From Sebaldella termitidis ATCC 33386 (GTDB lineage: Bacteria > Fusobacteriota > Fusobacteriia > Fusobacteriales > Leptotrichiaceae), in contig NC_013517.1 of the NCBI RefSeq assembly GCF_000024405.1, positions 992,001 to 1,056,000 on the forward strand: a stretch of DNA of 64,000 nucleotides. The letters are read 5' to 3'. Of this stretch, positions 1-64,000 are shown one piece after another. The notes beneath the pieces are model-generated. The model worked only from the letters and a program-made list of their open reading frames with translations. It searched no databases and was not told where the DNA came from. The translations under genes were made by a program, and so were the position numbers. Each line of letters begins with the position of its first letter. Position 1 is the stretch's first letter.

Positions 1-356
1 AGTGTAAGAGCTGCTGCATGCTCTGCGACATCATCCTTTTCCATAAAAGCAGGAATATTGGAAACCATAACTCCGTTTTCATTAGCAGCTATTACATCAA
101 CATTGTTATAGCCTATTCCAAAACGTGCTACAAGCTTCAGACTGTCGGCTTCCTGAAAAAAATCCTTTGTAAGCTGCGGTTCTGTTCCGATTACTATAAA
201 CGAAAAACCGCTTAGTTCTTTTGCCAGTTGTTTTTGATCTATATCTGCAGGAAATTTAAATCGTTCCACCTCACCTACATTTTTTGACAGATCATCAAGA
301 AATTCCGGGAAATATCTGCCGAAACTGTTTGCATTTACTATTGCTGTTTTTTTCAT
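1..356 (-). CDS. D-2-hydroxyacid dehydrogenase, N-terminal part (cut by window edge)
   Basis: The first 118 or so residues of a minus-strand protein starting at 356, with a GGAGAG ribosome binding site just upstream; the rest lies outside the window. The visible part reads MKKTAIVNANSFGRYFPEF and later LKLVARFGIGYNNVDV, then NENGVMVSNIPAF and DDVAEHAAAL. This is the typical catalytic-domain pattern of NAD-dependent D-2-hydroxyacid dehydrogenases (phosphoglycerate/glyoxylate/lactate dehydrogenase superfamily), in which the R-x-G-x-G-x-(D/N)-N-x-D stretch contacts the substrate carboxylate. It is the last visible gene of the PTS/aldolase operon, so it probably reduces or oxidises a sugar-acid intermediate. 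Substrate cannot be told from the fragment. Family call is firm, role is inferred. Confidence 0.85.
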   Translation of the reverse strand, partial: MKKTAIVNANSFGRYFPEFLDDLSKNVGEVERFKFPADIDQKQLAKELSGFSFIVIGTEPQLTKDFFQEADSLKLVARFGIGYNNVDVIAANENGVMVSNIPAFMEKDDVAEHAAALT

Positions 357-403
357 TTTCTCTCCTTCCATTTTTTCTATAATGTCAAAATAATTGTATT
401 TAC

Positions 404-541
404 GCCATGTTTCACTCGCAATTAGTCAAACAGTACCTGATATTTTATCATCTGAAACGCTGTAAGAAGCATAGTCACTGTTATGCTTTTTTGCAGACTG
501 ATAACCATTTAGCACCATTTGACCAAGAGCGGGTGATAATT
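404..541. repeat. Degenerate copy of a ~135 bp intergenic element
   Basis: The left end (404-431) matches the left end of the element at 5021-5152 almost wholly through transitions (GCCATGTTTCACTCGC here, GTTATGTCTCATTCAT there, both followed by AATTAG and CAAAC). Interior blocks (TTTTAT, GCAGA..GATAA) and a weaker right end also align by eye. It fills the gap between the aldolase and the dehydrogenase gene. The right boundary is approximate. It may be an old miniature inverted-repeat element or a shared regulatory RNA segment. Confidence 0.45.
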
Positions 542-548
542 TATAATA

Positions 549-1181
549 TCAGCTGTTTCTTGTTTTGTCGGCTATTTCTCTCAGACGCTTTGCATTCTGA
601 GCTATTTCTTCGCTTGTTCCTTTTGTCAGAAGTCCGCCTATACCAACACAGTCAATACCATTTTCAAACCATGTATGAAGATTATCAAATGTAGCACCGC
701 CTGAAGCCAGCAGCGGAGTGTGAGGGACAGGGACCTTGATTACTTTTGCAAGATCCGGACCATAATAATTAGAGATAGGAAATGCTTTGATAAATGATGC
801 CCCTGCTTTCAGAGCATCCATCATTTCACTGTATGAAGTACATCCCGGAGCGTAAGGAACCTGATATAAATTACATATTTCCTGTACTCCCTGATCATAT
901 GTAGGAGCTATAACAAATTGTGCTCCGTCTAATATTGACAGTCTTGCAGTTACAGGATCCAGTACTGTTCCTGCTCCGACAAGGATTTTGCTTCCGAATT
1001 TTTGTTTGATTGCTTTAATGACATCGCCTGCATTATTGTTAGTGTAGCTGATTTCCAGCACATCGACACCGCCGTCAAGACATCCCTGAGCGATTTCAAT
1101 TCCACGTTCTATTGTTTCCACACGTACAATTGCCATAATTCCTGTTTTGCTGATTCTAAGAGCTGTTTCTGATTTCACCAT
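549..1181 (-). CDS. 2-dehydro-3-deoxy-phosphogluconate (KDPG/KDPGal-type) aldolase
   Basis: Class I aldolase that splits a 2-keto-3-deoxy-6-phospho sugar acid into pyruvate and glyceraldehyde 3-phosphate in the cytoplasm. With the ATG at 1181 the protein has 210 residues, the usual length for Eda/DgoA. Visible motifs are IMAIVR (Arg20), LEISYTN (Glu43), VGAGTVLD (68-75) and SFIKAFP with the Schiff-base Lys at 132. I prefer the start at 1181 over one ten codons upstream because GGAGG lies eight bases before it. It sits downstream of the mannose-family PTS genes and upstream of a 2-hydroxyacid dehydrogenase, an arrangement like the dga (D-glucosaminate) type operons. The true substrate is inferred only to be a phosphorylated sugar acid. 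Confidence 0.9.
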   Translation of the reverse strand: MVKSETALRISKTGIMAIVRVETIERGIEIAQGCLDGGVDVLEISYTNNNAGDVIKAIKQKFGSKILVGAGTVLDPVTARLSILDGAQFVIAPTYDQGVQEICNLYQVPYAPGCTSYSEMMDALKAGASFIKAFPISNYYGPDLAKVIKVPVPHTPLLASGGATFDNLHTWFENGIDCVGIGGLLTKGTSEEIAQNAKRLREIADKTRNS

Positions 1182-1204
1182 AATGTTTTCCTCCTGATTT
1201 TTTG

Positions 1205-1266
1205 GTGTCATGTCTCATTTGTAAAAAATGATAAAATTTTAACTAAAGGTAAGAGAGACATAACAC
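1205..1266. repeat. Short 62 bp element with 12 bp inverted-repeat ends
   Basis: Left end GTGTCATGTCTC (1205-1216) and right end GAGACATAACAC (1255-1266) are inverted repeats with 11 of 12 matches. The interior AATGATAAAAT and TTTAACTAAAG are also found near the right end of the 5021-5152 element, so this looks like an internally deleted relative. The rest of the 1182-1509 gap shows no gene and only AT-rich sequence. Confidence 0.5.
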
Positions 1267-1509
1267 TGGTATTATTTTTTATTTTATAAAAATATAAATC
1301 TTTTAAGTCAGATGATTTTGTAATCAAATAAAATATGTCGGACACTTTTGGAAATGTTATCTATTTTGACTGCTAAAGATTATATTTCTGCTAAATTGTA
1401 CAATCCGGTGCAGGGTTCTGCTCATAATTAACCAAAAACTATTATTTGTTTTCTGTATCATTTGATTAATTACAAGCAGAGTATTACACTGGTATTTATT
1501 ATTTGATTC

Positions 1510-2013
1510 TCATAACCGCCCGTTTGCTAAGCTGTTTAAAACCTGTTTTGTTCCCAGAAATACTGCAATAACAATTACAGCATATACCATGATTTTCATT
1601 GAAGGATCTCCGGCCTGATTAGTCAGAACACAATATACCAGCCCGGCTGCAATTATAATAAATCCGATACCCTGTACAAGGGGTGCAGTAGAATTTGATG
1701 TGGGCTTCTTTTTTATTTTGATATTTTTAGCTGCTGCTTGATCAAATGACGGCAGTAATTTAGTATTAAACAAAAATAAATAAACACTGTAAATTATAAG
1801 TGCAGCTATAATGCAGAAATAGTATTCAAGATTAAAAAACAATCTGAGAATCATACCTGCTGTCAGTGCATTCAGAATATTATTCTGCAGCAGCTTGATC
1901 TGCGCTTCCTGTTTACTGGAAGAAATCTGATAATATTCATTCTTTCCCCTGATAAATAAAAATCTGTTATTTTTTGTATTTTCAACTATTCTGGTCTGAA
2001 ATCCGAAAATCAT
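1510..2013 (-). CDS. Unknown small membrane protein of the PTS operon
   Basis: A 167-residue protein I do not recognise. It begins with a short soluble stretch containing FGFQTRIVENTKNNRFLF, followed by hydrophobic segments at about residues 45-60, 63-83, 112-130 and 138-155, so four membrane spans are likely. A Lys-rich loop (KIKKKPTSN, about 98-106) separates the two hairpins and should be cytoplasmic by the positive-inside rule. It lies between the EIIA gene (80 bases away) and the aldolase, in the same orientation, so co-transcription is likely. There is no catalytic signature and the ribosome site is only modest (GAGGG). It could be an accessory subunit or a scaffold for the permease; that is inference from position alone. 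Confidence 0.7.
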   Translation of the reverse strand: MIFGFQTRIVENTKNNRFLFIRGKNEYYQISSSKQEAQIKLLQNNILNALTAGMILRLFFNLEYYFCIIAALIIYSVYLFLFNTKLLPSFDQAAAKNIKIKKKPTSNSTAPLVQGIGFIIIAAGLVYCVLTNQAGDPSMKIMVYAVIVIAVFLGTKQVLNSLANGRL

Positions 2014-2094
2014 GTTGTTCCCTCATTTCTTTCCGGTGCTTTGCCTGTAGCTGTGACAAAACACCTGTAATTTTTAATATATGAATCAAGAATA

Positions 2095-2508
2095 TCAGAT
2101 ATCCAGAGATTTTCTCAGGTTGGCAACTGTACCCTGTGATGTCTCTTCAAGATATGCTGTTAACTCTTCTATAGTCATAGATTCTCTTTCTGTTAATGCC
2201 TCCATAAGTACAGGCATATTAACTCCTGTAAAGCATTCGATTTTATGGTTTTCTTTTAGTTCTTCCACTGCCAGTGCTGCCATATTAAACGGTGAACCAC
2301 CGAAAATATCTATAAATATCAGAAAACCATCGCCGTCATCTTTATTTTTTATTTCACTGCATATTTTATCTTTCAAATCCTCTGGATTTTCCGTGGGAAA
2401 TAATCCTATTGTACATATGTCGTCAGCCTGATCTCCGAAAAACATAGCGGCACTTTCACGTAAAGCACCGGCAAGCGGGCCGTGTGTTACTATTAAAATT
2501 TTAATCAT
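2095..2508 (-). CDS. PTS mannose-family EIIA component
   Basis: Cytoplasmic phosphocarrier of 137 residues that takes phosphate from HPr and passes it to the EIIB subunit. It shows the family hallmarks: a beta strand ending in IVTHG with the phospho-accepting His9, and DIFGGSPFN at 67-75. Length matches stand-alone EIIA-Man domains. GGAGG precedes the start with normal spacing. The four PTS subunits here are four separate genes, in the order EIIB, EIIC, EIID, EIIA. The substrate is not deducible from EIIA. Confidence 0.95.
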   Translation of the reverse strand: MIKILIVTHGPLAGALRESAAMFFGDQADDICTIGLFPTENPEDLKDKICSEIKNKDDGDGFLIFIDIFGGSPFNMAALAVEELKENHKIECFTGVNMPVLMEALTERESMTIEELTAYLEETSQGTVANLRKSLDI

Positions 2509-2530
2509 TTTTGTCCTCCAGTCTGTAAAT

Positions 2531-2607
2531 AAAGCGGAATTTATTTGAGGTTCCGCTTTAATAGCAGGGCAGAACCGGTATTTTTATAATGCTGATATAA
2601 AAATACC
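2531..2607. other. Two intercistronic hairpins between EIID and EIIA
   Basis: AAAGCGGAA (2531-2539) pairs with TTCCGCTTT (2551-2559), a 9 bp perfect stem. GGTATTTTTAT (2577-2587) pairs with ATAAAAATACC (2597-2607), an 11 bp perfect stem. Both lie in the 148-base gap inside the PTS operon. They may be mRNA-stability or processing structures, or partial terminators that tune subunit ratios. Confidence 0.6.
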
Positions 2608-2656
2608 CGTATCTTAAGTATATTTTCAGTTTTTAAGTATGAAAATAATTAAGATA

Positions 2657-3475
2657 TTACCCTAATAATCCGATGGCTCCTCCCAGAAAGCCTATGGCAA
2701 ATAAAATTAACAGAATTGTAGTAATACTTTTTCCTTTGAGCTGCAGCCAGAATGAAAATAAAGTAAATCCTAACGGCAGTAAAGACGGTACAATTTTATT
2801 AATAAGCGTTCCTATAGACATTTTTCCTGTTGATAATTCCAGTTCTAATACAGCGTTGATTGATACATATTTTACAATCATGGCTCCGAGACAGAAGAGA
2901 CCGACTATTCCCAGAAAAGAGGTTATCTTATTAATAAATCCGCTTTCAAGAAATTTATCAATTGAATCCATACCTAGTTTATATCCCTGTGTAAACATAC
3001 CATATGTCAAAGCAAAATCTATAAGCGTAAATCCGATTCCAAAAGCAAATGCACCCCATATATATCCCTGAGCAGCCCATCCCAGTGTAATACTCAGGAA
3101 AATCGGCTTAAGCAGTCCTGCAAACACAGTATCTCCGATTCCTGCCAGAGGACCCATAAGAGCTGTTTTAATTTCTGTAATCATAGAATCATCTACATCA
3201 TCAGAAGGATTATTGGCAAGTCCTTCTTCTAAGGCAACAGTCATTCCCGGAAGAACAGCTCCCAAACGAGGCTCGGTATTAAAGTAAAGCATGTGTCTTT
3301 TTAATCCCTTTGTCACTTCCTCCTTGTCGCCTTCATACATTTTATCCAGCAGCGGTCCCATTACTGTTGTCATGGCACCTGCCTGCAGACGCTGGTAGTT
3401 ATAAGTAAGATGTGAAGATACCCACCATGTAACCGCAGCCTTTCTTATATCTTTTTTATCCAAGTGTTTTGCCAT
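2657..3475 (-). CDS. PTS mannose-family EIID component
   Basis: A 272-residue inner-membrane subunit which, with EIIC, forms the sugar channel of mannose-family phosphotransferase systems. The sequence carries typical EIID blocks: LTYNYQRLQAGAM near the start, HMLYFNTEPRLGAVLPGMTVALEE in the first half, then MITEIKTALMGPLAGIGDTVF, followed by hydrophobic segments and a C-terminal membrane span ending IGFLGGAIGLLG. Length agrees with the family. It starts one base after the EIIC stop codon, so the two are translationally linked. Specificity within the family (mannose, fructose, sorbose, glucosaminate and others) cannot be read from the sequence. Confidence 0.95.
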   Translation of the reverse strand: MAKHLDKKDIRKAAVTWWVSSHLTYNYQRLQAGAMTTVMGPLLDKMYEGDKEEVTKGLKRHMLYFNTEPRLGAVLPGMTVALEEGLANNPSDDVDDSMITEIKTALMGPLAGIGDTVFAGLLKPIFLSITLGWAAQGYIWGAFAFGIGFTLIDFALTYGMFTQGYKLGMDSIDKFLESGFINKITSFLGIVGLFCLGAMIVKYVSINAVLELELSTGKMSIGTLINKIVPSLLPLGFTLFSFWLQLKGKSITTILLILFAIGFLGGAIGLLG

Positions 3476-3476
3476 T

Positions 3477-4220
3477 TTATGACTCCTCCTTTACATCAGT
3501 GAATCCAAGTTTGATTAAAACAAATGCTATACAAACAGAAATAATTGCATACATCATTAAGTCCTTCATTCCTGTATATGCGGCAATTGCAAATCCAATA
3601 GCAAAGAAAGGAAGCAGTTCTTTCTTATACATAAATTTAAACAGCATCGACATACCTAATGCAGGAAGAATTTTTCCTACAGCACTTAATCCTCTCATTG
3701 CCCAAAGCGGCAGCAGATTAATCATGATCTGTATATATTCGCTACCTAATAAAGCTATCAGGAATACCGGCAGTGCTCTTAGCACAAGTACAATTGCAGG
3801 GCCTCCGAAAAACTGAATTTTTCTTATAGCGCGCCAGTTGCCGTTTTCAGCTAGTTTATCCATTTTTGTAGGCCAGAATGATGCAAGAGTCATATATGTG
3901 ACGTGTACATAATTGCCCAGTAATCCTATAGGCACCGCAAATGCTACTGACTGCTCTATATTCATACCTCCCTTGATGGCAACGAATGCCCCGAGTAATC
4001 CTGCCCAGTATAAATCAGAGGCATTAGCGCCTCCGGCACTTATCCAGCCCAGATATGAAGCATTAATAGTAGCACCTATCATTACTCCCTGTACAGGATT
4101 TCCATAAATTAACCCTACCCAGAAACCTGCCATAACCGGTTCTCTGAAAAGCCACCAGGATACCGGCCACTGCATTCCGTTTAACAGGGCTAAAAAAGCC
4201 ATTAATAAAGCTTGTACCAT
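3477..4220 (-). CDS. PTS mannose-family EIIC component
   Basis: A 247-residue integral membrane permease subunit with about seven hydrophobic segments. Typical motifs include FREPVMAGFWVGLIYGNPVQGV and GATINASYLGWISAGGANASD near the N-terminus, the EIIC-Man/Sor signature region. It ends in a charged tail (TDVKEES) that abuts the EIID start. GGAGG lies upstream. The gap of 176 bases to the EIIB gene has no reading frame and may hold regulatory sequence. Confidence 0.95.
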   Translation of the reverse strand: MVQALLMAFLALLNGMQWPVSWWLFREPVMAGFWVGLIYGNPVQGVMIGATINASYLGWISAGGANASDLYWAGLLGAFVAIKGGMNIEQSVAFAVPIGLLGNYVHVTYMTLASFWPTKMDKLAENGNWRAIRKIQFFGGPAIVLVLRALPVFLIALLGSEYIQIMINLLPLWAMRGLSAVGKILPALGMSMLFKFMYKKELLPFFAIGFAIAAYTGMKDLMMYAIISVCIAFVLIKLGFTDVKEES

Positions 4221-4396
4221 ATTTTTCTTTCCTCCTTTATATATAAAACTTATTTGGAAATAGTATATTTCTATATTTCCGCACGAGTTTTTATTACATA
4301 CAGATTGTTTTAACCGTGTGATAATGTTTATCGGTAATACCAGCAGATATAATAACAGTCCGGAAATTATGCAGTCTCTCTGCTGTGTTTAATATG

Positions 4397-4882
4397 TTAG
4401 AATTTATCCAGTGCAGTTTTAAACGGCACTTCCGAATCATCAGGTATAGGCTGACAGAAAACTTTTACACCACCGTCATGAATCGGCTTCAAATGATCAA
4501 TATCCTCTTTTGACATTACGATATTACGGCATATATTTTTCTTCAATGCAGAGCCTTCTATTCCTCCTATCTGTAGAGATTTGAAGTCAATGCCTGCTTT
4601 CCATGCTCTTCCTGTAGTTTCGGGATCTTTGAATAAAATTAACAGGTTTCCCTTAGGAAAGTTTCCTTCTTTCCAACGAACAACAGCACTTTCCACAGAT
4701 TCGATTTCCACCTTTATTCCCGCAGGTGCTGCATTAAGCAGAATCTTTTTTAGTATAGGGCTTTTTGAAGATTTATCATCAATTACTACAATATTTGTAA
4801 TGTCATATTTTTTTACCCATCTTGTCATAACCTGTCCGTGAATTAATCTAAAGTCGATTCTTACCAATTTTAAGTTATCCAT
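4397..4882 (-). CDS. PTS mannose-family EIIB component
   Basis: A 161-residue cytoplasmic phosphocarrier that receives phosphate from EIIA and delivers it to the incoming sugar. The N-terminus reads VRIDFRLIHGQVMTRW, with the phosphorylated His15 in the family motif RID.RLIHGQV. It is the first gene of the minus-strand operon; the best promoter candidate lies about 375 bases upstream at 5256-5284, leaving a long leader that includes the 5021-5152 element. Regulation probably involves the divergent LevR-like protein. Confidence 0.95.
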   Translation of the reverse strand: MDNLKLVRIDFRLIHGQVMTRWVKKYDITNIVVIDDKSSKSPILKKILLNAAPAGIKVEIESVESAVVRWKEGNFPKGNLLILFKDPETTGRAWKAGIDFKSLQIGGIEGSALKKNICRNIVMSKEDIDHLKPIHDGGVKVFCQPIPDDSEVPFKTALDKF

Positions 4883-5020
4883 TTCTTACTCCTTTCTTAT
4901 TTCATCATATAGAATTGTGATTTTTGTTAATTTTACAGAACGATTTTATAAGTATTTTGGTACTTCTAAAATTCAATGCCTGTTTTAGTGTTACTATTCT
5001 GTGTATTTTATTTCGGTATA

Positions 5021-5152
5021 GTTATGTCTCATTCATAATTAGCAAACAATACTGCCTGTTTTATTGCTTCATAACGGATTGTTTCCCTTCTTCTGCTTTG
5101 CAGAATGATAAAATATTCAGTGCTGTTTAACTAAAGATGGACAAGACATAAC
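5021..5152. repeat. 132 bp element with ~27 bp imperfect terminal inverted repeats (MITE-like)
   Basis: The left end begins GTTATGTCTCATTCATAATT and the right end, read on the other strand, begins GTTATGTCTTGTCCATCTTT; both continue to TTAG or ATTAG and AAAC about 27 bases in. Roughly 20 positions agree. No reading frame of note lies inside. It lies in the 5' leader of the PTS operon between its promoter and the EIIB gene. Related copies are at 404-541 and 1205-1266. No clear target-site duplication could be assigned. Confidence 0.55.
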
Positions 5153-5255
5153 ATTTAAAAAGATTTTTTATGTCCATTAGTTTCTTTTTTGGAGATAATA
5201 TCTCATTAACTGATTTTCAAAATTGAAAATGAAAATTAACTTGATCACACTACAA

Positions 5256-5284
5256 GGTATAACAGGGGAATTATGTTTTGTCAA
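5256..5284 (-). promoter_or_regulatory. Sigma-70 type promoter for the PTS operon
   Basis: On the minus strand TTGACA (5284-5279) and TATACC (5261-5256) are separated by exactly 17 bases. I found no TGGCAC-N5-TTGC sigma-54 site in the intergenic region. The transcript would have a leader of about 370 bases. Confidence 0.5.
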
Positions 5285-5370
5285 ATTTCCAAGGAACACA
5301 TTATTTTTTTAGAATGTAACACTGAAAAAGCCTTTTATTTTATATTTTTTTTAAAAAGATACACGGTTTA

Positions 5371-5399
5371 TTGTTTTAGTGTTTATAGTGTGTTATAAT
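5371..5399 (+). promoter_or_regulatory. Promoter of the LevR-like regulator gene
   Basis: TTGTTT (5371-5376), a 17-base spacer and a perfect TATAAT (5394-5399) lie about 60 bases before the regulator start. Together with the minus-strand promoter it forms a divergent control region; an activator site between the two is plausible but not identified. Confidence 0.55.
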
Positions 5400-5461
5400 G
5401 AAATGTAGATTAGTGCAGAGAAAAAGTTGAATATTACAACAAATTTCAGGAGGAATTATTT

Positions 5462-7804
5462 ATGTCAAACCGTAGGGATTCTATAATAAAGTTAATTGAA
5501 AACTATACTCAACAGCAGATTTTGAACGGATCACTGGACTTTGGAGACTGTAATGCACATAATATTTCAGTTGATCTGAAAATAGACCGCACAAATATAT
5601 CGCGGCTTTTAAACCAGCTTCATAAAGAGGGGAAATTTATTAAGATAAACGGGAGACCTACACTGTATATATCCATGAAGGTTATGGCAAATAATTTTCC
5701 TTATGTTTCGCTGCCAAATATAATTAATAAAGATGATGAGATAAATAATTATATACATCAGGCATCGGCAGCCGGACCTGTAGTAATAGGGGCAAAGCTT
5801 GATATGGTAGGCAGTGACATAAACGGTTCGCTTTATGAGAGTATTTTGAGGATACTGCCGATTCTTTATTATCCATATGAAGAAGTAAAAATTATAACTC
5901 TTCGCGGTGAAAAGGGAACCGGAAAAAAGCATTTTCTGTCACAGTTTTTGAAAAGAGGTCAGGAAATAGGAAAATTTAACAGAAAACAGGGAATTTTTTA
6001 TACAGACCTTGACATAATTGCAGTTGCTCCTGTTTTTGAACTAAAAAAGCTTGAAAACAGCAGTTATGCAATTATCGCAGTTGCAATAAATAATGACACA
6101 CAAATAAACAGTATGCTGTCTTTTATAAATCAGATTTCATACTATTACAGAAACAGCAATACAGCCCAGCCTGTGATAGCATTAATGATAGATTCAAAGG
6201 TAAAGGAATATCTGCAGTATTATGATCTGACTCCGTATAATTCGTATTTTCCCCCGCTGTCAAAAAGACCGCTTGGTGAAACAGTAGAATTAATTTTATC
6301 AATAATTCAGAACGAAGCAGACAGATTATCACAGGAGGTTCAGATATCAAAAGATTTTATCGTGGCTCTTGCGCTGGAAAATTATACTTCAAATATATTT
6401 CAGCTTAGAAATGAGATTATATACGCTTTGTCGCATTCCCGTTTTAATTATTCCGGAAAAACAAATACGCCTCTTGTGTTAGAGCTTCACTGCTTATCGG
6501 ACGGTATACTCCAAAAGCAGAATAACAAAGCAGATATAAAAGATTCTCTACTTGCGGAGCTTCCGGAAAGAATTGTACTGGTACCCGGTCTGACTGTTGA
6601 TTTGACAAAAATAATAAGGGAAAATAATGTTTCTAGGGCAAAACTGATTAAGGATAAAAGAGAATCGAAGATCAATATGATGGAAATGCTTATGACTAAT
6701 CTGCCTACAGATTTGCACAATTACAGCTTTTCATTTCATGATCTTTCTTTTAAATACAGTATTTCCTCTATTTTTGAAGGAACTGTTCTGGGAAAAGACC
6801 CTGTATTGTTTGAATATGTCTTAAGTGTAGTAGATCAGGTAGTATTTAAGCAGATTGACATAAATAATTATTATTTTTCAAAAACCAGTAAGGGGTCAAA
6901 GCCGGCTCAGTCTGTTTACAGAAAGCTTATGAGATTTTTGGATATGAACATAGGCGGAATAGAAAACGAGAAGAAGAATTTTTTGAAACAGGTAATTTTT
7001 TCAGCGTTTGATCTGGTGAATCAGGTACAGATTCCTGTTATTATAATTACACACGGATCGGAGCTTGCAGATAATTTTGCATTAAGCTTTAACAAAATTC
7101 AGGGAAGAAGAGTTTTTTACTCATTGAATTACTCGATTGAACAGCAAAAGAATGAAATTGATTATTTTGTAAAAAGAATTTCAAAATATATCAGTACAGT
7201 GAGCCGGGGACAGGGAGTTCTTCTGGTCGTGGATCATGATCCGCTGAATAAGCTAGACAGCAAGTTATTTCTGAAAACACGTATTTTGACTTTTAGTACA
7301 TATCCTGCTTCAATAGTTCATATAAACAGTGTATTTGAGCTGATGAATTCAGGGATGAGCATAGTTTCGTTTTCTGCTGCCATAATAAGAAAGAAAAACA
7401 ATCATAAGGACTATCTGGCTGACTTTACCTTAAATGATAAAATAGTACGTAATAATGACAGTAATCTCAAGCTTATGACGGAGCTTTTCCCGAACATGGA
7501 TATTCCGAGAACAAATGAAATTTTATACCGTCTGTTAAGGCAGATATGTGATAAAATATCATTAAGACCGAATAATCAGCTGATTGTGGACTTTCTTTTT
7601 CATGGAAACTGTGTTTTGGAGCGTGCTCTGCAAAGTGACGGGAAATATTTTAAGCAGGTAAGCTCTATGGAGGATCCTGATAATGAGCTTATTGAAATTA
7701 TTAAGGAAAAAATTTCTCAAAGTACAGAATTAAATACAGTCGGATTTTCTTTGAATGATTATGTTATATTTTATGATTGTATTCATTCGGCTTTGGATAT
7801 ATAA
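5462..7804 (+). CDS. LevR/DgaR-like PRD transcriptional regulator with degenerate AAA+ domain
   Basis: A 780-residue regulator, divergent from the mannose-family PTS operon it probably controls. In order: an N-terminal winged-helix-like segment (about 1-70), a central domain starting near 108 that resembles the NtrC-type ATPase of LevR (IGAKLDMVGSDINGSL..ILYYPYEEVKIITL), a Walker A-like GEKGTGKK at 149-156, and the later sub-domain PPLSKRPLGETVELI..ENYTSNIFQLRNEI. Then come a PRD-like region (about 430-510), an EIIA-Man-like domain with IIITHGSELAD (His531), and a C-terminal PRD-like region with FLFHGNCVLERAL (His714). The sigma-54 contact loop GAFTGA is not visible and the Walker B acidic pair is not obvious. 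It may therefore act with sigma-70 or purely as a phosphorylation-responsive binder. Family is well supported, mechanism is inferred. Confidence 0.85.
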   Translation: MSNRRDSIIKLIENYTQQQILNGSLDFGDCNAHNISVDLKIDRTNISRLLNQLHKEGKFIKINGRPTLYISMKVMANNFPYVSLPNIINKDDEINNYIHQASAAGPVVIGAKLDMVGSDINGSLYESILRILPILYYPYEEVKIITLRGEKGTGKKHFLSQFLKRGQEIGKFNRKQGIFYTDLDIIAVAPVFELKKLENSSYAIIAVAINNDTQINSMLSFINQISYYYRNSNTAQPVIALMIDSKVKEYLQYYDLTPYNSYFPPLSKRPLGETVELILSIIQNEADRLSQEVQISKDFIVALALENYTSNIFQLRNEIIYALSHSRFNYSGKTNTPLVLELHCLSDGILQKQNNKADIKDSLLAELPERIVLVPGLTVDLTKIIRENNVSRAKLIKDKRESKINMMEMLMTNLPTDLHNYSFSFHDLSFKYSISSIFEGTVLGKDPVLFEYVLSVVDQVVFKQIDINNYYFSKTSKGSKPAQSVYRKLMRFLDMNIGGIENEKKNFLKQVIFSAFDLVNQVQIPVIIITHGSELADNFALSFNKIQGRRVFYSLNYSIEQQKNEIDYFVKRISKYISTVSRGQGVLLVVDHDPLNKLDSKLFLKTRILTFSTYPASIVHINSVFELMNSGMSIVSFSAAIIRKKNNHKDYLADFTLNDKIVRNNDSNLKLMTELFPNMDIPRTNEILYRLLRQICDKISLRPNNQLIVDFLFHGNCVLERALQSDGKYFKQVSSMEDPDNELIEIIKEKISQSTELNTVGFSLNDYVIFYDCIHSALDI

Positions 7805-7816
7805 TAATAAATAGAA

Positions 7817-7859
7817 ACTGCAGCTGATGAGGAACGGCATTTTTCTTGTCAGCTGCAGT
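7817..7859. terminator. Hairpin between convergent genes
   Basis: ACTGCAGCTGA (7817-7827) pairs perfectly with TCAGCTGCAGT (7849-7859). It separates the regulator from the convergent Rep-like gene. A strong T-run is lacking, so it is a likely rather than certain terminator for both directions. Confidence 0.6.
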
Positions 7860-7882
7860 CATAAAATTACTAAACCTGAGAT

Positions 7883-9067
7883 TTACTTTTCAAAAACAAA
7901 CATTCGGCTTTGATACTCCCCGTTATATTCTATAAATACGGCAATTTGATTATCGATATATTCCAGTTCGTTATATTTTTTCAGTTTATAAAGCTCCCTG
8001 TAAAAAGTATCCACCTGTGTAAGATAAAATAAATTCAGATTGGCGATGATCTTAAAAAATTCCGTATGCAGATCTGCAAGTGAAGCATAATGTTTTTCCT
8101 CATCAAAAACCAGCTTATGAGTTTCGCTGAATTTTGCCACTCTGTTTTTCAGTCTGTTGTCGTAATGGTTATATTTGAGAGCCTCTACAATGTATCTGTC
8201 CATATTGTCTTTTCTATGCAAAATAGTATAGCTTATATTTTTTTTCACATATTCGTATCCCTTTTTAGACAGCATGCTTAGTGTATAGTCCCATATCTTG
8301 TTATACTTTACAAATAAATCTTCGTATCCTTTCAGCAGTTCGTTGGTTTGCTTGCTTAAATTACTTCTTACATTATCAATGATGTAAAATTTTATTCCCA
8401 CTATTTTACTATTCAGATAAGATTTATTCTTTATCTTTTCATATTTTATTTTTAGAGGAGTATATTTTTCAATCTGTGCAATAGATTTTTTCAGAACATT
8501 TTTTTCAAAATCATAAAAACGGTCATAGGTATTGGATAGTTCAAGATATTCTTTAAGATATTCCTCAGAAACTTCAAGTGTATCATTTATACTTTTATTA
8601 TTAATAAGAAACAAAAAAAGTTTTTTTACAATCATACTGTCGAATTGAAGCAGAATGTCAAAGTAAAGCTCCTTAAAATTATTTTCTTCAGCAGAAAAAA
8701 TGCTGTAAAATTTTTCGGAAATATCAATATAAAATTTTTCATCATTGAATTCAAAGGAAGCTACAGGATACAGGGAACCTTCAAATGTAAGAAGATTGAA
8801 TTTTTTACATTTGTAGATTATTCTCTTTTCTGAAAAACTATTCATAAACCTTTCAAATTCCTCTTTTTCAGTAATATTAAGCACTTTAAAAAGTACCTCA
8901 ATCTCAAAAACAAGAGTTTTTTCATTTGGATTTTCAAAATTATTTTTTATTTTTTCTATTAAAAATTCCAGGAAAAATTTTTCCCGCTTATTAATTTTTT
9001 TATGAAAATCAATAAAAATATCGTATTCCTGAAAAAAAAACTGGTTTTTTTTACTATTTTTTTCCAT
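7883..9067 (-). CDS. Rep_3/RepB-family replication initiator-like protein
   Basis: A 394-residue protein if started at 9067, where AGGTGA precedes the ATG at good spacing; a start 35 codons upstream has no ribosome site. The region around residues 175-235 (YDRFYDFEKNVLKKSIAQIEKY, then LKIKYEKIKNKS and KIVGIKFYI) has the pattern of the second winged helix of Rep_3 plasmid initiators (F..F...VL..AI..I......I.YE..K..R.V..I.F.I). The N-terminal half (FFLEFLIEKIK, then a region predicted as helices and a beta wing) would be the first winged helix. I see no obvious iterons upstream and no parA/parB neighbours. It may be a remnant of an integrated plasmid or a domesticated DNA-binding protein. The gene is very A/T-rich and Phe/Lys-rich even for this window. 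Confidence 0.65.
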   Translation of the reverse strand: MEKNSKKNQFFFQEYDIFIDFHKKINKREKFFLEFLIEKIKNNFENPNEKTLVFEIEVLFKVLNITEKEEFERFMNSFSEKRIIYKCKKFNLLTFEGSLYPVASFEFNDEKFYIDISEKFYSIFSAEENNFKELYFDILLQFDSMIVKKLFLFLINNKSINDTLEVSEEYLKEYLELSNTYDRFYDFEKNVLKKSIAQIEKYTPLKIKYEKIKNKSYLNSKIVGIKFYIIDNVRSNLSKQTNELLKGYEDLFVKYNKIWDYTLSMLSKKGYEYVKKNISYTILHRKDNMDRYIVEALKYNHYDNRLKNRVAKFSETHKLVFDEEKHYASLADLHTEFFKIIANLNLFYLTQVDTFYRELYKLKKYNELEYIDNQIAVFIEYNGEYQSRMFVFEK

Positions 9068-9211
9068 TTTTTCACCTAATTTCGTCAAAATTATATAAAA
9101 AATATGATTTTTTTGCGAATTTATATAATTTATTTTTTCGTTAACATGTAAAATCACTTTTATATATAACATAAAAAAAGAAAAAAATCAAAGAAAAATG
9201 GAAAATTAGCG

Positions 9212-9237
9212 ACGAATATGTAAAATTTGACATTCGT
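9212..9237. promoter_or_regulatory. Operator-like imperfect palindrome before the EF_0829-type operon
   Basis: ACGAAT (9212-9217) and ATTCGT (9232-9237) are 6-base inverted arms flanking TATGTAAAATTTGACA. The right half includes a TTGACA (9227-9232) that may serve as a -35 box for the plus-strand operon, though the spacing to the nearest TATATA-like -10 is long (about 20). A repressor or PRD-linked regulator could bind here. Confidence 0.35.
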
Positions 9238-9317
9238 GTATTTTGTGGTAACTTATATAGTGAAAAGATTTTTATCTTAAATATATATGTATAGAACAGT
9301 TTGAGAGGAGGAAAATC

Positions 9318-9683
9318 ATGGAACAAAATTTTCTGGAAGACGTAAGACAGCATTTGGGACTGTCAGAAGCAGATTTTTCCAAGTATACTGAAAATGCTGC
9401 GGAAGTAGAAAAAATACTGGAAGAAAATAATGTAATATTTACTTATGAATTCAAGCTGGTATTTTATTCCCATATTGTCAGCTTTTGTCAAAGACTCGAA
9501 GCAAAAGAAAAACTAAATGTTACTAATTCAGGATTTGAGGAAGAAGTCAGCAAAGAGGCTTATGGAATATCTTCAAAGATAATAACAATGCTGTCGGAAA
9601 AATATGGAACAGAAGCAGATGATCTGGAAATAATACTGGCAGCAATTCAGATACAGCTTGCACTGGAATTTCAAAATCAATAA
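9318..9683 (+). CDS. Small PRD-domain protein (EF_0829/AHA_3910 type)
   Basis: A 121-residue single PTS-regulation-domain protein without a DNA-binding or effector domain. The pattern NNVIFTYEFKLVFYSHIVSFCQRLEA is PRD-like, with His54 or so in the position of the phosphorylatable His. It opens a tight operon with five further genes that are a known but uncharacterised conserved set (TIGR03577 to TIGR03582 families). GGAGG precedes the ATG. It probably senses the phosphorylation state of HPr or a PTS and modulates a partner, but no direct evidence is visible. Confidence 0.8.
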   Translation: MEQNFLEDVRQHLGLSEADFSKYTENAAEVEKILEENNVIFTYEFKLVFYSHIVSFCQRLEAKEKLNVTNSGFEEEVSKEAYGISSKIITMLSEKYGTEADDLEIILAAIQIQLALEFQNQ

Positions 9684-9701
9684 AAAAACAGGAGGAAAAT
9701 C

Positions 9702-10067
9702 ATGGAAAAGGAAATTGTAGTAGTAATAGGACATCGTCTCGGGCAGGGAGACAAGGTAGCCAAGGGTGTGGAAGAAGCAGGAGGAAAAGCAATAGTAATA
9801 AAAGGCATGGGTGCTGATACCAAGCTTGGCGACGTAATGAAGGAAAATAACGCGGATATAGGAATTTCATTTTGCGGAAGCGGCGGAGCAGGAGCTATAA
9901 TGGCACAGACAAAGTACGGTTATAAGGCAAAGCATCATTTGAGATCTGTAGATGCCGGAGTAACAGCAATAAAAGAAGGTTATACAGTATTAGGTTTTGG
10001 TTTTCTTGATGTGGAGGAATTGGGCAGAAGAATAGTAGAGACATATAAAGAAAAGTATTCGGTATAA
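9702..10067 (+). CDS. Glycine-rich SFCGS family protein (EF_0830 type)
   Basis: A 121-residue soluble protein. It begins with a beta strand and loop EIVVVIGHRLGQGDKVAKGV and contains the family-naming GISFCGSGGAGAIMAQTKYGY, then AKHHLRSVDAGVTAIKEG and a C-terminal helix. The fold looks like a small Rossmann/EIIB-like alpha-beta domain, with a conserved Cys in SFCGS that could be phosphorylated or bind a ligand; that idea is inference. Second gene of the six-gene operon, 18 bases after the PRD gene. Function of the family is unknown. Confidence 0.85.
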   Translation: MEKEIVVVIGHRLGQGDKVAKGVEEAGGKAIVIKGMGADTKLGDVMKENNADIGISFCGSGGAGAIMAQTKYGYKAKHHLRSVDAGVTAIKEGYTVLGFGFLDVEELGRRIVETYKEKYSV

Positions 10068-10098
10068 ACTGCACAAAAATGTGTATAAGGAGAATCAG

Positions 10099-10380
10099 AT
10101 GAACGAAATAATGTATCATGAAGAGAAAGATTATACTATTAAAGCAAAGGGCAAAAATGAGGAAGAGGTAATAGGGAAAATATTTACTATTTTGAAAAAA
10201 ACTGTTACTTCGGATATTGAGGGAATAGTAATAAAGCTTGAGCCTGTTAATGTATACGAGATAAGCAAAAAAACAGAAGAGTATACAGAAACTTTTTTGT
10301 GGTTTTTTATGCCGAGAAAAAAACAGGAAATAGAAATAGAGCTTAAAATAGTAGTTAGTGTAAAATATGTAAAAATATAG
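10099..10380 (+). CDS. DUF4312 family protein (EF_0831 type)
   Basis: A 93-residue protein whose ATG at 10099 follows AGGAG at six bases; a GTG six codons upstream would place the ribosome site inside the gene and is less likely. Sequence features include an acidic-basic N-terminal part (YTIKAKGKNEEEVIGKIF), IEGIVIKLEPVNVYE, then FLWFFMPRKKQEIEIELKIVVSVKYVKI. It looks like a small alpha-beta protein, possibly peripheral to the membrane through the Trp/Phe patch. It directly precedes the two membrane genes of the set. Function unknown. Confidence 0.8.
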   Translation: MNEIMYHEEKDYTIKAKGKNEEEVIGKIFTILKKTVTSDIEGIVIKLEPVNVYEISKKTEEYTETFLWFFMPRKKQEIEIELKIVVSVKYVKI

Positions 10381-10388
10381 GAGGTTTT

Positions 10389-11102
10389 ATGTTAATAATT
10401 TTGCTAAAATCATTGGTTGTCGGCTTCCTTGGCGGATTCGGACTTACTGCAGGAGCCGCAAGGATGTTTCATACACCTACGCATCAGTCAATGGGAGCTT
10501 TTAGAACACTTGGGGAATTAAATGCCTGTCAGGGAGACCCCATTTCACATTTTTCATTTGGATTAGGTTTTTTATTTAACTCGGCAGCATCATCAATAGG
10601 AGCAGGGGCACTTACACAGGATGTATTTCACAGAATAGTTCCGAACTTCGCAGCGGCAAGTCTTTTATTTAAAAATAAAAAGGTTGAAGAAACTCTGTAT
10701 GATCCGTATAAAATGGGAATAGCAGGCGGTATTATAGGGGCAGTAGTAGTGGTAATGCTGAATACAATGGCAGCTTTCGTACCAATAGAACTGGCAAAGG
10801 TAGCAAAGGAAATACTTACACCAGCATCAAATCTTATGATAAATCCTGTCATGCCTATCATTTTCTGGCTTGCGGCAATGGATGCAGGGAAGCTTACAGG
10901 TATGTGGTCTACTGTCTTAGGAGGATTAGGACATATGGTAATGGGTAATTCACTTCCGGGACTTGTGCTTGGTATCTTAATTGGTCAGTCAATCGAGGAA
11001 AAAGGAGTTACTAAATCTGTAAAAATAATGATATCTGTAGTAGTAGTACTATTCTTGGTAATAGCATATGCAAGAGGATTCTTTGCAAAGCTTGGCTTCT
11101 AA
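10389..11102 (+). CDS. DUF4311 family membrane protein (EF_0832 type)
   Basis: A 237-residue multi-span membrane protein. The first helix contains LVVGFLGGFGLTAGAARMFHTPT, followed by the polar segment MGAFRTLGELNACQGDPISHFSFGLGFLFNSAASS, another span near 110-135 (IAGGIIGAVVVVMLNTMAAF), INPVMPIIFWLAAMDAGK, and a last span near 210-232. About six membrane segments are likely. Eight bases after DUF4312. With DUF4310 it is the obvious candidate for the membrane core of an uncharacterised transporter in this operon; this is inference from context and hydrophobicity. Confidence 0.85.
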   Translation: MLIILLKSLVVGFLGGFGLTAGAARMFHTPTHQSMGAFRTLGELNACQGDPISHFSFGLGFLFNSAASSIGAGALTQDVFHRIVPNFAAASLLFKNKKVEETLYDPYKMGIAGGIIGAVVVVMLNTMAAFVPIELAKVAKEILTPASNLMINPVMPIIFWLAAMDAGKLTGMWSTVLGGLGHMVMGNSLPGLVLGILIGQSIEEKGVTKSVKIMISVVVVLFLVIAYARGFFAKLGF

Positions 11103-11125
11103 AAGTTTAGATTAAGGAGGAAAAA

Positions 11126-11764
11126 ATGAAATCAACAAAGGAAAAATTCTGGTTAAGTGATAAAACCTTCCCCATACTGGTAGCATTAGCCTGTGCGGCT
11201 ATGGTCGGGGGAACTCATATGTATATTAAGCATGGAACAGGTGCTTTAAATGAAATATTCGTAATACAGCTGCTGGATCAGGGACTACAAACAGGTGATT
11301 ATGCAGCGGCAGCGGGATTTGCATTCGGATTCCTGCTTGCAAGAATATTGGAAGGGCCTCTGGTAGGTCTGTTAGATGTCGGGGGATCGTTGATGACGGG
11401 AGTAGGAATAGGAATTCCTGCGGTTTTACTGTCGGCCGGCTACGGAAAAAGTCTGAATAGTTTTGCATTAAGTCTCATAATCGGGGGAGCAATAGGATTA
11501 GTTATAGGATATATAATCATAGGTATAAGAAAGCTTATGCCGGAAAATGTCTCGGCAGCCGGAACAGGAATAATGATGGGTGCAGGGAATGCAACGGGAA
11601 GATTCCTCGGACCGCTTATTATATTATCGGCAGTACAGTATAACGTACCTGCGGGATTAGGTTCAATAATCGGGGCAGCCTTATTTTATAAAATAGACAA
11701 GCCGATAGCAGGAGGAGCAATATTAGGTTCTATGGCTTTCGCAGGGCTCGGACTTTTAATATAA
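11126..11764 (+). CDS. DUF4310 family membrane protein (EF_0833 type)
   Basis: A 212-residue membrane protein with several glycine-rich hydrophobic spans: FPILVALACAAMVGGTHMY near the start, AAAGFAFGFLLARILEGPLVGLLDVGGSLMTGVGIGIPAVLL in the first half, ALSLIIGGAIGLVIGYIIIGI, then AAGTGIMMGAGNATGRFLGPLIILSA and a glycine-rich end. The repeated G-x-G-rich helices resemble transporter cores. Spaced 23 bases from DUF4311, with AGGAGG. Probable partner of DUF4311; substrate unknown, perhaps the precursor of the phospho-sugar acid split by the last gene of the operon. Confidence 0.85.
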   Translation: MKSTKEKFWLSDKTFPILVALACAAMVGGTHMYIKHGTGALNEIFVIQLLDQGLQTGDYAAAAGFAFGFLLARILEGPLVGLLDVGGSLMTGVGIGIPAVLLSAGYGKSLNSFALSLIIGGAIGLVIGYIIIGIRKLMPENVSAAGTGIMMGAGNATGRFLGPLIILSAVQYNVPAGLGSIIGAALFYKIDKPIAGGAILGSMAFAGLGLLI

Positions 11765-11785
11765 GAAACACATCAGGAGGTAAAA

Positions 11786-12535
11786 ATGTTAGATACAAAA
11801 ATAAAATTTTATAACGGACGGGTTGCATTAAATGTTTTGGCAAAAGATCTGGAAAATGCACTTGCTGTGTATGAAGCAGCGGAAGGACATGCTGTAGTAG
11901 GTCTTTTGTCAAAAAAATATAATACTGTAGAAGAAGGTGTAAAGGAGGTACAGGAGTATCTCGGGAAATTAGGAGTGGTTTCAGTAGGGCTGGGAGCAGG
12001 AGATCCGAGCCAGTTTGAAAAAGCGGCATTAATAGCTGCGCAGACAGATCCCGGACATGTGAATCAGGTATTTACAGGAGCAGGGTATGCTGCAGGAGCT
12101 CTCAAAGCAAACCGGTTCAGCAGAACTTATATAAATGTATTAATGAGTCCTACAGGACAGCCGGGTAAAGTAAAAATAAATACGGGAGAGCTGAGCAGTA
12201 AAGCAGCAGATGCAGCAGTGGATATAGATACAGCTGTTGCTATGCTGAAAGATATGAGAGCCCATTCTGTAAAGTTTTTTCCTATGGAAGGATTAAAAGG
12301 TGCGGCTGAGCTTAAGGAAGTGGTGAAGGCCAGTGAAAGAGCAGGACTTGAATTAATAGAGCCGACAGGCGGTATAGATCTGGAAAATTTTGAAGAAATA
12401 ATGAAGATATGTCTTGACAGCAGTATTCCAAGAATAATGCCGCATATATACGGATCAATAATAGATAAGGGAACAGGTCTTACAAGAATAGAAGATGTAA
12501 AAAAAATGTACGGAATCATAAAAAAACTTGTGTGA
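11786..12535 (+). CDS. dgaF: DgaF/EF_0839-type 2-dehydro-3-deoxy-phosphogluconate aldolase
   Basis: A 249-residue cytoplasmic aldolase of the DgaF family (D-glucosaminate pathway type), distinct from the Eda/DgoA type at 549-1181. It carries VALNVLAKDLENA, VGLGAGDPSQFEKAA, a conserved TGAGYAAG, and AHSVKFFPMEG, where Lys163 is the likely Schiff-base residue. The C-terminal block LIEPTGGIDLENFEEIM is characteristic. Expected reaction: 2-keto-3-deoxygluconate 6-phosphate to pyruvate and glyceraldehyde 3-phosphate. It is the last gene of the operon, followed by a strong terminator. No DgaE ammonia-lyase partner is present in the window. Confidence 0.85.
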   Translation: MLDTKIKFYNGRVALNVLAKDLENALAVYEAAEGHAVVGLLSKKYNTVEEGVKEVQEYLGKLGVVSVGLGAGDPSQFEKAALIAAQTDPGHVNQVFTGAGYAAGALKANRFSRTYINVLMSPTGQPGKVKINTGELSSKAADAAVDIDTAVAMLKDMRAHSVKFFPMEGLKGAAELKEVVKASERAGLELIEPTGGIDLENFEEIMKICLDSSIPRIMPHIYGSIIDKGTGLTRIEDVKKMYGIIKKLV

Positions 12536-12621
12536 TTTTTATCTGCTGTTTTAAATAACGGAAATTTTATTCTTCTTTGGGATATAATAATAGAAATTGA
12601 AAAATTACACCAATATAAAAT

Positions 12622-12669
12622 AAACTGCCTGATTTTTTGTGTCTTAACTTAAAAATCAGGCAGTTTTTA
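12622..12669 (+). terminator. Rho-independent terminator of the EF_0829-type operon
   Basis: AAACTGCCTGATTTTT (12622-12637) pairs perfectly with AAAAATCAGGCAGTTT (12651-12666), followed by a T-run. Confidence 0.9.
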
Positions 12670-12712
12670 TATAAACAGCGGTATTATAAAATATAAAAAG
12701 AATGCAGTCAAA

Positions 12713-12741
12713 TTGACATTTCTTACAAATTAGGATATAAT
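12713..12741 (+). promoter_or_regulatory. Promoter of the first autotransporter
   Basis: TTGACA (12713-12718), a 17-base spacer and a perfect TATAAT (12736-12741). The leader to the autotransporter start is about 80 bases. Confidence 0.75.
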
Positions 12742-12804
12742 ATAATTAAGTATATTAAAATTAAACTAATGTATAATTAAGAGAGGAGAGGAGCATATAC
12801 TGTT

Positions 12805-12840
12805 ATGATAACCAAAAGGAGGAATAATGAAAAAAAATAA
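12805..12840 (+). CDS. Possible 11-codon leader peptide overlapping the autotransporter start
   Basis: ATG at 12805 opens MITKRRNNEKK and stops at 12838-12840, inside the autotransporter gene in another frame. A GGAGAGGAG stretch lies 12 bases upstream, and the peptide's AGG AGG codons form the ribosome site of the autotransporter. Could give translational coupling; could also be chance. Confidence 0.2.
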   Translation: MITKRRNNEKK

Positions 12841-15800
12841 AAAATTAATATTATCATTTTTAGCGTTAAATGCAGTACTACCAATTTCTGCATCAGGAGC
12901 AGAGTCTTCGGCATCATTAAAGTATGACAGACTCTATAATAGCGTCATAAAAAATCTAGAAGCCGGGAAATCAAATGAGAAAAACTATAAGCTCATAGAA
13001 AAAGTCTTGAGTCAAAGAAATAAGGAACTAAAAGATCTGTATTTACAGAGTGATTATATAGTAAAACCGGAATATCTCGAATGGCAGATATTTTTCAGCG
13101 GATTTTACGAGGAGCATAATGAGGGAAGAGATAATACAGGAGAAAATGCCGAGTATTATTCAAAAGTAAACGGTTATTATGAAACAGACGGTTCTTATAC
13201 AGTTACAAGTGCTAACAGAGCTTCAACTTCAGGGAAACCGTACCAGCCGCTGCAGAAGCCGAAAGAAATAGATTTAGGGGTAAATGTACCTATAAGCGGT
13301 ATAACAAGACCGCCTCTGGAATTAAATATAAGTCCGAACAGCGGTTCCAACGTAACAGGAAATTACGGTCCTGTGACTATAGCAGCTCCGAGTGTTTCAC
13401 CGGGAATTGCCATAAGTAATTTCCAGCCTGCTAATCCTAATGTAAGCATTTTAGCGCCTTTTGTAATAACACCTGTAACCTTTACCGGAACAGGATTTGG
13501 TCAGGGAACATCGAATACTTTTACTCCCGGCGGAAATCCACCAATGGAGAATTACAGCTATATTATTTCAAATACTACAGCAAACCTGAATACAGGAGGA
13601 ACTTTTTCAGGAGATATAAGTTTCGGTGATTCCTTATCATCATTGAGTAACTGGAATTCCAGTACAGCAAGCGGAACACCGGCGGCATTTTACAGTGCAG
13701 CGGCAGATAAGAGAATAACTATAAGCGGTGAATGGAATGTAACGCATGCTACTGCCGGACAGACAATGTTCATAAGCTATAACCCTTATGAAGTCGGAAG
13801 AGGCGGTTCTACCGGAGCACAGTTTATGGAATTTGCGGGAACTTTAAATCTTAATAATACAGGGACAGGCTCTTTAATAGGAATAGAACATCAGGTATTG
13901 TCAGGCGGAGGAGGCGGAGGAAGTGCTTTTAATGCTGGGGCTTTTCCTGTAGTGGTAAACTCGGGGACAATAAATATTGACAATGGTACACGTATGCTGG
14001 GAATAATGATAGACCGTGAGTTTGCTACAACAGATTTCGTTTTACCGTCTCAGACATACAATACAGGTAAAATAGAATTAAAAGCAAACAGCTCCCAGAG
14101 TATTGGGATAGATTTTGGTCAGTATGGAAACGGTGCACTTAATACTGATGCTTATGTAGGGGATATAGTAGTTGACGGAACAGAAAACTACGGTGTCAGA
14201 GTGTATGATGTACATGCCGGGAATCTGAATTATTATGATAATATAAGAGTTCACGGTGAGAAGAGCAATCCTCTTATTTACGGAGCCGGCGGAGACGGGT
14301 TAATACATATAAAGGGAACTAAAAACATAGGAATAGCTTTTGTAAAAAAAATAGGTGCTTCTGGTTATGTTGATAATGTCAGTAATCTAAATATACTGGT
14401 AGACGGTAATGAAGGAATAGGGATACTAAGAAGCGGAGACTATGTTGCTACACAGACAGCGAATATTCTTCTTACAGGTTCACAGTTGAAATCACTGATG
14501 TACGGAGATAATTCAAATCAGAGTATTCTTGTTCGTAGTGACAGATTTACAACAGTTATAGATCCTACTTTGGGGGCAAATATAGGATCTAATGTGGGAG
14601 GAACAGTTACATTAGGCGGAATCGTAAAAAACGGAAATGATAATATTTTATTTCTTGCTAACGGAACCGGACAGACAGCTGCACAGGCAGGGAAAATAAT
14701 TAATAATTCTGATATTACAGTTACAAGCGATGCAAAAAATGCAAAAACACTTGTTGCATATCAGGGCGGAGAAATAACTAATAATGCCGTTATGACAAAT
14801 AATTCTACAAGAGACAGAGCAGTAGGCTCTACTAACGTAGGTGCTTTGGGAATGGCTCTTTTAGGTTCTTCAAGCATCGGGACAAATTCAAATACAGGGA
14901 AATTACTGCTTCAGAATACCGGAACCAAATTGTCGGTAGGGGTGTATAACGAGGGAACATTTACAAATAATGGAGAAATAGAAGTATACGGTAGTGAAGG
15001 AATAGGGGTATACTCACAGGGGGCAGCTTCAATAACAAATTTGACCAATAAAATTCTGGTGAATGGTGATAATTCAGTAGGTCTGTTTTCAGATAATACA
15101 AACAGCTCTAATTTTAGTGTAGGTTCTCTGACTCTGAATGTAAACGGTACTGATGCATATGCATTTTATGCCAAAAACGGAGGGGGATTTAATATTACCG
15201 GGAATACAGCAGTAAATGTAGGAGCCGGAGGTATCGGATTTCAATATGTGGGAACTGGGCTGACGACTTCTATAAGTCCGACACAGATCACTTCCATGTT
15301 TAATGCAGGCGGAGGTCATCTTACATTTAATCTTGATCCGAATTCATATGCTATGGTAATAGAAAATGCCCAGATAAAAACATCAGAAATAGGAACTTTT
15401 ACTGCGATAATGCCTTCTCATGTGACAATGTCCGGATCAAATAAAGTAAAGCTGTATAAAGGACATTTGGAAATAGATGAGAATTCAAATATAGATTCAG
15501 CAGCAGCAACAGATATAAAATACAGGGATTTACCGATAGCTTCTTCAAGAATAACACTGAATTTCGGAAAAACAATATCAGGAACAGAAAGCGGACTTGC
15601 CGGAATAGGTCAGGAAAATGACAATATAGCAGGTATAACAAATGCTCAGATGCTTTTGACAAATAACGGGACAATAACACTTACCGGAGCTAATTCTACA
15701 GGTATGTATGCAAGCTACGGATCACTTGATAATGCATTGACGGGGAAAATACAGACAGCGAGCGGCGGAGTAGGATTATACGGTACGAACGGGACAATAA

Positions 15801-18800
15801 CAGCAAATTCCGGGATAATAGAATTCGGTGACGGTGGAATAGGGATATACGGTACGAATGTAACTCCGGGAACCACGCCGACATATGGTACAAAAGATGT
15901 ATCAATAACACATTCAGGAAGTATTGAATCTAAAGGTACAACTAAAGGATACGGGATAGTAGCTGATAATGACGGAAGCGGGTCATCATCCCTTACTATA
16001 AATTCCGGGTCATTAATTGATTTAAGTTCGGTGACTAATGCAGCAGTGGGAGATCTTGTAGGTATATATGCAAAAAATACTGTGGTAAATTCAAGCGGAG
16101 ATATTACTATAGGAAAAAATGGAATAGTTATGTACGCCGAGGACAGTAATGTTACAATAAGCGGCGGGACAATAAATATTACCGGAGATAATGTACTGGG
16201 ATTTTATCTGAAGGGAGCAACAACTTTCAGCGGTTCAGGAACAATCAATGTTTCGGGACAGGGAGTCACAATATTTAATCTGAATACAAATCCAGGTATG
16301 GCATTTACAAATCTCTTTACTATAAATACAATTGGCTCGGGAACTTATACACTGGGAAGTATAGCCAACGGATCATATTACTATAATAACGCTACTACTC
16401 TAGGAGGAAACGGAGCTATGGTTTCCGGAAAATCTTCCACAGTGCTATTTGACAGCGGTGCAAATATCGGAACTACAGGGGACAGCAATATAGGTATATA
16501 TGTGGACGGTGTTTACACAGGAGGAGCTGTACCGGGATTCACAGCAGGTATAGAAGCTGAAAACAGAGGGATAATAACCCTGAATAATTCATCGGCAGGT
16601 CTTTATGGCTTGAACGGGGCAAGTGTCTATAATGCTGGAGGAACAATAACAGTAGGAAATGATTCTACGGGAATTTATGCATCAGGAGGTACATCAAATG
16701 CGATGAATACCGGAAACATAACAGTAGGAAGCAATTCTCAGGGAATATATCTGAAGGATGGTATATTAGCAGCTAATACAGCAGGGAATATATTAAGTGC
16801 CGGAACCAATTCAGTGGGAATTTATGCAGATAATATTTCGGGTGGCATAATAAACGGAGGAGTAATAGATTTATCTGGTGATAAATCAGTGGGAATTTAT
16901 GCGACAGGACCTGCTAAGAACATAGTAAATACAGGAACAATAAAAGTAGGTAATTCAACTGAATTAAATAATCCGAGTATAGGAATATATACTACAACGC
17001 CGGGAGATATAATAACCAATTCTTCTGTTATTGATTCTGGGAAGAATTCAATAGGAATATATGCTGAAGGGGCAACAGTAAATCAAAACGGAACATCTGT
17101 AGTAGGAGAAACGGGAACAGGTATATATACAAAAGGCGGAACTGTTGTTTTAGGATTTGCAAGCGATATGCAGGTGGGAATGAATGAGGCTGTAGGTGTA
17201 TATGGGACAAACGGAACATATATAGTAAACAGCAGTATGAACCCTGTGAATATAGGAAACGGCGGATACGGCTTTATACTGGAAACAGGTTCTGTATTGG
17301 ATAATCATGGTATACTGGCTTTGAACGGGAAGGGAACAGGGGTATATTCCGATGGTGCAAATATTGTAAATAATCTTGCAGGAGCCGATATAAACATGGC
17401 CGGTGATAACAATATAGGAATATACATGGTTTCAGGCGGAACTATAAATAATGATGCAAATATAAACGGAACTCCAGGAAAATCAAATATAGGAATATAC
17501 AATAAAAACGGTACAATTACAAATAGCGGAACTATAAGTGTAGGAGCATCTGTTCTTGCATATAATTCTGACGGAACAGTAGACTATGATAACAGCGGAT
17601 ATGCAGTAGGAATTTATGGTGAAGGATCAAATATAAATAATACCGGACAGATAAATATCGGTGAAAATGGTATAGGACTCTATACCAGAGATAATCCGGT
17701 AAAAATAGTAAATAAGGGAAATATAACCGGTGTAGGAAATGGTGCAACAGGAATTTTCGTAGACAACGGAATAGTTGAGAATGATGCCGGGGTTACTATT
17801 TCAATGACAGGCGATAATACAACAGGAATGGTGGCCAATAAGAACGGTACGATAATTAACAACGGAAATATAATAATGACAGGTAATGATGTAACGGCAA
17901 TGTTTGCTAATATTACATCCACAGCAATAAATAACGGAGTAATAGATATGTCGGGTGCTACGGGAAACAGTGTGGCCTTTCTTCTCGGAGCAGGTTCTAC
18001 ATATGTAAATAATGTAGGAAGTACTTTGAATCTGGGACTTAGCGGAACTTTATCCGGAAGAGCGGGAATAACACATGATATACCCAGCATAATAAACGGA
18101 GGAATAATCCAGTCTGACGGAGTTCTTGCACTTGACGGAATATCAATTTCACTGAAGGTGGATCCGAGTACTGTAGTATACCAGAGTGATCCGACTACCG
18201 GACCGCAGTTCATAGCAAACGGTGCTTCGATAGTAGCAGACACTCTGATAACAGATAAGCCGATAATAATACTTCCGGGATTTGCTGACGGGACTAATGC
18301 AAATGTTTATAAAATAGTAAACGCGGTAAAAGCATCAGGCGGAATTTATGAATTTATAAGCGGATCGCTGTTATGGGAAGCAATTCCGGAAGCTACAGGA
18401 ACAGGTGCGGATGTATACATGAAGAGAAAAAGCTTTACTGATTTTACAGACGGGTTATGGTTTGAAGATTTTGGCAATGCCTTGGAAGAAAAGTTCCTTG
18501 GTTCTTCCGGAGATGCAATGAAAATATACAATAAAACAGCCTATATAAAAACAGAGGAAGATTTTCGTCAGATAATGGCAAGTCTTGCTGGAAACGTATA
18601 TGCTAATATAAACCAGAGAGAAAATGACATAGCGGAAATATTTGAAAATTCATTGAATCTTATATCTGATTCTGCGAATAATACAAAAGAAAATGTAAAG
18701 GTAAATGTAATTGCAGGAAAAGGTAAAAACAAAGAGGAGACAGACGGAGTTGTACCTTATGACTATACTACTGCGGGTGTTTTAGCTCTTAGAGAGGTAG

Positions 18801-19537
18801 AAAGAACATACAGACATACTTTCGGTTATTCACTGGGATATTTGCATACCGGATTTGAATTTAATGACGGAAATGAAAGTGAAGAATGGGTGGATACAAT
18901 ACAGCTCGGAGTTCACAGCAAGTATAATGCCGGAGGATGGAAGCTGAGAAATGATCTTACCGGAAGAGCAAGCATACATAATGTAGATAGAAATATCGAG
19001 TGGGGTACTGATCTTGGCAGATCTGAAATGAATGGAACATATGAAACATACAGTATTACAAGTGACAATATACTCGGGAAAGAATTCGGGCTTGGAAAAA
19101 GAGTAAATATAACACCTTACGGAGCATTTAAGGCAATGTATGTTACAAGACCGACTTTCAAAGAAAGCGGACTGGAAAGACTTGAAGTGGACGGAAACGA
19201 TGCTTGGAGCGTAAAGCCAAGGGCAGGAGTGGAGCTTAACGCAGCTGTACCTTTGGGATCACAGTCACCGTGGCAACTGAAAGGAACTTTGGATTTTGCT
19301 TATGAATATGAGCTTGCAGATTTGAATGAAAGAGAGAAGGCAAGACTTGTAGCTGTTGAAGATAATTATCATAAATTATCAAAGCCGGAAGATGAAAAAG
19401 GAACATTCAGAACAAAAGCATATTTGGGTGTTGAGGTAGCAGACAGATACGGGATATTCCTGACTGGTGAGTATAAGCTGAGTGAGCATGACAAAGATGA
19501 TTACAGAGCAGGAGTAATACTGAAAGCAGTTTTTTAG
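12827..19537 (+). CDS. Giant autotransporter adhesin 1 (type V secretion), subfamily A
   Basis: A 2236-residue surface protein predicted to be secreted by Sec and the type Va route. It has a signal peptide (KKNKKLILSFLALNAVLPISASGA), then the fusobacterial autotransporter-associated N-terminal domain (about 30-115, YDRLYNSVIKNLEAGKS to KPEYLEWQIFFSGFYEE). A Pro-rich linker precedes a very long passenger of short repeats of the kind NNGTI-x-VG-x-NSxGIYA, expected to form a right-handed beta-helix. The last 330 or so residues are an autotransporter beta-domain (about 1885-2236), starting near LWFEDFGNALEEKFL and ending DYRAGVILKAVF with the terminal Phe needed by the BAM machinery. No cysteine was seen. 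Its passenger start (IDLGVNVPISGITRPPL) matches the third autotransporter. GGAGG precedes the start; it appears monocistronic. Confidence 0.95.
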   Translation: MKKNKKLILSFLALNAVLPISASGAESSASLKYDRLYNSVIKNLEAGKSNEKNYKLIEKVLSQRNKELKDLYLQSDYIVKPEYLEWQIFFSGFYEEHNEGRDNTGENAEYYSKVNGYYETDGSYTVTSANRASTSGKPYQPLQKPKEIDLGVNVPISGITRPPLELNISPNSGSNVTGNYGPVTIAAPSVSPGIAISNFQPANPNVSILAPFVITPVTFTGTGFGQGTSNTFTPGGNPPMENYSYIISNTTANLNTGGTFSGDISFGDSLSSLSNWNSSTASGTPAAFYSAAADKRITISGEWNVTHATAGQTMFISYNPYEVGRGGSTGAQFMEFAGTLNLNNTGTGSLIGIEHQVLSGGGGGGSAFNAGAFPVVVNSGTINIDNGTRMLGIMIDREFATTDFVLPSQTYNTGKIELKANSSQSIGIDFGQYGNGALNTDAYVGDIVVDGTENYGVRVYDVHAGNLNYYDNIRVHGEKSNPLIYGAGGDGLIHIKGTKNIGIAFVKKIGASGYVDNVSNLNILVDGNEGIGILRSGDYVATQTANILLTGSQLKSLMYGDNSNQSILVRSDRFTTVIDPTLGANIGSNVGGTVTLGGIVKNGNDNILFLANGTGQTAAQAGKIINNSDITVTSDAKNAKTLVAYQGGEITNNAVMTNNSTRDRAVGSTNVGALGMALLGSSSIGTNSNTGKLLLQNTGTKLSVGVYNEGTFTNNGEIEVYGSEGIGVYSQGAASITNLTNKILVNGDNSVGLFSDNTNSSNFSVGSLTLNVNGTDAYAFYAKNGGGFNITGNTAVNVGAGGIGFQYVGTGLTTSISPTQITSMFNAGGGHLTFNLDPNSYAMVIENAQIKTSEIGTFTAIMPSHVTMSGSNKVKLYKGHLEIDENSNIDSAAATDIKYRDLPIASSRITLNFGKTISGTESGLAGIGQENDNIAGITNAQMLLTNNGTITLTGANSTGMYASYGSLDNALTGKIQTASGGVGLYGTNGTITANSGIIEFGDGGIGIYGTNVTPGTTPTYGTKDVSITHSGSIESKGTTKGYGIVADNDGSGSSSLTINSGSLIDLSSVTNAAVGDLVGIYAKNTVVNSSGDITIGKNGIVMYAEDSNVTISGGTINITGDNVLGFYLKGATTFSGSGTINVSGQGVTIFNLNTNPGMAFTNLFTINTIGSGTYTLGSIANGSYYYNNATTLGGNGAMVSGKSSTVLFDSGANIGTTGDSNIGIYVDGVYTGGAVPGFTAGIEAENRGIITLNNSSAGLYGLNGASVYNAGGTITVGNDSTGIYASGGTSNAMNTGNITVGSNSQGIYLKDGILAANTAGNILSAGTNSVGIYADNISGGIINGGVIDLSGDKSVGIYATGPAKNIVNTGTIKVGNSTELNNPSIGIYTTTPGDIITNSSVIDSGKNSIGIYAEGATVNQNGTSVVGETGTGIYTKGGTVVLGFASDMQVGMNEAVGVYGTNGTYIVNSSMNPVNIGNGGYGFILETGSVLDNHGILALNGKGTGVYSDGANIVNNLAGADINMAGDNNIGIYMVSGGTINNDANINGTPGKSNIGIYNKNGTITNSGTISVGASVLAYNSDGTVDYDNSGYAVGIYGEGSNINNTGQINIGENGIGLYTRDNPVKIVNKGNITGVGNGATGIFVDNGIVENDAGVTISMTGDNTTGMVANKNGTIINNGNIIMTGNDVTAMFANITSTAINNGVIDMSGATGNSVAFLLGAGSTYVNNVGSTLNLGLSGTLSGRAGITHDIPSIINGGIIQSDGVLALDGISISLKVDPSTVVYQSDPTTGPQFIANGASIVADTLITDKPIIILPGFADGTNANVYKIVNAVKASGGIYEFISGSLLWEAIPEATGTGADVYMKRKSFTDFTDGLWFEDFGNALEEKFLGSSGDAMKIYNKTAYIKTEEDFRQIMASLAGNVYANINQRENDIAEIFENSLNLISDSANNTKENVKVNVIAGKGKNKEETDGVVPYDYTTAGVLALREVERTYRHTFGYSLGYLHTGFEFNDGNESEEWVDTIQLGVHSKYNAGGWKLRNDLTGRASIHNVDRNIEWGTDLGRSEMNGTYETYSITSDNILGKEFGLGKRVNITPYGAFKAMYVTRPTFKESGLERLEVDGNDAWSVKPRAGVELNAAVPLGSQSPWQLKGTLDFAYEYELADLNEREKARLVAVEDNYHKLSKPEDEKGTFRTKAYLGVEVADRYGIFLTGEYKLSEHDKDDYRAGVILKAVF

Positions 19538-19576
19538 GATAGTATAATAAGTATAACAAAGTAGCAGAAATATAAA

Positions 19577-19614
19577 AAAGAAGGATATTTTCAGTTTATG
19601 GAATATCCTTCTTT
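19577..19614. terminator. Bidirectional terminator between autotransporter 1 and ROK kinase
   Basis: AAAGAAGGATATT (19577-19589) pairs perfectly with AATATCCTTCTTT (19602-19614). It lies between convergent genes and has A/T-rich flanks on both sides. Confidence 0.85.
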
Positions 19615-19631
19615 ATACATAAATATGATTT

Positions 19632-20528
19632 TTAGCTGTATTCCTGGAGATGATGAGCCAGAGCACCGAGTATATTGGCATCTTTTCTGTATGTAGCAGG
19701 TTTTATAACAGGTCTTATTTTATAAAAATTTTCCAGATTATCCAGTATTTCATTAGTTTTTTTATTTAGACCGTTTATAAAAGTATTATTGCAGCTTATA
19801 GCTCCGCCGATAAAGATCATTTCAGGATCGTATATATACTGAACATTAATTATACCTGCAGCTAATGCGGAATAAAATTCATCAATAGCTTTCAGACAAT
19901 TCTTATCACCGTTCTCAGCTGCCTCAAAAATCATCTTTCCATTCATATCTTTATCTGGATAAATTTTTTTGACCTTTCTTACAAGGGCCTGTGTAGAACC
20001 AAGCTCACTGAGGTTTCTGAATCTGTCTTTCTCTGAATATGAGATATCAAGAAACATAAAGCCGAATTCTCCGCCATGAAGGTGTTTTCCGTGATGAATT
20101 CTGCCGTCCTTTACTATGGCACCGCCGACACCGCTTCCGCATACCAAAAAAGCCATATCTTTTATAAAGTTATATTTTCCAAAGTATACCTCAGAAAAGG
20201 CGGCACAGTTAGCATCATTTTCTATACTTACCGGCAGGGAGAACTCTGTATTCAGATTTTTTTTCCAGTTTGGGCCGTGAATATAAGGGATTGCACTGAC
20301 TCCGCCTATAATTCCAGTTTTGCAATCTACTGATCCCGGTGCACTTACAGCTATTCCCATGATAGAATATCGTACTTTTGCATTTTTTATATATTCAAAA
20401 ATAGATTTGGTAAATTCATAAAGAGTTTTCGGAATATTTATAGAAGATTGTTCATAAATATTTCCATTTTTATCTGTAATGGCTGTTTTTACAGAAGTTC
20501 CGCCAATATCAAGGCAGATATAATACAT
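19632..20528 (-). CDS. ROK-family sugar kinase (beta-glucoside kinase-like, no zinc motif)
   Basis: A 298-residue cytoplasmic kinase. It has the phosphate-binding LDIGGTSVKTAI at 6-17, a substrate region IHGPNWKKNL and IENDANCAAF with the catalytic-base Asp105, then GSGVGGAIV. The zinc-binding CxCGxxGCxE motif of most ROK kinases and repressors is absent; in its place the sequence reads GGEFGFMFL, as in beta-glucoside kinases of the BglK type. There is no DNA-binding domain. It lies 23 bases downstream of a LacI-type regulator and is probably co-transcribed with it. Likely substrate is a glucose-type sugar or beta-glucoside, by analogy only. Confidence 0.85.
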   Translation of the reverse strand: MYYICLDIGGTSVKTAITDKNGNIYEQSSINIPKTLYEFTKSIFEYIKNAKVRYSIMGIAVSAPGSVDCKTGIIGGVSAIPYIHGPNWKKNLNTEFSLPVSIENDANCAAFSEVYFGKYNFIKDMAFLVCGSGVGGAIVKDGRIHHGKHLHGGEFGFMFLDISYSEKDRFRNLSELGSTQALVRKVKKIYPDKDMNGKMIFEAAENGDKNCLKAIDEFYSALAAGIINVQYIYDPEMIFIGGAISCNNTFINGLNKKTNEILDNLENFYKIRPVIKPATYRKDANILGALAHHLQEYS

Positions 20529-20551
20529 AAGAAACCTCCCGAAATTTTGAT

Positions 20552-21514
20552 TTAGGTACTTTTTCTTTCCACAAGGTGAAAGCTCAGGGGAAATGAAGGT
20601 GTATTTTTATTGTTTAATATATTATCTATTATAATAAAGGCATTTTTAGCCTGTAAATCTATGGGATAGTGTATGGTAGTAAGCTTCAGCAGGCGGGAAA
20701 TTTCAATATCATCAAAGCCCATTACTGAAAAATCACGCGGAATATCCAGTCCGTATTCCTGAGCCTTGGTAAATAATCCTGCCGCCACTGAATCTGAAAG
20801 AGTAGCAAATGCGTCGGGCTTCTCTTTTTGCTTAAGCCACCACTGTGCCATATTTTCACCGTTTTTTACAGAAGCAATGCCGTGAAAATTCTCGTTATAA
20901 TGGATATTATATTTTTTACAGAAGTCTTCGTATGCCTTCATTCTGCTGCGGGTATTCAGACTTTCCAGATTGCCGTAGAGATTTACTATTTTTCTTCTTC
21001 CTTTTTTATAGAGGTGTTCTAGGGCAAGCGTATATCCGTCATATTGATTCATATAAACGGAGTGGATAATATCAGAGTCCAGTCTCTGCCATGTGACAAC
21101 AGGGCCGTATTTGGCATACTGTTCAAGAACAGACCATTCGTTCAGACGGATAAGCAGCAGCACCGCATCAATCTGTTTTCTTCTAAGCATTTCAAATGCC
21201 TGTATTTCTTTATTTTTATCATTAAGTGTCATAAACAGACTTATATTATACCCTTCCTTTTGTGCAGCCATTGTAAAATGACTGAGCAGAAGATTCATGG
21301 AATCATTGAAATAAGGAGCGACAATTCCGAGAAAGCCGGTACGCCCTGTTTTTAACGAAACGGCATTTCTGTTGGGGACATAATCCAGCTGTTTCATGAT
21401 TTTTTCTATAGTTATTCTGGTTTTTTCATTAACATAACCGCTTTGGTTTATTACTCTGGAGACCGTGGAAGCTGATACACCGGCAAGTCTGGCGATATCC
21501 TTTATATTAGCCAT
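20552..21514 (-). CDS. LacI-family transcriptional regulator
   Basis: A 320-residue repressor with the classic N-terminal helix-turn-helix and hinge (MANIKDIARLAGVSASTVSR to KLDYVPNRNAVSLKTGRTGFLGIV) and a periplasmic-binding-protein-like effector domain (for example PDAFATLSDSVAAGLFTKAQEYG and FSVMGFDDIEISRLL). Its start has a strong GGAGG. It heads a two-gene unit with the ROK kinase and likely regulates it and other sugar genes. The C-terminal end reads FPLSFHLVERKST, the usual LacI end. Effector unknown. Confidence 0.95.
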   Translation of the reverse strand: MANIKDIARLAGVSASTVSRVINQSGYVNEKTRITIEKIMKQLDYVPNRNAVSLKTGRTGFLGIVAPYFNDSMNLLLSHFTMAAQKEGYNISLFMTLNDKNKEIQAFEMLRRKQIDAVLLLIRLNEWSVLEQYAKYGPVVTWQRLDSDIIHSVYMNQYDGYTLALEHLYKKGRRKIVNLYGNLESLNTRSRMKAYEDFCKKYNIHYNENFHGIASVKNGENMAQWWLKQKEKPDAFATLSDSVAAGLFTKAQEYGLDIPRDFSVMGFDDIEISRLLKLTTIHYPIDLQAKNAFIIIDNILNNKNTPSFPLSFHLVERKST

Positions 21515-22033
21515 TGCTCCTCCTTTTCTTTGCAGATAAATAATCAGTTATATATATATTATCATATTTTTACATAAAACCGGAAGCAAATACAATAAAA
21601 ACTTTATATTTCTAAAGATTTTATACTGCTGAGTAAAGACTGGATTTTACTAGTTCATATTTATTAAAACAGCTATATAAGATTACAAAAATTATAATTT
21701 TATTCTTGAAGCAAGAGCTGTCAAAATAAATTCAGAATATGAATCAGAAATACTTGTATAACAAATATAAATGTAATAACAAATGTTTATACAACAAAAA
21801 TCAGAATAATGATTAAATTTAAAATAGTAAAATATTATTGTTTTATAATTTTATAAAGTAATATATCAATTTTTAGTATATAAATATATATGATTAATAT
21901 TAGATTATAAAAAAATATTATTAAAATTCTGTAATACATAAAAATATAAGAATGAAAAAGTGGTATAATTATATAAAAGATAGAAATATCTTGTCATAAT
22001 TCTAAAAAAAAATATTTTTTAATATTCTATGAT
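21515..22033. other. AT-rich intergenic stretch, no gene seen
   Basis: About 520 bases of very AT-rich sequence upstream of the regulator and before the small-gene promoter. I see no reading frame of substance and no strong hairpin; the LacI promoter must lie in the first part. Confidence 0.5.
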
Positions 22034-22104
22034 AGTCCGACAAATTATTATAAATATATATTTTTTTTATTAAAATTGACTTTAAAACGTAAATTTAGTA
22101 AAAT
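22034..22104 (+). promoter_or_regulatory. Promoter of the small-pair/autotransporter 2 operon with GTCCGACA upstream box
   Basis: AGTCCGACA (22034-22042), 33 bases, TTGACT (22076-22081), 17-base spacer, TAAAAT (22099-22104). The same layout recurs at 62865-62934 and 63465-63535. The transcript would carry a leader of about 250 bases. Confidence 0.65.
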
Positions 22105-22140
22105 ATTTATGATGCTTTACTTATGAAATCAACAAGTACG

Positions 22141-22165
22141 AATGATATTTCATTGAAATATCATT
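22141..22165 (+). other. Leader hairpin just before a strong ribosome site
   Basis: AATGATATTT (22141-22150) pairs perfectly with AAATATCATT (22156-22165), a 5-base loop, then AAAAGGAGG at 22172-22180. It may control translation of the leader reading frame at 22185. Confidence 0.45.
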
Positions 22166-22184
22166 ATTTTGAAAAGGAGGTCTG

Positions 22185-22301
22185 GTGAAAAAACTTATAT
22201 TTAAGAATGCAGATCACTGCAAGCTGTTTTACATAAGCAGCCAAGAAAAGAAACATCAGATGAAAACAACAGGTTATAAAGTAAAAAATAACATGGCATA
22301 A
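22185..22301 (+). CDS. Possible 38-codon leader peptide
   Basis: GTG at 22185, four bases after a perfect GGAGG, opens VKKLIFKNADHCKLFYISSQ and ends at 22301. The short ORF upstream of the fifth autotransporter (about 63784 on, MKDLLFRTKQCKIEANVK) shows a similar LxF...C K pattern. No homology known; it could be a regulatory leader or a chance frame. Confidence 0.35.
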   Translation: MKKLIFKNADHCKLFYISSQEKKHQMKTTGYKVKNNMA

Positions 22302-22356
22302 TACTGAACAAAATGAAATGTAAACATTTTAATAAATCAAAAAAATAGGAGGAAAA

Positions 22357-22635
22357 ATGAGAAAAATCACGTTAATTTTTTTATTAATCTTGGTATCACT
22401 GACTCTTTACAGTAATGAGGCAAAAGCAGACAGAGCTGTGGAAGAAAGTGTAACAAAAGATTATGATCAGGACGGGGTGTATTCATCATATGAAAAAGCC
22501 TTGAGAAGGGCTCAGGGTTCGATATATGTGACATTACCCGAAAAAAGAGGATACTGGTATACTATGCTTGACAGAATAAAGGCGGAAGAGGAAGAATTAA
22601 TGCCGGATGAAACAGCAAGAATGAGAAGAAAATAA
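22357..22635 (+). CDS. Small secreted protein with EF-hand-like loop
   Basis: A 92-residue protein I do not recognise. It has a clear Sec signal peptide (RKITLIFLLILVSLTLYSNEAKA). The mature part contains DYDQDGVYSSYE, which fits the 12-residue EF-hand spacing D-x-D-x-D-G-x5-E, followed by a helix EKALRRAQGSIYVTLPEKRGYWYTML and a charged tail. A single loop of this type could bind calcium. GGAGG precedes the ATG. It is followed by a second small secreted protein and autotransporter 2, and the same pair, frameshifted, precedes autotransporter 4. The role may be in periplasmic handling or surface display of the autotransporter; that is inference. Confidence 0.8.
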   Translation: MRKITLIFLLILVSLTLYSNEAKADRAVEESVTKDYDQDGVYSSYEKALRRAQGSIYVTLPEKRGYWYTMLDRIKAEEEELMPDETARMRRK

Positions 22636-22653
22636 TAATTTTTGGGAGGAAAA

Positions 22654-22920
22654 ATGAAAAAACTAGCAGTAAAAGCACTTTTATTTATTATGGGAACGAT
22701 GCTGTATTCAGCGCCTACTTATGAATATAGGAGAGAATTAAGAGAAGGGGCAAGAGGAAAGTGGACTAATTTAAGACAGCATCTTAACAGCGGAACAAGA
22801 CTGGAAAAAGAGCTGACTAAAGTAGATAAACAAATTGATAAGAAAGTAAATGAAATTCAGGAAATAGAAGATTTATTATTTAGAATAGAACAATATAAGG
22901 CAGCAAATAATATAAGATAG
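22654..22920 (+). CDS. Small secreted charged helical (coiled-coil) protein
   Basis: An 88-residue protein starting at the ATG at 22654, with GGGAGG upstream. The N-terminus is a Sec signal peptide (KKLAVKALLFIMGTMLYSA) followed by PTYEYRRELREGARGKWTNL and a heptad-like helix with LEKELTKVDKQIDKKVNEIQ and EIEDLLFRIEQY. It resembles the small helical FadA-type adhesins of Fusobacterium only in size, secretion and helicity; I would not call it FadA. It sits 16 bases upstream of autotransporter 2. Possible chaperone or anchoring partner for the passenger, not proven. Confidence 0.8.
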   Translation: MKKLAVKALLFIMGTMLYSAPTYEYRRELREGARGKWTNLRQHLNSGTRLEKELTKVDKQIDKKVNEIQEIEDLLFRIEQYKAANNIR

Positions 22921-22936
22921 TATAACAGGAGGGAAA

Positions 22937-25900
22937 ATGAAAAGAAATAAAAAATTATTAATATCATTTCTAGCACTGAATGCGATATTAATATCTTATG
23001 CAAAAGCAGAAACGGTACAGGCAACAAGATATGAAAGAATGTACAACAGTATTGTAAAGAATATAGAAAAAGGAAATACTAATGAAAAAGCCTACCAAAC
23101 ACTTGAACGAATACTCAAACAAAAAAATAAAGAATTGAAAGATTTATATCTTCAGGGAGATTATATAGTAAAACCTGAATATTTGGAGTGGCAGGTATTT
23201 TTTACCGGTTTTTATGATGAATACAGTGAGGGTCAGGATAATACCAGAGAAAATGCCAGTTATCATTCAAAAGTAACTGGTTATTACGATGTAAACGGAA
23301 ATTACGTAATGACAAGCGGAAGCATAAACGGATTATTAGGAAAACCGCATCGGTCATTACAGCAGCCGAAAGAAATAGATCTTGGAATATCAATACAGGT
23401 AAGGGAACCAAACAGACAGCCGATATCACTGGGAGTGACAAAGCCTTCAATGCCGAAGATATCTCCGAATGCACCGGTATCGTTAGCTATTAATGCACCA
23501 GTGATACCTTTAATGCCAAATTTGTCTTTTGAGATAAATCCGCCGGCAGTATTCAATGTTCCGACTGTAAGTGCAAGCGTGAATTTGAATTTGCCTAATA
23601 TAGCGGTAAGAGCTTTTAATCCTGTGGCTCCGAATCCTTATGTAGCTAATATACCTACCATAGCAAGCTTTCAGGTAAAAGTTCCAAGTACAGGAAACGG
23701 AGATGATGACTTTAACAGGTTAGGTCAGGTAAGTTCGAGTGACGGGACATCGTTTGTAGGGAATTACAGCTTTAGCAGCGGGGAGCTTGGCGGGACATGG
23801 CGGAATAGTTCGGGAACTTTAGAATCTTATTATTATACAAATTTGACCGGAAGCTCGAATTGGAAGAGCGGGACTAATACGATGACTAATGCTACTACAG
23901 GAACAATAACTGTAACTAGTCCCAAAGCAGCATTGTATGAATTTACCGGTGCACAGGTAGTAACTTTGGGAACAGCAGGGCAGCCTGTGGGAACAGTGGG
24001 AAATCCCGGAAATAATACAGTTTTGAGGATAATAGGACAGGCACCGTATACTTCATCTTCTACAATGGGGCATTTAATCCAGTTTGATCCGCATAATTCT
24101 TATTCATCAAGAACAGGATATCTGAATTATACATTAAATCATTATGGTGTAAGTACCGGAGTTTCAGCACCGGGAGATGGAAATCCCAATTATTATAATG
24201 TTCTTAGAAATCATGGTTTGATTCAGGCGGAAGGAAATTTTGTACTGATGGTAGGATTACAGGAACATGCAGATGCACATAGTGCAGTTGTTGAAAATTA
24301 TGGAGCAATGGTGGGACATTGGGATGGCAGCAGCAGTCTTTATTCAAACGGACAGGGTAAACAGGTAGCCAATGCATTTATTGCAGGCGGCGGTGGGAAT
24401 GCACAAAGAAGATTTGAATTCTATAATATGTCCGGCGGATCAATTGAAATGAGAGCACCTGAAAGTGTGGCTTATTTTTATGGAACAGTAGCATCAAAAG
24501 CTTATCATCATAATGTTATAAATAATGGGCGAATTGTAATGTATGGAGCTAATAATGTCGGAATACAGACAAATCAGGCAAGTCAGGATTTGAGCGGTTC
24601 CAAAATTATTTTGAATAAACCGATAGAAGTCAATGGAGATGAAAGTATCGGAATAGAGATAGCGAGAAATATGGATTATGGATATGGAGGTGTTACTCCA
24701 GGAGCGTATGATCCTCAGACGGCAGTGTTTAAAGTGTCACTGGGAACAGAGAGCAATAAATATTCCGGTGATTTGAATGATCCGAACTTTGTTGAAAATT
24801 CGGTCGGTTTATATATAAATATAACAAGCTACTATAGTGCTGCAAATATTGAAAGACTGAGAAATTTTGACTTTAAGTTCGGTGACTATGCAAAAGACAG
24901 TACATTAATATATGTAAAGAAAGGTAATTTACTTTTAGATACCGGCGGAACCGGAATAATAGATATAACTGCAGGTAAGAATAATACAGTAATAGCAGGT
25001 AATACCAGTGATTCTAAAATAACAATAAAGACAGATATAAATATAGGGAATGCTACTACAGAAGTAGAAAATACAACGGCAGTATTCGGAAAAGACAAAG
25101 CAGTTATTGATTTGTACGGGAATATATATGTTAACGGAAGCGGATCTTCAGGTTTTGCATTAAAGAATGACGGTACGGGAAATGCTGTGGGAACTATGCA
25201 TACAGGCTCTGCAATAACGGTAAAAAAAGGAGCAACAGGAATATACAATGATGGTACATTTAATATGACAGACGGAACAATAGAAGCAACCGGAGATTCT
25301 GCAGTAGCGGTATACGGGGCGACAGGAAATACTGATACTAATATAAACGGCGGTACAATAGAAGCCGGTTCCGGAGGAATAGCCTTATTTTCAGGTAACG
25401 GGTCTAAAATCAATATAAAATCTGCAGCAGGTATTAAAGCAAATGCCGGCGGACTTTTATTTTATAATCATGCTGGTGGAACATTTACAGGGAAATATGT
25501 TCTGGATGGTGTAGTTTCACCAAGAGTAGAGGCTGGAGGAATGGTTTTCTATTATAAAGGCGGTTCATTATCTATTTCTGATTTAGCAGGAATTCCTAAT
25601 ATATTAAATTCATTTGAAGCAAAAACATTATTTGGAACTGATAAATTAGATTTAAAAATGGCAGCGGGTTCAAGTTTAATATATCTTGAAACAACACCGG
25701 GATTAACTAAAAATATTTCGGATTTAAATTCACTTCCGTTAACACCGTTAAGTGCTTCATGGCTTACTGTAACACCAGATTCAGGAGCTATAATAAAAAC
25801 ATACACATTATCTGATCTAAATCTGATATTGGATAATGACGGAGACTCAAATTTAGATACAGGTATATACAGCCAGCTGCAGATATTGAGTTCTGATGTA

Positions 25901-28900
25901 ACTATAAACAGCGGGGTTACTGTAGCCGGAACAAAAGATGATCAGATAGCTGTAGTACAGAGAAATAAAACAGGAAGTACAAATCCTTCGGATATTTTAA
26001 TTACAAATAACGGAACAATAAATTTAACAGGAGATAAAACTGTAGGTTTAGTAGGAGATTATGCACAAATAGATACCAGTTCATCATCAGTTATCAATTT
26101 ATCCGGAGATAAATCAACAGGAATAATTTCTGCAAACGGAACTCAGACAACAAATGCCGGAACTATAATAATAGACGGGCATGAATCTCTCGGAATATAC
26201 GGTGGGAATACATTAGATGATACACCGGCAGTTTTGGGATATGGAAACGGGAAGATTAACATAACTCACAGCGGAGAAATAAAGACTACTGCCACAGCAG
26301 GGAAAAGATATGGGATATTTGTGGAGAATCTTCCTTTATACTCAGTTTCGGCAGCAGATTCAGTCGTTACGACAACAGCAGGATCAAAAATAGACCTGAG
26401 TCTGGCAGCAATGGGAGGAGTAGGAATATATTCCGATAAAAGTACTGTAAATCATTCAGGTTCTGTAAAAATCAGTTCTACTGCAACGAATAACGGTACA
26501 GGTATATATGCAATAAAAGGAACTAATGCGGAAATTTTCAGCGGCGGTTCTGTAACAGTAACAGGAGACAAAGGCTATGGATTCTTTCTGGAAAACTCTA
26601 CAGGAAAAAACAGCGGTACGATAACAGTAGGGAAAGAATCAATAGGAATAAGTCTTGCAGCGCTCTCTACAGGGAATAATAACGGAACACTTACTATAGG
26701 AGAATCTTCGGCAGGTCTGTATGTCGGCGGAACATCAACAGGAAATAACAATACAGGTGCTCTGATTACATCATCGGATTCAGAGGCTTTGGGAATTTAT
26801 GTATTAAACGGGGCAACAGGAACAAATGCAGGAAATATAACATTAACAGGACAAAAATCATCAGGAGTTTATAACAAAGGGACTTTTACAATGACTGGCG
26901 GGACAGTAGAAGTTAATTCCATATCAGGAGCAGGTATATATGCAGATGCAGGATCGACAACAAGTATAAACTCAGGAACAATAAAAGTAGGAAAAGGTGC
27001 AATAGCACTTTATGCAAACAGTTCTACGATAAATGTAGCCGGAGGAACGAATTTTGATATCTCGGGTGACACAGACGGAAAAAGTATTTTTGCATATAAT
27101 TATAATAATCTCGGTGTTATGACTACAGGTAAAGTAAATCTTACAGGAGCAACAAATACTACAGTAAATATAAATTCCGGCGGAATAGGATTTTATGTAA
27201 AAGGAATGACACTGAATACTTACATAGATAATCTGATATCAAACAGCGGAACAGGAAAACTTGAAATTGTAATGAATAATTCCAATTCAAATCTTTATGT
27301 ACTAGACAGTCCTGGTTCTGTTACACAGCTGAGTACGATTTCATCATTAGTTCCGGGAACAACCTTGGGAACAGCAGGGGATGTAGTAATTTCGACTGGA
27401 AGTGTTTCGGATTACGGGCTTTTGACACTGGTAAAAGGTGAATTGGAAATAGATCAGGATGTAAACCTTGATGCAGCTTCAGATGCTTATAATAAATCAG
27501 ACTTTGTAAACTCTTCTGTAAAATTAAATTCAGCCAAGAGTATAACAGGGACAGCAGCAAATGCTCTGGGAATAGGTCAAAGAAATTATACTGGCGGAAC
27601 ACTTGCTAATCTGCTTGTACAAAATGACGGGACTATTAATCTGACAGGGATTAAATCTACAGGAATCGCCGCAGATTTTGGACGAGTACAGAATTCGGCA
27701 GGAGCAGTGATAAATGTCGGAGAAGACGGAATAGGAATATATGCGGCGAATAGTTCACAGGTAACAAATGCAGGTGCTATAAACTTAACAAACAACGGAG
27801 TGGGTATATACGGGGCAAATTACTTTGACGGAGTAACAAGTGCGGCATATGGAACTGATGATATTGATATCACTAATTCAGGAGCAATAATTTCTACAGG
27901 AACAACAGGAAGAAATATTGGAATATATGCAAATAATACAGCAGGAGCCGGATCAACAGTAGTATTGAATACAGGCTCGAATATAGATGTTTCAAGCTCA
28001 GAAGACGGAATAGGAGTATATTCGGTAAATTCTACACTTACAATAAATGACGGAAATATAACTGTAGGGAAGAACGGAATAGGAGTATATGCAGAGGGAA
28101 CAACAGGAACAATAGCTGGCGGAACAGTAAATTTAATAGGAGATAATGCAGTAGGATATTATCTGACTAATTCGAGCAGTCTGACTAATAACGGGGGAAA
28201 TATTTATATTGACGGTCAAAATATAGTACTGACAATATCAGATGCAAGCTCAAGCATAAATTTTCTGACACCGTTTACTATAACAGCAACAGCCGGATCA
28301 ACATATGTAGCAGGAAGCATGACAGGAGGAGAGTTTTATAATAATACTACAGCAACACTAGGTTCAAATGGTATGCTTATAAATGGTCTTGGTACTGCAG
28401 TACTTTTTGGAACAGCTTCAAATGTTAATTCGACAGGAACAAATGTAGCAGGTATGGTATTAAGCGGACGATATACGGATAATCCGCTGCCTTATCCGAT
28501 TTCTGGAACACCTGTAAATGTAGAGGGAACAAATCTGGGGACGATAAGTCTTGGTGATTCATCAGCCGGAATATATCTTATGAATGGTGCAAGAGGAGAG
28601 AATAAAGGAACAATATCAGTAAACAATTATTCTGTGGCTATGTATGCAGAAGGAGCAGGCTCTTCCGTAAAAAATGACAGCGGTATTATTAGTATCGGTC
28701 AGGAATCAACAGGATTGTTTATGAAGGACGGAGCAAGTATTTCCAATACAGGAACAGCCGAAATAAACAGTACAGGGTTGAAAGCTGTAGGAATATATTC
28801 GGAAAATAATTTGGCAGGATCAGCAACAGTAACAAACAGTAATAAAATAGATTTAAACGGAGACCAGTCAATAGGAATATATACAACAGGAGAAAATAAT

Positions 28901-31471
28901 GTAACAAATACCGGAATAATAAATATAGGTAATTCATCAAGCCAGACACAGCCGGGTGTAGGAATATATGCAGATCATGTAGGCAGCAGTATTACAAATT
29001 CGGCATCAGTAAATGTCGGAGATAACGGGGTAGGGATATATAACCTAAACGGAAATGTAACAAACAGTGGAGCAATAACAGCAGGAAACGGCGGAACGGG
29101 AATATATTCCGAAGGAGGAACGATAACTTTAAATGCCGGCTCATCAATAACAACCGGTCAGAATGATGCTGTGGGAGTATATGCAGTGAATCAGACAGGC
29201 GTGGTAACGAATAACTCGACAGTATCTGTAGGAGACGGATCATACGGATTTGTATTCACAGGAACAACAGCACCGACATTTATAAATAACCAGTCAGCTG
29301 TGATAGGAAATAACAGTATATTTGTATTCTCGGATTCAGTATTATCAGCAGATAACAGCGGGGCACTGACAATGACAGGCTCTGATAACATAGGGTATTA
29401 CCTGAAAAACGGAGGATTATTTATAAATAATTCAAATATTACAGGGAATGCCGGAGTCTCTAATATAGGAGTGTATGCCAAAAATGCAGTAATAATAAAT
29501 AACGGAAATATTATTCTTGGAGATTCAAATCTTATTGAACATACAGATGCCAGCGGTGCTAAATATAAGACCGGTTATTCAGTGGGAATATACGGAGAAG
29601 ACTCAAATATAATGAATATGGCAGGAAATACTATTCAGGTAGGAAAAGAAGGGATAGGGATTTATGTAAAAGGAGCAGGCTATGCAGCAGTAAATTACGG
29701 AATTATAAATGGTTTCGGGGATGATGCCAAGGGGATATTTGCAGCGGATCACTCGGCTGTGAGAAACTACGGTACCATAAATATGACCGGGGATAATGTA
29801 ATGGGAATAGCAGGACAGAACGGAGCTCAGATATATAACGACTACAGCGGGATAATAAATGTAAGCGGAAATGACGTAACAGGGATATATCTGGCAGGCG
29901 ACGGTACAAAACTGGTAAACTACGGAACTATAAATATAACAGGGACAGGACTTGGAATAGCTTATACGCCGACAGTGGAATTAAGTGATGTAATAGATAC
30001 AACAGGCACAACGCAGGGTTATACATCAAAACAGTATAGTCTTCCTGATATGCCGACTCTTGTGAACTCAGGTGTAATAAATATAAATGTAGGCGGAAAT
30101 TTCAATTATGACGGAATAAAAGTAATAGTAACAGTCGACCCGTCTACAAATACTCCTACTACAAACTCGTCAAGCCAGGTAGGATTCGGCGGGGTAATAC
30201 CGGATAAACTGGAGGTAGCACCGGATTTTGCAGTAGGAACAGCAGCGGACAGATATGTATTTGAGAATATATTCAAAGGAGCAACAGGGAAAGGAGACTA
30301 CATATCACAGTCATTGACATGGGATGCAACAGCTCAGGGAAGCAATCTGGTAATGACAAGAAAGGCATATACAGAATTTACAGACGGTCTGTGGTATGAA
30401 GATTTTGGAGCGGCTCTGAATGAAAAATATGCTGTTACAACAGGTGAAGGAAGAAAAATATTTGACAAGATAAACTATATAACAAATGAAGCAGATTTCA
30501 GACATATAATGGCAAGTATGGCAGGAAATGTGTATGCTAATATAAACCAAAGAGAATACGATATGGCAAAGGCATTTGAAGAATCTCTGCATTTATTGCA
30601 GGATTCTGCAAATAACACAAAAGAAAATGTAAAAATAAGTGTAATAGCAGGAAAAGGAAAAAATAAAGAAGAAACTGACGGAGTAACAGGTTATGATTAT
30701 ACAACAACAGGAGTACTTGCCCTGCGTGAAGTAGAAAGAACTTACAGACATACATTCGGATATTCACTTGGATATCTGCATACAGGGTTTGAATTCAAGG
30801 ACGGAAATGAAAGTGAAGAATGGGTAGACACAATTCAGCTGGGAGTACATAATAAATATAATGTAAACGGATGGCAGTTAAGAAATGATCTTACAGGAAG
30901 AGCAAGTATCCATAATGTGGACAGAAATATAGACTGGCCAAGCCCTAACAGCAGATCAGAAATGAACGGGTCGTATGAAACATACAGTATAACAAGTGAC
31001 AATATACTTGGAAAAGAATTTGAACTGGGGAAAAAAGCAAGTATAATGCCGTACGGGGCCTTTAAGGCAATGTATGTGACAAGACCGTCATTTGAAGAGA
31101 AAGGTCTTGAAAGACTGGAAGTAGAAGGAAATGATGCATGGAGTGCAAAACCGAGAGCAGGAGTGGAGCTGAAAGGTGCAGTGCCTCTAGGAGCTAACAC
31201 AGCATGGCAGTTAAAGGGAACTTTGGATTTAGCGTATGAATATGAACTTGCTGATTTGAATGAAAGAGAGAAAGCAAGATTAGTAACAATAGAGGATGAA
31301 TATCACAAATTATCAAAACCTGAAGATGAAAAGGGAACATTCAGAACAAGAGCAGCCATAGGAGTAGAAGTAGAAGACAGATATGGTTTATTCCTGACAG
31401 GAGAGTATTCAACAGGAAATGATAAAGAAGATGATTACAGAGCAGGAGTGAGTTTGAAAGCAGTATTTTAA
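22937..31471 (+). CDS. Giant autotransporter adhesin 2 (type V secretion), subfamily B
   Basis: A 2844-residue surface protein, the largest here. Signal peptide (KRNKKLLISFLALNAILISYAKA), N-terminal autotransporter-associated domain (about 30-115), Pro-rich linker, then a segment TGNGDDDFNRLG..ELGGTWRNSSG shared with autotransporter 4. The passenger consists of hundreds of short beta-helix repeats (NNGTI, SGIYA, VGxNGxGVY). A module of the form LEID-x-D-VNLD...ITGTA...IGQRN...NDGTINLTG appears twice, near residues 965 and 1500, about 535 residues apart, which accounts for the extra length. The beta-domain spans roughly the last 350 residues and ends LKAVF. Cysteines were not seen. Co-transcribed with the two small genes upstream. 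Confidence 0.95.
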   Translation: MKRNKKLLISFLALNAILISYAKAETVQATRYERMYNSIVKNIEKGNTNEKAYQTLERILKQKNKELKDLYLQGDYIVKPEYLEWQVFFTGFYDEYSEGQDNTRENASYHSKVTGYYDVNGNYVMTSGSINGLLGKPHRSLQQPKEIDLGISIQVREPNRQPISLGVTKPSMPKISPNAPVSLAINAPVIPLMPNLSFEINPPAVFNVPTVSASVNLNLPNIAVRAFNPVAPNPYVANIPTIASFQVKVPSTGNGDDDFNRLGQVSSSDGTSFVGNYSFSSGELGGTWRNSSGTLESYYYTNLTGSSNWKSGTNTMTNATTGTITVTSPKAALYEFTGAQVVTLGTAGQPVGTVGNPGNNTVLRIIGQAPYTSSSTMGHLIQFDPHNSYSSRTGYLNYTLNHYGVSTGVSAPGDGNPNYYNVLRNHGLIQAEGNFVLMVGLQEHADAHSAVVENYGAMVGHWDGSSSLYSNGQGKQVANAFIAGGGGNAQRRFEFYNMSGGSIEMRAPESVAYFYGTVASKAYHHNVINNGRIVMYGANNVGIQTNQASQDLSGSKIILNKPIEVNGDESIGIEIARNMDYGYGGVTPGAYDPQTAVFKVSLGTESNKYSGDLNDPNFVENSVGLYINITSYYSAANIERLRNFDFKFGDYAKDSTLIYVKKGNLLLDTGGTGIIDITAGKNNTVIAGNTSDSKITIKTDINIGNATTEVENTTAVFGKDKAVIDLYGNIYVNGSGSSGFALKNDGTGNAVGTMHTGSAITVKKGATGIYNDGTFNMTDGTIEATGDSAVAVYGATGNTDTNINGGTIEAGSGGIALFSGNGSKINIKSAAGIKANAGGLLFYNHAGGTFTGKYVLDGVVSPRVEAGGMVFYYKGGSLSISDLAGIPNILNSFEAKTLFGTDKLDLKMAAGSSLIYLETTPGLTKNISDLNSLPLTPLSASWLTVTPDSGAIIKTYTLSDLNLILDNDGDSNLDTGIYSQLQILSSDVTINSGVTVAGTKDDQIAVVQRNKTGSTNPSDILITNNGTINLTGDKTVGLVGDYAQIDTSSSSVINLSGDKSTGIISANGTQTTNAGTIIIDGHESLGIYGGNTLDDTPAVLGYGNGKINITHSGEIKTTATAGKRYGIFVENLPLYSVSAADSVVTTTAGSKIDLSLAAMGGVGIYSDKSTVNHSGSVKISSTATNNGTGIYAIKGTNAEIFSGGSVTVTGDKGYGFFLENSTGKNSGTITVGKESIGISLAALSTGNNNGTLTIGESSAGLYVGGTSTGNNNTGALITSSDSEALGIYVLNGATGTNAGNITLTGQKSSGVYNKGTFTMTGGTVEVNSISGAGIYADAGSTTSINSGTIKVGKGAIALYANSSTINVAGGTNFDISGDTDGKSIFAYNYNNLGVMTTGKVNLTGATNTTVNINSGGIGFYVKGMTLNTYIDNLISNSGTGKLEIVMNNSNSNLYVLDSPGSVTQLSTISSLVPGTTLGTAGDVVISTGSVSDYGLLTLVKGELEIDQDVNLDAASDAYNKSDFVNSSVKLNSAKSITGTAANALGIGQRNYTGGTLANLLVQNDGTINLTGIKSTGIAADFGRVQNSAGAVINVGEDGIGIYAANSSQVTNAGAINLTNNGVGIYGANYFDGVTSAAYGTDDIDITNSGAIISTGTTGRNIGIYANNTAGAGSTVVLNTGSNIDVSSSEDGIGVYSVNSTLTINDGNITVGKNGIGVYAEGTTGTIAGGTVNLIGDNAVGYYLTNSSSLTNNGGNIYIDGQNIVLTISDASSSINFLTPFTITATAGSTYVAGSMTGGEFYNNTTATLGSNGMLINGLGTAVLFGTASNVNSTGTNVAGMVLSGRYTDNPLPYPISGTPVNVEGTNLGTISLGDSSAGIYLMNGARGENKGTISVNNYSVAMYAEGAGSSVKNDSGIISIGQESTGLFMKDGASISNTGTAEINSTGLKAVGIYSENNLAGSATVTNSNKIDLNGDQSIGIYTTGENNVTNTGIINIGNSSSQTQPGVGIYADHVGSSITNSASVNVGDNGVGIYNLNGNVTNSGAITAGNGGTGIYSEGGTITLNAGSSITTGQNDAVGVYAVNQTGVVTNNSTVSVGDGSYGFVFTGTTAPTFINNQSAVIGNNSIFVFSDSVLSADNSGALTMTGSDNIGYYLKNGGLFINNSNITGNAGVSNIGVYAKNAVIINNGNIILGDSNLIEHTDASGAKYKTGYSVGIYGEDSNIMNMAGNTIQVGKEGIGIYVKGAGYAAVNYGIINGFGDDAKGIFAADHSAVRNYGTINMTGDNVMGIAGQNGAQIYNDYSGIINVSGNDVTGIYLAGDGTKLVNYGTINITGTGLGIAYTPTVELSDVIDTTGTTQGYTSKQYSLPDMPTLVNSGVININVGGNFNYDGIKVIVTVDPSTNTPTTNSSSQVGFGGVIPDKLEVAPDFAVGTAADRYVFENIFKGATGKGDYISQSLTWDATAQGSNLVMTRKAYTEFTDGLWYEDFGAALNEKYAVTTGEGRKIFDKINYITNEADFRHIMASMAGNVYANINQREYDMAKAFEESLHLLQDSANNTKENVKISVIAGKGKNKEETDGVTGYDYTTTGVLALREVERTYRHTFGYSLGYLHTGFEFKDGNESEEWVDTIQLGVHNKYNVNGWQLRNDLTGRASIHNVDRNIDWPSPNSRSEMNGSYETYSITSDNILGKEFELGKKASIMPYGAFKAMYVTRPSFEEKGLERLEVEGNDAWSAKPRAGVELKGAVPLGANTAWQLKGTLDLAYEYELADLNEREKARLVTIEDEYHKLSKPEDEKGTFRTRAAIGVEVEDRYGLFLTGEYSTGNDKEDDYRAGVSLKAVF

Positions 31472-31510
31472 TTAATAAAAGGAAGGAATGGAAGTTTTTC
31501 GAACAAAATA

Positions 31511-31520
31511 TGGTATGTTC
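31511..31520 (+). repeat. Conserved TGGTATGTTC downstream of autotransporter 2
   Basis: The decamer starts 40 bases after the stop codon of autotransporter 2. Here it lies in a small hairpin CGAACA..TGTTCG. The same decamer follows autotransporters 3 and 4. Confidence 0.55.
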
Positions 31521-31640
31521 GGTTCGGGAAGCTTCGTTCTTTCTTTGAAAAAGGATAAAAAAAATTTTCGGAAAGGGTGAAAACCAGCAGACAATGCATT
31601 GCTTGGTATAATAGTAAAAATAATTAACACAGGAGGAAGA

Positions 31641-34600
31641 ATGAAAAAAAATAAAAAATTATTGGTTTCTTTTCTAGCACTTAATGCAATGATGCATGCT
31701 TATGGAGCAAATACAGCTTCGGCAAAATATGACAGAATGTATAACAGTATTACAAAAAATATAGAAACCGGAAAATCAAATGAAAAAAATTATCAGGTAA
31801 TAGAAAGAATACTTAAACAAAAAAATAAAGAATTAAAAGATTTATATCTGCAGAATGACTATGTAGTAAAGCCTGAATATCTTGAATGGCAGGTATTTTT
31901 TACAGGTTTTTATGATGAGTACAATGAGGGAAGGGATAATAGTTCTGAAAACTCATTATATCATTCAAAAGTAACGGGATATTATGATACGACCGGCAGT
32001 TATATAGTAACAAGCGGTTTTAAAGACGGGACATCTGGAAAACCTTATAAGGAACTGCAGCAGCCGAAAGAAATAGATCTGGGTGTAAATGTTCCTATAA
32101 GCGGAATAACAAGACCACCTCTTAGTTTAAATATTACGCCGAACAGCGGTTCGGGAGTAACAGGTAACTATGGTCCGATTACCATAGCGGCTCCAAGCAT
32201 AGCACCAGGGGTTAATATTACTCCGTTTGTTCCGACAAATCCGGAAATTGTAGCACCGGGGTTACCCTTAGCGCCAGATTTTACAATAAGAGTTACATCG
32301 TATTGTAATACTTTTTGTTCTACGATTATACAGCGTGGCGGAAAAGGGAATTCGAGTTTCTCACAGGCAGATATTATTGCGAATCCTTTACCGGCAATTA
32401 GTTTTAGCTGGGCAGGAGCAACACCGTCGACAGGATTAATTTTTAAGTCATTTCTTGATACTGGGGTAATGTCTGATTTTGGATCTTCAGGAGTAGCACC
32501 ATCATTACAGGAAATTACAATAGATTCTATACCGGAAGCACCCTATACGTCAAGTTTCGGAGGGAGTGTTACCTCAACTTTGAATGACCAGTATTTTTAT
32601 GTCGGAGGTTCAAGGGTCGGTTCAATAAATAATTACGGGACTGCTGGGATTAACAATTATGCCAAGGTTAATATGATAGGTTTTAATGTAATCGGTTTTG
32701 AAGCACAAACTTTAGGCGGAGATCAAATAATAGAAAATCATGGGATTATCAGCGATGAGATAGAAAAAGATAATGCATATGTACAAAGCGTTCCCTCGAG
32801 TTTCTCAATGCTAAGAGCTGATTCAGGAACAACGACAGAATCAATAACAGTTAATAAATCTGCAGACGGCTATATAGGATACAAAGTCGGTATGGCCTAT
32901 GTGGATGAAGGAAATAAATCAAGTGCAGCAACGAATTATTCAAGATTTGAAAATTATGAAACAATAGAATTTTATGGACCAAGATCGATAGCGATGCTTT
33001 CATATATTCCCGGTTATTCAGATTTAGCAGGAGGTTATAATGCAACTGATGCAGGATACCGTGTATTTTGGAGCAACAAATCTGGCGGAGATATAATTTT
33101 ACATGGAAGTGAAAGCTACGGAATAAAAATCGGGAATGCAATTACCGCAGATTCTACAGTATATAATGAAGGAATGATAAAATTTACTAAAGGATTTAAT
33201 GCAGATAAACCGGATAACAGTATAGGTATGGCTGCTATAGAAGATCCCGGAATAAATTCGGCAAAGCCACAGCTGAGAGTAAATATTTATAATGGTGTAA
33301 TGAAAAATCTTGTAACAGGGACTATAATGTTTGAAGAAGGAACTACAAATTCAACAGGAATGTATCTGAAAGTTTTAGGAAATAATGATATAACAAATGA
33401 AGGAACAATTTTAATAGACTCAACAGCGGGCAAAAAAAATATGGGAATGCGTGTTGATCTGGGAAGTATAGATTTGGGAACAGCACCGGATAAAAATCCT
33501 GTTGCAATAAATACAAAGGACATTAAGATTAACGGAGTTAATACATTGTCAGAAGCAGATTATGTCAATTACGGAATGGTAGCAAACGGCAAATCAGGAA
33601 TAAACATTGCTACAGCAAAAAATACAGGAACAGGTGTAATATCAGGAACAGGAGATAATGTAGTAGGATTATTTGCAGTAAACGGAGGAAAAGTCGAAAA
33701 TGCCGGAACAATTAATTTTACTGACAATACAACAAAAGGCAAATCAGGAATAGTAGTAAAATCAGGAAGTGAGGGGGTAAATACCGGATCAGTTACAATT
33801 GTTGGAAATAATTCGGTAGGATTTTACAATGAAGGTTCCTTTATAAGTGATTCCGGGATATCTGTGACAGGAAATGACAGTGTGGGTGTTTATTCACTTG
33901 AAGGTTCTGCGAATACTGAAATTAAAGCAGGGACAATCACAGTATCGGGGAATAACGGAGTGGGAGTTTTTGCAGCAGCGCCGACAAATGCTGGGACAAC
34001 AGTAAAGCTTGGAAGTACAGGAGCAGTAAATTTGAATGTAAGCGGAACTGATACTTATGCTTTTTATGCAAGCGGGTCAAACAATGTATTTTCAATTCTG
34101 GATAATACTACAGTAAGTGTAGGGGCAGGAAGTATAGGATTTCAGTATATCGGCTCGGGATTGTCCAACGCAATAAGCAGTTCGGATATATCAGCAATGT
34201 TTCCTGTAGCTGCAGGAAAAAGCCTGACTTTTAATCTGGATCCCAATTCATATGCAATGGTAATTCAAAAGGCTAAAATATCTTTATCTAATATCGGTAC
34301 TTTTTCATCTATTTTACCGTCAAATGTGACTATGACAGGTTCGAATAAAGTAAAGATATATAAAGGTCATCTGGAAATAGATGAAAATTCAAATATAGAT
34401 GCCGGAGCCGGAACAAATATAAAATTCAGAGATCTGCCGGTAGCTGCTTCATCAGTAACTTTATTAGCAGGAAATACAATAACCGGAACTGAAGGAAACC
34501 TTGTGGGTATAGGACAGGAAAATGATGACAGACTTCCTTTGACTCCAAATACTGATATCACCCTTACTAATAATGGTACAATAAATCTGAGCGGGTCGAA

Positions 34601-37600
34601 TTCAACAGGATTGTATACAAGCTACGGAGTACTTAACAACAGCGGTTCAGGAATAATAAATGTATCGCTTAACGGAGTGGGATTGTATGGGACAAATGGT
34701 ACAGCAGCAACAAATTCCGGGGTAATCACCTTTGGTGATAATGGAATAGGAATATACGGTGCCAATGTGACGCCTGCAACAACACCGACTTACGGGACAA
34801 AGAATATAAATATAACACATTCAGGAAGTATAGTATCAAATGGGGCAAATAAAGGATATGGAATAATTGCCGATAATGATAACAGCGGTACGTCAGCAAT
34901 AACAATAAATGCAGGGTCTGCAATAGATCTAAGTTCTGTGACAAATGCTGCGATCGGAGATTTGATAGGAGTATATGCCAAGAATACCACAGTAAATTCC
35001 GACGGTGATATAACAATAGGCAAAAACGGGATTGTAATGTATGCGGAAGACAGTATTGTAAATATCACCGGGGGAACAATAAACATAACTGGGGATAATG
35101 CACTTGGATTTTATCTGAAGGGTGCAACAAACTTTACGAGTACTGCAGCTGCAACAATAAATATTTCAGGACAGGGAGTAACATTATTTAATCTGAATAC
35201 AAATCCCGGAATGACATTTACGAATTTGTTTACTATAAATACAATCGGAACAGGAACATATACTTTAGGAAGTATTGCAAACGGTTCTTATTATTATAAC
35301 AGTTCGACAGTATTAGGCGGCAATGGCGCCATGGTGTCTGCAAAAGACTCTACAATATTGTTTGATACTGGTGCAAATATAACTAGTACAGGTGATAATA
35401 ATATAGCAATATATGTGGACAATGTTTATTCAGGACTACCGGTTGCAGGGTTCACGCCCGGAACAGAGGCTGAAAACAGAGGAACAATTACATTAAACAA
35501 TTCATCGGCAGGATTATACGGTATAAACGGAGCAAGCCTGAATAACAGCGGTGCTATAACTGTAGGAAATGGCTCTACAGGAATTTACGGATCAGGAGCC
35601 ACAGCAAATATAATAAATACAGGAACTATAACAATAGGGAATGACTCACAGGGAATTTATCTGAAAGACGGACAGACAGCAGATAACAGCGGAGTGATAA
35701 CAAGTTCCGGTTCTAAGGCTGTAGGAATGTATACAGATAATGTATCAAATCCTATATTGAATAATAATCTGATAAATTTGACCGGTGATAAATCAATAGG
35801 TATTTATGCAGCCGGTGGAGTTAAAATAATAACAAACAATGGAACAATAAAAATCGGAGATTCATCAGATCTGAATGATCCAAGCATAGGTATCTATACA
35901 ACAGCGGCAGGAGATACAGTAACAAACAGTGGTATAATAGATACAGGAATTAAATCAATAGGAATTTACTCAGAAGGAGCAGCAGTAAATCAAAATGGGA
36001 CATCAACAGTAGGTCAGACAGGAACAGGAATATATACAAAAGGAGGTTCTGTAACTCTCGGAGCAGCAAGTATAGTATCAATAGGACAAAATGAAGCAGT
36101 AGGAGTATATGGAACGAATGGAACTTTAGTAACAAATAACAGTACTAATTTTTCAGTAGGCAACCGAGGTTACGGGTTTGTACTGGAATCAAATTCGGCA
36201 TTAAATAATAATACTGCAATAAATCTCACAGGAAAAGGAACCGGGGTATATTCAGACGGGACAAATACTGTTACCAGTATAGCAGGAGCAGATATAAATA
36301 TGACAGGTGATAACAATATAGGCTATTATCTGGTAAATGGAGGAACAGTAACAAACAGTGCAGATATAAACGGCACTTCCGGAGAATCAAATATAGGAAT
36401 ATATGCTAAAAATGGAGTGATAAATAACAGCGGAACAATAAGTGTAGGAGATTCAGTATTAGCATATAATTTAGACGGAACAGTAGATTATGATAACAGC
36501 GGTTATGCAGTAGGAATCTATGGGGAAGGATCACAGATAAATAATACAGGAAATATAAACATAGGTGAAAATGGAATAGGACTGTATACAAGGGATAATG
36601 GTACAACACCGGTAGTAAACCAAGGGAATATAACCGGGACAGGAAAAGGAGCAACGGGAATATTTGTAGATAATGGAATCGCCGAGAATGCAGCTGGAAC
36701 GATAATAACAATGACAGGTGATGATTCCATAGGAATGGTGGCAAATAAGAACGGAACAATAATTAATAACGGAACAATAATAATGTCAGGAAATAATGTA
36801 TCTGCGATGTTTGCCAATATAGGATCCACAGCAATAAATAATAATGTAATAGATATGACAGGAGCAACCGGAGATAAAAGTACAGCATTTTTATTAGGAG
36901 CAGGTTCAACATATGAAAATTACGGGACATTAAATCTAGGCTCAAATGCGACAATATCAGGAACAGCCGGGATCACTCACAAAATACCGAGCATGGTAAA
37001 CGGTGGAATAATTCAGGCAAGCGGAGTACTGGCAGTGGACGGGATATCTTTATCAATAAAAGTAAATCCTGACAGTGTGGTTTATCAGACTTCAGTAACC
37101 TCAGGACCGCAGTTTGTGGCAAACGGAGCTTCAATAGTAGCAGATACGCTGATAACAGATAAACCGATAACAATACTTCCGGGATTTGCAGACGGGACAA
37201 ATGCAAATGTATATAAGATAGAAAATGCAGTTATAGCATCCGGAGGAAATTATGAATTTATAAGCGGCTCGTTATTATGGGAAGCAACACCAGAAGCAAC
37301 AGGAACCGGAGCAGATGTATATATGGAAAGAAAAGCATTTACAGACTTTACAGATGGATTATGGTTTGAAGATTTTGGAACTGCCCTTGAAGAAAATTTT
37401 CTGGGAGCTTCCGGAGATGCAATGCAGATTTATAATAAAACAGCATACATAAAGACTGAGGAAGAATTCCGACAGATAATGTCGAGTCTGGCAGGAGAGG
37501 TATACGCTAATATAAATCAGAGAGAATATGATATAGCAAAGGCATTTGAAGACTCGCTGCATTTACTTCAGGATTCCTCAAATAACACAAAAGAAAATGT

Positions 37601-38441
37601 AAAAATAAGTGTAATAGCAGGAAAAGGAAAAAATAAAGAGGAAACTGACGGAGTCACAGGTTATGATTATACAACTACGGGAGTACTGGCTTTACGTGAA
37701 GTAGAAAGAACCTATAGACATACATTCGGATATTCACTTGGATATTTACACACAGGCTTTGAATTCAAGGACGGAAATGAAAGTGAAGAATGGGTAGATA
37801 CAATCCAGCTCGGGGTACATAATAAATATGCATCGGACGGATGGCAGCTGAGAAATGACCTTACGGGAAGGGCAAGTATTCATAATATAGACAGAAATAT
37901 AGACTGGCCGTCGCCGCTAGGCAGATCAGAAATGAACGGAACATATGAAACATACAGTATCACAAGTGACAATATACTTGGAAAGGCATTTGGTCTAGGC
38001 AAGAATGCGAGTGTAATGCCGTATGGAGCATTCAGGGCAATGTATGTGACAAGACCTGCATTTAATGAAAGCGGACTGGAAGCTCTTGAGGTGGAAGGCA
38101 ATGATGCATGGAGTGCAAAACCGCGAGCCGGTGTAGAATTGAAAGGTGCAGTACCTTTAGGAAGCAAGTCAGCGTGGCAGCTAAAAGGAACTCTTGATTT
38201 TGCTTATGAATATGAGCTTGCAGACCTTAATGAAAGGGAAAAAGCAAGACTGATAGCCATAGAAGACGGATATCATAAGCTTGCAAAGCCGCAGGATGAA
38301 AAGGGGACATTCAGAACAAAAGCAGCAATAGGAGTAGAGATAGAAGACAGATACGGAATATTCCTGACAGGAGAATACTCAACAGGAAATGATAAGGAAA
38401 ATGATTACAGAGCAGGAGTGACATTAAAAGCAGTATTTTAA
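31641..38441 (+). CDS. Giant autotransporter adhesin 3 (type V secretion), subfamily A
   Basis: With the ATG at 31641 (GGAGGAAG just upstream) the protein has 2266 residues; a TTG fourteen codons earlier is less likely. Signal peptide (KKNKKLLVSFLALNAMMHAYG), N-terminal domain, then IDLGVNVPISGITRPPL shared with autotransporter 1. The passenger start is unusual: it contains YCNTFC, with Cys222 and Cys226, in a family I otherwise find free of cysteine. The rest is beta-helix repeats, very close to autotransporter 1 over most of its length. The beta-domain (last 350 or so) is nearly identical to autotransporter 2 over the stretch NNTKENVKISVIAGKGKNKE onward, and ends LKAVF. It follows autotransporter 2 by 169 bases with no strong terminator, so it may be read from the same transcript. 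Confidence 0.95.
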   Translation: MKKNKKLLVSFLALNAMMHAYGANTASAKYDRMYNSITKNIETGKSNEKNYQVIERILKQKNKELKDLYLQNDYVVKPEYLEWQVFFTGFYDEYNEGRDNSSENSLYHSKVTGYYDTTGSYIVTSGFKDGTSGKPYKELQQPKEIDLGVNVPISGITRPPLSLNITPNSGSGVTGNYGPITIAAPSIAPGVNITPFVPTNPEIVAPGLPLAPDFTIRVTSYCNTFCSTIIQRGGKGNSSFSQADIIANPLPAISFSWAGATPSTGLIFKSFLDTGVMSDFGSSGVAPSLQEITIDSIPEAPYTSSFGGSVTSTLNDQYFYVGGSRVGSINNYGTAGINNYAKVNMIGFNVIGFEAQTLGGDQIIENHGIISDEIEKDNAYVQSVPSSFSMLRADSGTTTESITVNKSADGYIGYKVGMAYVDEGNKSSAATNYSRFENYETIEFYGPRSIAMLSYIPGYSDLAGGYNATDAGYRVFWSNKSGGDIILHGSESYGIKIGNAITADSTVYNEGMIKFTKGFNADKPDNSIGMAAIEDPGINSAKPQLRVNIYNGVMKNLVTGTIMFEEGTTNSTGMYLKVLGNNDITNEGTILIDSTAGKKNMGMRVDLGSIDLGTAPDKNPVAINTKDIKINGVNTLSEADYVNYGMVANGKSGINIATAKNTGTGVISGTGDNVVGLFAVNGGKVENAGTINFTDNTTKGKSGIVVKSGSEGVNTGSVTIVGNNSVGFYNEGSFISDSGISVTGNDSVGVYSLEGSANTEIKAGTITVSGNNGVGVFAAAPTNAGTTVKLGSTGAVNLNVSGTDTYAFYASGSNNVFSILDNTTVSVGAGSIGFQYIGSGLSNAISSSDISAMFPVAAGKSLTFNLDPNSYAMVIQKAKISLSNIGTFSSILPSNVTMTGSNKVKIYKGHLEIDENSNIDAGAGTNIKFRDLPVAASSVTLLAGNTITGTEGNLVGIGQENDDRLPLTPNTDITLTNNGTINLSGSNSTGLYTSYGVLNNSGSGIINVSLNGVGLYGTNGTAATNSGVITFGDNGIGIYGANVTPATTPTYGTKNINITHSGSIVSNGANKGYGIIADNDNSGTSAITINAGSAIDLSSVTNAAIGDLIGVYAKNTTVNSDGDITIGKNGIVMYAEDSIVNITGGTINITGDNALGFYLKGATNFTSTAAATINISGQGVTLFNLNTNPGMTFTNLFTINTIGTGTYTLGSIANGSYYYNSSTVLGGNGAMVSAKDSTILFDTGANITSTGDNNIAIYVDNVYSGLPVAGFTPGTEAENRGTITLNNSSAGLYGINGASLNNSGAITVGNGSTGIYGSGATANIINTGTITIGNDSQGIYLKDGQTADNSGVITSSGSKAVGMYTDNVSNPILNNNLINLTGDKSIGIYAAGGVKIITNNGTIKIGDSSDLNDPSIGIYTTAAGDTVTNSGIIDTGIKSIGIYSEGAAVNQNGTSTVGQTGTGIYTKGGSVTLGAASIVSIGQNEAVGVYGTNGTLVTNNSTNFSVGNRGYGFVLESNSALNNNTAINLTGKGTGVYSDGTNTVTSIAGADINMTGDNNIGYYLVNGGTVTNSADINGTSGESNIGIYAKNGVINNSGTISVGDSVLAYNLDGTVDYDNSGYAVGIYGEGSQINNTGNINIGENGIGLYTRDNGTTPVVNQGNITGTGKGATGIFVDNGIAENAAGTIITMTGDDSIGMVANKNGTIINNGTIIMSGNNVSAMFANIGSTAINNNVIDMTGATGDKSTAFLLGAGSTYENYGTLNLGSNATISGTAGITHKIPSMVNGGIIQASGVLAVDGISLSIKVNPDSVVYQTSVTSGPQFVANGASIVADTLITDKPITILPGFADGTNANVYKIENAVIASGGNYEFISGSLLWEATPEATGTGADVYMERKAFTDFTDGLWFEDFGTALEENFLGASGDAMQIYNKTAYIKTEEEFRQIMSSLAGEVYANINQREYDIAKAFEDSLHLLQDSSNNTKENVKISVIAGKGKNKEETDGVTGYDYTTTGVLALREVERTYRHTFGYSLGYLHTGFEFKDGNESEEWVDTIQLGVHNKYASDGWQLRNDLTGRASIHNIDRNIDWPSPLGRSEMNGTYETYSITSDNILGKAFGLGKNASVMPYGAFRAMYVTRPAFNESGLEALEVEGNDAWSAKPRAGVELKGAVPLGSKSAWQLKGTLDFAYEYELADLNEREKARLIAIEDGYHKLAKPQDEKGTFRTKAAIGVEIEDRYGIFLTGEYSTGNDKENDYRAGVTLKAVF

Positions 38442-38480
38442 TTATTTGATTAAAGAAAATGATTTTTTGGGATAAAAACC

Positions 38481-38490
38481 TGGTATGTTC
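38481..38490 (+). repeat. Conserved TGGTATGTTC downstream of autotransporter 3
   Basis: Starts 40 bases after the stop codon, the same distance as after autotransporter 2, while the flanking sequence has diverged. Confidence 0.55.
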
Positions 38491-38612
38491 AAGTCCGAAA
38501 AAAATCTTTCTTATAAAATTATTGCAATACTTATGTTTTTTATCTGATATCTTGCTGTTAGAATTTTTTCAACACGGCAAATCATAATAAATTAAATATT
38601 TATATTAAAGGA

Positions 38613-38656
38613 GCTGTATCAAAATATGAAAAATTTTTGATACGGTTTCTTTTTTT
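38613..38656 (+). terminator. Terminator downstream of autotransporter 3
   Basis: GCTGTATCAAAA-type arm (38614-38624) pairs with TTTTGATACGG (38635-38645), followed by a T-run. The rest of the gap to the glycosidase gene is AT-rich with only the decamer at 38481 and the promoter at 38699. Confidence 0.75.
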
Positions 38657-38698
38657 GACTGATTTTATAATTTTAATATATATATAATAAAAAAGTTC

Positions 38699-38727
38699 TT
38701 GACATGGAATGCATACCATAATTTATA
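38699..38727 (+). promoter_or_regulatory. Promoter of the phospho-glucosidase operon with palindromic operator
   Basis: TTGACA (38699-38704), 17-base spacer, TTTATA (38722-38727). The spacer begins with TGGAATGCATACCA (38705-38718), a 14-base near-perfect palindrome centred on ATGCAT. A repressor bound there would block polymerase; the TGG..CCA arms are reminiscent of GntR/UTRA operators. Confidence 0.6.
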
Positions 38728-38733
38728 GTATAA

Positions 38734-40929
<2,196 letters not shown>

Positions 40930-41196
40930 AACCCACTGACTGATTTTGAAGTGAAGGAATATCAAAAAAACCAATAAAATACTCAGGGGGAGAATAGGGG
41001 AAATGCTGGTTAAAATTTTTGTAAGTTTTTTTAAAATAATATTTTTTCTCTAAATTTGTTTAGGATTTTAATTTAAAATATTTTAATTGCATAATTCATC
41101 TGAAAAATATTTAAATAAGGTTCTTTCTCTAAAAAGCAGATTATTACAAATATATTTTTTTCAGTGTTTCCCGCATTCTCTTCCTGAGTAAAGAAG

Positions 41197-41239
41197 ACTG
41201 TATCATAAGTAAAATAGATCATGATACAGTTTTTTATTT
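41197..41239 (+). terminator. Terminator of the phospho-glucosidase operon
   Basis: ACTGTATCAT (41197-41206) pairs with ATGATACAGT (41221-41230), followed by TTTTTTATTTT. The preceding gap from 40930 holds no gene that I can support. Confidence 0.85.
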
Positions 41240-41334
41240 TACGGAATTTTTAAAATTATATATAAAACATTTATTTTGGCTTTTCTTATATATTGGTATA
41301 ATGTATATATAAAATTTTAAACGGAGATAGAAAT

Positions 41335-41574
41335 ATGATTATTGAAATTGAAGGTTATCAAATAAAAGCTTTTGTTTCAGGAAAAAAGTGTACAGAAGGA
41401 AAACTGCAGTGGCAAATGAAAAAGGTAATGGAACATATCGGGGATGATCAGCATTTTGTATCATTATTTTGTCATTTATTTGATTATGAAGAAATAGTAT
41501 ATTCTGATGAGACAGAGGCTGATTATGTCATAGATACAGATATTCACAGGGTATATAAACCTGTATATGGATAA
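41335..41574 (+). CDS. Small hypothetical protein
   Basis: A 79-residue acidic soluble protein I do not recognise. It begins MIIEIEGYQIKAFVSGKKCTEGKLQ and ends YVIDTDIHRVYKPVYG. GGAGATAG lies a few bases upstream and a strong terminator follows directly, so it is probably a real single-gene unit. It has no membrane segment and no signal peptide. No function can be assigned. Confidence 0.65.
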   Translation: MIIEIEGYQIKAFVSGKKCTEGKLQWQMKKVMEHIGDDQHFVSLFCHLFDYEEIVYSDETEADYVIDTDIHRVYKPVYG

Positions 41575-41591
41575 TAAAACCGGAAGTCAAA

Positions 41592-41640
41592 AGGCTGTAT
41601 TGAAATTGCCCGTTTCAATACAGCCTGTAATGTTTATTTT
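41592..41640 (+). terminator. Terminator of the 79-residue gene
   Basis: AGGCTGTATTGAAA (41592-41605) pairs perfectly with TTTCAATACAGCCT (41613-41626), followed by a T-rich stretch. Confidence 0.85.
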
Positions 41641-41799
41641 TATATGAATAAATTTCTTTTCAATTATCAGATTACTGATTTTTAGCAAAAAATCCTAAAA
41701 ATTTGCTAAATAAAAAAGATAATTAATATAATAAAAATTATTATATGAAATACTTATTTTCTTTTCTCCTTTTGTTAATCCAAGTCTAAAAAAGTCCCT

Positions 41800-42105
41800 C
41801 TATTGTAAAGGTAAATTTCTCTTTATCATTTCTTGCTCATACAAATTATATGCCGCTTCAGGTATTTTCAAATAAGATTTGTAAAAGATTCCTGACAGAA
41901 GAAAAGCCATTAATTTGTTGTCTTTCTGTTTTTTATATGTGTTGTATAATTTTACCAGTTTAGCATCATCGATTTTTCCGGACTCAAGTCTTTTCTTTAA
42001 CTGCTTTGAGCTTAGCTTTGCCAGAAATCTTGTATATACACTAAAAAGCAGCATAAGTCCGCCAATAATGATGATAAATAGCAAAAATCCTACTAAATTT
42101 TCCAT
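41800..42105 (-). CDS. Small single-span membrane protein, unknown
   Basis: A 101-residue protein with one N-terminal hydrophobic span (about 4-27, LVGFLLFIIIIGGLMLLFSVY) and a basic cytoplasmic domain with SSKQLKKRLESGKIDDAKLVKLYNTYKKQ, probably helical. AGGAG precedes the ATG. Lies alone between convergent and divergent neighbours. Possible adaptor or tail-anchored helix; no family recognised. Confidence 0.6.
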   Translation of the reverse strand: MENLVGFLLFIIIIGGLMLLFSVYTRFLAKLSSKQLKKRLESGKIDDAKLVKLYNTYKKQKDNKLMAFLLSGIFYKSYLKIPEAAYNLYEQEMIKRNLPLQ

Positions 42106-42137
42106 TACTGTTGCACTCCTTCCTAATATTCATAATT

Positions 42138-42184
42138 TTTGACAAAATAATTTTTTTTATTTACTGTTATTTATTATTGTCAAA
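42138..42184. promoter_or_regulatory. Face-to-face TTTGACAA / TTGTCAAA inverted repeat
   Basis: TTTGACAA (42138-42145) and TTGTCAAA (42177-42184) face each other across an AT-rich stretch in the divergent gap between the 101-residue gene and the apbE operon. Each contains a TTGACA -35 box, but neither has a convincing -10. The rest of the 42106-42433 gap is AT-rich without a reading frame. Confidence 0.35.
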
Positions 42185-42433
42185 GAATTACTTTCTATTA
42201 TAATAAAAATTTTTTTAGATTGCAATGTTTTTTTGAAAACCTGTATATATTTGCTTAACTATCTGGAAGTATATTAAAAAAATAACAGAACAGGAGATCA
42301 GCAGAAATATTTGGAAATTGAAAATAAAATATGTTAAAATAAATAATAAAATATACATAATACTTTGGAGTCTTTTAAATATATCCTGTAATGTTTTCTG
42401 TAGTGAAATCTTCTAAAAAAGGAGCTGATAAAA

Positions 42434-42643
42434 ATGACAAAGATAAAGAAAATCCTGATATTTCTAAGTGCTGTATTGCTGGTAATAGCAGGAAATAAAA
42501 AAAATTCGGATTTTGCAGCCAAAAATAAAGAAAAGAATAATAAAGAGATATTAGAGCAGGAAAAATCCACGGAAGCCGGGAACAATAACGGCAAGGTGAC
42601 AACAGAGCCTGATGAAAAAGAAAGAGCAACGGCAAGCAAATGA
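42434..42643 (+). CDS. Mini-protein with signal-like N-terminus, overlapping apbE
   Basis: A 69-residue protein beginning MTKIKKILIFLSAVLLVIAG, a hydrophobic signal-like segment, followed by a highly charged linker rich in Lys, Glu and Asn. The region VIAGN looks like a lipobox in which Cys is replaced by Asn. Its TGA overlaps the ATG of apbE in the form ATGA, so the two are translationally coupled. The layout suggests either an independent exported peptide or the detached signal/linker of ApbE, which itself has none. AGGAG lies upstream. Confidence 0.6.
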   Translation: MTKIKKILIFLSAVLLVIAGNKKNSDFAAKNKEKNNKEILEQEKSTEAGNNNGKVTTEPDEKERATASK

Positions 42644-43581
42644 AGAGGCTTATGTATAAAGCCAGAACGGAATATTTATTTCATTCACATATAAAAATAA
42701 AAATACCTGATAATTACGAAGACAAAATTTTTGATGAATTATTTGGAATTATGGAACAGGTAGATAAAAAATACAATTCATACTCGGAATTCTCTTATTT
42801 TGATCTGATAAATAAAAATGCCGGAAAATATACAGATGTGGACAGTATAACCATAGAAATACTGGAAGCAGCGAGAAAATATTCTGATTTTTTTGACGGT
42901 GTTTATGATATTACAGTAATGCCTCTTATAAGATTATGGGGATTTTACAGAGAAAAACGCAGGACAGTTCCATCACTTCATGAAATAGAAAAAGCAAAGA
43001 AAAAAACAGATTATAAAAATATTGAAATTGATCCGGTTAACCTGAAAGTAAGATCGGGAAGCGGGCAGGAGATAATAACAGGCTCCTTTCTAAAAGCATT
43101 TGCAGTGGATAAGGCTGCTGTAAGACTAGCGGAGCTTGGCATTGATAATGCAGTTATTAATGCAGGGGGAAGCAGTATAAGATGTTTTAACAATGATATA
43201 AAGAAAGAATGGACAATATCAGTTTCTGATCCTGATGAATCACAGAGAGATTTGTTCGATCTGAAGCTGCAAAATAAAGCATATTCTACATCTGCAATGG
43301 GAGGCAGCTTTGTAAAGATAAATAATAAAAAATATGGTCACATAATAAATCCGGTTACGGGATATCCGTCAGAAAATAAAGCAGTTGGGTTAATAACTGA
43401 GGAAAGCTTTATTGGGGATATATTATCAACAGGTTTTTTTAACTGTGAGCCGGAAAGATTTTTGCAATTAATGAAAATCCTGAAAAGAGATATGTACATA
43501 GAAGGGTTTTTAATGGATAAAGCCGGAAAGATTCACTATTCGGATGGTTTTGAAAAACATATAATTAAGTATGAGATTTAG
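42640..43581 (+). CDS. apbE: FAD:protein FMN transferase
   Basis: A 313-residue ApbE-family enzyme that attaches FMN from FAD to a Thr in a flavin-acceptor motif of target proteins such as RnfG and RnfD. Visible features are DKKYNSYSEFSYFDLINKNAG, FFDGVYDITVMPLIRLWGF, FLKAFAVDKAAVRLAELGIDNA with VINAGGSS, TSAMGG and GHIINPVTGYP. The protein lacks the signal peptide or lipobox usual for exported ApbE, although the small upstream gene carries one. First of three genes apbE, rnfC, rnfD, spaced by 12 bases and an overlap. The coupling makes sense because Rnf subunits are flavinylated by ApbE. Confidence 0.9.
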   Translation: MKRLMYKARTEYLFHSHIKIKIPDNYEDKIFDELFGIMEQVDKKYNSYSEFSYFDLINKNAGKYTDVDSITIEILEAARKYSDFFDGVYDITVMPLIRLWGFYREKRRTVPSLHEIEKAKKKTDYKNIEIDPVNLKVRSGSGQEIITGSFLKAFAVDKAAVRLAELGIDNAVINAGGSSIRCFNNDIKKEWTISVSDPDESQRDLFDLKLQNKAYSTSAMGGSFVKINNKKYGHIINPVTGYPSENKAVGLITEESFIGDILSTGFFNCEPERFLQLMKILKRDMYIEGFLMDKAGKIHYSDGFEKHIIKYEI

Positions 43582-43593
43582 CGGGGTGAAAAT

Positions 43594-44910
43594 TTGAAAA
43601 AAGTACTTAACGAAAAAATGAGAATAACTTCTATGAAGGATGAAACTAAAAAAAAGAAAATGAGTCAGCTGGAGGAGCCGCAGTTTTTTTATATTTCACT
43701 TTCACAGCATATCGGCAATCCGGCTGCAGAAACTGTAAAAACCGGTGATTATGTGAAAAGATTCCAGCTGATAGGCGAATCACAGGGAAATATTTCTGCA
43801 AAAATACATTCGCCTGTATCAGGAAATGTGAAAGATATAATAGAAAAAGCTATGCCAAACGGAGCAAATGTAAAAACAGTCGTAATTGAGAATGATTTTC
43901 AATATATTGAAGAGGAGACTGTGAAAAGAGAAATAAGAAACCTAAGCAGCTATTCTGAAAAAGAGCTTCTAGAAATTATAGAAAATGCTGGTATTACCGG
44001 TGAAGGAGGAGCACAGTTCCCTGCACACATAAAGTATGATGTAAAAGATAAAAGGATAAAGAATCTGATCTTGAACGGCGCTGAATGTGAGCCTTATCTT
44101 ACATGTGATTATACTCTTATGAAAGAATATACAAGAGAGCTTTTTGACGGAATAAAGATAATTTGCGAAATACTTAAACCGGAAAATATAATTTTGGCAA
44201 TTGATGAAAAATACTCTGCTCTGGAAAGTGAGTTCCAAAAATACAATACTGATAATGTGAAGATATTAACAGTTTCGGATATTTATCCTCAGGGCAGCGA
44301 ACAGCTGTTAATAAACAGTATTCTTAACAAAGAAATACCAAAATCAAAGCTTCCGGCCGAGGAAGGCATTATAGTAAGCAATGTAGGGACAGTAAAAGCT
44401 GTATATGAGGCCTTTTCATACGGAAGACCCCTTGTAGAGAGAATAGTGACAATATCCGGGGAAAAATCAGGAGAGTACGGGGATTATATTATAAAAATAG
44501 GAACACCTCTAAGTCATATTATAAAAAAATCAGGATTAAAAGATCAGCCAGAAAATGTAAGGATGATATTCGGCGGTCCTATGATGGGAAATGAAATAAG
44601 TGATTTAGAAACAGGCATAATGAAAGGAACATCAGGAGTTTTGTTTTTATCAAAAGAAATAGACAGAATAGAAAGAAAAAACTGTATTTTATGCGGCTAT
44701 TGCTCTGAGGTATGCCCTGTTTATCTGATGCCTATGAAATTTGAAGAGTTCTACAGAAAAGGAAAGTATAAAAAGCTTTTGGAATTTAATCTGAATTCTT
44801 GTATAGAATGCGGAGCCTGTGAATATATTTGTCCTTCTCGTGTCGCACTGATAGAAAGCATAAAATCCGGTAAAAAAGAGCTTGCTAAAGGGAAAGGGGA
44901 TAAAAATTAA
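43594..44910 (+). CDS. rnfC: Electron transport complex subunit RnfC
   Basis: A 438-residue membrane-associated subunit that takes electrons from NADH or ferredoxin in Rnf complexes. It starts at TTG 43594 after GGGGTG. It has a sandwich-like N-terminal domain (SAKIHSPVSGNVKDI), a flavin/NADH-binding block GITGEGGAQFPAHIKY and NGAECEPYLTCDYTLM, and two 4Fe-4S clusters with CILCGYCSEVCP and CIECGACEYICPS, at about residues 363-374 and 402-413. It ends in a Lys-rich tail, shorter than in proteobacterial RnfC. The rnfD gene overlaps by one base. Confidence 0.92.
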   Translation: MKKVLNEKMRITSMKDETKKKKMSQLEEPQFFYISLSQHIGNPAAETVKTGDYVKRFQLIGESQGNISAKIHSPVSGNVKDIIEKAMPNGANVKTVVIENDFQYIEEETVKREIRNLSSYSEKELLEIIENAGITGEGGAQFPAHIKYDVKDKRIKNLILNGAECEPYLTCDYTLMKEYTRELFDGIKIICEILKPENIILAIDEKYSALESEFQKYNTDNVKILTVSDIYPQGSEQLLINSILNKEIPKSKLPAEEGIIVSNVGTVKAVYEAFSYGRPLVERIVTISGEKSGEYGDYIIKIGTPLSHIIKKSGLKDQPENVRMIFGGPMMGNEISDLETGIMKGTSGVLFLSKEIDRIERKNCILCGYCSEVCPVYLMPMKFEEFYRKGKYKKLLEFNLNSCIECGACEYICPSRVALIESIKSGKKELAKGKGDKN

Positions 44911-45998
44911 TGGATAATGCCGAAAAAACTTTTAATCCGTATATCAGAACAAATGACAATGTAGGGAAAGTGATGGGGGATGTGATTTTAGCTCTGTTTC
45001 CATGTATACTGGTAACTTTTCCCGCATACGGGATAAGACCTTTACTTTTGTGTACAGTATGTGTTTTGAGTACTGTTTTGGCTGAATGGCTTTTTTCAAT
45101 GTTTTTCCTGAAAAAGAAAAATTCTGTAAATGATCTGTCTGCTGTAGTAACAGGTATACTTCTTTCTTTTACTCTGGCTCCTTTTACACCGCTTTATATT
45201 GCGGCTTTCGGAGGTGCAGCTGCTGTAATATTCGGTAAAATCGCCGTTGGAGGGCTCGGACGTAATATATTTAACCCGGCCTTACTGGGAAGAGAATTTA
45301 TGACTGTATTTTTTCCGGCAGCAATGGGTTCTGGGATGATATGGGGAAACGAGAGTTTATTAAAATATAAGTATATAGAAATAATCAAATCTTCCGAGCC
45401 GGGAAGCTGGGCGGAATATCTGGACAGGATTTTTTTTACTGCAAGCGGTGCCATAGGAGAGTACTCGATATTTCTGCTTGCTGCAGGGGGAATTTATCTT
45501 ATATACAGGGAAAGAATAACATGGCATATTCCGTTTTCCATGTTTATAGTGATATTTTTAGGGATAACGGTTTTTACATTTTTGGGATTTGATATAAAAA
45601 TAGCTTTAGGCGGTCTGATTCTCGGCGGGATATATATGGCGACAGACATGCCTACGAGTACTACTACACCTGCAGCAAAAATATATTACGGGTGTATGAT
45701 AGGAGTATCGGTAATTCTTTGCTGGATGAGCCGTATTGAATTTGAAACATTGTCTTATTCAATACTTATTATGAATGTATTCAAAAATCCTGTGGACAGC
45801 TTATGCAGACCAAGGGTATTCGGGACAGAAAGAGAAACTTTTAAAAGAATACTGCACGGCTTTTTCCTTTTTGTTATTATTGCATGTACTGTATTAATAG
45901 TGATGTTTTTTCATCATAACAATCTTATAAAATATCTGCTGTATATTTATATAATATGGTCAGCAGTAAGACTTATAAGGTCAGGAGAGGTTTTGTAA
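44910..45998 (+). CDS. rnfD: Electron transport complex subunit RnfD (no visible FMN-Thr motif)
   Basis: A 362-residue inner-membrane protein with about nine hydrophobic segments. Family blocks are NDNVGKVMGDVILALFP, VGGLGRNIFNPALLGREFM, SGAIGEYSIFLLAAGGIYLI with ITWHIP, and ATDMPTSTTTPAAKIYYG. In RnfD/NqrB the FMN is linked to Thr in a motif of the form S-x-AT-P-L between the second and third blocks; that stretch here is shortened and I see no such motif. It may be unflavinylated. No rnfG, rnfE, rnfA or rnfB follows; the unit ends in a terminator at 46135. Confidence 0.9.
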   Translation: MDNAEKTFNPYIRTNDNVGKVMGDVILALFPCILVTFPAYGIRPLLLCTVCVLSTVLAEWLFSMFFLKKKNSVNDLSAVVTGILLSFTLAPFTPLYIAAFGGAAAVIFGKIAVGGLGRNIFNPALLGREFMTVFFPAAMGSGMIWGNESLLKYKYIEIIKSSEPGSWAEYLDRIFFTASGAIGEYSIFLLAAGGIYLIYRERITWHIPFSMFIVIFLGITVFTFLGFDIKIALGGLILGGIYMATDMPTSTTTPAAKIYYGCMIGVSVILCWMSRIEFETLSYSILIMNVFKNPVDSLCRPRVFGTERETFKRILHGFFLFVIIACTVLIVMFFHHNNLIKYLLYIYIIWSAVRLIRSGEVL

Positions 45999-46134
45999 AA
46001 ACAGCTTATATGTAAAAAAGATAAAATAAATCAAATAATAGGAATAAAAAAAGAATAGCCTAAGCTGTAAGAGGTAGAATTATTTTAAGCTAATAAGAAG
46101 AATAATTTTTTCATTACCCCCTTAATGAAAAAGC

Positions 46135-46173
46135 AGCTGCCTTGATCTGGATTGATTCAGGCGGCTTTTTTTT
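46135..46173 (+). terminator. Terminator of the apbE-rnfC-rnfD unit
   Basis: AGCTGCCTTGATC (46135-46147) pairs with GATTCAGGCGGCT (46154-46166), with one G-U, followed by a T-run to 46173. Confidence 0.85.
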
Positions 46174-46220
46174 ATGAACACGGAAATTAAAAAAAGAGAA
46201 AAACTAATATAATTCATATA

Positions 46221-46253
46221 AAAAAAGTATCGATGCAGTAAAATGCATCGATA
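46221..46253 (-). terminator. Terminator of the EIIBC gene
   Basis: TATCGATGCA (46228-46237) pairs with TGCATCGATA (46244-46253). On the minus strand it ends in a T-run (complement of the A-run at 46221-46226). Confidence 0.85.
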
Positions 46254-46280
46254 TATTTTTAAAAAAGTCAAAAAGCAGTT

Positions 46281-47633
46281 TTATTTTCCTTTTACTACGA
46301 ATACATAAGAAAGTATACATGAAAGGATAATAGCAATAAGTATTCCTGCTACTGCAAAAGGAAAGTAAGGTCCTATATATGCAGGAAGACTGAATATGCT
46401 GGATAATATATATCCGTAAATACGCACTCCGAAAAATGCAATGAATGCAGATGCTGCCGAGCTTCCTATAGTAGCTGCCAGAAAAGCCTTTTTATATTTT
46501 GTAAGTACTCCGAATAAAGCCGGTTCTGTAATTCCGAGAAGTCCGGATATAGCAGAGGAAAGTATTACAGATTTTTCTTTTTTATCTTTCTCTTTAAAGT
46601 ATACTGCAAGTGTAGCACCTGTAATAGCCATATTTGCCATAAACATCATAGGCATAAGCATATCATAGCCCTGTTCCTGAAAATTCTGCAGTGCAATAGG
46701 CGTCATGGCATGATGCATTCCGGTTAGTATAGCCACAGGACGGATTGCTCCTACGATCAGTCCGGCAAGAACAGGAGATATATTAAATAATGCCTGTATG
46801 ATAACGGCAAGACCTTTTCCTAGATAAATACCCACAGGTCCTATGATACTTAATGTAAGAAAAGACATGATAAATAGAGTAACTGTAGGTGTAAAAACAG
46901 TTTTTAGAACTTCGGGCATGACTTTATCTACCATTTTATAAACATAACTCAAAACCCATACTGCAAATATAATGGGAATGACACTTCCGCTGTAATTAAA
47001 CACAGGTATAGGGACAAAACCAAGGAAGCTGAACGAAGCAACAGCACCTTCCTTTGCCGCGGCAATCATATTAGGTGACATAATACATGCCGCAATTGCT
47101 GCTGCAAGATACTGGTTTGTCTTAAATATTTTTGCTGCAGATACTGCAAGGAAAAACGGAAGAAAAGTGAATACGCCGCTTGCTGCCATATCTATGATCT
47201 TTACTGTATCACTTTCATTGGAAATAATCTTTAAGGCAATAAATCCTGCAAGAAGCCCTTTTATCATCCCTGCTCCGGCAATAGCCGGAACAATAGGACC
47301 GAAAACACCCGATACTATGTCCATAAATATGGAAATTATCCCTTTTTTAGAATTTTTACTGTCATTCTGGGATTCTGTATTATTACTCAGCTCCATTTCT
47401 TTGGAAAATAAATCATAATAATCCTTTACATTTGTTCCGATAACTATCTGATACTGGTCGCTCTGAAGCTGTGAACCCATTATTCCGTCAAGTCTGTTTA
47501 TATTTTCCTGATTTATTTTATTATTGTCTTTTAAGTCCAGTCTTAATCTGGTCATGCAGTGCCAGACATTATTAATATTTTCTTTTCCACCAACATTTTG
47601 GATAATTAATTTTACAACTTCTCTTTTATCCAT
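46281..47633 (-). CDS. PTS beta-glucoside/sucrose-type EIIBC component
   Basis: A 450-residue membrane permease with an N-terminal EIIB domain and a C-terminal EIIC domain. The EIIB site is HCMTRLRLDL with phospho-Cys26; the EIIC part shows GVFGPIVPAIAGAGMIKGL, LTGMHHAMTPIALQ and SAISGLLGITEPALFGV. It lacks a fused EIIA domain, so a separate EIIA-Glc-type protein must serve it. The pattern fits trehalose, sucrose or beta-glucoside transporters; the exact sugar is not deducible. GGAGAAA precedes the start. It is divergent from a dehydratase gene, and a shared GntR-type regulator nearby is the likely controller. Confidence 0.92.
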   Translation of the reverse strand: MDKREVVKLIIQNVGGKENINNVWHCMTRLRLDLKDNNKINQENINRLDGIMGSQLQSDQYQIVIGTNVKDYYDLFSKEMELSNNTESQNDSKNSKKGIISIFMDIVSGVFGPIVPAIAGAGMIKGLLAGFIALKIISNESDTVKIIDMAASGVFTFLPFFLAVSAAKIFKTNQYLAAAIAACIMSPNMIAAAKEGAVASFSFLGFVPIPVFNYSGSVIPIIFAVWVLSYVYKMVDKVMPEVLKTVFTPTVTLFIMSFLTLSIIGPVGIYLGKGLAVIIQALFNISPVLAGLIVGAIRPVAILTGMHHAMTPIALQNFQEQGYDMLMPMMFMANMAITGATLAVYFKEKDKKEKSVILSSAISGLLGITEPALFGVLTKYKKAFLAATIGSSAASAFIAFFGVRIYGYILSSIFSLPAYIGPYFPFAVAGILIAIILSCILSYVFVVKGK

Positions 47634-47694
47634 TTTTCTCCTTCCAAAGTGTATATTATTTTAAAATTTTAGCAGCTACTAATTTTCTATACTA

Positions 47695-47723
47695 AATATA
47701 CCATATCTTTCTGGAAAAGCAAA
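47695..47723 (-). promoter_or_regulatory. Promoter of the EIIBC gene
   Basis: On the minus strand TTTGCT (47723-47718), 17-base spacer and TATATT (47700-47695) preceded by TGG. Good -10, weaker -35. Confidence 0.45.
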
Positions 47724-47838
47724 CTTACCATTTTTTATATATTTTTTTAAATATGATAATAAAATAAAGGGTTTTGTTGATTTTTTATGATAAATTGGTA
47801 TGTTATTTTCCTGTTATTGATGATTTTTTGAAACCAAA

Positions 47839-47867
47839 TTGACAATGAAATTATTTAATGTTTTAAT
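47839..47867 (+). promoter_or_regulatory. Promoter of the RspA/ManD-like gene
   Basis: TTGACA (47839-47844), 17-base spacer, TTTAAT (47862-47867), about 50 bases before the start codon. Confidence 0.55.
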
Positions 47868-47917
47868 AACATCAGAAACAGTTAAAATATAAATCTTTTA
47901 GAAGAGAGGAAGAAATA

Positions 47918-49117
47918 ATGACTCCTACAATAATAAAAAATATAGAATGTATTGTAACAAAGCCGGGGCGCCATAATCTTACAGTAGTAAAAGTGGAAAC
48001 AGATAAAAATATTACAGGATACGGATGTGCAACTTTTCAGCAGAGACCTCTTGCAGTAAAAACAATGGTAGATGAATATATAAAGCCGCTGCTGACAGGA
48101 AGAGATGCTAATAATATAGAAGATATATGGCAGATGCTGATGGTAAATTCCTACTGGAGAAACGGTCCGGTAATAAATAATGCAATATCGGGAATAGATA
48201 TGGCACTGTGGGATATAAAGGGGAAGCTGGCAGGAATGCCTTTATACCAGCTGTTCGGCGGTAAATCGAAAAATGCGGTTCCTGTTTATACTCATGCAGC
48301 CGGAGAAAATCTTAATGAATTATATGAGAAAATAGAATTTTTTTTAAATAAAGGTTATCGTTATATACGATGCCAGCTTGGGTTTTACGGAGGAAATTCA
48401 AAAGAGATACATATGACTGAAAATCCTGTCAAGGGGGCCTATTTTGATCAGGATGAGTACATAAAAACAACTTTATTTATGTTTAAATCTTTGCGTGAAA
48501 AATACGGGGACAGATTTCACATACTGCATGATGTCCATGAACGTCTGTTTCCAAATCAGGCTCTGCGTTTTGCAAAGGAAGCTGAGAAGTATAACCCGTA
48601 CTTTATAGAGGATATACTTCCTCCGGATCAGAATGAGTGGCTTTCACAGATAAGAAGCCAGTCTTCGGTTCCGCTGGCAACAGGAGAGCTGTTTAATAAT
48701 CCTATGGAATGGAAAAATATTATTATAAACAGACAAATAGATTTTTTACGCTGCCATGTATCGCAGATTGGCGGTATAACTCCTGCATTAAAGCTCGCAG
48801 CTTTATGCCAGACATTCGGGGTAAGAATGGCATGGCATACACCGCCTGATATAACTCCTGTCGGGTCGGCAGTTAATACACATCTGAATATATATCTTCA
48901 TAATTCGGCAATTCAGGAATACGTGGAGGAACAGGAAGCTGTACTTACGGTTTTCACAGGAGCGGAAAAACCAAGAGACGGATATTTATATCCCGCAGAG
49001 AGAGCTGGTATAGGTGTAGAATTCCTCGAAGAGGAAGCAAAAAAATATCCTGTGGAATACAGACCGCATGAATGGACACAAAGCAGACTGCCGGACGGAG
49101 CTATTATGACTCCTTAA
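47918..49117 (+). CDS. Enolase-superfamily sugar-acid dehydratase (RspA/D-mannonate dehydratase type)
   Basis: A 399-residue protein of the mandelate racemase/muconate lactonising group. Metal-binding residues can be seen in [10 protein letters not shown] (Asp), YFIEDILPP (Glu) and [13 protein letters not shown] (Glu). The block [25 protein letters not shown] and the C-terminal [16 protein letters not shown] match RspA/ManD-type members. Such enzymes dehydrate sugar acids such as D-mannonate or D-gluconate to 2-keto-3-deoxy acids, though many members have low or no activity. It is divergent from a PTS permease and next to a GntR regulator. Substrate not deducible. Confidence 0.85.
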
Positions 49118-49189
49118 TACTTTACTTTGGAAGAAGACTATTATATAATCTGATTAGTTAATATTGTCTGAAATGTGCGGAGGGTTCGT

Positions 49190-49903
49190 ATGAAAAAAAA
49201 GGAATTTGTGGCACAGGATCTGCTGACTAAAATCTATCAGAATCTGTATAAAGATTATAAGCTTCCCACAGAAAGAGAGCTGGCATTAAAATATAATGTT
49301 TCCAGACACACGGTAAGAGAAGCACTGAAAAAACTGAATAATATCGGAATAATTGAAATAATTCAAGGATCAGGGATATTTATAAACCGTAAATTTCATC
49401 AGAGCCCCTTGATTTATAATTCGATAACCGAAAAAAAATATAATCAGATAAAATCAAAAATCATATATTTTGTCCCTAAAAAACCCGGGAAAGAAGAAAA
49501 ACAGATTTTTGACCTGAAGGAAGATGAACTCTTATGGGAATTCCAGAGAGTAAGAATAGTAGATTATAAAATTACACAGATAGAAATATCAAAGCTTCCT
49601 GTTCATTTGTTCAGGGATCTGGAGAAGAAAAATATAGAAAGTTCCATACAGAAATATGTAAGGGACAAAAATCTGGAAATTTCCCATTATATAACTACTT
49701 ATGAGGCAGTATCAATAAACAGGGAACAGGCAGAGCTTCTAAAATGTAAAAAAGGTACACCGGCTATGAAAATATTAAACAGGGGAATACTGGAAAACGG
49801 AATGGTATATGAATACAGTGAAATAATAGACATTGATTATTCCTGTACATATTTTATACCGTTTAATAAACAGAATCACAGTTTCAGACAGTTAGTGCCG
49901 TGA
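49190..49903 (+). CDS. GntR-family regulator with UTRA effector domain
   Basis: A 237-residue regulator with a winged-helix N-terminus (KLPTERELALKYNVSRHTVREAL, then GSGIFI) and a UTRA ligand domain (about 80-235). I use the ATG at 49190, which follows GGAGG; a GTG five codons earlier would overlap the ribosome site. It lies 72 bases after the dehydratase in the same orientation and probably senses a related sugar phosphate. It may also control the EIIBC gene and perhaps the palindromic promoter at 38699; both ideas are inference. Confidence 0.9.
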   Translation: MKKKEFVAQDLLTKIYQNLYKDYKLPTERELALKYNVSRHTVREALKKLNNIGIIEIIQGSGIFINRKFHQSPLIYNSITEKKYNQIKSKIIYFVPKKPGKEEKQIFDLKEDELLWEFQRVRIVDYKITQIEISKLPVHLFRDLEKKNIESSIQKYVRDKNLEISHYITTYEAVSINREQAELLKCKKGTPAMKILNRGILENGMVYEYSEIIDIDYSCTYFIPFNKQNHSFRQLVP

Positions 49904-49984
49904 GCATCTTGCTTCTGAGAGCTGCGAATACACGGCTTATTTAATAGGGAATAAATCCGGATATACTGATGTAATAAAAAGCTG

Positions 49985-50031
49985 TCCTGAGAAATAGTTT
50001 CTTAATGAAATTATATTTCAGGATATTTTTA
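49985..50031 (+). terminator. Terminator after the GntR gene
   Basis: TCCTGAGAAAT (49985-49995) pairs with ATTTCAGGA (50015-50023), with one bulge, then a T-run. The remaining gap up to 50205 shows no gene. Confidence 0.6.
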
Positions 50032-50205
50032 TATTCTTTAATTCTTATATTAAAAATGAAATATTGTACTTTTGTCATAAAGAAACAGCAGAATTTATTT
50101 TACTTTTAGTTGATAAATGAATATGGTATAATTAGAGCAGTAAAAATGAAATATTATTATATAGCTATTATGAATTTTGATATGAGTAAAATGAGGAGGG
50201 AAATA

Positions 50206-50451
50206 ATGAAAAAACTATCAGGACTATTGATATTGATCGGACTGACAGCATGCACTTCAGTAAAGAGCGGTACAGGCAGCGAGAATACCAAGATAGGAAT
50301 GCCTAACCCGGCTTCTAAATATTGTGTGGAACAAGGCGGGAAATCTGAGATTAGAAAAGCAGAAAATGGAGGAAGCTACGGCGTATGCATATTTAAAGAC
50401 GGAAGTGAAGAGGATGAATGGGAATATTTCAGAAAAAATAATGCAAAATAG
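50206..50451 (+). CDS. DUF333 lipoprotein
   Basis: An 81-residue protein starting at 50206 after GAGGAGGG. It has a lipoprotein signal with lipobox LTAC (KKLSGLLILIGLTACTS) and a DUF333 domain (NPASKYCVEQGGKSEIRK, then GGSYGVCIFKDGSEEDEWEYF). DUF333 proteins are small secreted or surface proteins of unclear role, often with two conserved Cys that are both present here. Upstream in-frame codons would remove the signal from the N-terminus and are rejected as starts. Confidence 0.88.
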   Translation: MKKLSGLLILIGLTACTSVKSGTGSENTKIGMPNPASKYCVEQGGKSEIRKAENGGSYGVCIFKDGSEEDEWEYFRKNNAK

Positions 50452-50566
50452 TATGTAGCTTATCATTAAAGAGGACAAGAATCGACTAATGTTTTATCAC
50501 CTGTTTTATTATAAAAAAATATTGATGGTTTCTACTATAGGACACGGTTTTAACTATAAATAATTA

Positions 50567-50595
50567 TTTACTTTTTTTGCTTTTTAGGGTATAAT
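50567..50595 (+). promoter_or_regulatory. Promoter candidate before the 71-residue gene
   Basis: TTTACT (50567-50572), 17-base spacer, perfect TATAAT (50590-50595). It leaves a leader of about 185 bases. Nothing else is seen in 50452-50784. Confidence 0.5.
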
Positions 50596-50784
50596 ATATG
50601 TTCTAAAATCAGAAAAATAAACAATAATTATGTGACTAAACAGATACAACATCTGTATATATTTCAAAATTGGTCTGGGCTTTACAGCTCTTTGATTTCG
50701 TGTTACAAATTGTCAACATACTGTTAATATTGAAATTCTATATTGGATAGGGATAAATAAACACTGGGAGATAAAAGGAGAAAA

Positions 50785-51000
50785 ATGAAATTTTTAATGA
50801 AGTTTTTTCGCAAAATAACATGTTTTAAAAAACTGGATCATACAAAATTTACTTTGGAATCACAATATCTGGAGTATAAAGATTCAGATTACAAATATTA
50901 TTATTTTAAAGATATAAGGACTAACCGTTATGTAAAGGTACTAAAGGAAGAAAATGACGAAAAGCTGGATATTTACACAAATTGGCTGAATAATAAGTAA
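50785..51000 (+). CDS. Small hypothetical protein
   Basis: A 71-residue basic protein (MKFLMKFFRKITCFKKLDHT, then many Tyr/Lys, ending TNWLNNK). AAGGAG lies five bases upstream and a perfect terminator follows, which supports reality. It has no signal peptide despite the hydrophobic start. Not recognised. Confidence 0.6.
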   Translation: MKFLMKFFRKITCFKKLDHTKFTLESQYLEYKDSDYKYYYFKDIRTNRYVKVLKEENDEKLDIYTNWLNNK

Positions 51001-51021
51001 ATATGTTATTTTGTACTAAAG

Positions 51022-51055
51022 AAATCAGGGAGCAGAAGACCCTGATTTTTATTTT
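51022..51055 (+). terminator. Terminator of the 71-residue gene
   Basis: AAATCAGGG (51022-51030) pairs with CCCTGATTT (51040-51048), followed by a T-run. Confidence 0.9.
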
Positions 51056-51151
51056 CTCTGCATTTTTTAAAATAAAAATTTACTTTGATAGACAAAGTAT
51101 GGTAAAATTGAAAAGAAATAATTATAGTAATATAGATATATGGAGGTCATT

Positions 51152-51529
51152 TTGAAAAAGTTATTTAAAGGAATTTATATTATTTTGGGAATAATATTTT
51201 TAGGTGTCGGTATTATAGGAATAGTACTTCCTGTATTGCCAACCACACCGTTTGTACTTCTTGCTTCTTTTTGTCTTGCCAAAGGCTCTGACAGAATAAA
51301 TAATCGTTTTAAAAAAACCAAAATATACAGAGAGTATATACTGAATTTCAAAGAAAACGGACTTACAAAAAAGCAAAAGATAAGAATAGTGCTTACAGCG
51401 GATCTGATGCTGCTGGCAAGCGGGTATTTTGTCAATAATTTTCATGTACGGATTTTTTTGTTCTGTCTTGCATTAATAAAAACAGCAGTTATTTTCAGAA
51501 TAAAAACAAATGCCGGAGAGCCTGCATAA
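51152..51529 (+). CDS. DUF454 (YbaN-like) inner-membrane protein
   Basis: A 125-residue membrane protein. I prefer TTG at 51152, which follows GGAGG by six bases, over the ATG at 51140 that overlaps the ribosome site. The block LGVGIIGIVLPVLPTTPFVLLASFCLAKGSDRI is the DUF454 signature. Membrane spans are at about 7-40 and 80-115. Function of the family is unknown. An AT-rich hairpin follows. Confidence 0.88.
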   Translation: MKKLFKGIYIILGIIFLGVGIIGIVLPVLPTTPFVLLASFCLAKGSDRINNRFKKTKIYREYILNFKENGLTKKQKIRIVLTADLMLLASGYFVNNFHVRIFLFCLALIKTAVIFRIKTNAGEPA

Positions 51530-51557
51530 AAAAGTAGATATTTCGAATAAACCAGAG

Positions 51558-51597
51558 AAAATAAAAGTTTCTGTCCAAAGCTTTTATTTTTTTATGT
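51558..51597 (+). terminator. AT-rich terminator after the DUF454 gene
   Basis: AAAATAAAAG (51558-51567) pairs with CTTTTATTTT (51581-51590), then TTTT. Confidence 0.6.
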
Positions 51598-51708
51598 AAC
51601 AAAATAATATTCTAAAGAACTGAAAATTAAAATTAGTTTTTATCCCAGAAAATATAAAGAAATAATAAGAAAATAGTATTTTTAACCAAAAGCAGCTGCA
51701 GAATAAAA

Positions 51709-51737
51709 TTGACAAGGATAATAATTTTTAGTAAAAT
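51709..51737 (+). promoter_or_regulatory. Promoter of the frameshifted pair and autotransporter 4
   Basis: TTGACA (51709-51714), 17-base spacer ending TTTTTAG, TAAAAT (51732-51737), the same -10 context as the promoters at 22099 and 62929. The GTCYGACA box is not seen here. A leader of about 370 bases with a strong GGAGGG at 52013 but no matching gene follows. Confidence 0.6.
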
Positions 51738-52105
51738 ACAGGTAGATAGTAATCCTAAAATCTTTTCGATAATCACAATCTAATTTCCAAAAATTCGATT
51801 TTTTATTCTTATTATTAAAATATTTAAAAAAACAAACTTGCTGTTTTACAATGTAAAATAGGTTTTTATAATGCTTTTCAAAAACTCTGTTCCGATTCAT
51901 TTATATTTTCTGTTCTTATCTGTTCCAAAAAAATCCATAACTTATTCAGTCTATAATTTTTTAGTTTATATAAATTTTATAGTGTAAGGGTGTTTATATT
52001 AAAACATGAAAGGAGGGATACTGTTTATCTGTCGGCTTTTGTAATGCTTTTTGATTTTATTTGAAATAAATTCTGCAGTTTTAAACACAGGAACAGGAGG
52101 AAATT

Positions 52106-52383
52106 ATGAGAAAAGCAGTATTGATATTTCTGGTATTATGTACAATATTTGTAGTATACGGAAAAACAGATGAAGATATGAGACTTCTGGAAGAAAGCAT
52201 AACTAAAGATTATGATCAGGACGGTAAATATTCGGCCTATGAAAAAGCTTTAAGAAGGGCACAAGAAAGTATTTATGTAGCACTGCCCGAAAAAAAGGTT
52301 ATTGGTATACAATGCTGGAAAAAATCAAAATTGAAGAAGCGGAACTATATACTGATGTAGAAGCGAGAATGAAGAAAAAATAA
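52106..52383 (+). pseudogene. Frameshifted copy of the EF-hand-loop secreted protein
   Basis: The frame from 52106 gives MRKAVLIFLVLCTIFVVYGK, then DYDQDGKYSAYEKALRRAQ, aligned with the protein at 22357. It then runs off into an unrelated tail (KVIGIQCWKKSKL) and stops at 52360. In the frame restored by adding one A to the seven-A tract at 52290-52296, the sequence reads KGYWYTMLEKIKIEEAEL and ends EARMKKK at 52381-52383, matching the intact gene. So one base is missing in a homopolymer. Either a true mutation, phase variation, slippage during expression or a sequencing error; GGAGG upstream and codon integrity elsewhere favour recent origin. Confidence 0.85.
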
Positions 52384-52398
52384 AACAGGAGGATAAAA

Positions 52399-52666
52399 AT
52401 GAAAAAAATATTGCCTGTATTTTTGTTTTTTATCAGCTGCAGCAGTATCCAGTGCTGTAAAAACATATGAATACAAAAGAGAATTAAGAGAAGGGGCAAG
52501 AGGGAAATGGGTAAATCTGAGAAAACATTTAAGTAGCGGGGAAGGGCTCGAAAAAGAGCTGATAAAAGTAGACCGCCAAATAGATAAGAAGGTGAATGAA
52601 ATTCAGGAAATAGAAGAATTATTATTTAAAATAGAAAAATATAAGATTGAAAATAATATCAGATGA
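52399..52666 (+). pseudogene. Frameshifted copy of the secreted charged helical protein
   Basis: ATG at 52399 follows GGAGG and encodes a signal-like MKKILPVFLFF, but meets a stop after about 23 codons. Removing one T from the six-T tract at 52426-52431 restores SAAAVSSAVKTYEYKRELRE and on through GARGKWVNLRKHL to the end EKYKIENNIR at 52664-52666, matching the protein at 22654. The reading frame downstream is otherwise open and conserved. The repaired signal peptide would end near VSSA. As with its neighbour, the lesion is one base in a homopolymer. Confidence 0.85.
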
Positions 52667-52682
52667 TTTCAAAGGAGGAGAA

Positions 52683-55600
52683 ATGAAAAAATATAAAAAG
52701 TTTATAGTAGGATTTTTAGCATTGAATTCTATGATAACATCCTATAGTGAAACTTTGGGAGTTCAATCTTCGGGAAAATATGACAGAATATACGAAAATA
52801 TAATAAAAAATATAAACAGAGGCAGACCAAGCGATACTTCATATAAATTAATAGAACAAATGCTGAAAAAGAAAAATAAAGAATTAAAAGATTTATATAA
52901 TCAGGGCGATTATATTGTAAAGCCTGAATATCTGGAATGGCAGATATTTTTCAGCGGATTTTATGCAGAAAGGGATAAGGGGGATAATACTGAGGAAAAT
53001 GCTGAAAGACATTCAGATCCTACATATGGGACAACAGGGTTTTATGACGAAGACGGCAGATATATAATAACAGGAACAAATAAAGCAGCTTACGGAAAAG
53101 AATACAGAGATCCTCAGGCACCAAGAACCGTTAATCTGGGAGTAAGCATTCCTATAAAAGGGCTTTCCAGAGGAGAGGTACACCTTGATTTGCCGTCGGG
53201 AAGTCCTGTAGAGATAAATCCGAGAAATTATGATGTATCTCCTCCTTCCGGGCTGGTAATTCCTGAAATTAATGTGTTCAGATTTGAAATAAATATTCCT
53301 TCAGTAGTCCTGCCTGTTATAACTACTCCGGGTTCATTTACCGTATCTGTTCCTGATACCGGTAATGGAGATGATACTGGAAGTTATCTTGGAGTAGCAA
53401 ATTCATATACTGCTAAAATAGCTCAGTTTAATCTTACATCAGGACTTTTGGAAGGAACATGGAGCAGTACTTCCAGTCTGTCTGCTTACAGAGCAGTAAA
53501 TTTAAACGGGAAAAGCGATTACGGCGGAACTACAATGGGAAGCAGAGCAGATATTACAAATTATACTTATTCTTCAAACAGCGGTGACGGAGCCGTGGCA
53601 CTGTATAAAGTAGGGGGAGCTGAAAAAATAACACTGGGGACACAGGGAGATCCAAATGCTTTTATAATGAGAATAATAAGTAATGTGGGTGATTCATATC
53701 CGGCTGCCAGTACACTTCCGCATTTGATACAATATGATCCTCACGGAAGCCGAGGGACTTATAACAGATATCTTACGAATTATTACGGAACAGGAATTAC
53801 GCCTTCAGGAATATTTGATTATTATGCAGAGCTTAATAACTACGGAAGACTGGAGGGAATAGGTGATTCATTTCTAATGATAGGTCTTCAGGAGCATACG
53901 GGAAATTTCAGCCCCACTGTAAAAAATTACGGAACAATAATAGGGATCGCAGATGATCAGTATACTCAGGGCGGAAGAAGACATGTAGCTTTTTCATTTA
54001 TGGCACCGCAGCAGCATGGAACACAAGGCAGAAGATTTGAATTTTATAATATGACCGGTGGAAAAATTGAACTGCAGGCAAGAGAAAGTATTGCATTTAA
54101 TTTTGGTGCTTCTCCCGGACTTGCTACCAGACCGCATTTTTTGATATATAATGACGGAGATGTTGTTCTTTACGGGAATAACAGCGTGGGAGTGAAAACA
54201 GCAAATAATAATCTTGATCTCCCATATTCAAAACTGGTATTTAATAAACCTATAAGAATAAACGGAGATCAGAGTATAGGAGTAGAACTGGTAAAAACTA
54301 TGGATGACGGATATGGAAATGTAGAAGCCGGGAAATATGATCCTATGGAAGCTGTGATCAAAGTCATAATAGGTGACGAGCCGAACAGTAACACCGGAGA
54401 TTCTAAAGGAGATAAGTCAAAAGTAGAAGAATCAATAGGTTTATATATAAATAAATCAACTATTGATTACAGGCTCGGAACCTTTGATTTTCAGTTTGGG
54501 GAATATGCCAAAAGAAGTACTTTGATTAATATTTCCAGCGGAAAGTTATTTCTGGATGATAATAAAGTAAGTGAAATATTCATAAATAAGGGGATAGATA
54601 ATTTTGGTATTATTGCAACAGGATCAGCCTCCGAATTAACATTAAAACCAAATATTAAAATAGGAACTGCGGCGGATAATGTAAACGGAACAATAGCATT
54701 ATACGGGACAAACGGAGCAAAAATTCATCTTCATTCCGGAAATAATATCGAAACAAACGGACTAAATTCTCACGGAATAATACTAACCAATTCGAATACA
54801 GTTCTGGATGATACATCATCCGGCGGTTCAAACCATTCTTTTACAGCGACGGGTAATGAAAGTACAGTAATATATACAGAAAACGGAGCTTCAGTAAATC
54901 TAGCCAATTCATCAAATATAGATGTAAAAGCAACAGGAGAAAAATCAATAGGGGTATATACAAAAGGAGGAACAGTAACACTGGGAACAGCAGGTACAGG
55001 TACGGGAACATATGAAATAGGGAAAAACGGAGTTCTCTTTTATAGTGACGGTACCGGAAACGGAAGAATAAATATTTCGGGAACTGACTTTACTGTGGGA
55101 GAAGGTTCATTATTTGTAAGAATAAATACGCCGTCGTTAATTGCAGGTAATCAGCAGATAAATTTTACGCATAATACAGGAAATACAAATCTGAATCTGC
55201 TGTCAGGAGGTATAGGATTCGTCTATACCGGAGACGGAATTAATCCGGTAGGGCTTTCAGATATTCAGAATTATTTTTCAAATAATTTTACCGGAATCAG
55301 CAATATGAATGTAACAGTTAATAAAGGAGCAAGACTTTTTGTAATAGAAAAGTATGCATCTATGAATCTTTCGGATATTATAGCAATCAGTTCCCCGACA
55401 GGCTTATTTAATGATGTGCGGAATAACGGCGGAAGTAAAGCATTTATGGTAAGGGGTAATCTGGTTCTTGATCCTGCAGGGGGTGTAATTAACCTTGATG
55501 ATATAAATGAAGATTATAATAACATAGAAAGAGCACTAACGGGAATAACGGTGCCTTCGGGGGTGACTGTAACAGGAAGCGGCGACAGACAGACTGCATT

Positions 55601-58600
55601 GGTAGATGATAATTCATATGACAGTACATTATATGTAAAAATGGAGAATAACGGAACTATAAATCTTACAGGAAATAATTCAACAGCAATATATGTCAAT
55701 AACGGACAGATTGATAATAAGGGAACGGTCAGCTCTATAGGTAACGGAGGAATAGGGTTGTTTGGAGAAAATGGTACAGTGATTAAAAATACAAATTTAA
55801 TAACCATAGCCGATAACGGAGTAGGAATATACGGGATATCATATCAGGATCCTGCTTCAGTGCCTGTATACGGCGGAGGGAAAATCAATATTACCAATAC
55901 AGGAATAATTCAATCAAATACGGGACAGCACGCTATAGGAATATATGCCGAAAATAACAGGACAGGCGGAGGAATTGCGGATTCACATATAGATTTGTCA
56001 AATGGAAAAATAAATCTTCAGAATTCAGAAGGAGCAATAGGCTTATATGTGGATAAAGGAACAGTCACAGACTCAGGCTCTGAGATAACTGTGGGAAAAA
56101 ACGGCATAGGAATATATGCAAAAGACAGCGATATAACATTAACAGGGACAACAGTAAATTTATTTGGTGATAATGCTTTGGGGCTGTATGCTGACGGAAA
56201 TACCAATCTTATTGGGAATGGCCAGATAAACATATCAGGAAAAAATGTTGTGTTATTTAATATGGTTTCAAGCGGTTCAATAACTAATAATTTTGTGGTA
56301 AATAATGTAGCACCCGGTTCTTCATATACTTTGGGAAATATATCCGGAACGAGCTTTGAATATGCGGGAAGCAGTCACCTGTCATCAGATGGAACGCTGA
56401 TTAGCGGAAAAGATTCCACAATATTATTAAATGCTCTTTCATCAGTAAATGCTAATTCGGGAGAAATAAATATTGCTGCTCTTATAGCAGACGGGCAGTA
56501 TACAGGAATTACTCCTTCAGGATTCACTCCGGGAATAGAGGGGGAAAACAGAGGAACAATCATAATGGGGAATTTATCCGCGGGATTAATAGGGAAAAAT
56601 AATGCAAGATTAAAAAATGACGGTTTCATAACTGTAGGAAATAATTCGGCAGGTATGACATCTTTTGGAGGAGGTGCCCTTTTATTAAATACAAAATCTA
56701 TAATAATAGGGAGTGATTCACACGGGATGTATCTGCAGAATGGTACTGATATAACCAATGATACGGGGGGAATAATAACAAGTGCCGGTAATAATTCGGT
56801 GGGGATATATGCTGATGCTATAACAGGGACTATTACAAACAAAGGGATAATAAGGTTAACCGGTGATAAAGAAATAGGAATTTATGCAACAGGAGCAAGC
56901 AATAAAATAATTAACAATGACGGTTTAATAGAAATAGGCGACTCAATTGACATAAATGTCCCGAATATAGGAATCTACAGCGAAACTGCCGGAGATACAT
57001 TTACCAACAACGGAACTGTAACTTCCGGAAAAAATTCAATAGGAATGTACAATTACGGGGATACGGTAATACAAAACGGAATATTGAATGTGGGAGATAC
57101 GGGGGTGGGAGCATATATAACAAATGGTAATATAACTAATACAACTGCAGCACAGTTCAATTTTATGAGCATAAATGCTATAGGAGTATATGCTTTAAAC
57201 AGTCAGGTTTCCAACAGTGCCTTGATGAATATAGGCAACAGTAATTACGGATTTATATTAATGGACAGCAGCTTTATAAATATGGCACCTAATATTAATC
57301 TGGGAACAGATTCGGTGTTTGTTTACAGATCAGGGGCAGGAAATATAGTAAATAATGCAGGTACTGCCATAGCAATGAGCGGATCAGACAACATTGCTTA
57401 TTATACGATAAACGGCGGAAGTATAACAAATGACGGGGATATTATCGGAACAGCCGGAAAAAATAATGTAGGTATTTATAATGTCGGAGGCGGAATTCTA
57501 AATAACGGTATAGTGGCGATAGGTGATTCAGATATAGCATATAAAAAAGACAGCCTGGGAAACTATATATATGATGTTAACGGAAACAGAATACTAGATG
57601 CGGAGAACAGTAAATATGCAGTTGGACTTTACGGGGAAGGTTCTGCTATATCAAACAGTGCATCAGGAAATATTACAGTAGGTGAGGGTTCGATAGGAAT
57701 AGCCACAAAGGGCGGAAGCGGAATCAATGATGGAGTAATAACAGGAACGGGTGAAAGTACAAGAGGTATGTATACTGAGAAAGGAACAGTAATAAATAAT
57801 AATATCATAAATATAACAGGGGATAATGCAATCGGAATGGCAGGAAACGGAGCAGGATCAGTAGTTATAAACAATGGTACGGTTACAGTTACCGGAAAAA
57901 ATGTAATAGGATTATACGGGAATCTCGCAACAACAGTAATAAACTCTGGAACAGTAATAGCAAATGGCGAAGGTGCAGCGGGAATAGTACTTTCACAAGG
58001 TTCGAAGCTGGATAATACAGCAAGCGGGACTATGATAATTAATAGTGTAAGAACTGAGAATTACGGGACAAGTGCCGGTGAAATATATGAAACTCCTACA
58101 ATAATAAATTCAGGAGTAATAAAAATATCAGAAAAATTTGAGACAGACGGAATAAATGTAGTAATAAAGGTAGATCCTGAAAGTGTAAGAAAGCCCACAC
58201 CGGAAGAGATAGCAGCCGGCGGATATGATCCGTCAGATTCAGGAGCGGACTATCTTATATCAAATGCAGTGAGTATAGAGGCGCCTTCATTTACTATAAC
58301 AGATCCGCTGCAGATAAGCGGAAATTTCACAGAAGGAACAAATGTAAAAAAATATAAACTTGAAGATATAATAAAATCAGCTTCGGGGCACGGAGTAAAT
58401 GAAGGAATGGTTCCTGTAGTGAGCAGATCACTGACCTGGCGGGCAACTCCGATAGTAAATGAAGCAGGACATGTGGATATCTGGATGGAGAAAATAGACT
58501 ACAATGAATTTACCGGAGGCTTGTGGTATGAGGAATTCGGTGCCGCTTTGGAAGATAAATACTATAATGCTGCAGGAGATGCACTTACTATTTATGATAA

Positions 58601-59612
58601 AATAGATGTCATAGAAAAAGAATCTGATTTTAGACATGTAATGGCAAGTCTTGCAGGAAATATATATTCCAATATAAACCAGCGTGAGGAAGATATGGCA
58701 AGAACTTTTGAAAATGCATTGGATGTAATCATAAATTCAAAAAATAATACAAAAGAAAATATAAAAATAAATATAATAGCTGGAAAAGGTAAGACTAAGG
58801 ATGATACAGACGGTATAACAGATTATGATTACACAACAACCGGAATACTCGCACTCAGAGAGGTGGAAAGAACCCACAGACATACATTCGGTTACTCGCT
58901 CGGATATCTTCATACAGGATTTGAATTTAAGGATGGAAATGAGAGTGAGGAGCTGGTGGATACAATACAGCTGGGAGTACATAATAAATATACAGTAAAC
59001 GGATGGAAGCTAAGAAACGATTTGACAGGAAGAGTAAGTTTTCATAATATAGACAGAAATATAGACTGGCCGAACAGACCGTTTGGGACAGAAAGGGAAG
59101 AAATGAACGGAAATTATGAAACTTACAGCTTCACATCTGATAATATACTGGGAAAAGAATTTAGTATTGGGAAACAAGTAAGTGTAATGCCTTACGGGGC
59201 ATTCAGAGCTATGTATGTGACAAGACCGACATTTAGCGAGAGCGGTACGGAAAGACTCCAGGTAGAGGGAAATGATGCTTGGAGCGCAAAGCCGAGAGCG
59301 GGATTGGAGGTGAAAGGAGAGATGCCGCTGAGTAACAAAACAGCATGGAAACTAACTGGAAAACTTGACTTTGCTTATGAATATGAACTCGCTGACTTAA
59401 ATGAGCGGGAAAGAGCAAAACTCATAGCAGTGGAAGACAGTTACCATAAATTATCAAAACCAGAGGAAGAAAAAGGTATGTTCAGAGCAAAAGCTTTATT
59501 TGGCATAGAGGTGGAGGATAGATACGGTTTATTCCTTACAGGGGAATATATGACGGGAAATGATGATCAAGATGATTACAGAGCAGGAGTAACACTAAAA
59601 GCAGTATTTTAA
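52683..59612 (+). CDS. Giant autotransporter adhesin 4 (type V secretion), subfamily B
   Basis: With the ATG at 52683 (GGAGGAG upstream) the protein has 2309 residues. It has a signal peptide (KKYKKFIVGFLALNSMITSYS), the N-terminal domain (KYDRIYENIIKNINRGRPS to KPEYLEWQIFFSGFYAE), then TGNGDDTGSYLG and LLEGTWSSTSS shared with autotransporter 2. The passenger has beta-helix repeats and YGNNSVGVKTANNN, like autotransporter 2. The beta-domain begins near LWYEEFGAALEDKYY and ends LKAVF. It is the most divergent of the four beta-domains (for example IKINIIAGKGKTKDDTDGI). Preceded by two frameshifted small genes. Confidence 0.95.
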   Translation: MKKYKKFIVGFLALNSMITSYSETLGVQSSGKYDRIYENIIKNINRGRPSDTSYKLIEQMLKKKNKELKDLYNQGDYIVKPEYLEWQIFFSGFYAERDKGDNTEENAERHSDPTYGTTGFYDEDGRYIITGTNKAAYGKEYRDPQAPRTVNLGVSIPIKGLSRGEVHLDLPSGSPVEINPRNYDVSPPSGLVIPEINVFRFEINIPSVVLPVITTPGSFTVSVPDTGNGDDTGSYLGVANSYTAKIAQFNLTSGLLEGTWSSTSSLSAYRAVNLNGKSDYGGTTMGSRADITNYTYSSNSGDGAVALYKVGGAEKITLGTQGDPNAFIMRIISNVGDSYPAASTLPHLIQYDPHGSRGTYNRYLTNYYGTGITPSGIFDYYAELNNYGRLEGIGDSFLMIGLQEHTGNFSPTVKNYGTIIGIADDQYTQGGRRHVAFSFMAPQQHGTQGRRFEFYNMTGGKIELQARESIAFNFGASPGLATRPHFLIYNDGDVVLYGNNSVGVKTANNNLDLPYSKLVFNKPIRINGDQSIGVELVKTMDDGYGNVEAGKYDPMEAVIKVIIGDEPNSNTGDSKGDKSKVEESIGLYINKSTIDYRLGTFDFQFGEYAKRSTLINISSGKLFLDDNKVSEIFINKGIDNFGIIATGSASELTLKPNIKIGTAADNVNGTIALYGTNGAKIHLHSGNNIETNGLNSHGIILTNSNTVLDDTSSGGSNHSFTATGNESTVIYTENGASVNLANSSNIDVKATGEKSIGVYTKGGTVTLGTAGTGTGTYEIGKNGVLFYSDGTGNGRINISGTDFTVGEGSLFVRINTPSLIAGNQQINFTHNTGNTNLNLLSGGIGFVYTGDGINPVGLSDIQNYFSNNFTGISNMNVTVNKGARLFVIEKYASMNLSDIIAISSPTGLFNDVRNNGGSKAFMVRGNLVLDPAGGVINLDDINEDYNNIERALTGITVPSGVTVTGSGDRQTALVDDNSYDSTLYVKMENNGTINLTGNNSTAIYVNNGQIDNKGTVSSIGNGGIGLFGENGTVIKNTNLITIADNGVGIYGISYQDPASVPVYGGGKINITNTGIIQSNTGQHAIGIYAENNRTGGGIADSHIDLSNGKINLQNSEGAIGLYVDKGTVTDSGSEITVGKNGIGIYAKDSDITLTGTTVNLFGDNALGLYADGNTNLIGNGQINISGKNVVLFNMVSSGSITNNFVVNNVAPGSSYTLGNISGTSFEYAGSSHLSSDGTLISGKDSTILLNALSSVNANSGEINIAALIADGQYTGITPSGFTPGIEGENRGTIIMGNLSAGLIGKNNARLKNDGFITVGNNSAGMTSFGGGALLLNTKSIIIGSDSHGMYLQNGTDITNDTGGIITSAGNNSVGIYADAITGTITNKGIIRLTGDKEIGIYATGASNKIINNDGLIEIGDSIDINVPNIGIYSETAGDTFTNNGTVTSGKNSIGMYNYGDTVIQNGILNVGDTGVGAYITNGNITNTTAAQFNFMSINAIGVYALNSQVSNSALMNIGNSNYGFILMDSSFINMAPNINLGTDSVFVYRSGAGNIVNNAGTAIAMSGSDNIAYYTINGGSITNDGDIIGTAGKNNVGIYNVGGGILNNGIVAIGDSDIAYKKDSLGNYIYDVNGNRILDAENSKYAVGLYGEGSAISNSASGNITVGEGSIGIATKGGSGINDGVITGTGESTRGMYTEKGTVINNNIINITGDNAIGMAGNGAGSVVINNGTVTVTGKNVIGLYGNLATTVINSGTVIANGEGAAGIVLSQGSKLDNTASGTMIINSVRTENYGTSAGEIYETPTIINSGVIKISEKFETDGINVVIKVDPESVRKPTPEEIAAGGYDPSDSGADYLISNAVSIEAPSFTITDPLQISGNFTEGTNVKKYKLEDIIKSASGHGVNEGMVPVVSRSLTWRATPIVNEAGHVDIWMEKIDYNEFTGGLWYEEFGAALEDKYYNAAGDALTIYDKIDVIEKESDFRHVMASLAGNIYSNINQREEDMARTFENALDVIINSKNNTKENIKINIIAGKGKTKDDTDGITDYDYTTTGILALREVERTHRHTFGYSLGYLHTGFEFKDGNESEELVDTIQLGVHNKYTVNGWKLRNDLTGRVSFHNIDRNIDWPNRPFGTEREEMNGNYETYSFTSDNILGKEFSIGKQVSVMPYGAFRAMYVTRPTFSESGTERLQVEGNDAWSAKPRAGLEVKGEMPLSNKTAWKLTGKLDFAYEYELADLNERERAKLIAVEDSYHKLSKPEEEKGMFRAKALFGIEVEDRYGLFLTGEYMTGNDDQDDYRAGVTLKAVF

Positions 59613-59654
59613 TATTTTACTGTCATAAAAATTTGAAATTTAGATAAGGAATAG

Positions 59655-59664
59655 TGGTATGTTC
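59655..59664 (+). repeat. Conserved TGGTATGTTC downstream of autotransporter 4
   Basis: The decamer starts 43 bases after the stop codon, nearly the same offset as behind autotransporters 2 and 3 (40 bases). Confidence 0.55.
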
Positions 59665-59707
59665 ATATTTAAAAAGTAAAATTAATATTTTAGGAAACAA
59701 ATATAAG

Positions 59708-59763
59708 AAGAAACTGCCGGAATACCAAAGGAAAATGAGAATATTCAGGCAGTTTCTTTTATT
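59708..59763 (+). terminator. Terminator of autotransporter 4
   Basis: GAAACTGCC (59710-59718) pairs with GGCAGTTTC (59748-59756), extended by GAATA/TATTC across a one-base bulge, then a T-run. Confidence 0.8.
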
Positions 59764-59803
59764 TTGTAAAATAAGGCTGATGTGTAAATTTTACTGATAA
59801 TAA

Positions 59804-60178
59804 TTATCCGACAAAGAGGCACCATCTGACACCGAATTTATCAATAAGGTCCGCTAAATGTGTAGTGTAATCACAAGGGCCTAATGGAAAAAGAATTTTA
59901 GCATTATCAGTAAGAATATCATAGGCTTTTTTTAATAAATCTGTTTCTTCCTTGGAAAACTGCAGACAAAACTGCATTGTATTTCCTGTTATGCTGTCAG
60001 CGTCATCTGTTCTTTCTGCTACAGATATTATCTGACCGTAAACATTCAGCTCTGAATGATAAAAAGTCCCGTCCTCATGCACTACATTATATCCGAGAGT
60101 CGTGTTAAATGCTTTTTGATATAATTCGACAGCTTCTGCACTACCTTTAACATAAACCTGCATTAGTGTTCTTTCCAT
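59804..60178 (-). CDS. VOC-superfamily (PhnB/glyoxalase-like) protein
   Basis: A 124-residue protein of the vicinal oxygen chelate fold. The start MERTLMQVYVKGSAEAVELYQKAF and the block YHSELNVYGQIISVAE resemble PhnB/YjdN-like members, which bind a metal or small ligand. The C-terminal LADLIDKFGVRWCLFV is typical (D.FG..W.). GGAGG precedes the ATG. Function unknown; stand-alone gene convergent with autotransporter 4. Confidence 0.85.
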   Translation of the reverse strand: MERTLMQVYVKGSAEAVELYQKAFNTTLGYNVVHEDGTFYHSELNVYGQIISVAERTDDADSITGNTMQFCLQFSKEETDLLKKAYDILTDNAKILFPLGPCDYTTHLADLIDKFGVRWCLFVG

Positions 60179-60378
60179 AACTATAACCTCCTTTAAGATA
60201 TAGGCTCATTATAACACAGGTTATGCAATTTTTCTGTAATAATTTCAGAATAAAGCTGTGGCAATTGGAGAAAAAATTTACAGGAGAAAACAAACAGTTA
60301 TAAATTACAGGAAATATTAAACAGAAAATGATAAAATTATGATATAATAAATATAAAAGCCGGAAAAGGAGAATAGGA

Positions 60379-61407
60379 ATGGTAACAGCTCAAAGCTACG
60401 AAAAATTGTCTGAAAGTAAAGGGAAAATAATATTTATAGATGTAAGAACACCAAAAGAATATGAGGAGGCACGTATACCCGGCGCGGTTAATATTCCGGT
60501 CTTTAGCAACAGTGAACGTGAAATAATAGGAACAATATATAAGCAGGAAGGAAAACGGAATGCTATAAAGGAAGCACTGAAAATAGTCGGACCGAAGGTA
60601 CTGGAGCTGTATATGCAGTTCGAAGAATATCATAAGGGAAAGAACAGAATGGTAGTTTATTGTGCAAGAGGAGGAATGAGATCTTCTACAGTTACGGCTC
60701 TTATGAAAGAGCTTTCACTGCCGCTGGTAAAACTGGAAGGCGGCTATAAGGGCTACAGACAGTATATAAATGAAAAACTGCCTTTGCTTGTGAAAAAATT
60801 TCAGTTTATAACATTATACGGTAAAACAGGGTCGGGAAAAACAGATATTTTGAAAAGATTGAAAAATGACGGATATGATATATTAGATCTTGAAGCATGT
60901 GCTAATAACAGAGGTTCTCTTTTGGGGGATATTGGTCTGGGCGGCAGATACAGTCAGAAATACTTCGAATCACTGGTTTTTGAAAGCCTTGTGAATGCTA
61001 AAAACGATATTCTGATAACTGAAGGCGAGAGCAGAAGAATAGGCAATATAGTCATGCCGACTTATTTATATGAAGTACTGATAAATTCCAGAAAACTGTA
61101 TATAGAAACCAGTCTTGAGAGAAGAACAGAGATAATAAGAAAAGAATATCTCAAGGACGGGGTGGAACAGGAAGAGATAATAAAATCCATAGAACGTCTG
61201 AAAAAATATATAAATGAAAAACAGGTTCAGGAGTTTATAAACGGTGTTAAAAATGAAGATTACGATAATGTTATAAAGGATCTGATGATAAAATATTATG
61301 ACAAGGTATACAGCAGTAAGGGCAAGACTTACGAGAGAGTTTTTAATAATGATAATGAAGACAGATGTGTAAAAGAGTTAACAGATTATATTTTTTCAGA
61401 AAAATAG
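60379..61407 (+). CDS. mnmH: tRNA 2-selenouridine synthase (MnmH/SelU)
   Basis: A 342-residue enzyme that converts 2-thiouridine at the tRNA wobble position to 2-selenouridine using selenophosphate. The N-terminal rhodanese domain has IFIDVRTPKEYEEARIPGAVNIP and the active-site Cys95 in VYCARGGMRSS. The C-terminal P-loop domain has GKTGSGKT at 148-155, then LDLEACANNRGSLLG and GESRRIG. Length fits the family. AGGAG lies upstream. Implies selenophosphate metabolism elsewhere in the genome (selD); none is in the window. Confidence 0.95.
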   Translation: MVTAQSYEKLSESKGKIIFIDVRTPKEYEEARIPGAVNIPVFSNSEREIIGTIYKQEGKRNAIKEALKIVGPKVLELYMQFEEYHKGKNRMVVYCARGGMRSSTVTALMKELSLPLVKLEGGYKGYRQYINEKLPLLVKKFQFITLYGKTGSGKTDILKRLKNDGYDILDLEACANNRGSLLGDIGLGGRYSQKYFESLVFESLVNAKNDILITEGESRRIGNIVMPTYLYEVLINSRKLYIETSLERRTEIIRKEYLKDGVEQEEIIKSIERLKKYINEKQVQEFINGVKNEDYDNVIKDLMIKYYDKVYSSKGKTYERVFNNDNEDRCVKELTDYIFSEK

Positions 61408-61483
61408 CCGATTATCACAGAAAATATCAAAAATTTTCATATTATATCTATAAAAGATTATGATATTTTGATAATAAAAAAGC

Positions 61484-61514
61484 TTCGGAACTTTAAACAG
61501 TTCTGAATTTTTTT
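61484..61514 (+). terminator. Terminator of mnmH
   Basis: TTCGGAACT (61484-61492) pairs with AGTTCTGAA (61499-61507), with one G-U, then seven T. Confidence 0.8.
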
Positions 61515-61543
61515 ATATAAAAATCAGGCTTAAACAGCCTGAT
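61515..61543 (-). terminator. Terminator of the repeat-protein gene
   Basis: ATCAGGCT (61523-61530) pairs with AGCCTGAT (61536-61543). On the minus strand it is followed by TTTTTATAT. Confidence 0.75.
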
Positions 61544-61647
61544 AGAGAATCAAAGTTTTTAATACAATTATGATATTATACTTGTATTAAGGATTTTCTT
61601 AATATTTTATATTTAAAACTTTTATTCTAAAAAATTGATTTTTGTAC

Positions 61648-62565
61648 TTATTTTTCGTTTAAAACTTCTTTCCATACATCAGATATTTTAGTTGTCTGAA
61701 AATAATAGAATATAGAGGACGGATTTGGAAGAGATTCATTTTTTGCTATCTCTGTCTGTGTCAGTTTCCTACCGTATTTTTTATATTTATTATAAAGCAT
61801 TAATTTTATTCCCTGCTTGCTGTATTTGGGCGTGATCTCCCTTTTTATTTCAAAACCGGCAATTTTTCTTAAGTAATTCAGACTTGTAAATCTGCTTGCC
61901 AATACTGATTTTGAATATGGAAAATCATATTCCTTGAGATCTCTTGATGTTGCACCATATTTTTCTTTCCCGATCTTTATGGATATCCTTCTGTACAGCT
62001 CTATCAGTTCTTCATTTGTATGAGTTACGCTGGTAATGATATGATTTGGTTCTTCACCCATATACCTAAGAAACATATTCCAGCTTTTAAAGTATTTTCT
62101 GATAGTCCCGGCACTAATGCCGGTTTCTTTTTTCAAGAGCTCGAAAGTTATTTTATTGTGCTTCTTTTTTACTTTATTATATTGGAGTGCTATACTTTCT
62201 GCAGTATATGAATATTTTTTTATTTTTATTCCGAATATTTTTTCCATTTCCTCTATAGTCCATAATTTTTTTATATATTTATAGCTTGGAAGATCAGCTA
62301 TTTTATCAATATCTGAAATTCTTTTTATTTCTCCGGAATTTATTTTTTCTTTTATGGCAGCTAATAATTTCAGCTTATTATATTCTATACCGGAGGAGAG
62401 TCCTATTTCCTTCTTAGCATTGTTCCAGGTTCCAAAATATCTTTTCACTGTAGTAGAGCAGCAGACGTTTTTGTTTTCATTAAAACTTTTCATGGTTATA
62501 GTTTTCTTTTCACTGTAATGTAATCTCATTTGCTTTGTTATTTCTTCTTTGCTGTATAATTTCAT
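61648..62565 (-). CDS. Homing-endonuclease-associated repeat protein without a nuclease domain
   Basis: A 305-residue basic protein with four copies of a ~60-residue unit, whose hallmark is a helix ending in FGTWNNAKKEIGL (about 44-56), FKSWNMFLRYMG, FTSLNYLRKIAG and FQTTKISDVWKEVL. These resemble the DNA-binding repeats found beside HNH homing endonucleases (HNH_repeat). No HNH, GIY-YIG or LAGLIDADG nuclease motif is visible, so it is probably a DNA-binding protein or a decayed homing element. GGGGTG precedes the start. Rich in Lys and Ile, with base use like its neighbours. Confidence 0.75.
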   Translation of the reverse strand: MKLYSKEEITKQMRLHYSEKKTITMKSFNENKNVCCSTTVKRYFGTWNNAKKEIGLSSGIEYNKLKLLAAIKEKINSGEIKRISDIDKIADLPSYKYIKKLWTIEEMEKIFGIKIKKYSYTAESIALQYNKVKKKHNKITFELLKKETGISAGTIRKYFKSWNMFLRYMGEEPNHIITSVTHTNEELIELYRRISIKIGKEKYGATSRDLKEYDFPYSKSVLASRFTSLNYLRKIAGFEIKREITPKYSKQGIKLMLYNKYKKYGRKLTQTEIAKNESLPNPSSIFYYFQTTKISDVWKEVLNEK

Positions 62566-62714
62566 TATATATCACCCCGGATTTTATGAACAGTAACAGA
62601 AAGGACATACTTTTCAAATGATACTTTCCTTTTTTGTACTTTTTTATTAATAATCCCTCTTAAGTGCTGTCTCTAGTAAGGTAGACAAATGTTAATTTTA
62701 AAAAGAAAAAAGAA

Positions 62715-62774
62715 TTACAGCGGATTTTTAAATGTGATAAAATAAAGAATAAGATCTAAAGGTCTTTTTTTCAT
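62715..62774 (-). CDS. Possible 19-residue leader peptide
   Basis: ATG at 62774 follows AGGAG at a good distance and encodes MKKRPLDLILYFITFKNPL, then TAA. It lies between the repeat-protein start and the next AT-rich gap. Could be a leader or a chance frame. Confidence 0.25.
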   Translation of the reverse strand: MKKRPLDLILYFITFKNPL

Positions 62775-62864
62775 TTATTTACTCCTTTCTTATTATAATT
62801 TAACAATATTCGCATTTTATAAATAATACGAACATTTTTTTTGTGTTTTTAACTTTAAAATTAT

Positions 62865-62934
62865 GGTCTGACATTTTTTAAATTTTTATTTTTTAAAAAT
62901 TAAAATTGACTTTATTAAGCAGTTTTAGTAAAAT
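62865..62934 (+). promoter_or_regulatory. Autotransporter-type promoter with GTCTGACA box (distal)
   Basis: GGTCTGACA (62865-62873), 32 bases, TTGACT (62906-62911), 17-base spacer, TAAAAT (62929-62934). Confidence 0.55.
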
Positions 62935-63464
62935 AATTATATATTTATATTACGTATTATTTATAGAATGCGAACTTCATAATATAATCATAAATTTAGG
63001 ACTGATATAAAAAAACAGAAATTTTATAGTGATAGCAGACAAATAAATTCTGATATGAATTCTTAAACCGTTCTTCCGTGCTTAATTCATTTCCCGAAAT
63101 ATTCTATAGTTTATATAATTTTTGAGATACATTGTTAAAATGTAAATAAATTTTATTGTTAATACAATTGTAAATCTAACAGGAGTAAAGAAATATAATT
63201 AATAAAATATAAAATAAAAATAATAATTCAAATAACAGATTTTTACAGAGAAAAATTATTGAAAAAGACAAAGGTAATGAAACTGGCAGATCAGGTACAT
63301 TTCTCATCTTTAATATTTAAAATAAGTAAAAATATATTAATTTAAAAAGCATTATATATGTTAGACAAAAATAAGAATTATGATATAATTATATTGAAAA
63401 GTTTAAATTTTGTTATTAATACTATTATTTTAGAGATAAATTATAAAAATTAGTCAAAAATAAA

Positions 63465-63535
63465 GGTCTGACAATTTCTGTGAAATGTGTTTTTTTATAA
63501 TTAGAATTGACTTCAAATGCTATTTTTAGTAGAAT
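63465..63535 (+). promoter_or_regulatory. Autotransporter-type promoter with GTCTGACA box (proximal)
   Basis: GGTCTGACA (63465-63473), 33 bases, TTGACT (63507-63512), 17-base spacer, TAGAAT (63530-63535). Best candidate for the fifth autotransporter, with a leader of about 320 bases. Confidence 0.6.
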
Positions 63536-63853
63536 AGAAATAGCATACAAGAAATTTTTTTCACATAATTAAAAATGAATATTCGTTCTAAAAAGAAGAG
63601 ATTTTATGAAGTTATTTTGTTTGAAAAAATATTTTAAAATTGGAAATTTTACAAAATTAAAATTATAATATTGTTATAAAAATAATAAAAAATGAATTTA
63701 ATATTATAAATTTAATTTGCAATAAAGTTTTTGAAATTTTTAAATAATATCTGAAATAAGGAGGTGAAAATTAAATATAGAAAATGAAAGATTTATTGTT
63801 CAGGACAAAGCAATGCAAAATTGAAGCTAATGTAAAATAAACAAGGAGGAGCA

Positions 63854-64000
63854 ATGAGAAAAAATAAAAAATTATTGGTATCATTTCTAGCGTTGAATTC
63901 AGTATTATCAATGTATAATACTGCGGCACCGGTAACTGTAAAGTATAACAGAATGTACAATAATATGGTAAAAAATATAAATCAGGGAAAGTCTAATGAA
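63854..64000 (+). CDS. Autotransporter 5, N-terminal fragment (cut by window edge)
   Basis: The first 49 residues of another family member. Signal peptide (RKNKKLLVSFLALNSVLSMY) and the start of the N-terminal domain (KYNRMYNNMVKNINQGKSNE) align with the other four. AGGAGG lies just upstream. The passenger and barrel lie outside the window, so its subfamily is unknown. Confidence 0.92.
   Translation, partial: MRKNKKLLVSFLALNSVLSMYNTAAPVTVKYNRMYNNMVKNINQGKSNE

What the first reader, a model, noticed from the sequence alone, without database searches (positions are those of the whole stretch)
22357..22920. Undescribed secreted pair (EF-hand-loop protein and coiled-coil protein) linked to giant autotransporters
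Two consecutive small secreted proteins precede autotransporter 2, and homologues precede autotransporter 4. The first has a perfect 12-residue DxDxDGxxxxxE spacing in both copies (DYDQDGVYSSYE and DYDQDGKYSAYE) and the second a short charged helix. The pair goes with the two autotransporters that share the TGNGDD passenger segment, not with the other two. This suggests an accessory module for secretion, folding (calcium-dependent) or surface anchoring of one autotransporter subfamily.
Basis: partly seen in the sequence, partly recalled or inferred. Interest (0 to 1): 0.7.

Follow-up and report, generated by a model that had tools for sequence, protein, structure and literature searches.

The report
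Phase-switched adhesin operon's small secreted genes
The two small secreted proteins are the second and third genes of a three-gene set that travels with giant surface adhesins in the termite-gut bacterium Sebaldella, and the intact copies of this operon sit behind a promoter that flips direction, so that the bacterium can probably switch individual adhesins on and off.

Summary
The pair is real: two tightly packed secreted-protein genes upstream of autotransporter 2 (window 22357-22635 and 22654-22920). The window lies in Sebaldella termitidis NCTC 11300T. Genome-wide there are 13 B-C copies: eight intact before giant autotransporters, two decayed (at autotransporter 4 both genes are frameshifted), three with no adjoining autotransporter, two of them kept in other species. 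The full module has three genes, A-B-C; A is a probable short FadA relative and only a remnant here. The nearest known system is the F. nucleatum rapA-rapB-fad-I-radD operon: same layout, but B and C show no detectable homology outside Sebaldella. The link to TGNGDD passengers holds (7 of 7 in three genomes), but the module also serves other passengers. Calcium binding stays unproven.

The unexpected result is regulatory. Five of six intact A-B-C-autotransporter operons, plus one decayed copy, lie behind a promoter between inverted 26-bp sites 139-141 bp apart; all six point OFF. At the orthologous locus in a second species the segment is inverted, ON. The window's copy is a degraded switch fixed ON. 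Verdict: new variant of a known kind; I found no description of such an adhesin switch in Fusobacteriota. The biochemical role of B and C is undetermined.

The parts
21946..22180 (+). Degenerate invertible-promoter segment upstream of the module, in the ON orientation
   Evidence: Aligns over its whole length with the flipped inverton of paralogue L107 (score 224 flipped, 134 unflipped); against five paralogous 115-bp segments scores are 86-114 inverted, 26-34 same orientation, shuffled maxima 38-44. Recombination sites are decayed: no site within 6 mismatches here.
22076..22104 (+). Promoter TTGACT-17-TAAAAT facing the module and autotransporter 2
   Evidence: Consensus scan; the same element lies in reverse in L091, L093, L094, L096, L107 and L097 and in the forward direction in L063, L092, L095.
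22118..22143 (+). Remnant of the right-hand recombination site (consensus ATTCGTAAAATTTAACAAATACGAAT)
   Evidence: Alignment.
22231..22343 (+). Remnant of gene A (probable short FadA relative), no longer an open frame
   Evidence: DNA local alignment to intact A genes, score 61 against shuffled maxima of 33-42.
22357..22635 (+). Gene B: 92-aa secreted protein with the loop DYDQDGVYSSYE
   Evidence: further copies in this genome; family confined to Sebaldella.
22654..22920 (+). Gene C: 88-aa secreted protein predicted as one long helix
   Evidence: model mean pLDDT 81.7, helix 2-84.
22937..31471 (+). Autotransporter 2 (2844 aa), fusobacterial N-terminal domain, RadD-like C-terminal part, TGNGDD passenger segment
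   Evidence: NF049908 over residues 1966-2839, E 5.8e-116, below the curated cut-off; NF033175 below its cut-off; TGNGDD at residue ~251.
52106..52383 (+). Gene B copy of autotransporter 4, frameshifted after residue ~63
52399..52666 (+). Gene C copy of autotransporter 4, frameshifted near the end of the signal peptide
   Evidence: 71% identity over residues 12-88 in the shifted frame.
52683..59612 (+). Autotransporter 4, open reading frame intact, TGNGDD passenger segment
62808..62975 (+). Second inverton in the window, upstream of autotransporter 5, with promoter 62906-62934 pointing ON; related but divergent sites, no A-B-C module
   Evidence: Arms 22 of 26 complementary, 144 bp apart.

Best explanation
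B and C are genes 2 and 3 of a Sebaldella three-gene secreted-protein module, A-B-C, placed in one probable operon in front of giant type V autotransporters, laid out like the F. nucleatum rapA-rapB-fad-I-radD operon. Intact operons are read from a promoter on a ~167-bp segment between inverted 26-bp sites. A tyrosine recombinase, probably acting from elsewhere in the genome, flips the segment, so the module and its adhesin go ON or OFF together (phase variation). The module proteins are small, helical and exported. They most likely act in the periplasm or at the surface as partners of the adhesin or modulators of its level, and can be supplied in trans by the conserved copies that have no adjoining autotransporter. 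In the window the copy before autotransporter 2 has lost gene A and has a degraded switch fixed ON; the module of autotransporter 4 is decayed. Shown by sequence: gene content, conservation, decay, sites, promoter orientation, and opposite orientation of one orthologous switch in two species. Inferred: active switching, which recombinase does it, co-transcription, and what B and C do.
For: Module: 13 B-C copies in the genome, 9 with A, tight spacing and ribosome sites. Conserved across four Sebaldella genomes, dN/dS 0-0.16 in all orthologue pairs tested, including copies without an adjoining autotransporter. A to FadA: hhalign probability 82, score 30.8 against a column-shuffled maximum of 21.9; 5 of 8 members match Pfam FadA weakly, best E 0.006, below cut-off. 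Switch: pattern search finds 13 sites in G000 and 0 in the reversed-pattern control; 12 form six inverted pairs 139-141 bp apart, all upstream of module or module-remnant autotransporters; further pairs in G088 and G089. The promoter is reversed in all six. Orthologous locus G089:C7 against G000 plasmid C2: flanks 92% and 88% identical, inner 115 bp 91% identical when inverted against 65% direct, so ON in one and OFF in the other. Eight tyrosine recombinase matches in G000, one a single-domain 190-aa protein at C1:432,482-433,054 with the R...HxxR...H...Y pattern.
Against: No reads or transcripts were available, so inversion within one strain is not shown. L100 has an intact A-B-C-autotransporter but no canonical site pair, and the window's own copy is degraded. 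Two autotransporters (window AT5, L078) have divergent invertons without a module, so switch and module are not strictly coupled. B and C have no proven relatives outside Sebaldella; profile comparison with the second and third small genes of Leptotrichiaceae operons gave nothing convincing against shuffled controls. No function is shown for any module protein here. The recombinase assignment rests on size and fold only.
Confidence: 0.7

Rival explanations
1. The pair is a calcium-dependent chaperone or secretion aid needed in cis by the TGNGDD autotransporters.
For: All seven strong TGNGDD-type autotransporters in three genomes have the module or a remnant of it; the D-x-D-x-D-G loop is invariant among homologues; the loop falls between two helices in the model.
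Against: Most intact module copies before autotransporters serve other passengers; autotransporter 4 is open with a decayed module; module copies exist without an autotransporter; Tyr at loop position 8 and Lys at 13 depart from the EF-hand pattern; model confidence over the loop is about 50; F. nucleatum counterparts are not required for RadD function (PMC7023056).
Confidence: 0.15
2. The module genes encode FadA-like surface subunits that form their own fibres or adhesins, and merely share an operon and switch with the autotransporter.
For: A resembles FadA and RapA, first gene of the rad operon, is a FadA family member (PMC7023056); C is a long helix; copies without an adjoining autotransporter are kept under purifying selection.
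Against: A and C are much shorter than FadA and B has no such similarity; most copies are tied to autotransporters.
Confidence: 0.25
3. The small genes act on the amount of the adhesin (feedback on expression), as reported for fad-I and radD, rather than on its folding or display.
For: In F. nucleatum deletion of fad-I raises radD transcript 3.5- to 6-fold and binding to streptococci (PMC7023056); same gene order.
Against: FAD-I is a lipoprotein without an obvious relation to C; no such data exist for Sebaldella.
Confidence: 0.3
4. The inverted segments are fixed evolutionary rearrangements between paralogues, not a working switch.
For: All six site pairs in the single finished genome show the same (OFF) orientation; no read data.
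Against: Spacing of 139-141 bp and near-perfect sites kept at six dispersed loci including a plasmid, with decay where the promoter is fixed ON; opposite orientation at an orthologous locus with conserved flanks; several contigs of G088 and G089 end close to these segments or the module start, as expected where orientations are mixed.
Confidence: 0.12

Closest known systems
F. nucleatum radD operon (rapA/fadA2-rapB-fad-I-radD, also called radABCD)
   Same: Three small exported genes directly before a giant autotransporter adhesin; first small gene FadA-related; RadD-like C-terminal region in the autotransporter.
   Different: B and C find no relative in any Fusobacterium genome searched; Sebaldella proteins are shorter (about 65-96 aa against 123-129 aa) and lack an evident lipobox; about ten loci per genome; an invertible promoter in place of the reported CarSR-controlled promoter (PMC12186487).
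E. coli ipuS-upaE (PMC6083910) and fimS promoter inversion systems
   Same: Promoter between inverted sites upstream of an autotransporter or adhesin operon; tyrosine recombinases, some acting on several switches from a distance.
   Different: Different phylum; six near-identical switches drive paralogous adhesin operons in one genome; no recombinase gene beside the switches; activity not shown.
Leptotrichiaceae FadA / small secreted / small secreted / lipoprotein / OmpA-like / autotransporter operons (loci L205, L212, L213, L219, L231, L233, L236)
   Same: FadA-like first gene with the RW(H/L)RD(K/E)YK...L segment matching gene A, then small exported proteins, then an autotransporter.
   Different: Longer proteins, extra lipoprotein and OmpA-like genes; second and third genes not detectably homologous to B and C.
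EF-hand proteins
   Same: D-x-D-x-D-G-x-x-S-x-x-E ligand spacing between two predicted helices.
   Different: Single loop, Tyr at position 8, Lys after position 12, no EF-hand family match, low-confidence model.

Membership tests
RadD-type operon accessory module | Small exported genes directly upstream of a fusobacterial giant autotransporter, same strand, tight spacing | tested here: met
RadD-type operon accessory module | First small gene a FadA family member | tested here: inconclusive
   Profile match to Leptotrichiaceae FadA clearly above shuffled controls, but Pfam FadA below its cut-off.
RadD-type operon accessory module | Second and third genes homologous to RapB and FAD-I | tested here: inconclusive
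   B and C compared by profile with genes 2 and 3 of Leptotrichiaceae operons: no convincing signal. No match in any non-Sebaldella genome among 96 Fusobacteriales beyond marginal chance-level ones. RapB and FAD-I themselves were not compared directly.
RadD-type operon accessory module | Co-transcription with the autotransporter | not testable with these tools
   No transcript data; gaps and ribosome sites are compatible.
RadD autotransporter adhesin (NF049908) | Score above the curated cut-off | tested here: not met
   388 bits against a cut-off of 3500; best stretch covers only the C-terminal ~870 residues.
EF-hand calcium site | Ligand spacing D-x-D-x-D-G-x-x-S-x-x-E | tested here: met
EF-hand calcium site | Aliphatic at position 8 and hydrophobic at position 13 (PROSITE-type pattern, recalled from memory) | tested here: not met
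   Tyr and Lys; the strict pattern finds no hit.
EF-hand calcium site | Helix-loop-helix fold | tested here: inconclusive
   Model has helices 2-33 and 44-59 around the loop, but mean pLDDT is 62 and about 50 in the loop; no fold match in PDB.
EF-hand calcium site | Calcium binding | not testable with these tools
   Needs purified protein.
Invertible promoter (inverton) | Promoter flanked by inverted repeats of fixed spacing | tested here: met
Invertible promoter (inverton) | Both orientations seen at one locus | tested here: met
   Between species only: G089:C7 ON, G000 plasmid C2 OFF, with conserved flanks. Within one strain not testable here.
Invertible promoter (inverton) | Cognate site-specific recombinase | tested here: inconclusive
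   A single-domain tyrosine recombinase of 190 aa is present but not adjacent.

The most novel reading that the evidence does not exclude
Sebaldella carries a genome-wide adhesin switchboard: near-identical recombination sites, served by one recombinase in trans, flip promoters of paralogous A-B-C-autotransporter operons on chromosome and plasmid, while conserved A-B-C copies without sites or autotransporter supply the accessory proteins continuously. B and C would then be a new, genus-specific class of small helical partners for giant fusobacterial autotransporters.
Probability: 0.4. Interest if true: 0.75.

Novelty: new variant of a known kind. Interest (0 to 1): 0.55.

Why it matters
Giant autotransporters such as RadD are major adhesins of fusobacteria, yet the role of the small proteins encoded with them is open, and I found no report of promoter inversion controlling adhesins in this phylum. 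Sebaldella offers about ten natural replicates of the operon, including decayed ones and module copies without an autotransporter, which makes the role of the small genes testable by comparison and the switch testable by simple PCR.

Tried and rejected
Homology of B and C to the second and third small genes of Leptotrichiaceae operons: visual resemblance (YY..VVRSV.REEKEL against YW.TMLDRIKAEEEEL) failed profile comparison with shuffled controls, so not claimed. Search for B and C in PDB, Pfam, NCBIfam, plasmids and viral contigs (B in plasmids, C in viral contigs): nothing significant. NCBIfam CT795 match of B (E 0.0018, 18 bits against a cut-off of 72) rejected as a chance match that includes the signal peptide. 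Fold search of the B model: no hits; the model is too weak to interpret. Association of the module with the two-partner secretion genes in L089: not accepted, because the related copy in G088 (L135) is not followed by such genes within the 1.2 kb held. The 16-19 nt inverted repeats near other autotransporters were treated as chance in AT-rich DNA unless they had the CG-ended arms and ~141 bp spacing. An A remnant was also looked for upstream of the autotransporter-4 and L063 modules and not found.

Full report
What the window is. The assembly has contigs of 4,418,842 and 54,160 bases and 4,486,650 bases in all, which fit the chromosome and two plasmids published for Sebaldella termitidis NCTC 11300T (PMC3035275). 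It holds about 49 places with the autotransporter N-terminal domain. Five of them start in the window.

The observation. Gene B (22357-22635) and gene C (22654-22920) are real ORFs with signal peptides, tight spacing and good ribosome sites. The D-x-D-x-D-G-x5-E loop occurs in the window's ORFs only in the two B copies and is kept in all 25 B sequences collected from four genomes. The B and C copies before autotransporter 4 are both frameshifted at homopolymer runs, while autotransporter 4 stays open.

Genome-wide picture. B and C occur 13 times, counting remnants: eight intact pairs before autotransporters, two decayed (window autotransporter 4 and the remnant at 2424 kb), and three without an adjoining autotransporter of this type (683 kb, 2430 kb, 304 kb). 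In nine copies a third exported gene, A (about 65-69 aa), comes first. The window copy before autotransporter 2 keeps only a DNA remnant of A at 22231-22343. The copies at 683 kb and 2430 kb keep their downstream neighbours in other Sebaldella species. dN/dS is 0-0.16 for B and C in all orthologue pairs compared, so the copies without an autotransporter look like working genes, not debris.

Distribution. Among 96 Fusobacteriales genomes B and C have convincing matches only in the four Sebaldella genomes, as does A. A scan of the GTDB collection with patterns from B returned only Sebaldella-type metagenome bins. Plasmid (B) and viral (C) collections gave no relatives.

Link to passengers. The ~270-residue TGNGDD passenger start is present in exactly four of 47 autotransporters tested here, all with the module, one of them decayed (Fisher p = 0.001). 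Over three genomes there are seven strong matches (E below 1e-50), and each has a module or remnant directly upstream. Two weak matches include window autotransporter 5, which has no module. The module also serves other passenger types, so it is not specific to the TGNGDD type. On trees, module presence is patchy: five label changes on the N-terminal tree and eight on the barrel tree.

The switch. Upstream of gene A in L091, L093, L094, L096 and L107 the promoter found in front of the window copy (TTGACT-17-TAAAAT, 22076-22104) lies in reverse. It is bounded by inverted 26-bp sites, consensus ATTCGTAAAATTTAACAAATRCGAAT, which are themselves dyads. A pattern search gave 13 sites in G000 and none for the reversed control; 12 of them form six inverted pairs 139-141 bp apart, all upstream of module or module-remnant autotransporters, one on the 54-kb plasmid. 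All six point OFF. In G089 the locus orthologous to the plasmid copy has the same flanks (92% and 88%) and gene A start, but its inner 115 bp match at 91% only when inverted (65% direct): it is ON. This is direct comparative evidence of inversion. The window's copy aligns along its whole length with the flipped form of L107 (score 224 against 134) and has lost recognisable sites: a switch fixed ON. L063 looks alike. Autotransporter 5 in the window and L078 have related, more divergent invertons without a module.

Candidate enzyme. PF00589 finds eight tyrosine recombinase matches. One, at C1:432,482-433,054, is a single-domain protein of 190 aa, the size class of FimB (recalled), with the expected catalytic residues; it matches XerA/XerC models below cut-off. 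It is not adjacent to any switch, so action in trans would be needed. This is inference.

Function of B and C. C is modelled as one long helix (mean pLDDT 81.7). B is modelled with low confidence (61.7), with helices on either side of the loop and no fold match. The loop meets the EF-hand ligand spacing but departs at positions 8 and 13. Calcium binding is possible but unproven. The best external guide is F. nucleatum: rapA, rapB and fad-I precede radD, RapA belongs to the FadA family, and loss of fad-I raises radD expression and binding (PMC7023056); the operon is under CarSR control (PMC12186487). Gene A is a probable short FadA relative. B and C show no detectable homology to the other small proteins tested. 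They therefore sit in the same place as the rad small genes, but membership by descent is not shown.

Literature. Searches of the open library for inversion or phase variation with fusobacterial autotransporters returned no report of this switch. The library lacks most subscription papers, so absence there is weak evidence of novelty. The nearest functional analogue found is the ipuS switch of the UpaE autotransporter in E. coli (PMC6083910).

Conclusion. I am confident of the anatomy, fairly confident of a phase switch, and uncertain about what B and C do.

Noticed in passing
window 62808-62975: A divergent inverton with its promoter pointing ON lies upstream of autotransporter 5, which has no A-B-C module; a second promoter of the same type is at 63507-63535.
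   Followed up: partly
L089 (G000:C1:301000-320000): An A-B-C copy is followed at 468 bp by what looks like a two-partner secretion transporter gene, a 145-aa secreted protein and a 2651-aa TpsA-like exoprotein.
   Followed up: partly
L096 (G000:C2:45000-54160): A complete switch-A-B-C-autotransporter operon lies on the 54-kb plasmid, so the unit can move between replicons.
   Followed up: no
L078 (G000:C1:559547-570000), about 190 bp before the autotransporter: A further inverted-site pair of the same type (22 of 26, 144 bp apart) without a module or a recognised promoter inside.
   Followed up: no
L309 (G000:C1:601535) and L310 (G088:C38, locus 1488-1654): A single recombination site in G000, and a site pair in G088, with no autotransporter gene recognised in the stretches read.
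   Followed up: no
L205, L212, L213, L219, L231, L233, L236: Leptotrichiaceae carry repeated FadA / small / small / lipoprotein / OmpA-like / autotransporter operons, apparently a wider version of the rad-type layout.
   Followed up: partly
L075 (G000:C1:1905989-1917500): An autotransporter whose N-terminal domain (169-aa frame) is separated by a stop or frameshift from the 2085-aa remainder.
   Followed up: no

What the first reader, a model, noticed from the sequence alone, without database searches (positions are those of the whole stretch)
52106..52666. Both accessory genes of autotransporter 4 carry single-base homopolymer frameshifts
The A7 tract (52290-52296) lacks one A and the T6 tract (52426-52431) has one T too many, relative to the intact pair. 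Outside those sites the frames stay open and conserved. Two independent homopolymer lesions in neighbouring genes point to phase variation, recent inactivation or slippage, or to sequencing error.
Basis: seen in the sequence. Interest (0 to 1): 0.65.

Follow-up and report, generated by a model that had tools for sequence, protein, structure and literature searches.

The report
Decaying helper genes beside an autotransporter
Two small secreted-protein genes in front of a large surface protein of a termite-gut bacterium are each knocked out of frame, most likely a recent and harmless loss because the same genome carries about eleven intact copies; it is an ordinary case of gene decay rather than a genetic switch.

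Summary
The window lies in Sebaldella termitidis NCTC 11300. Both small genes before autotransporter 4 are frameshifted: gene B leaves frame at about 52290 (stop 52360), gene C within 52399-52466 (stop 52470). The displaced remainders stay open and conserved. The tracts (A7, T6) are shorter than a published phase-variation cut-off. The same genome holds 11 intact pairs and one older wreck. Across four Sebaldella genomes 6 of 20 autotransporter-linked pairs are broken against 0 of 11 stand-alone pairs (one-sided p 0.053), while the autotransporters mostly stay full length. The broken pair shows long purifying selection with slight relaxation after the lesions, so the loss looks recent. Best explanation: real, recent, tolerated inactivation of a redundant accessory pair. 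Sequencing error cannot be excluded, because no second strain or reads were available. B's lesion happens to form an in-frame A_AAA_AAG heptamer, leaving a small chance of frameshift rescue.

The parts
52106..52360 (+). gene B as read in frame 0 (84 aa, altered after residue 63 and truncated)
   Evidence: first 63 codons align with 28 intact copies
52290..52297 (+). B lesion site: A7 run, one base shorter than the intact Glu-Lys-Arg-Gly codons; also forms an in-frame A_AAA_AAG heptamer (52291-52297)
52297..52383 (+). displaced 3' part of gene B, open and conserved in the -1 frame
52399..52470 (+). gene C as read in frame 0 (23 aa, signal-peptide start then altered residues)
52399..52466 (+). 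stretch within which C carries a net one-base excess (contains A7, T5, T6 and A5 runs)
52466..52666 (+). displaced mature part of gene C, open and conserved
52683..59612 (+). autotransporter 4, intact (2309 aa from this ATG), autotransporter beta-domain
51709..51737 (+). sigma-70-like promoter candidate (TTGACA, 17, TAAAAT); such matches are no commoner here than in shuffles
51600..59764 (+). segment (pair plus autotransporter 4) absent from the same place in close relative G003
22357..22635 (+). intact B of the other pair in the window
22654..22920 (+). intact C of the other pair in the window (ATG at 22654; the listed TTG at 22642 lies before its Shine-Dalgarno)

Best explanation
The B and C genes are recent pseudogenes. 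In Sebaldella a small gene set (A, B, C: short proteins with signal-peptide-like starts) often sits directly in front of a large autotransporter, as a likely operon. The genome carries eleven other intact B-C pairs, three of them stand-alone, so a pair in any one operon can be lost while the other copies presumably supply the function in trans. In this operon A is not recognisable, and B and C have each taken a single-base frameshift recently; the autotransporter behind them has stayed intact. Shown: the frameshifts in the reference, the intact copies, the decay of other linked pairs, the intact autotransporter. Inferred: redundancy in trans as the reason, and that A, B and C serve the autotransporters at all.
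For: 11 intact pairs and 1 decayed remnant in the genome. 6 of 20 autotransporter-linked pairs broken against 0 of 11 stand-alone pairs in 4 Sebaldella genomes (Fisher one-sided p 0.053), 4 more places undetermined at contig ends. Autotransporters beside broken pairs: 2309 aa here, 2229, 2266 and 2312 aa, at least 2069 aa to a contig end and one seen only for 747 aa to a contig end. Branch omega 0.11 against 0.071, implied neutral share of the branch 4% (0 to 14%). Residues found in no other copy: 1 of 35 codons before B's lesion, 5 of 28 after it, 7 of 66 in C; against other copies Fisher p 0.050. Pairs are dispensable for some autotransporters: 6 of the 11 own-genome rows have no recognisable pair.
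Against: The selection tests are weak: p is about 0.05, the omega interval overlaps that of the rest of the tree, and an intact stand-alone copy (G2_C84) shows similar counts of unusual residues after the same point (5 and 6). The linked/stand-alone contrast rests on 31 places, many in draft genomes. B and C have no known function (no Pfam or NCBIfam match above cut-off), so redundancy is an inference. No second S. termitidis strain was available.
Confidence: 0.68

Rival explanations
1. Sequencing or assembly error: both genes are intact in the cell and the 2009 reference is wrong at two places.
For: 454 reads are prone to run-length errors (recalled); the two sites are A- and T-rich; outside them both genes read as conserved. 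Singleton frameshifted genes are likely to be an indel or a sequencing error (PMC3711429, passages).
Against: Illumina polishing and a stated error rate below 1 in 100,000. In 24 intact ORFs of at least 200 aa in the window, 136 runs of 6 or more bases show no frameshift, 15 of them in autotransporter 4 next door (these ORFs were chosen for being open). All 11 other pairs in the same genome are in frame. B's site has no eight-base run in any of 28 relatives. Slightly relaxed residues after the lesions.
Confidence: 0.18
2. Phase variation: slipped-strand changes in the A7 and T6 tracts switch the pair on and off.
For: Surface-related genes, one-base differences at short homopolymers, otherwise conserved frames.
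Against: The cut-off used for phase-variable A/T tracts in Campylobacter is 10 or more (PMC6321876, passages); the tracts here are 7 and 6. No intact copy keeps a comparable uninterrupted run at B's site. 25 runs of 7, 13 of 8 and 1 of 9 sit unshifted in intact ORFs of the same window.
Confidence: 0.06
3. Recoding: ribosomes slip -1 on the in-frame A_AAA_AAG heptamer of B (and something similar happens in C), so full-length protein is still made at a reduced level.
For: The heptamer at 52291-52297 is in frame and a -1 slip leads exactly into the conserved frame (sequence); such in-frame heptamers are rare here, 5 in 16,479 codons of intact ORFs; A_AAA_AAG is the E. coli dnaX signal (PMC3711429, passages). 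Low omega on the branch fits continued use.
Against: No significant downstream structure (z -1.12), no upstream Shine-Dalgarno stimulator seen by eye, no other copy has it, and C needs a shift in the other direction with no known signal. Loss of a base at this A-rich site can create the heptamer by accident.
Confidence: 0.06

Closest known systems
Lineage-specific decay of capC/capD autotransporters in Campylobacter (PMC7168839, abstract and passages)
   Same: Surface-protein loci decay by frameshifts and stops, for capC independent of tract length; functional redundancy is offered as the reason.
   Different: There the autotransporter itself decays; here it stays open and the small genes in front of it decay.
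radABCD operon of Fusobacterium nucleatum (PMC12186487, passages)
   Same: Four-gene layout with the large autotransporter last; the autotransporter here is a distant relative of RadD (NF049908, 319 bits against a cut-off of 3500). Loss of radC is reported there to raise radD expression.
   Different: B and C profiles find nothing outside Sebaldella in 98 Fusobacteriota genomes; no sequence relation to RadA, RadB or RadC was shown.
dnaX programmed -1 frameshifting (PMC3711429, passages)
   Same: In-frame A_AAA_AAG in gene B.
   Different: No stimulators found, not present in the intact relatives.

Membership tests
recent pseudogene | reading frame broken in this copy, intact homologues exist | tested here: met
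recent pseudogene | relaxed selection after the break | tested here: inconclusive
   right direction, p about 0.05
recent pseudogene | lesion confirmed by independent reads or strains | not testable with these tools
   no reads; one genome per species held
phase-variable gene | hypermutable tract long enough (A/T 10 or more by PMC6321876) | tested here: not met
   A7 and T6
phase-variable gene | tract kept at the site in homologues | tested here: not met
   B only; C's site cannot be aligned base by base
phase-variable gene | mixed tract lengths in a population | not testable with these tools
   no reads
programmed -1 frameshift | slippery heptamer in frame and leading into the conserved frame | tested here: met
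   gene B only
programmed -1 frameshift | stimulatory structure downstream | tested here: not met
   z -1.12 over 80 nt
programmed -1 frameshift | conserved in homologues | tested here: not met
   0 of 28 intact copies
radABC accessory genes | sequence homology to RadA, RadB or RadC | tested here: inconclusive
   no B or C match in the other 94 Fusobacteriota genomes at E 0.001; F. nucleatum proteins were not compared one by one

The most novel reading that the evidence does not exclude
Gene B is not dead: the one-base loss has put a dnaX-type slippery heptamer exactly in frame, so ribosomes still make a low, fixed share of full-length B, turning a broken accessory gene into a dosage-reduced one while the autotransporter behind it is kept.
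Probability: 0.05. Interest if true: 0.55.

Novelty: new member of a known kind. Interest (0 to 1): 0.2.

Why it matters
It shows, in a genus with many large autotransporters, that the small gene set in front of them is shed repeatedly while the autotransporters persist. That gives a testable statement about dependence: either the small proteins work in trans from a few loci, or some autotransporters do not need them. The single case itself is ordinary gene decay.

Tried and rejected
A slip of an A8 tract in B was set aside because no relative has one. Pinning C's lesion to the T6 run was dropped as undecidable. A structure of B was predicted but came out poor (pLDDT 68, pTM 0.29) and was not searched. 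Family libraries gave nothing usable for B or C. A script with swapped arguments failed after its first line and was rerun. The control with the old wreck G3_C319 was uninformative: the first part of its B has dN/dS 0.18 against its nearest relative, the same as the broken copy here against that relative. The hand-added totals (22 and 38) were off by one; one search corrects them (23 and 39).

Rows dropped before counts: of the 28 other copies listed, G1_C107 (C broken) and G1_C48 (its C was misread by my script; searches show it open) were left out of the tree (26 of 28 plus the broken copy); G1_C123 (very divergent) and G1_C34 (cut by a contig end) were also left out of the segment, bootstrap and private-residue tests (24 of 28 plus the broken copy).

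Full report
What the sequence is. The genome has 4,486,650 bases in three contigs, which equals the published figures for Sebaldella termitidis NCTC 11300 (PMC3035275, passages). The finding concerns two short genes, here called B and C, that lie directly in front of an autotransporter of 2309 aa with a clear autotransporter beta-domain.

The lesions. B begins at 52106. Its frame 0 reads 63 conserved codons, then 21 unrelated ones, and stops at 52360; the conserved remainder lies in the -1 frame and runs to 52383. C begins at 52399, stops at 52470 in frame 0, and its conserved mature part lies in another frame to 52666. For C the excess base can sit in any of several short runs in a variable signal peptide.

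The family. Searches of the own genome give 11 intact pairs and one decayed remnant besides this pair. In the genus (four genomes held) there are 35 places with a recognisable B or C, this one included. B and C are found in 4 of 98 Fusobacteriota genomes, all of this genus, and match no Pfam or NCBIfam family above its cut-off. A third small gene, A, precedes many pairs; it is not recognisable here and is a weak remnant before the other pair of the window.

Decay is recurrent and so far seen only next to autotransporters. Sorting the 35 places by what follows: 20 are followed by an autotransporter, 6 of them broken (this pair, the remnant at 2424738, G2_C49, G2_C2, G3_C319, and C alone in G1_C107; in two of the 20, G1_C83a and G1_C107, the autotransporter starts 500 to 600 bases on rather than within 33); 11 stand alone, none broken; 4 end at contig ends. 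One-sided Fisher p is 0.053, so this is a trend. The autotransporters beside the broken pairs read 2309, 2229, 2266 and 2312 aa, at least 2069 aa, and one at least 747 aa, the last two to contig ends. Six of eleven own-genome autotransporters that match this passenger have no recognisable pair.

Age of the loss. On a tree of 27 copies and in a refit with 25 the branch of this pair has omega 0.10 and 0.11 (bootstrap 0.064 to 0.208) against 0.071 for the rest in the refit. The long branch was therefore mostly under purifying selection. Residues seen in no other copy are 1 of 35 before B's lesion, 5 of 28 after it and 7 of 66 in C; the contrast with other copies has p 0.050, or 0.044 without near duplicates. 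One intact copy, G2_C84, shows a similar excess, so this is suggestive only. It fits a recent true loss better than a reading error, which should leave no trace after the lesion.

The site. In the close relative G003 the stretch 51600-59764, with the pair and autotransporter 4, is missing and the flanks (86 to 92% identical) meet within 8 bases. In G002 the same place holds an autotransporter with a different passenger and no recognisable pair. The locus is thus plastic; whether G003 lost the segment or S. termitidis gained it is open, though the presence of an autotransporter in G002 favours loss in G003.

Mechanism. Shown: two one-base frameshifts in the reference, intact copies, intact autotransporter. 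Inferred: the other copies make this pair dispensable. The untranslated stretch left in C before the autotransporter might affect its expression; in F. nucleatum loss of radC raises radD expression (PMC12186487, passages), but kinship of C to RadC is not shown. Recoding of B through the in-frame A_AAA_AAG (5 such in 16,479 codons of intact ORFs) is possible but lacks a stimulatory structure and would not help C.

Print. Two papers in the library hold both Sebaldella and autotransporter (listing only); neither title concerns these genes. No paper on the pair was seen in the listings.

Noticed in passing
window 22190-22350: A decayed A gene lies in front of the intact pair of the window (weak profile match, E 0.0009), so that operon has begun to lose its accessory genes too.
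   Followed up: partly
window 22357-22635 and relatives: B proteins carry DYDQDGxYSSYE, which by eye resembles an EF-hand calcium loop (motif recalled); Pfam gave no EF-hand match, and the divergent copy G1_C123 has lost it.
   Followed up: partly
window 51600-59764: The whole segment with autotransporter 4 is absent in close relative G003 with tight junctions, while G002 has a different passenger at the same place.
   Followed up: partly
G000:C1 at 304 kb, 683 kb and 2430 kb (L045, L043, L044): Three stand-alone A-B-C loci without an autotransporter are kept, with like-sized next genes in G002 for at least two of them.
   Followed up: partly
window 22642: The listed TTG start of the intact C is probably wrong; the ATG at 22654 follows a Shine-Dalgarno sequence.
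   Followed up: yes
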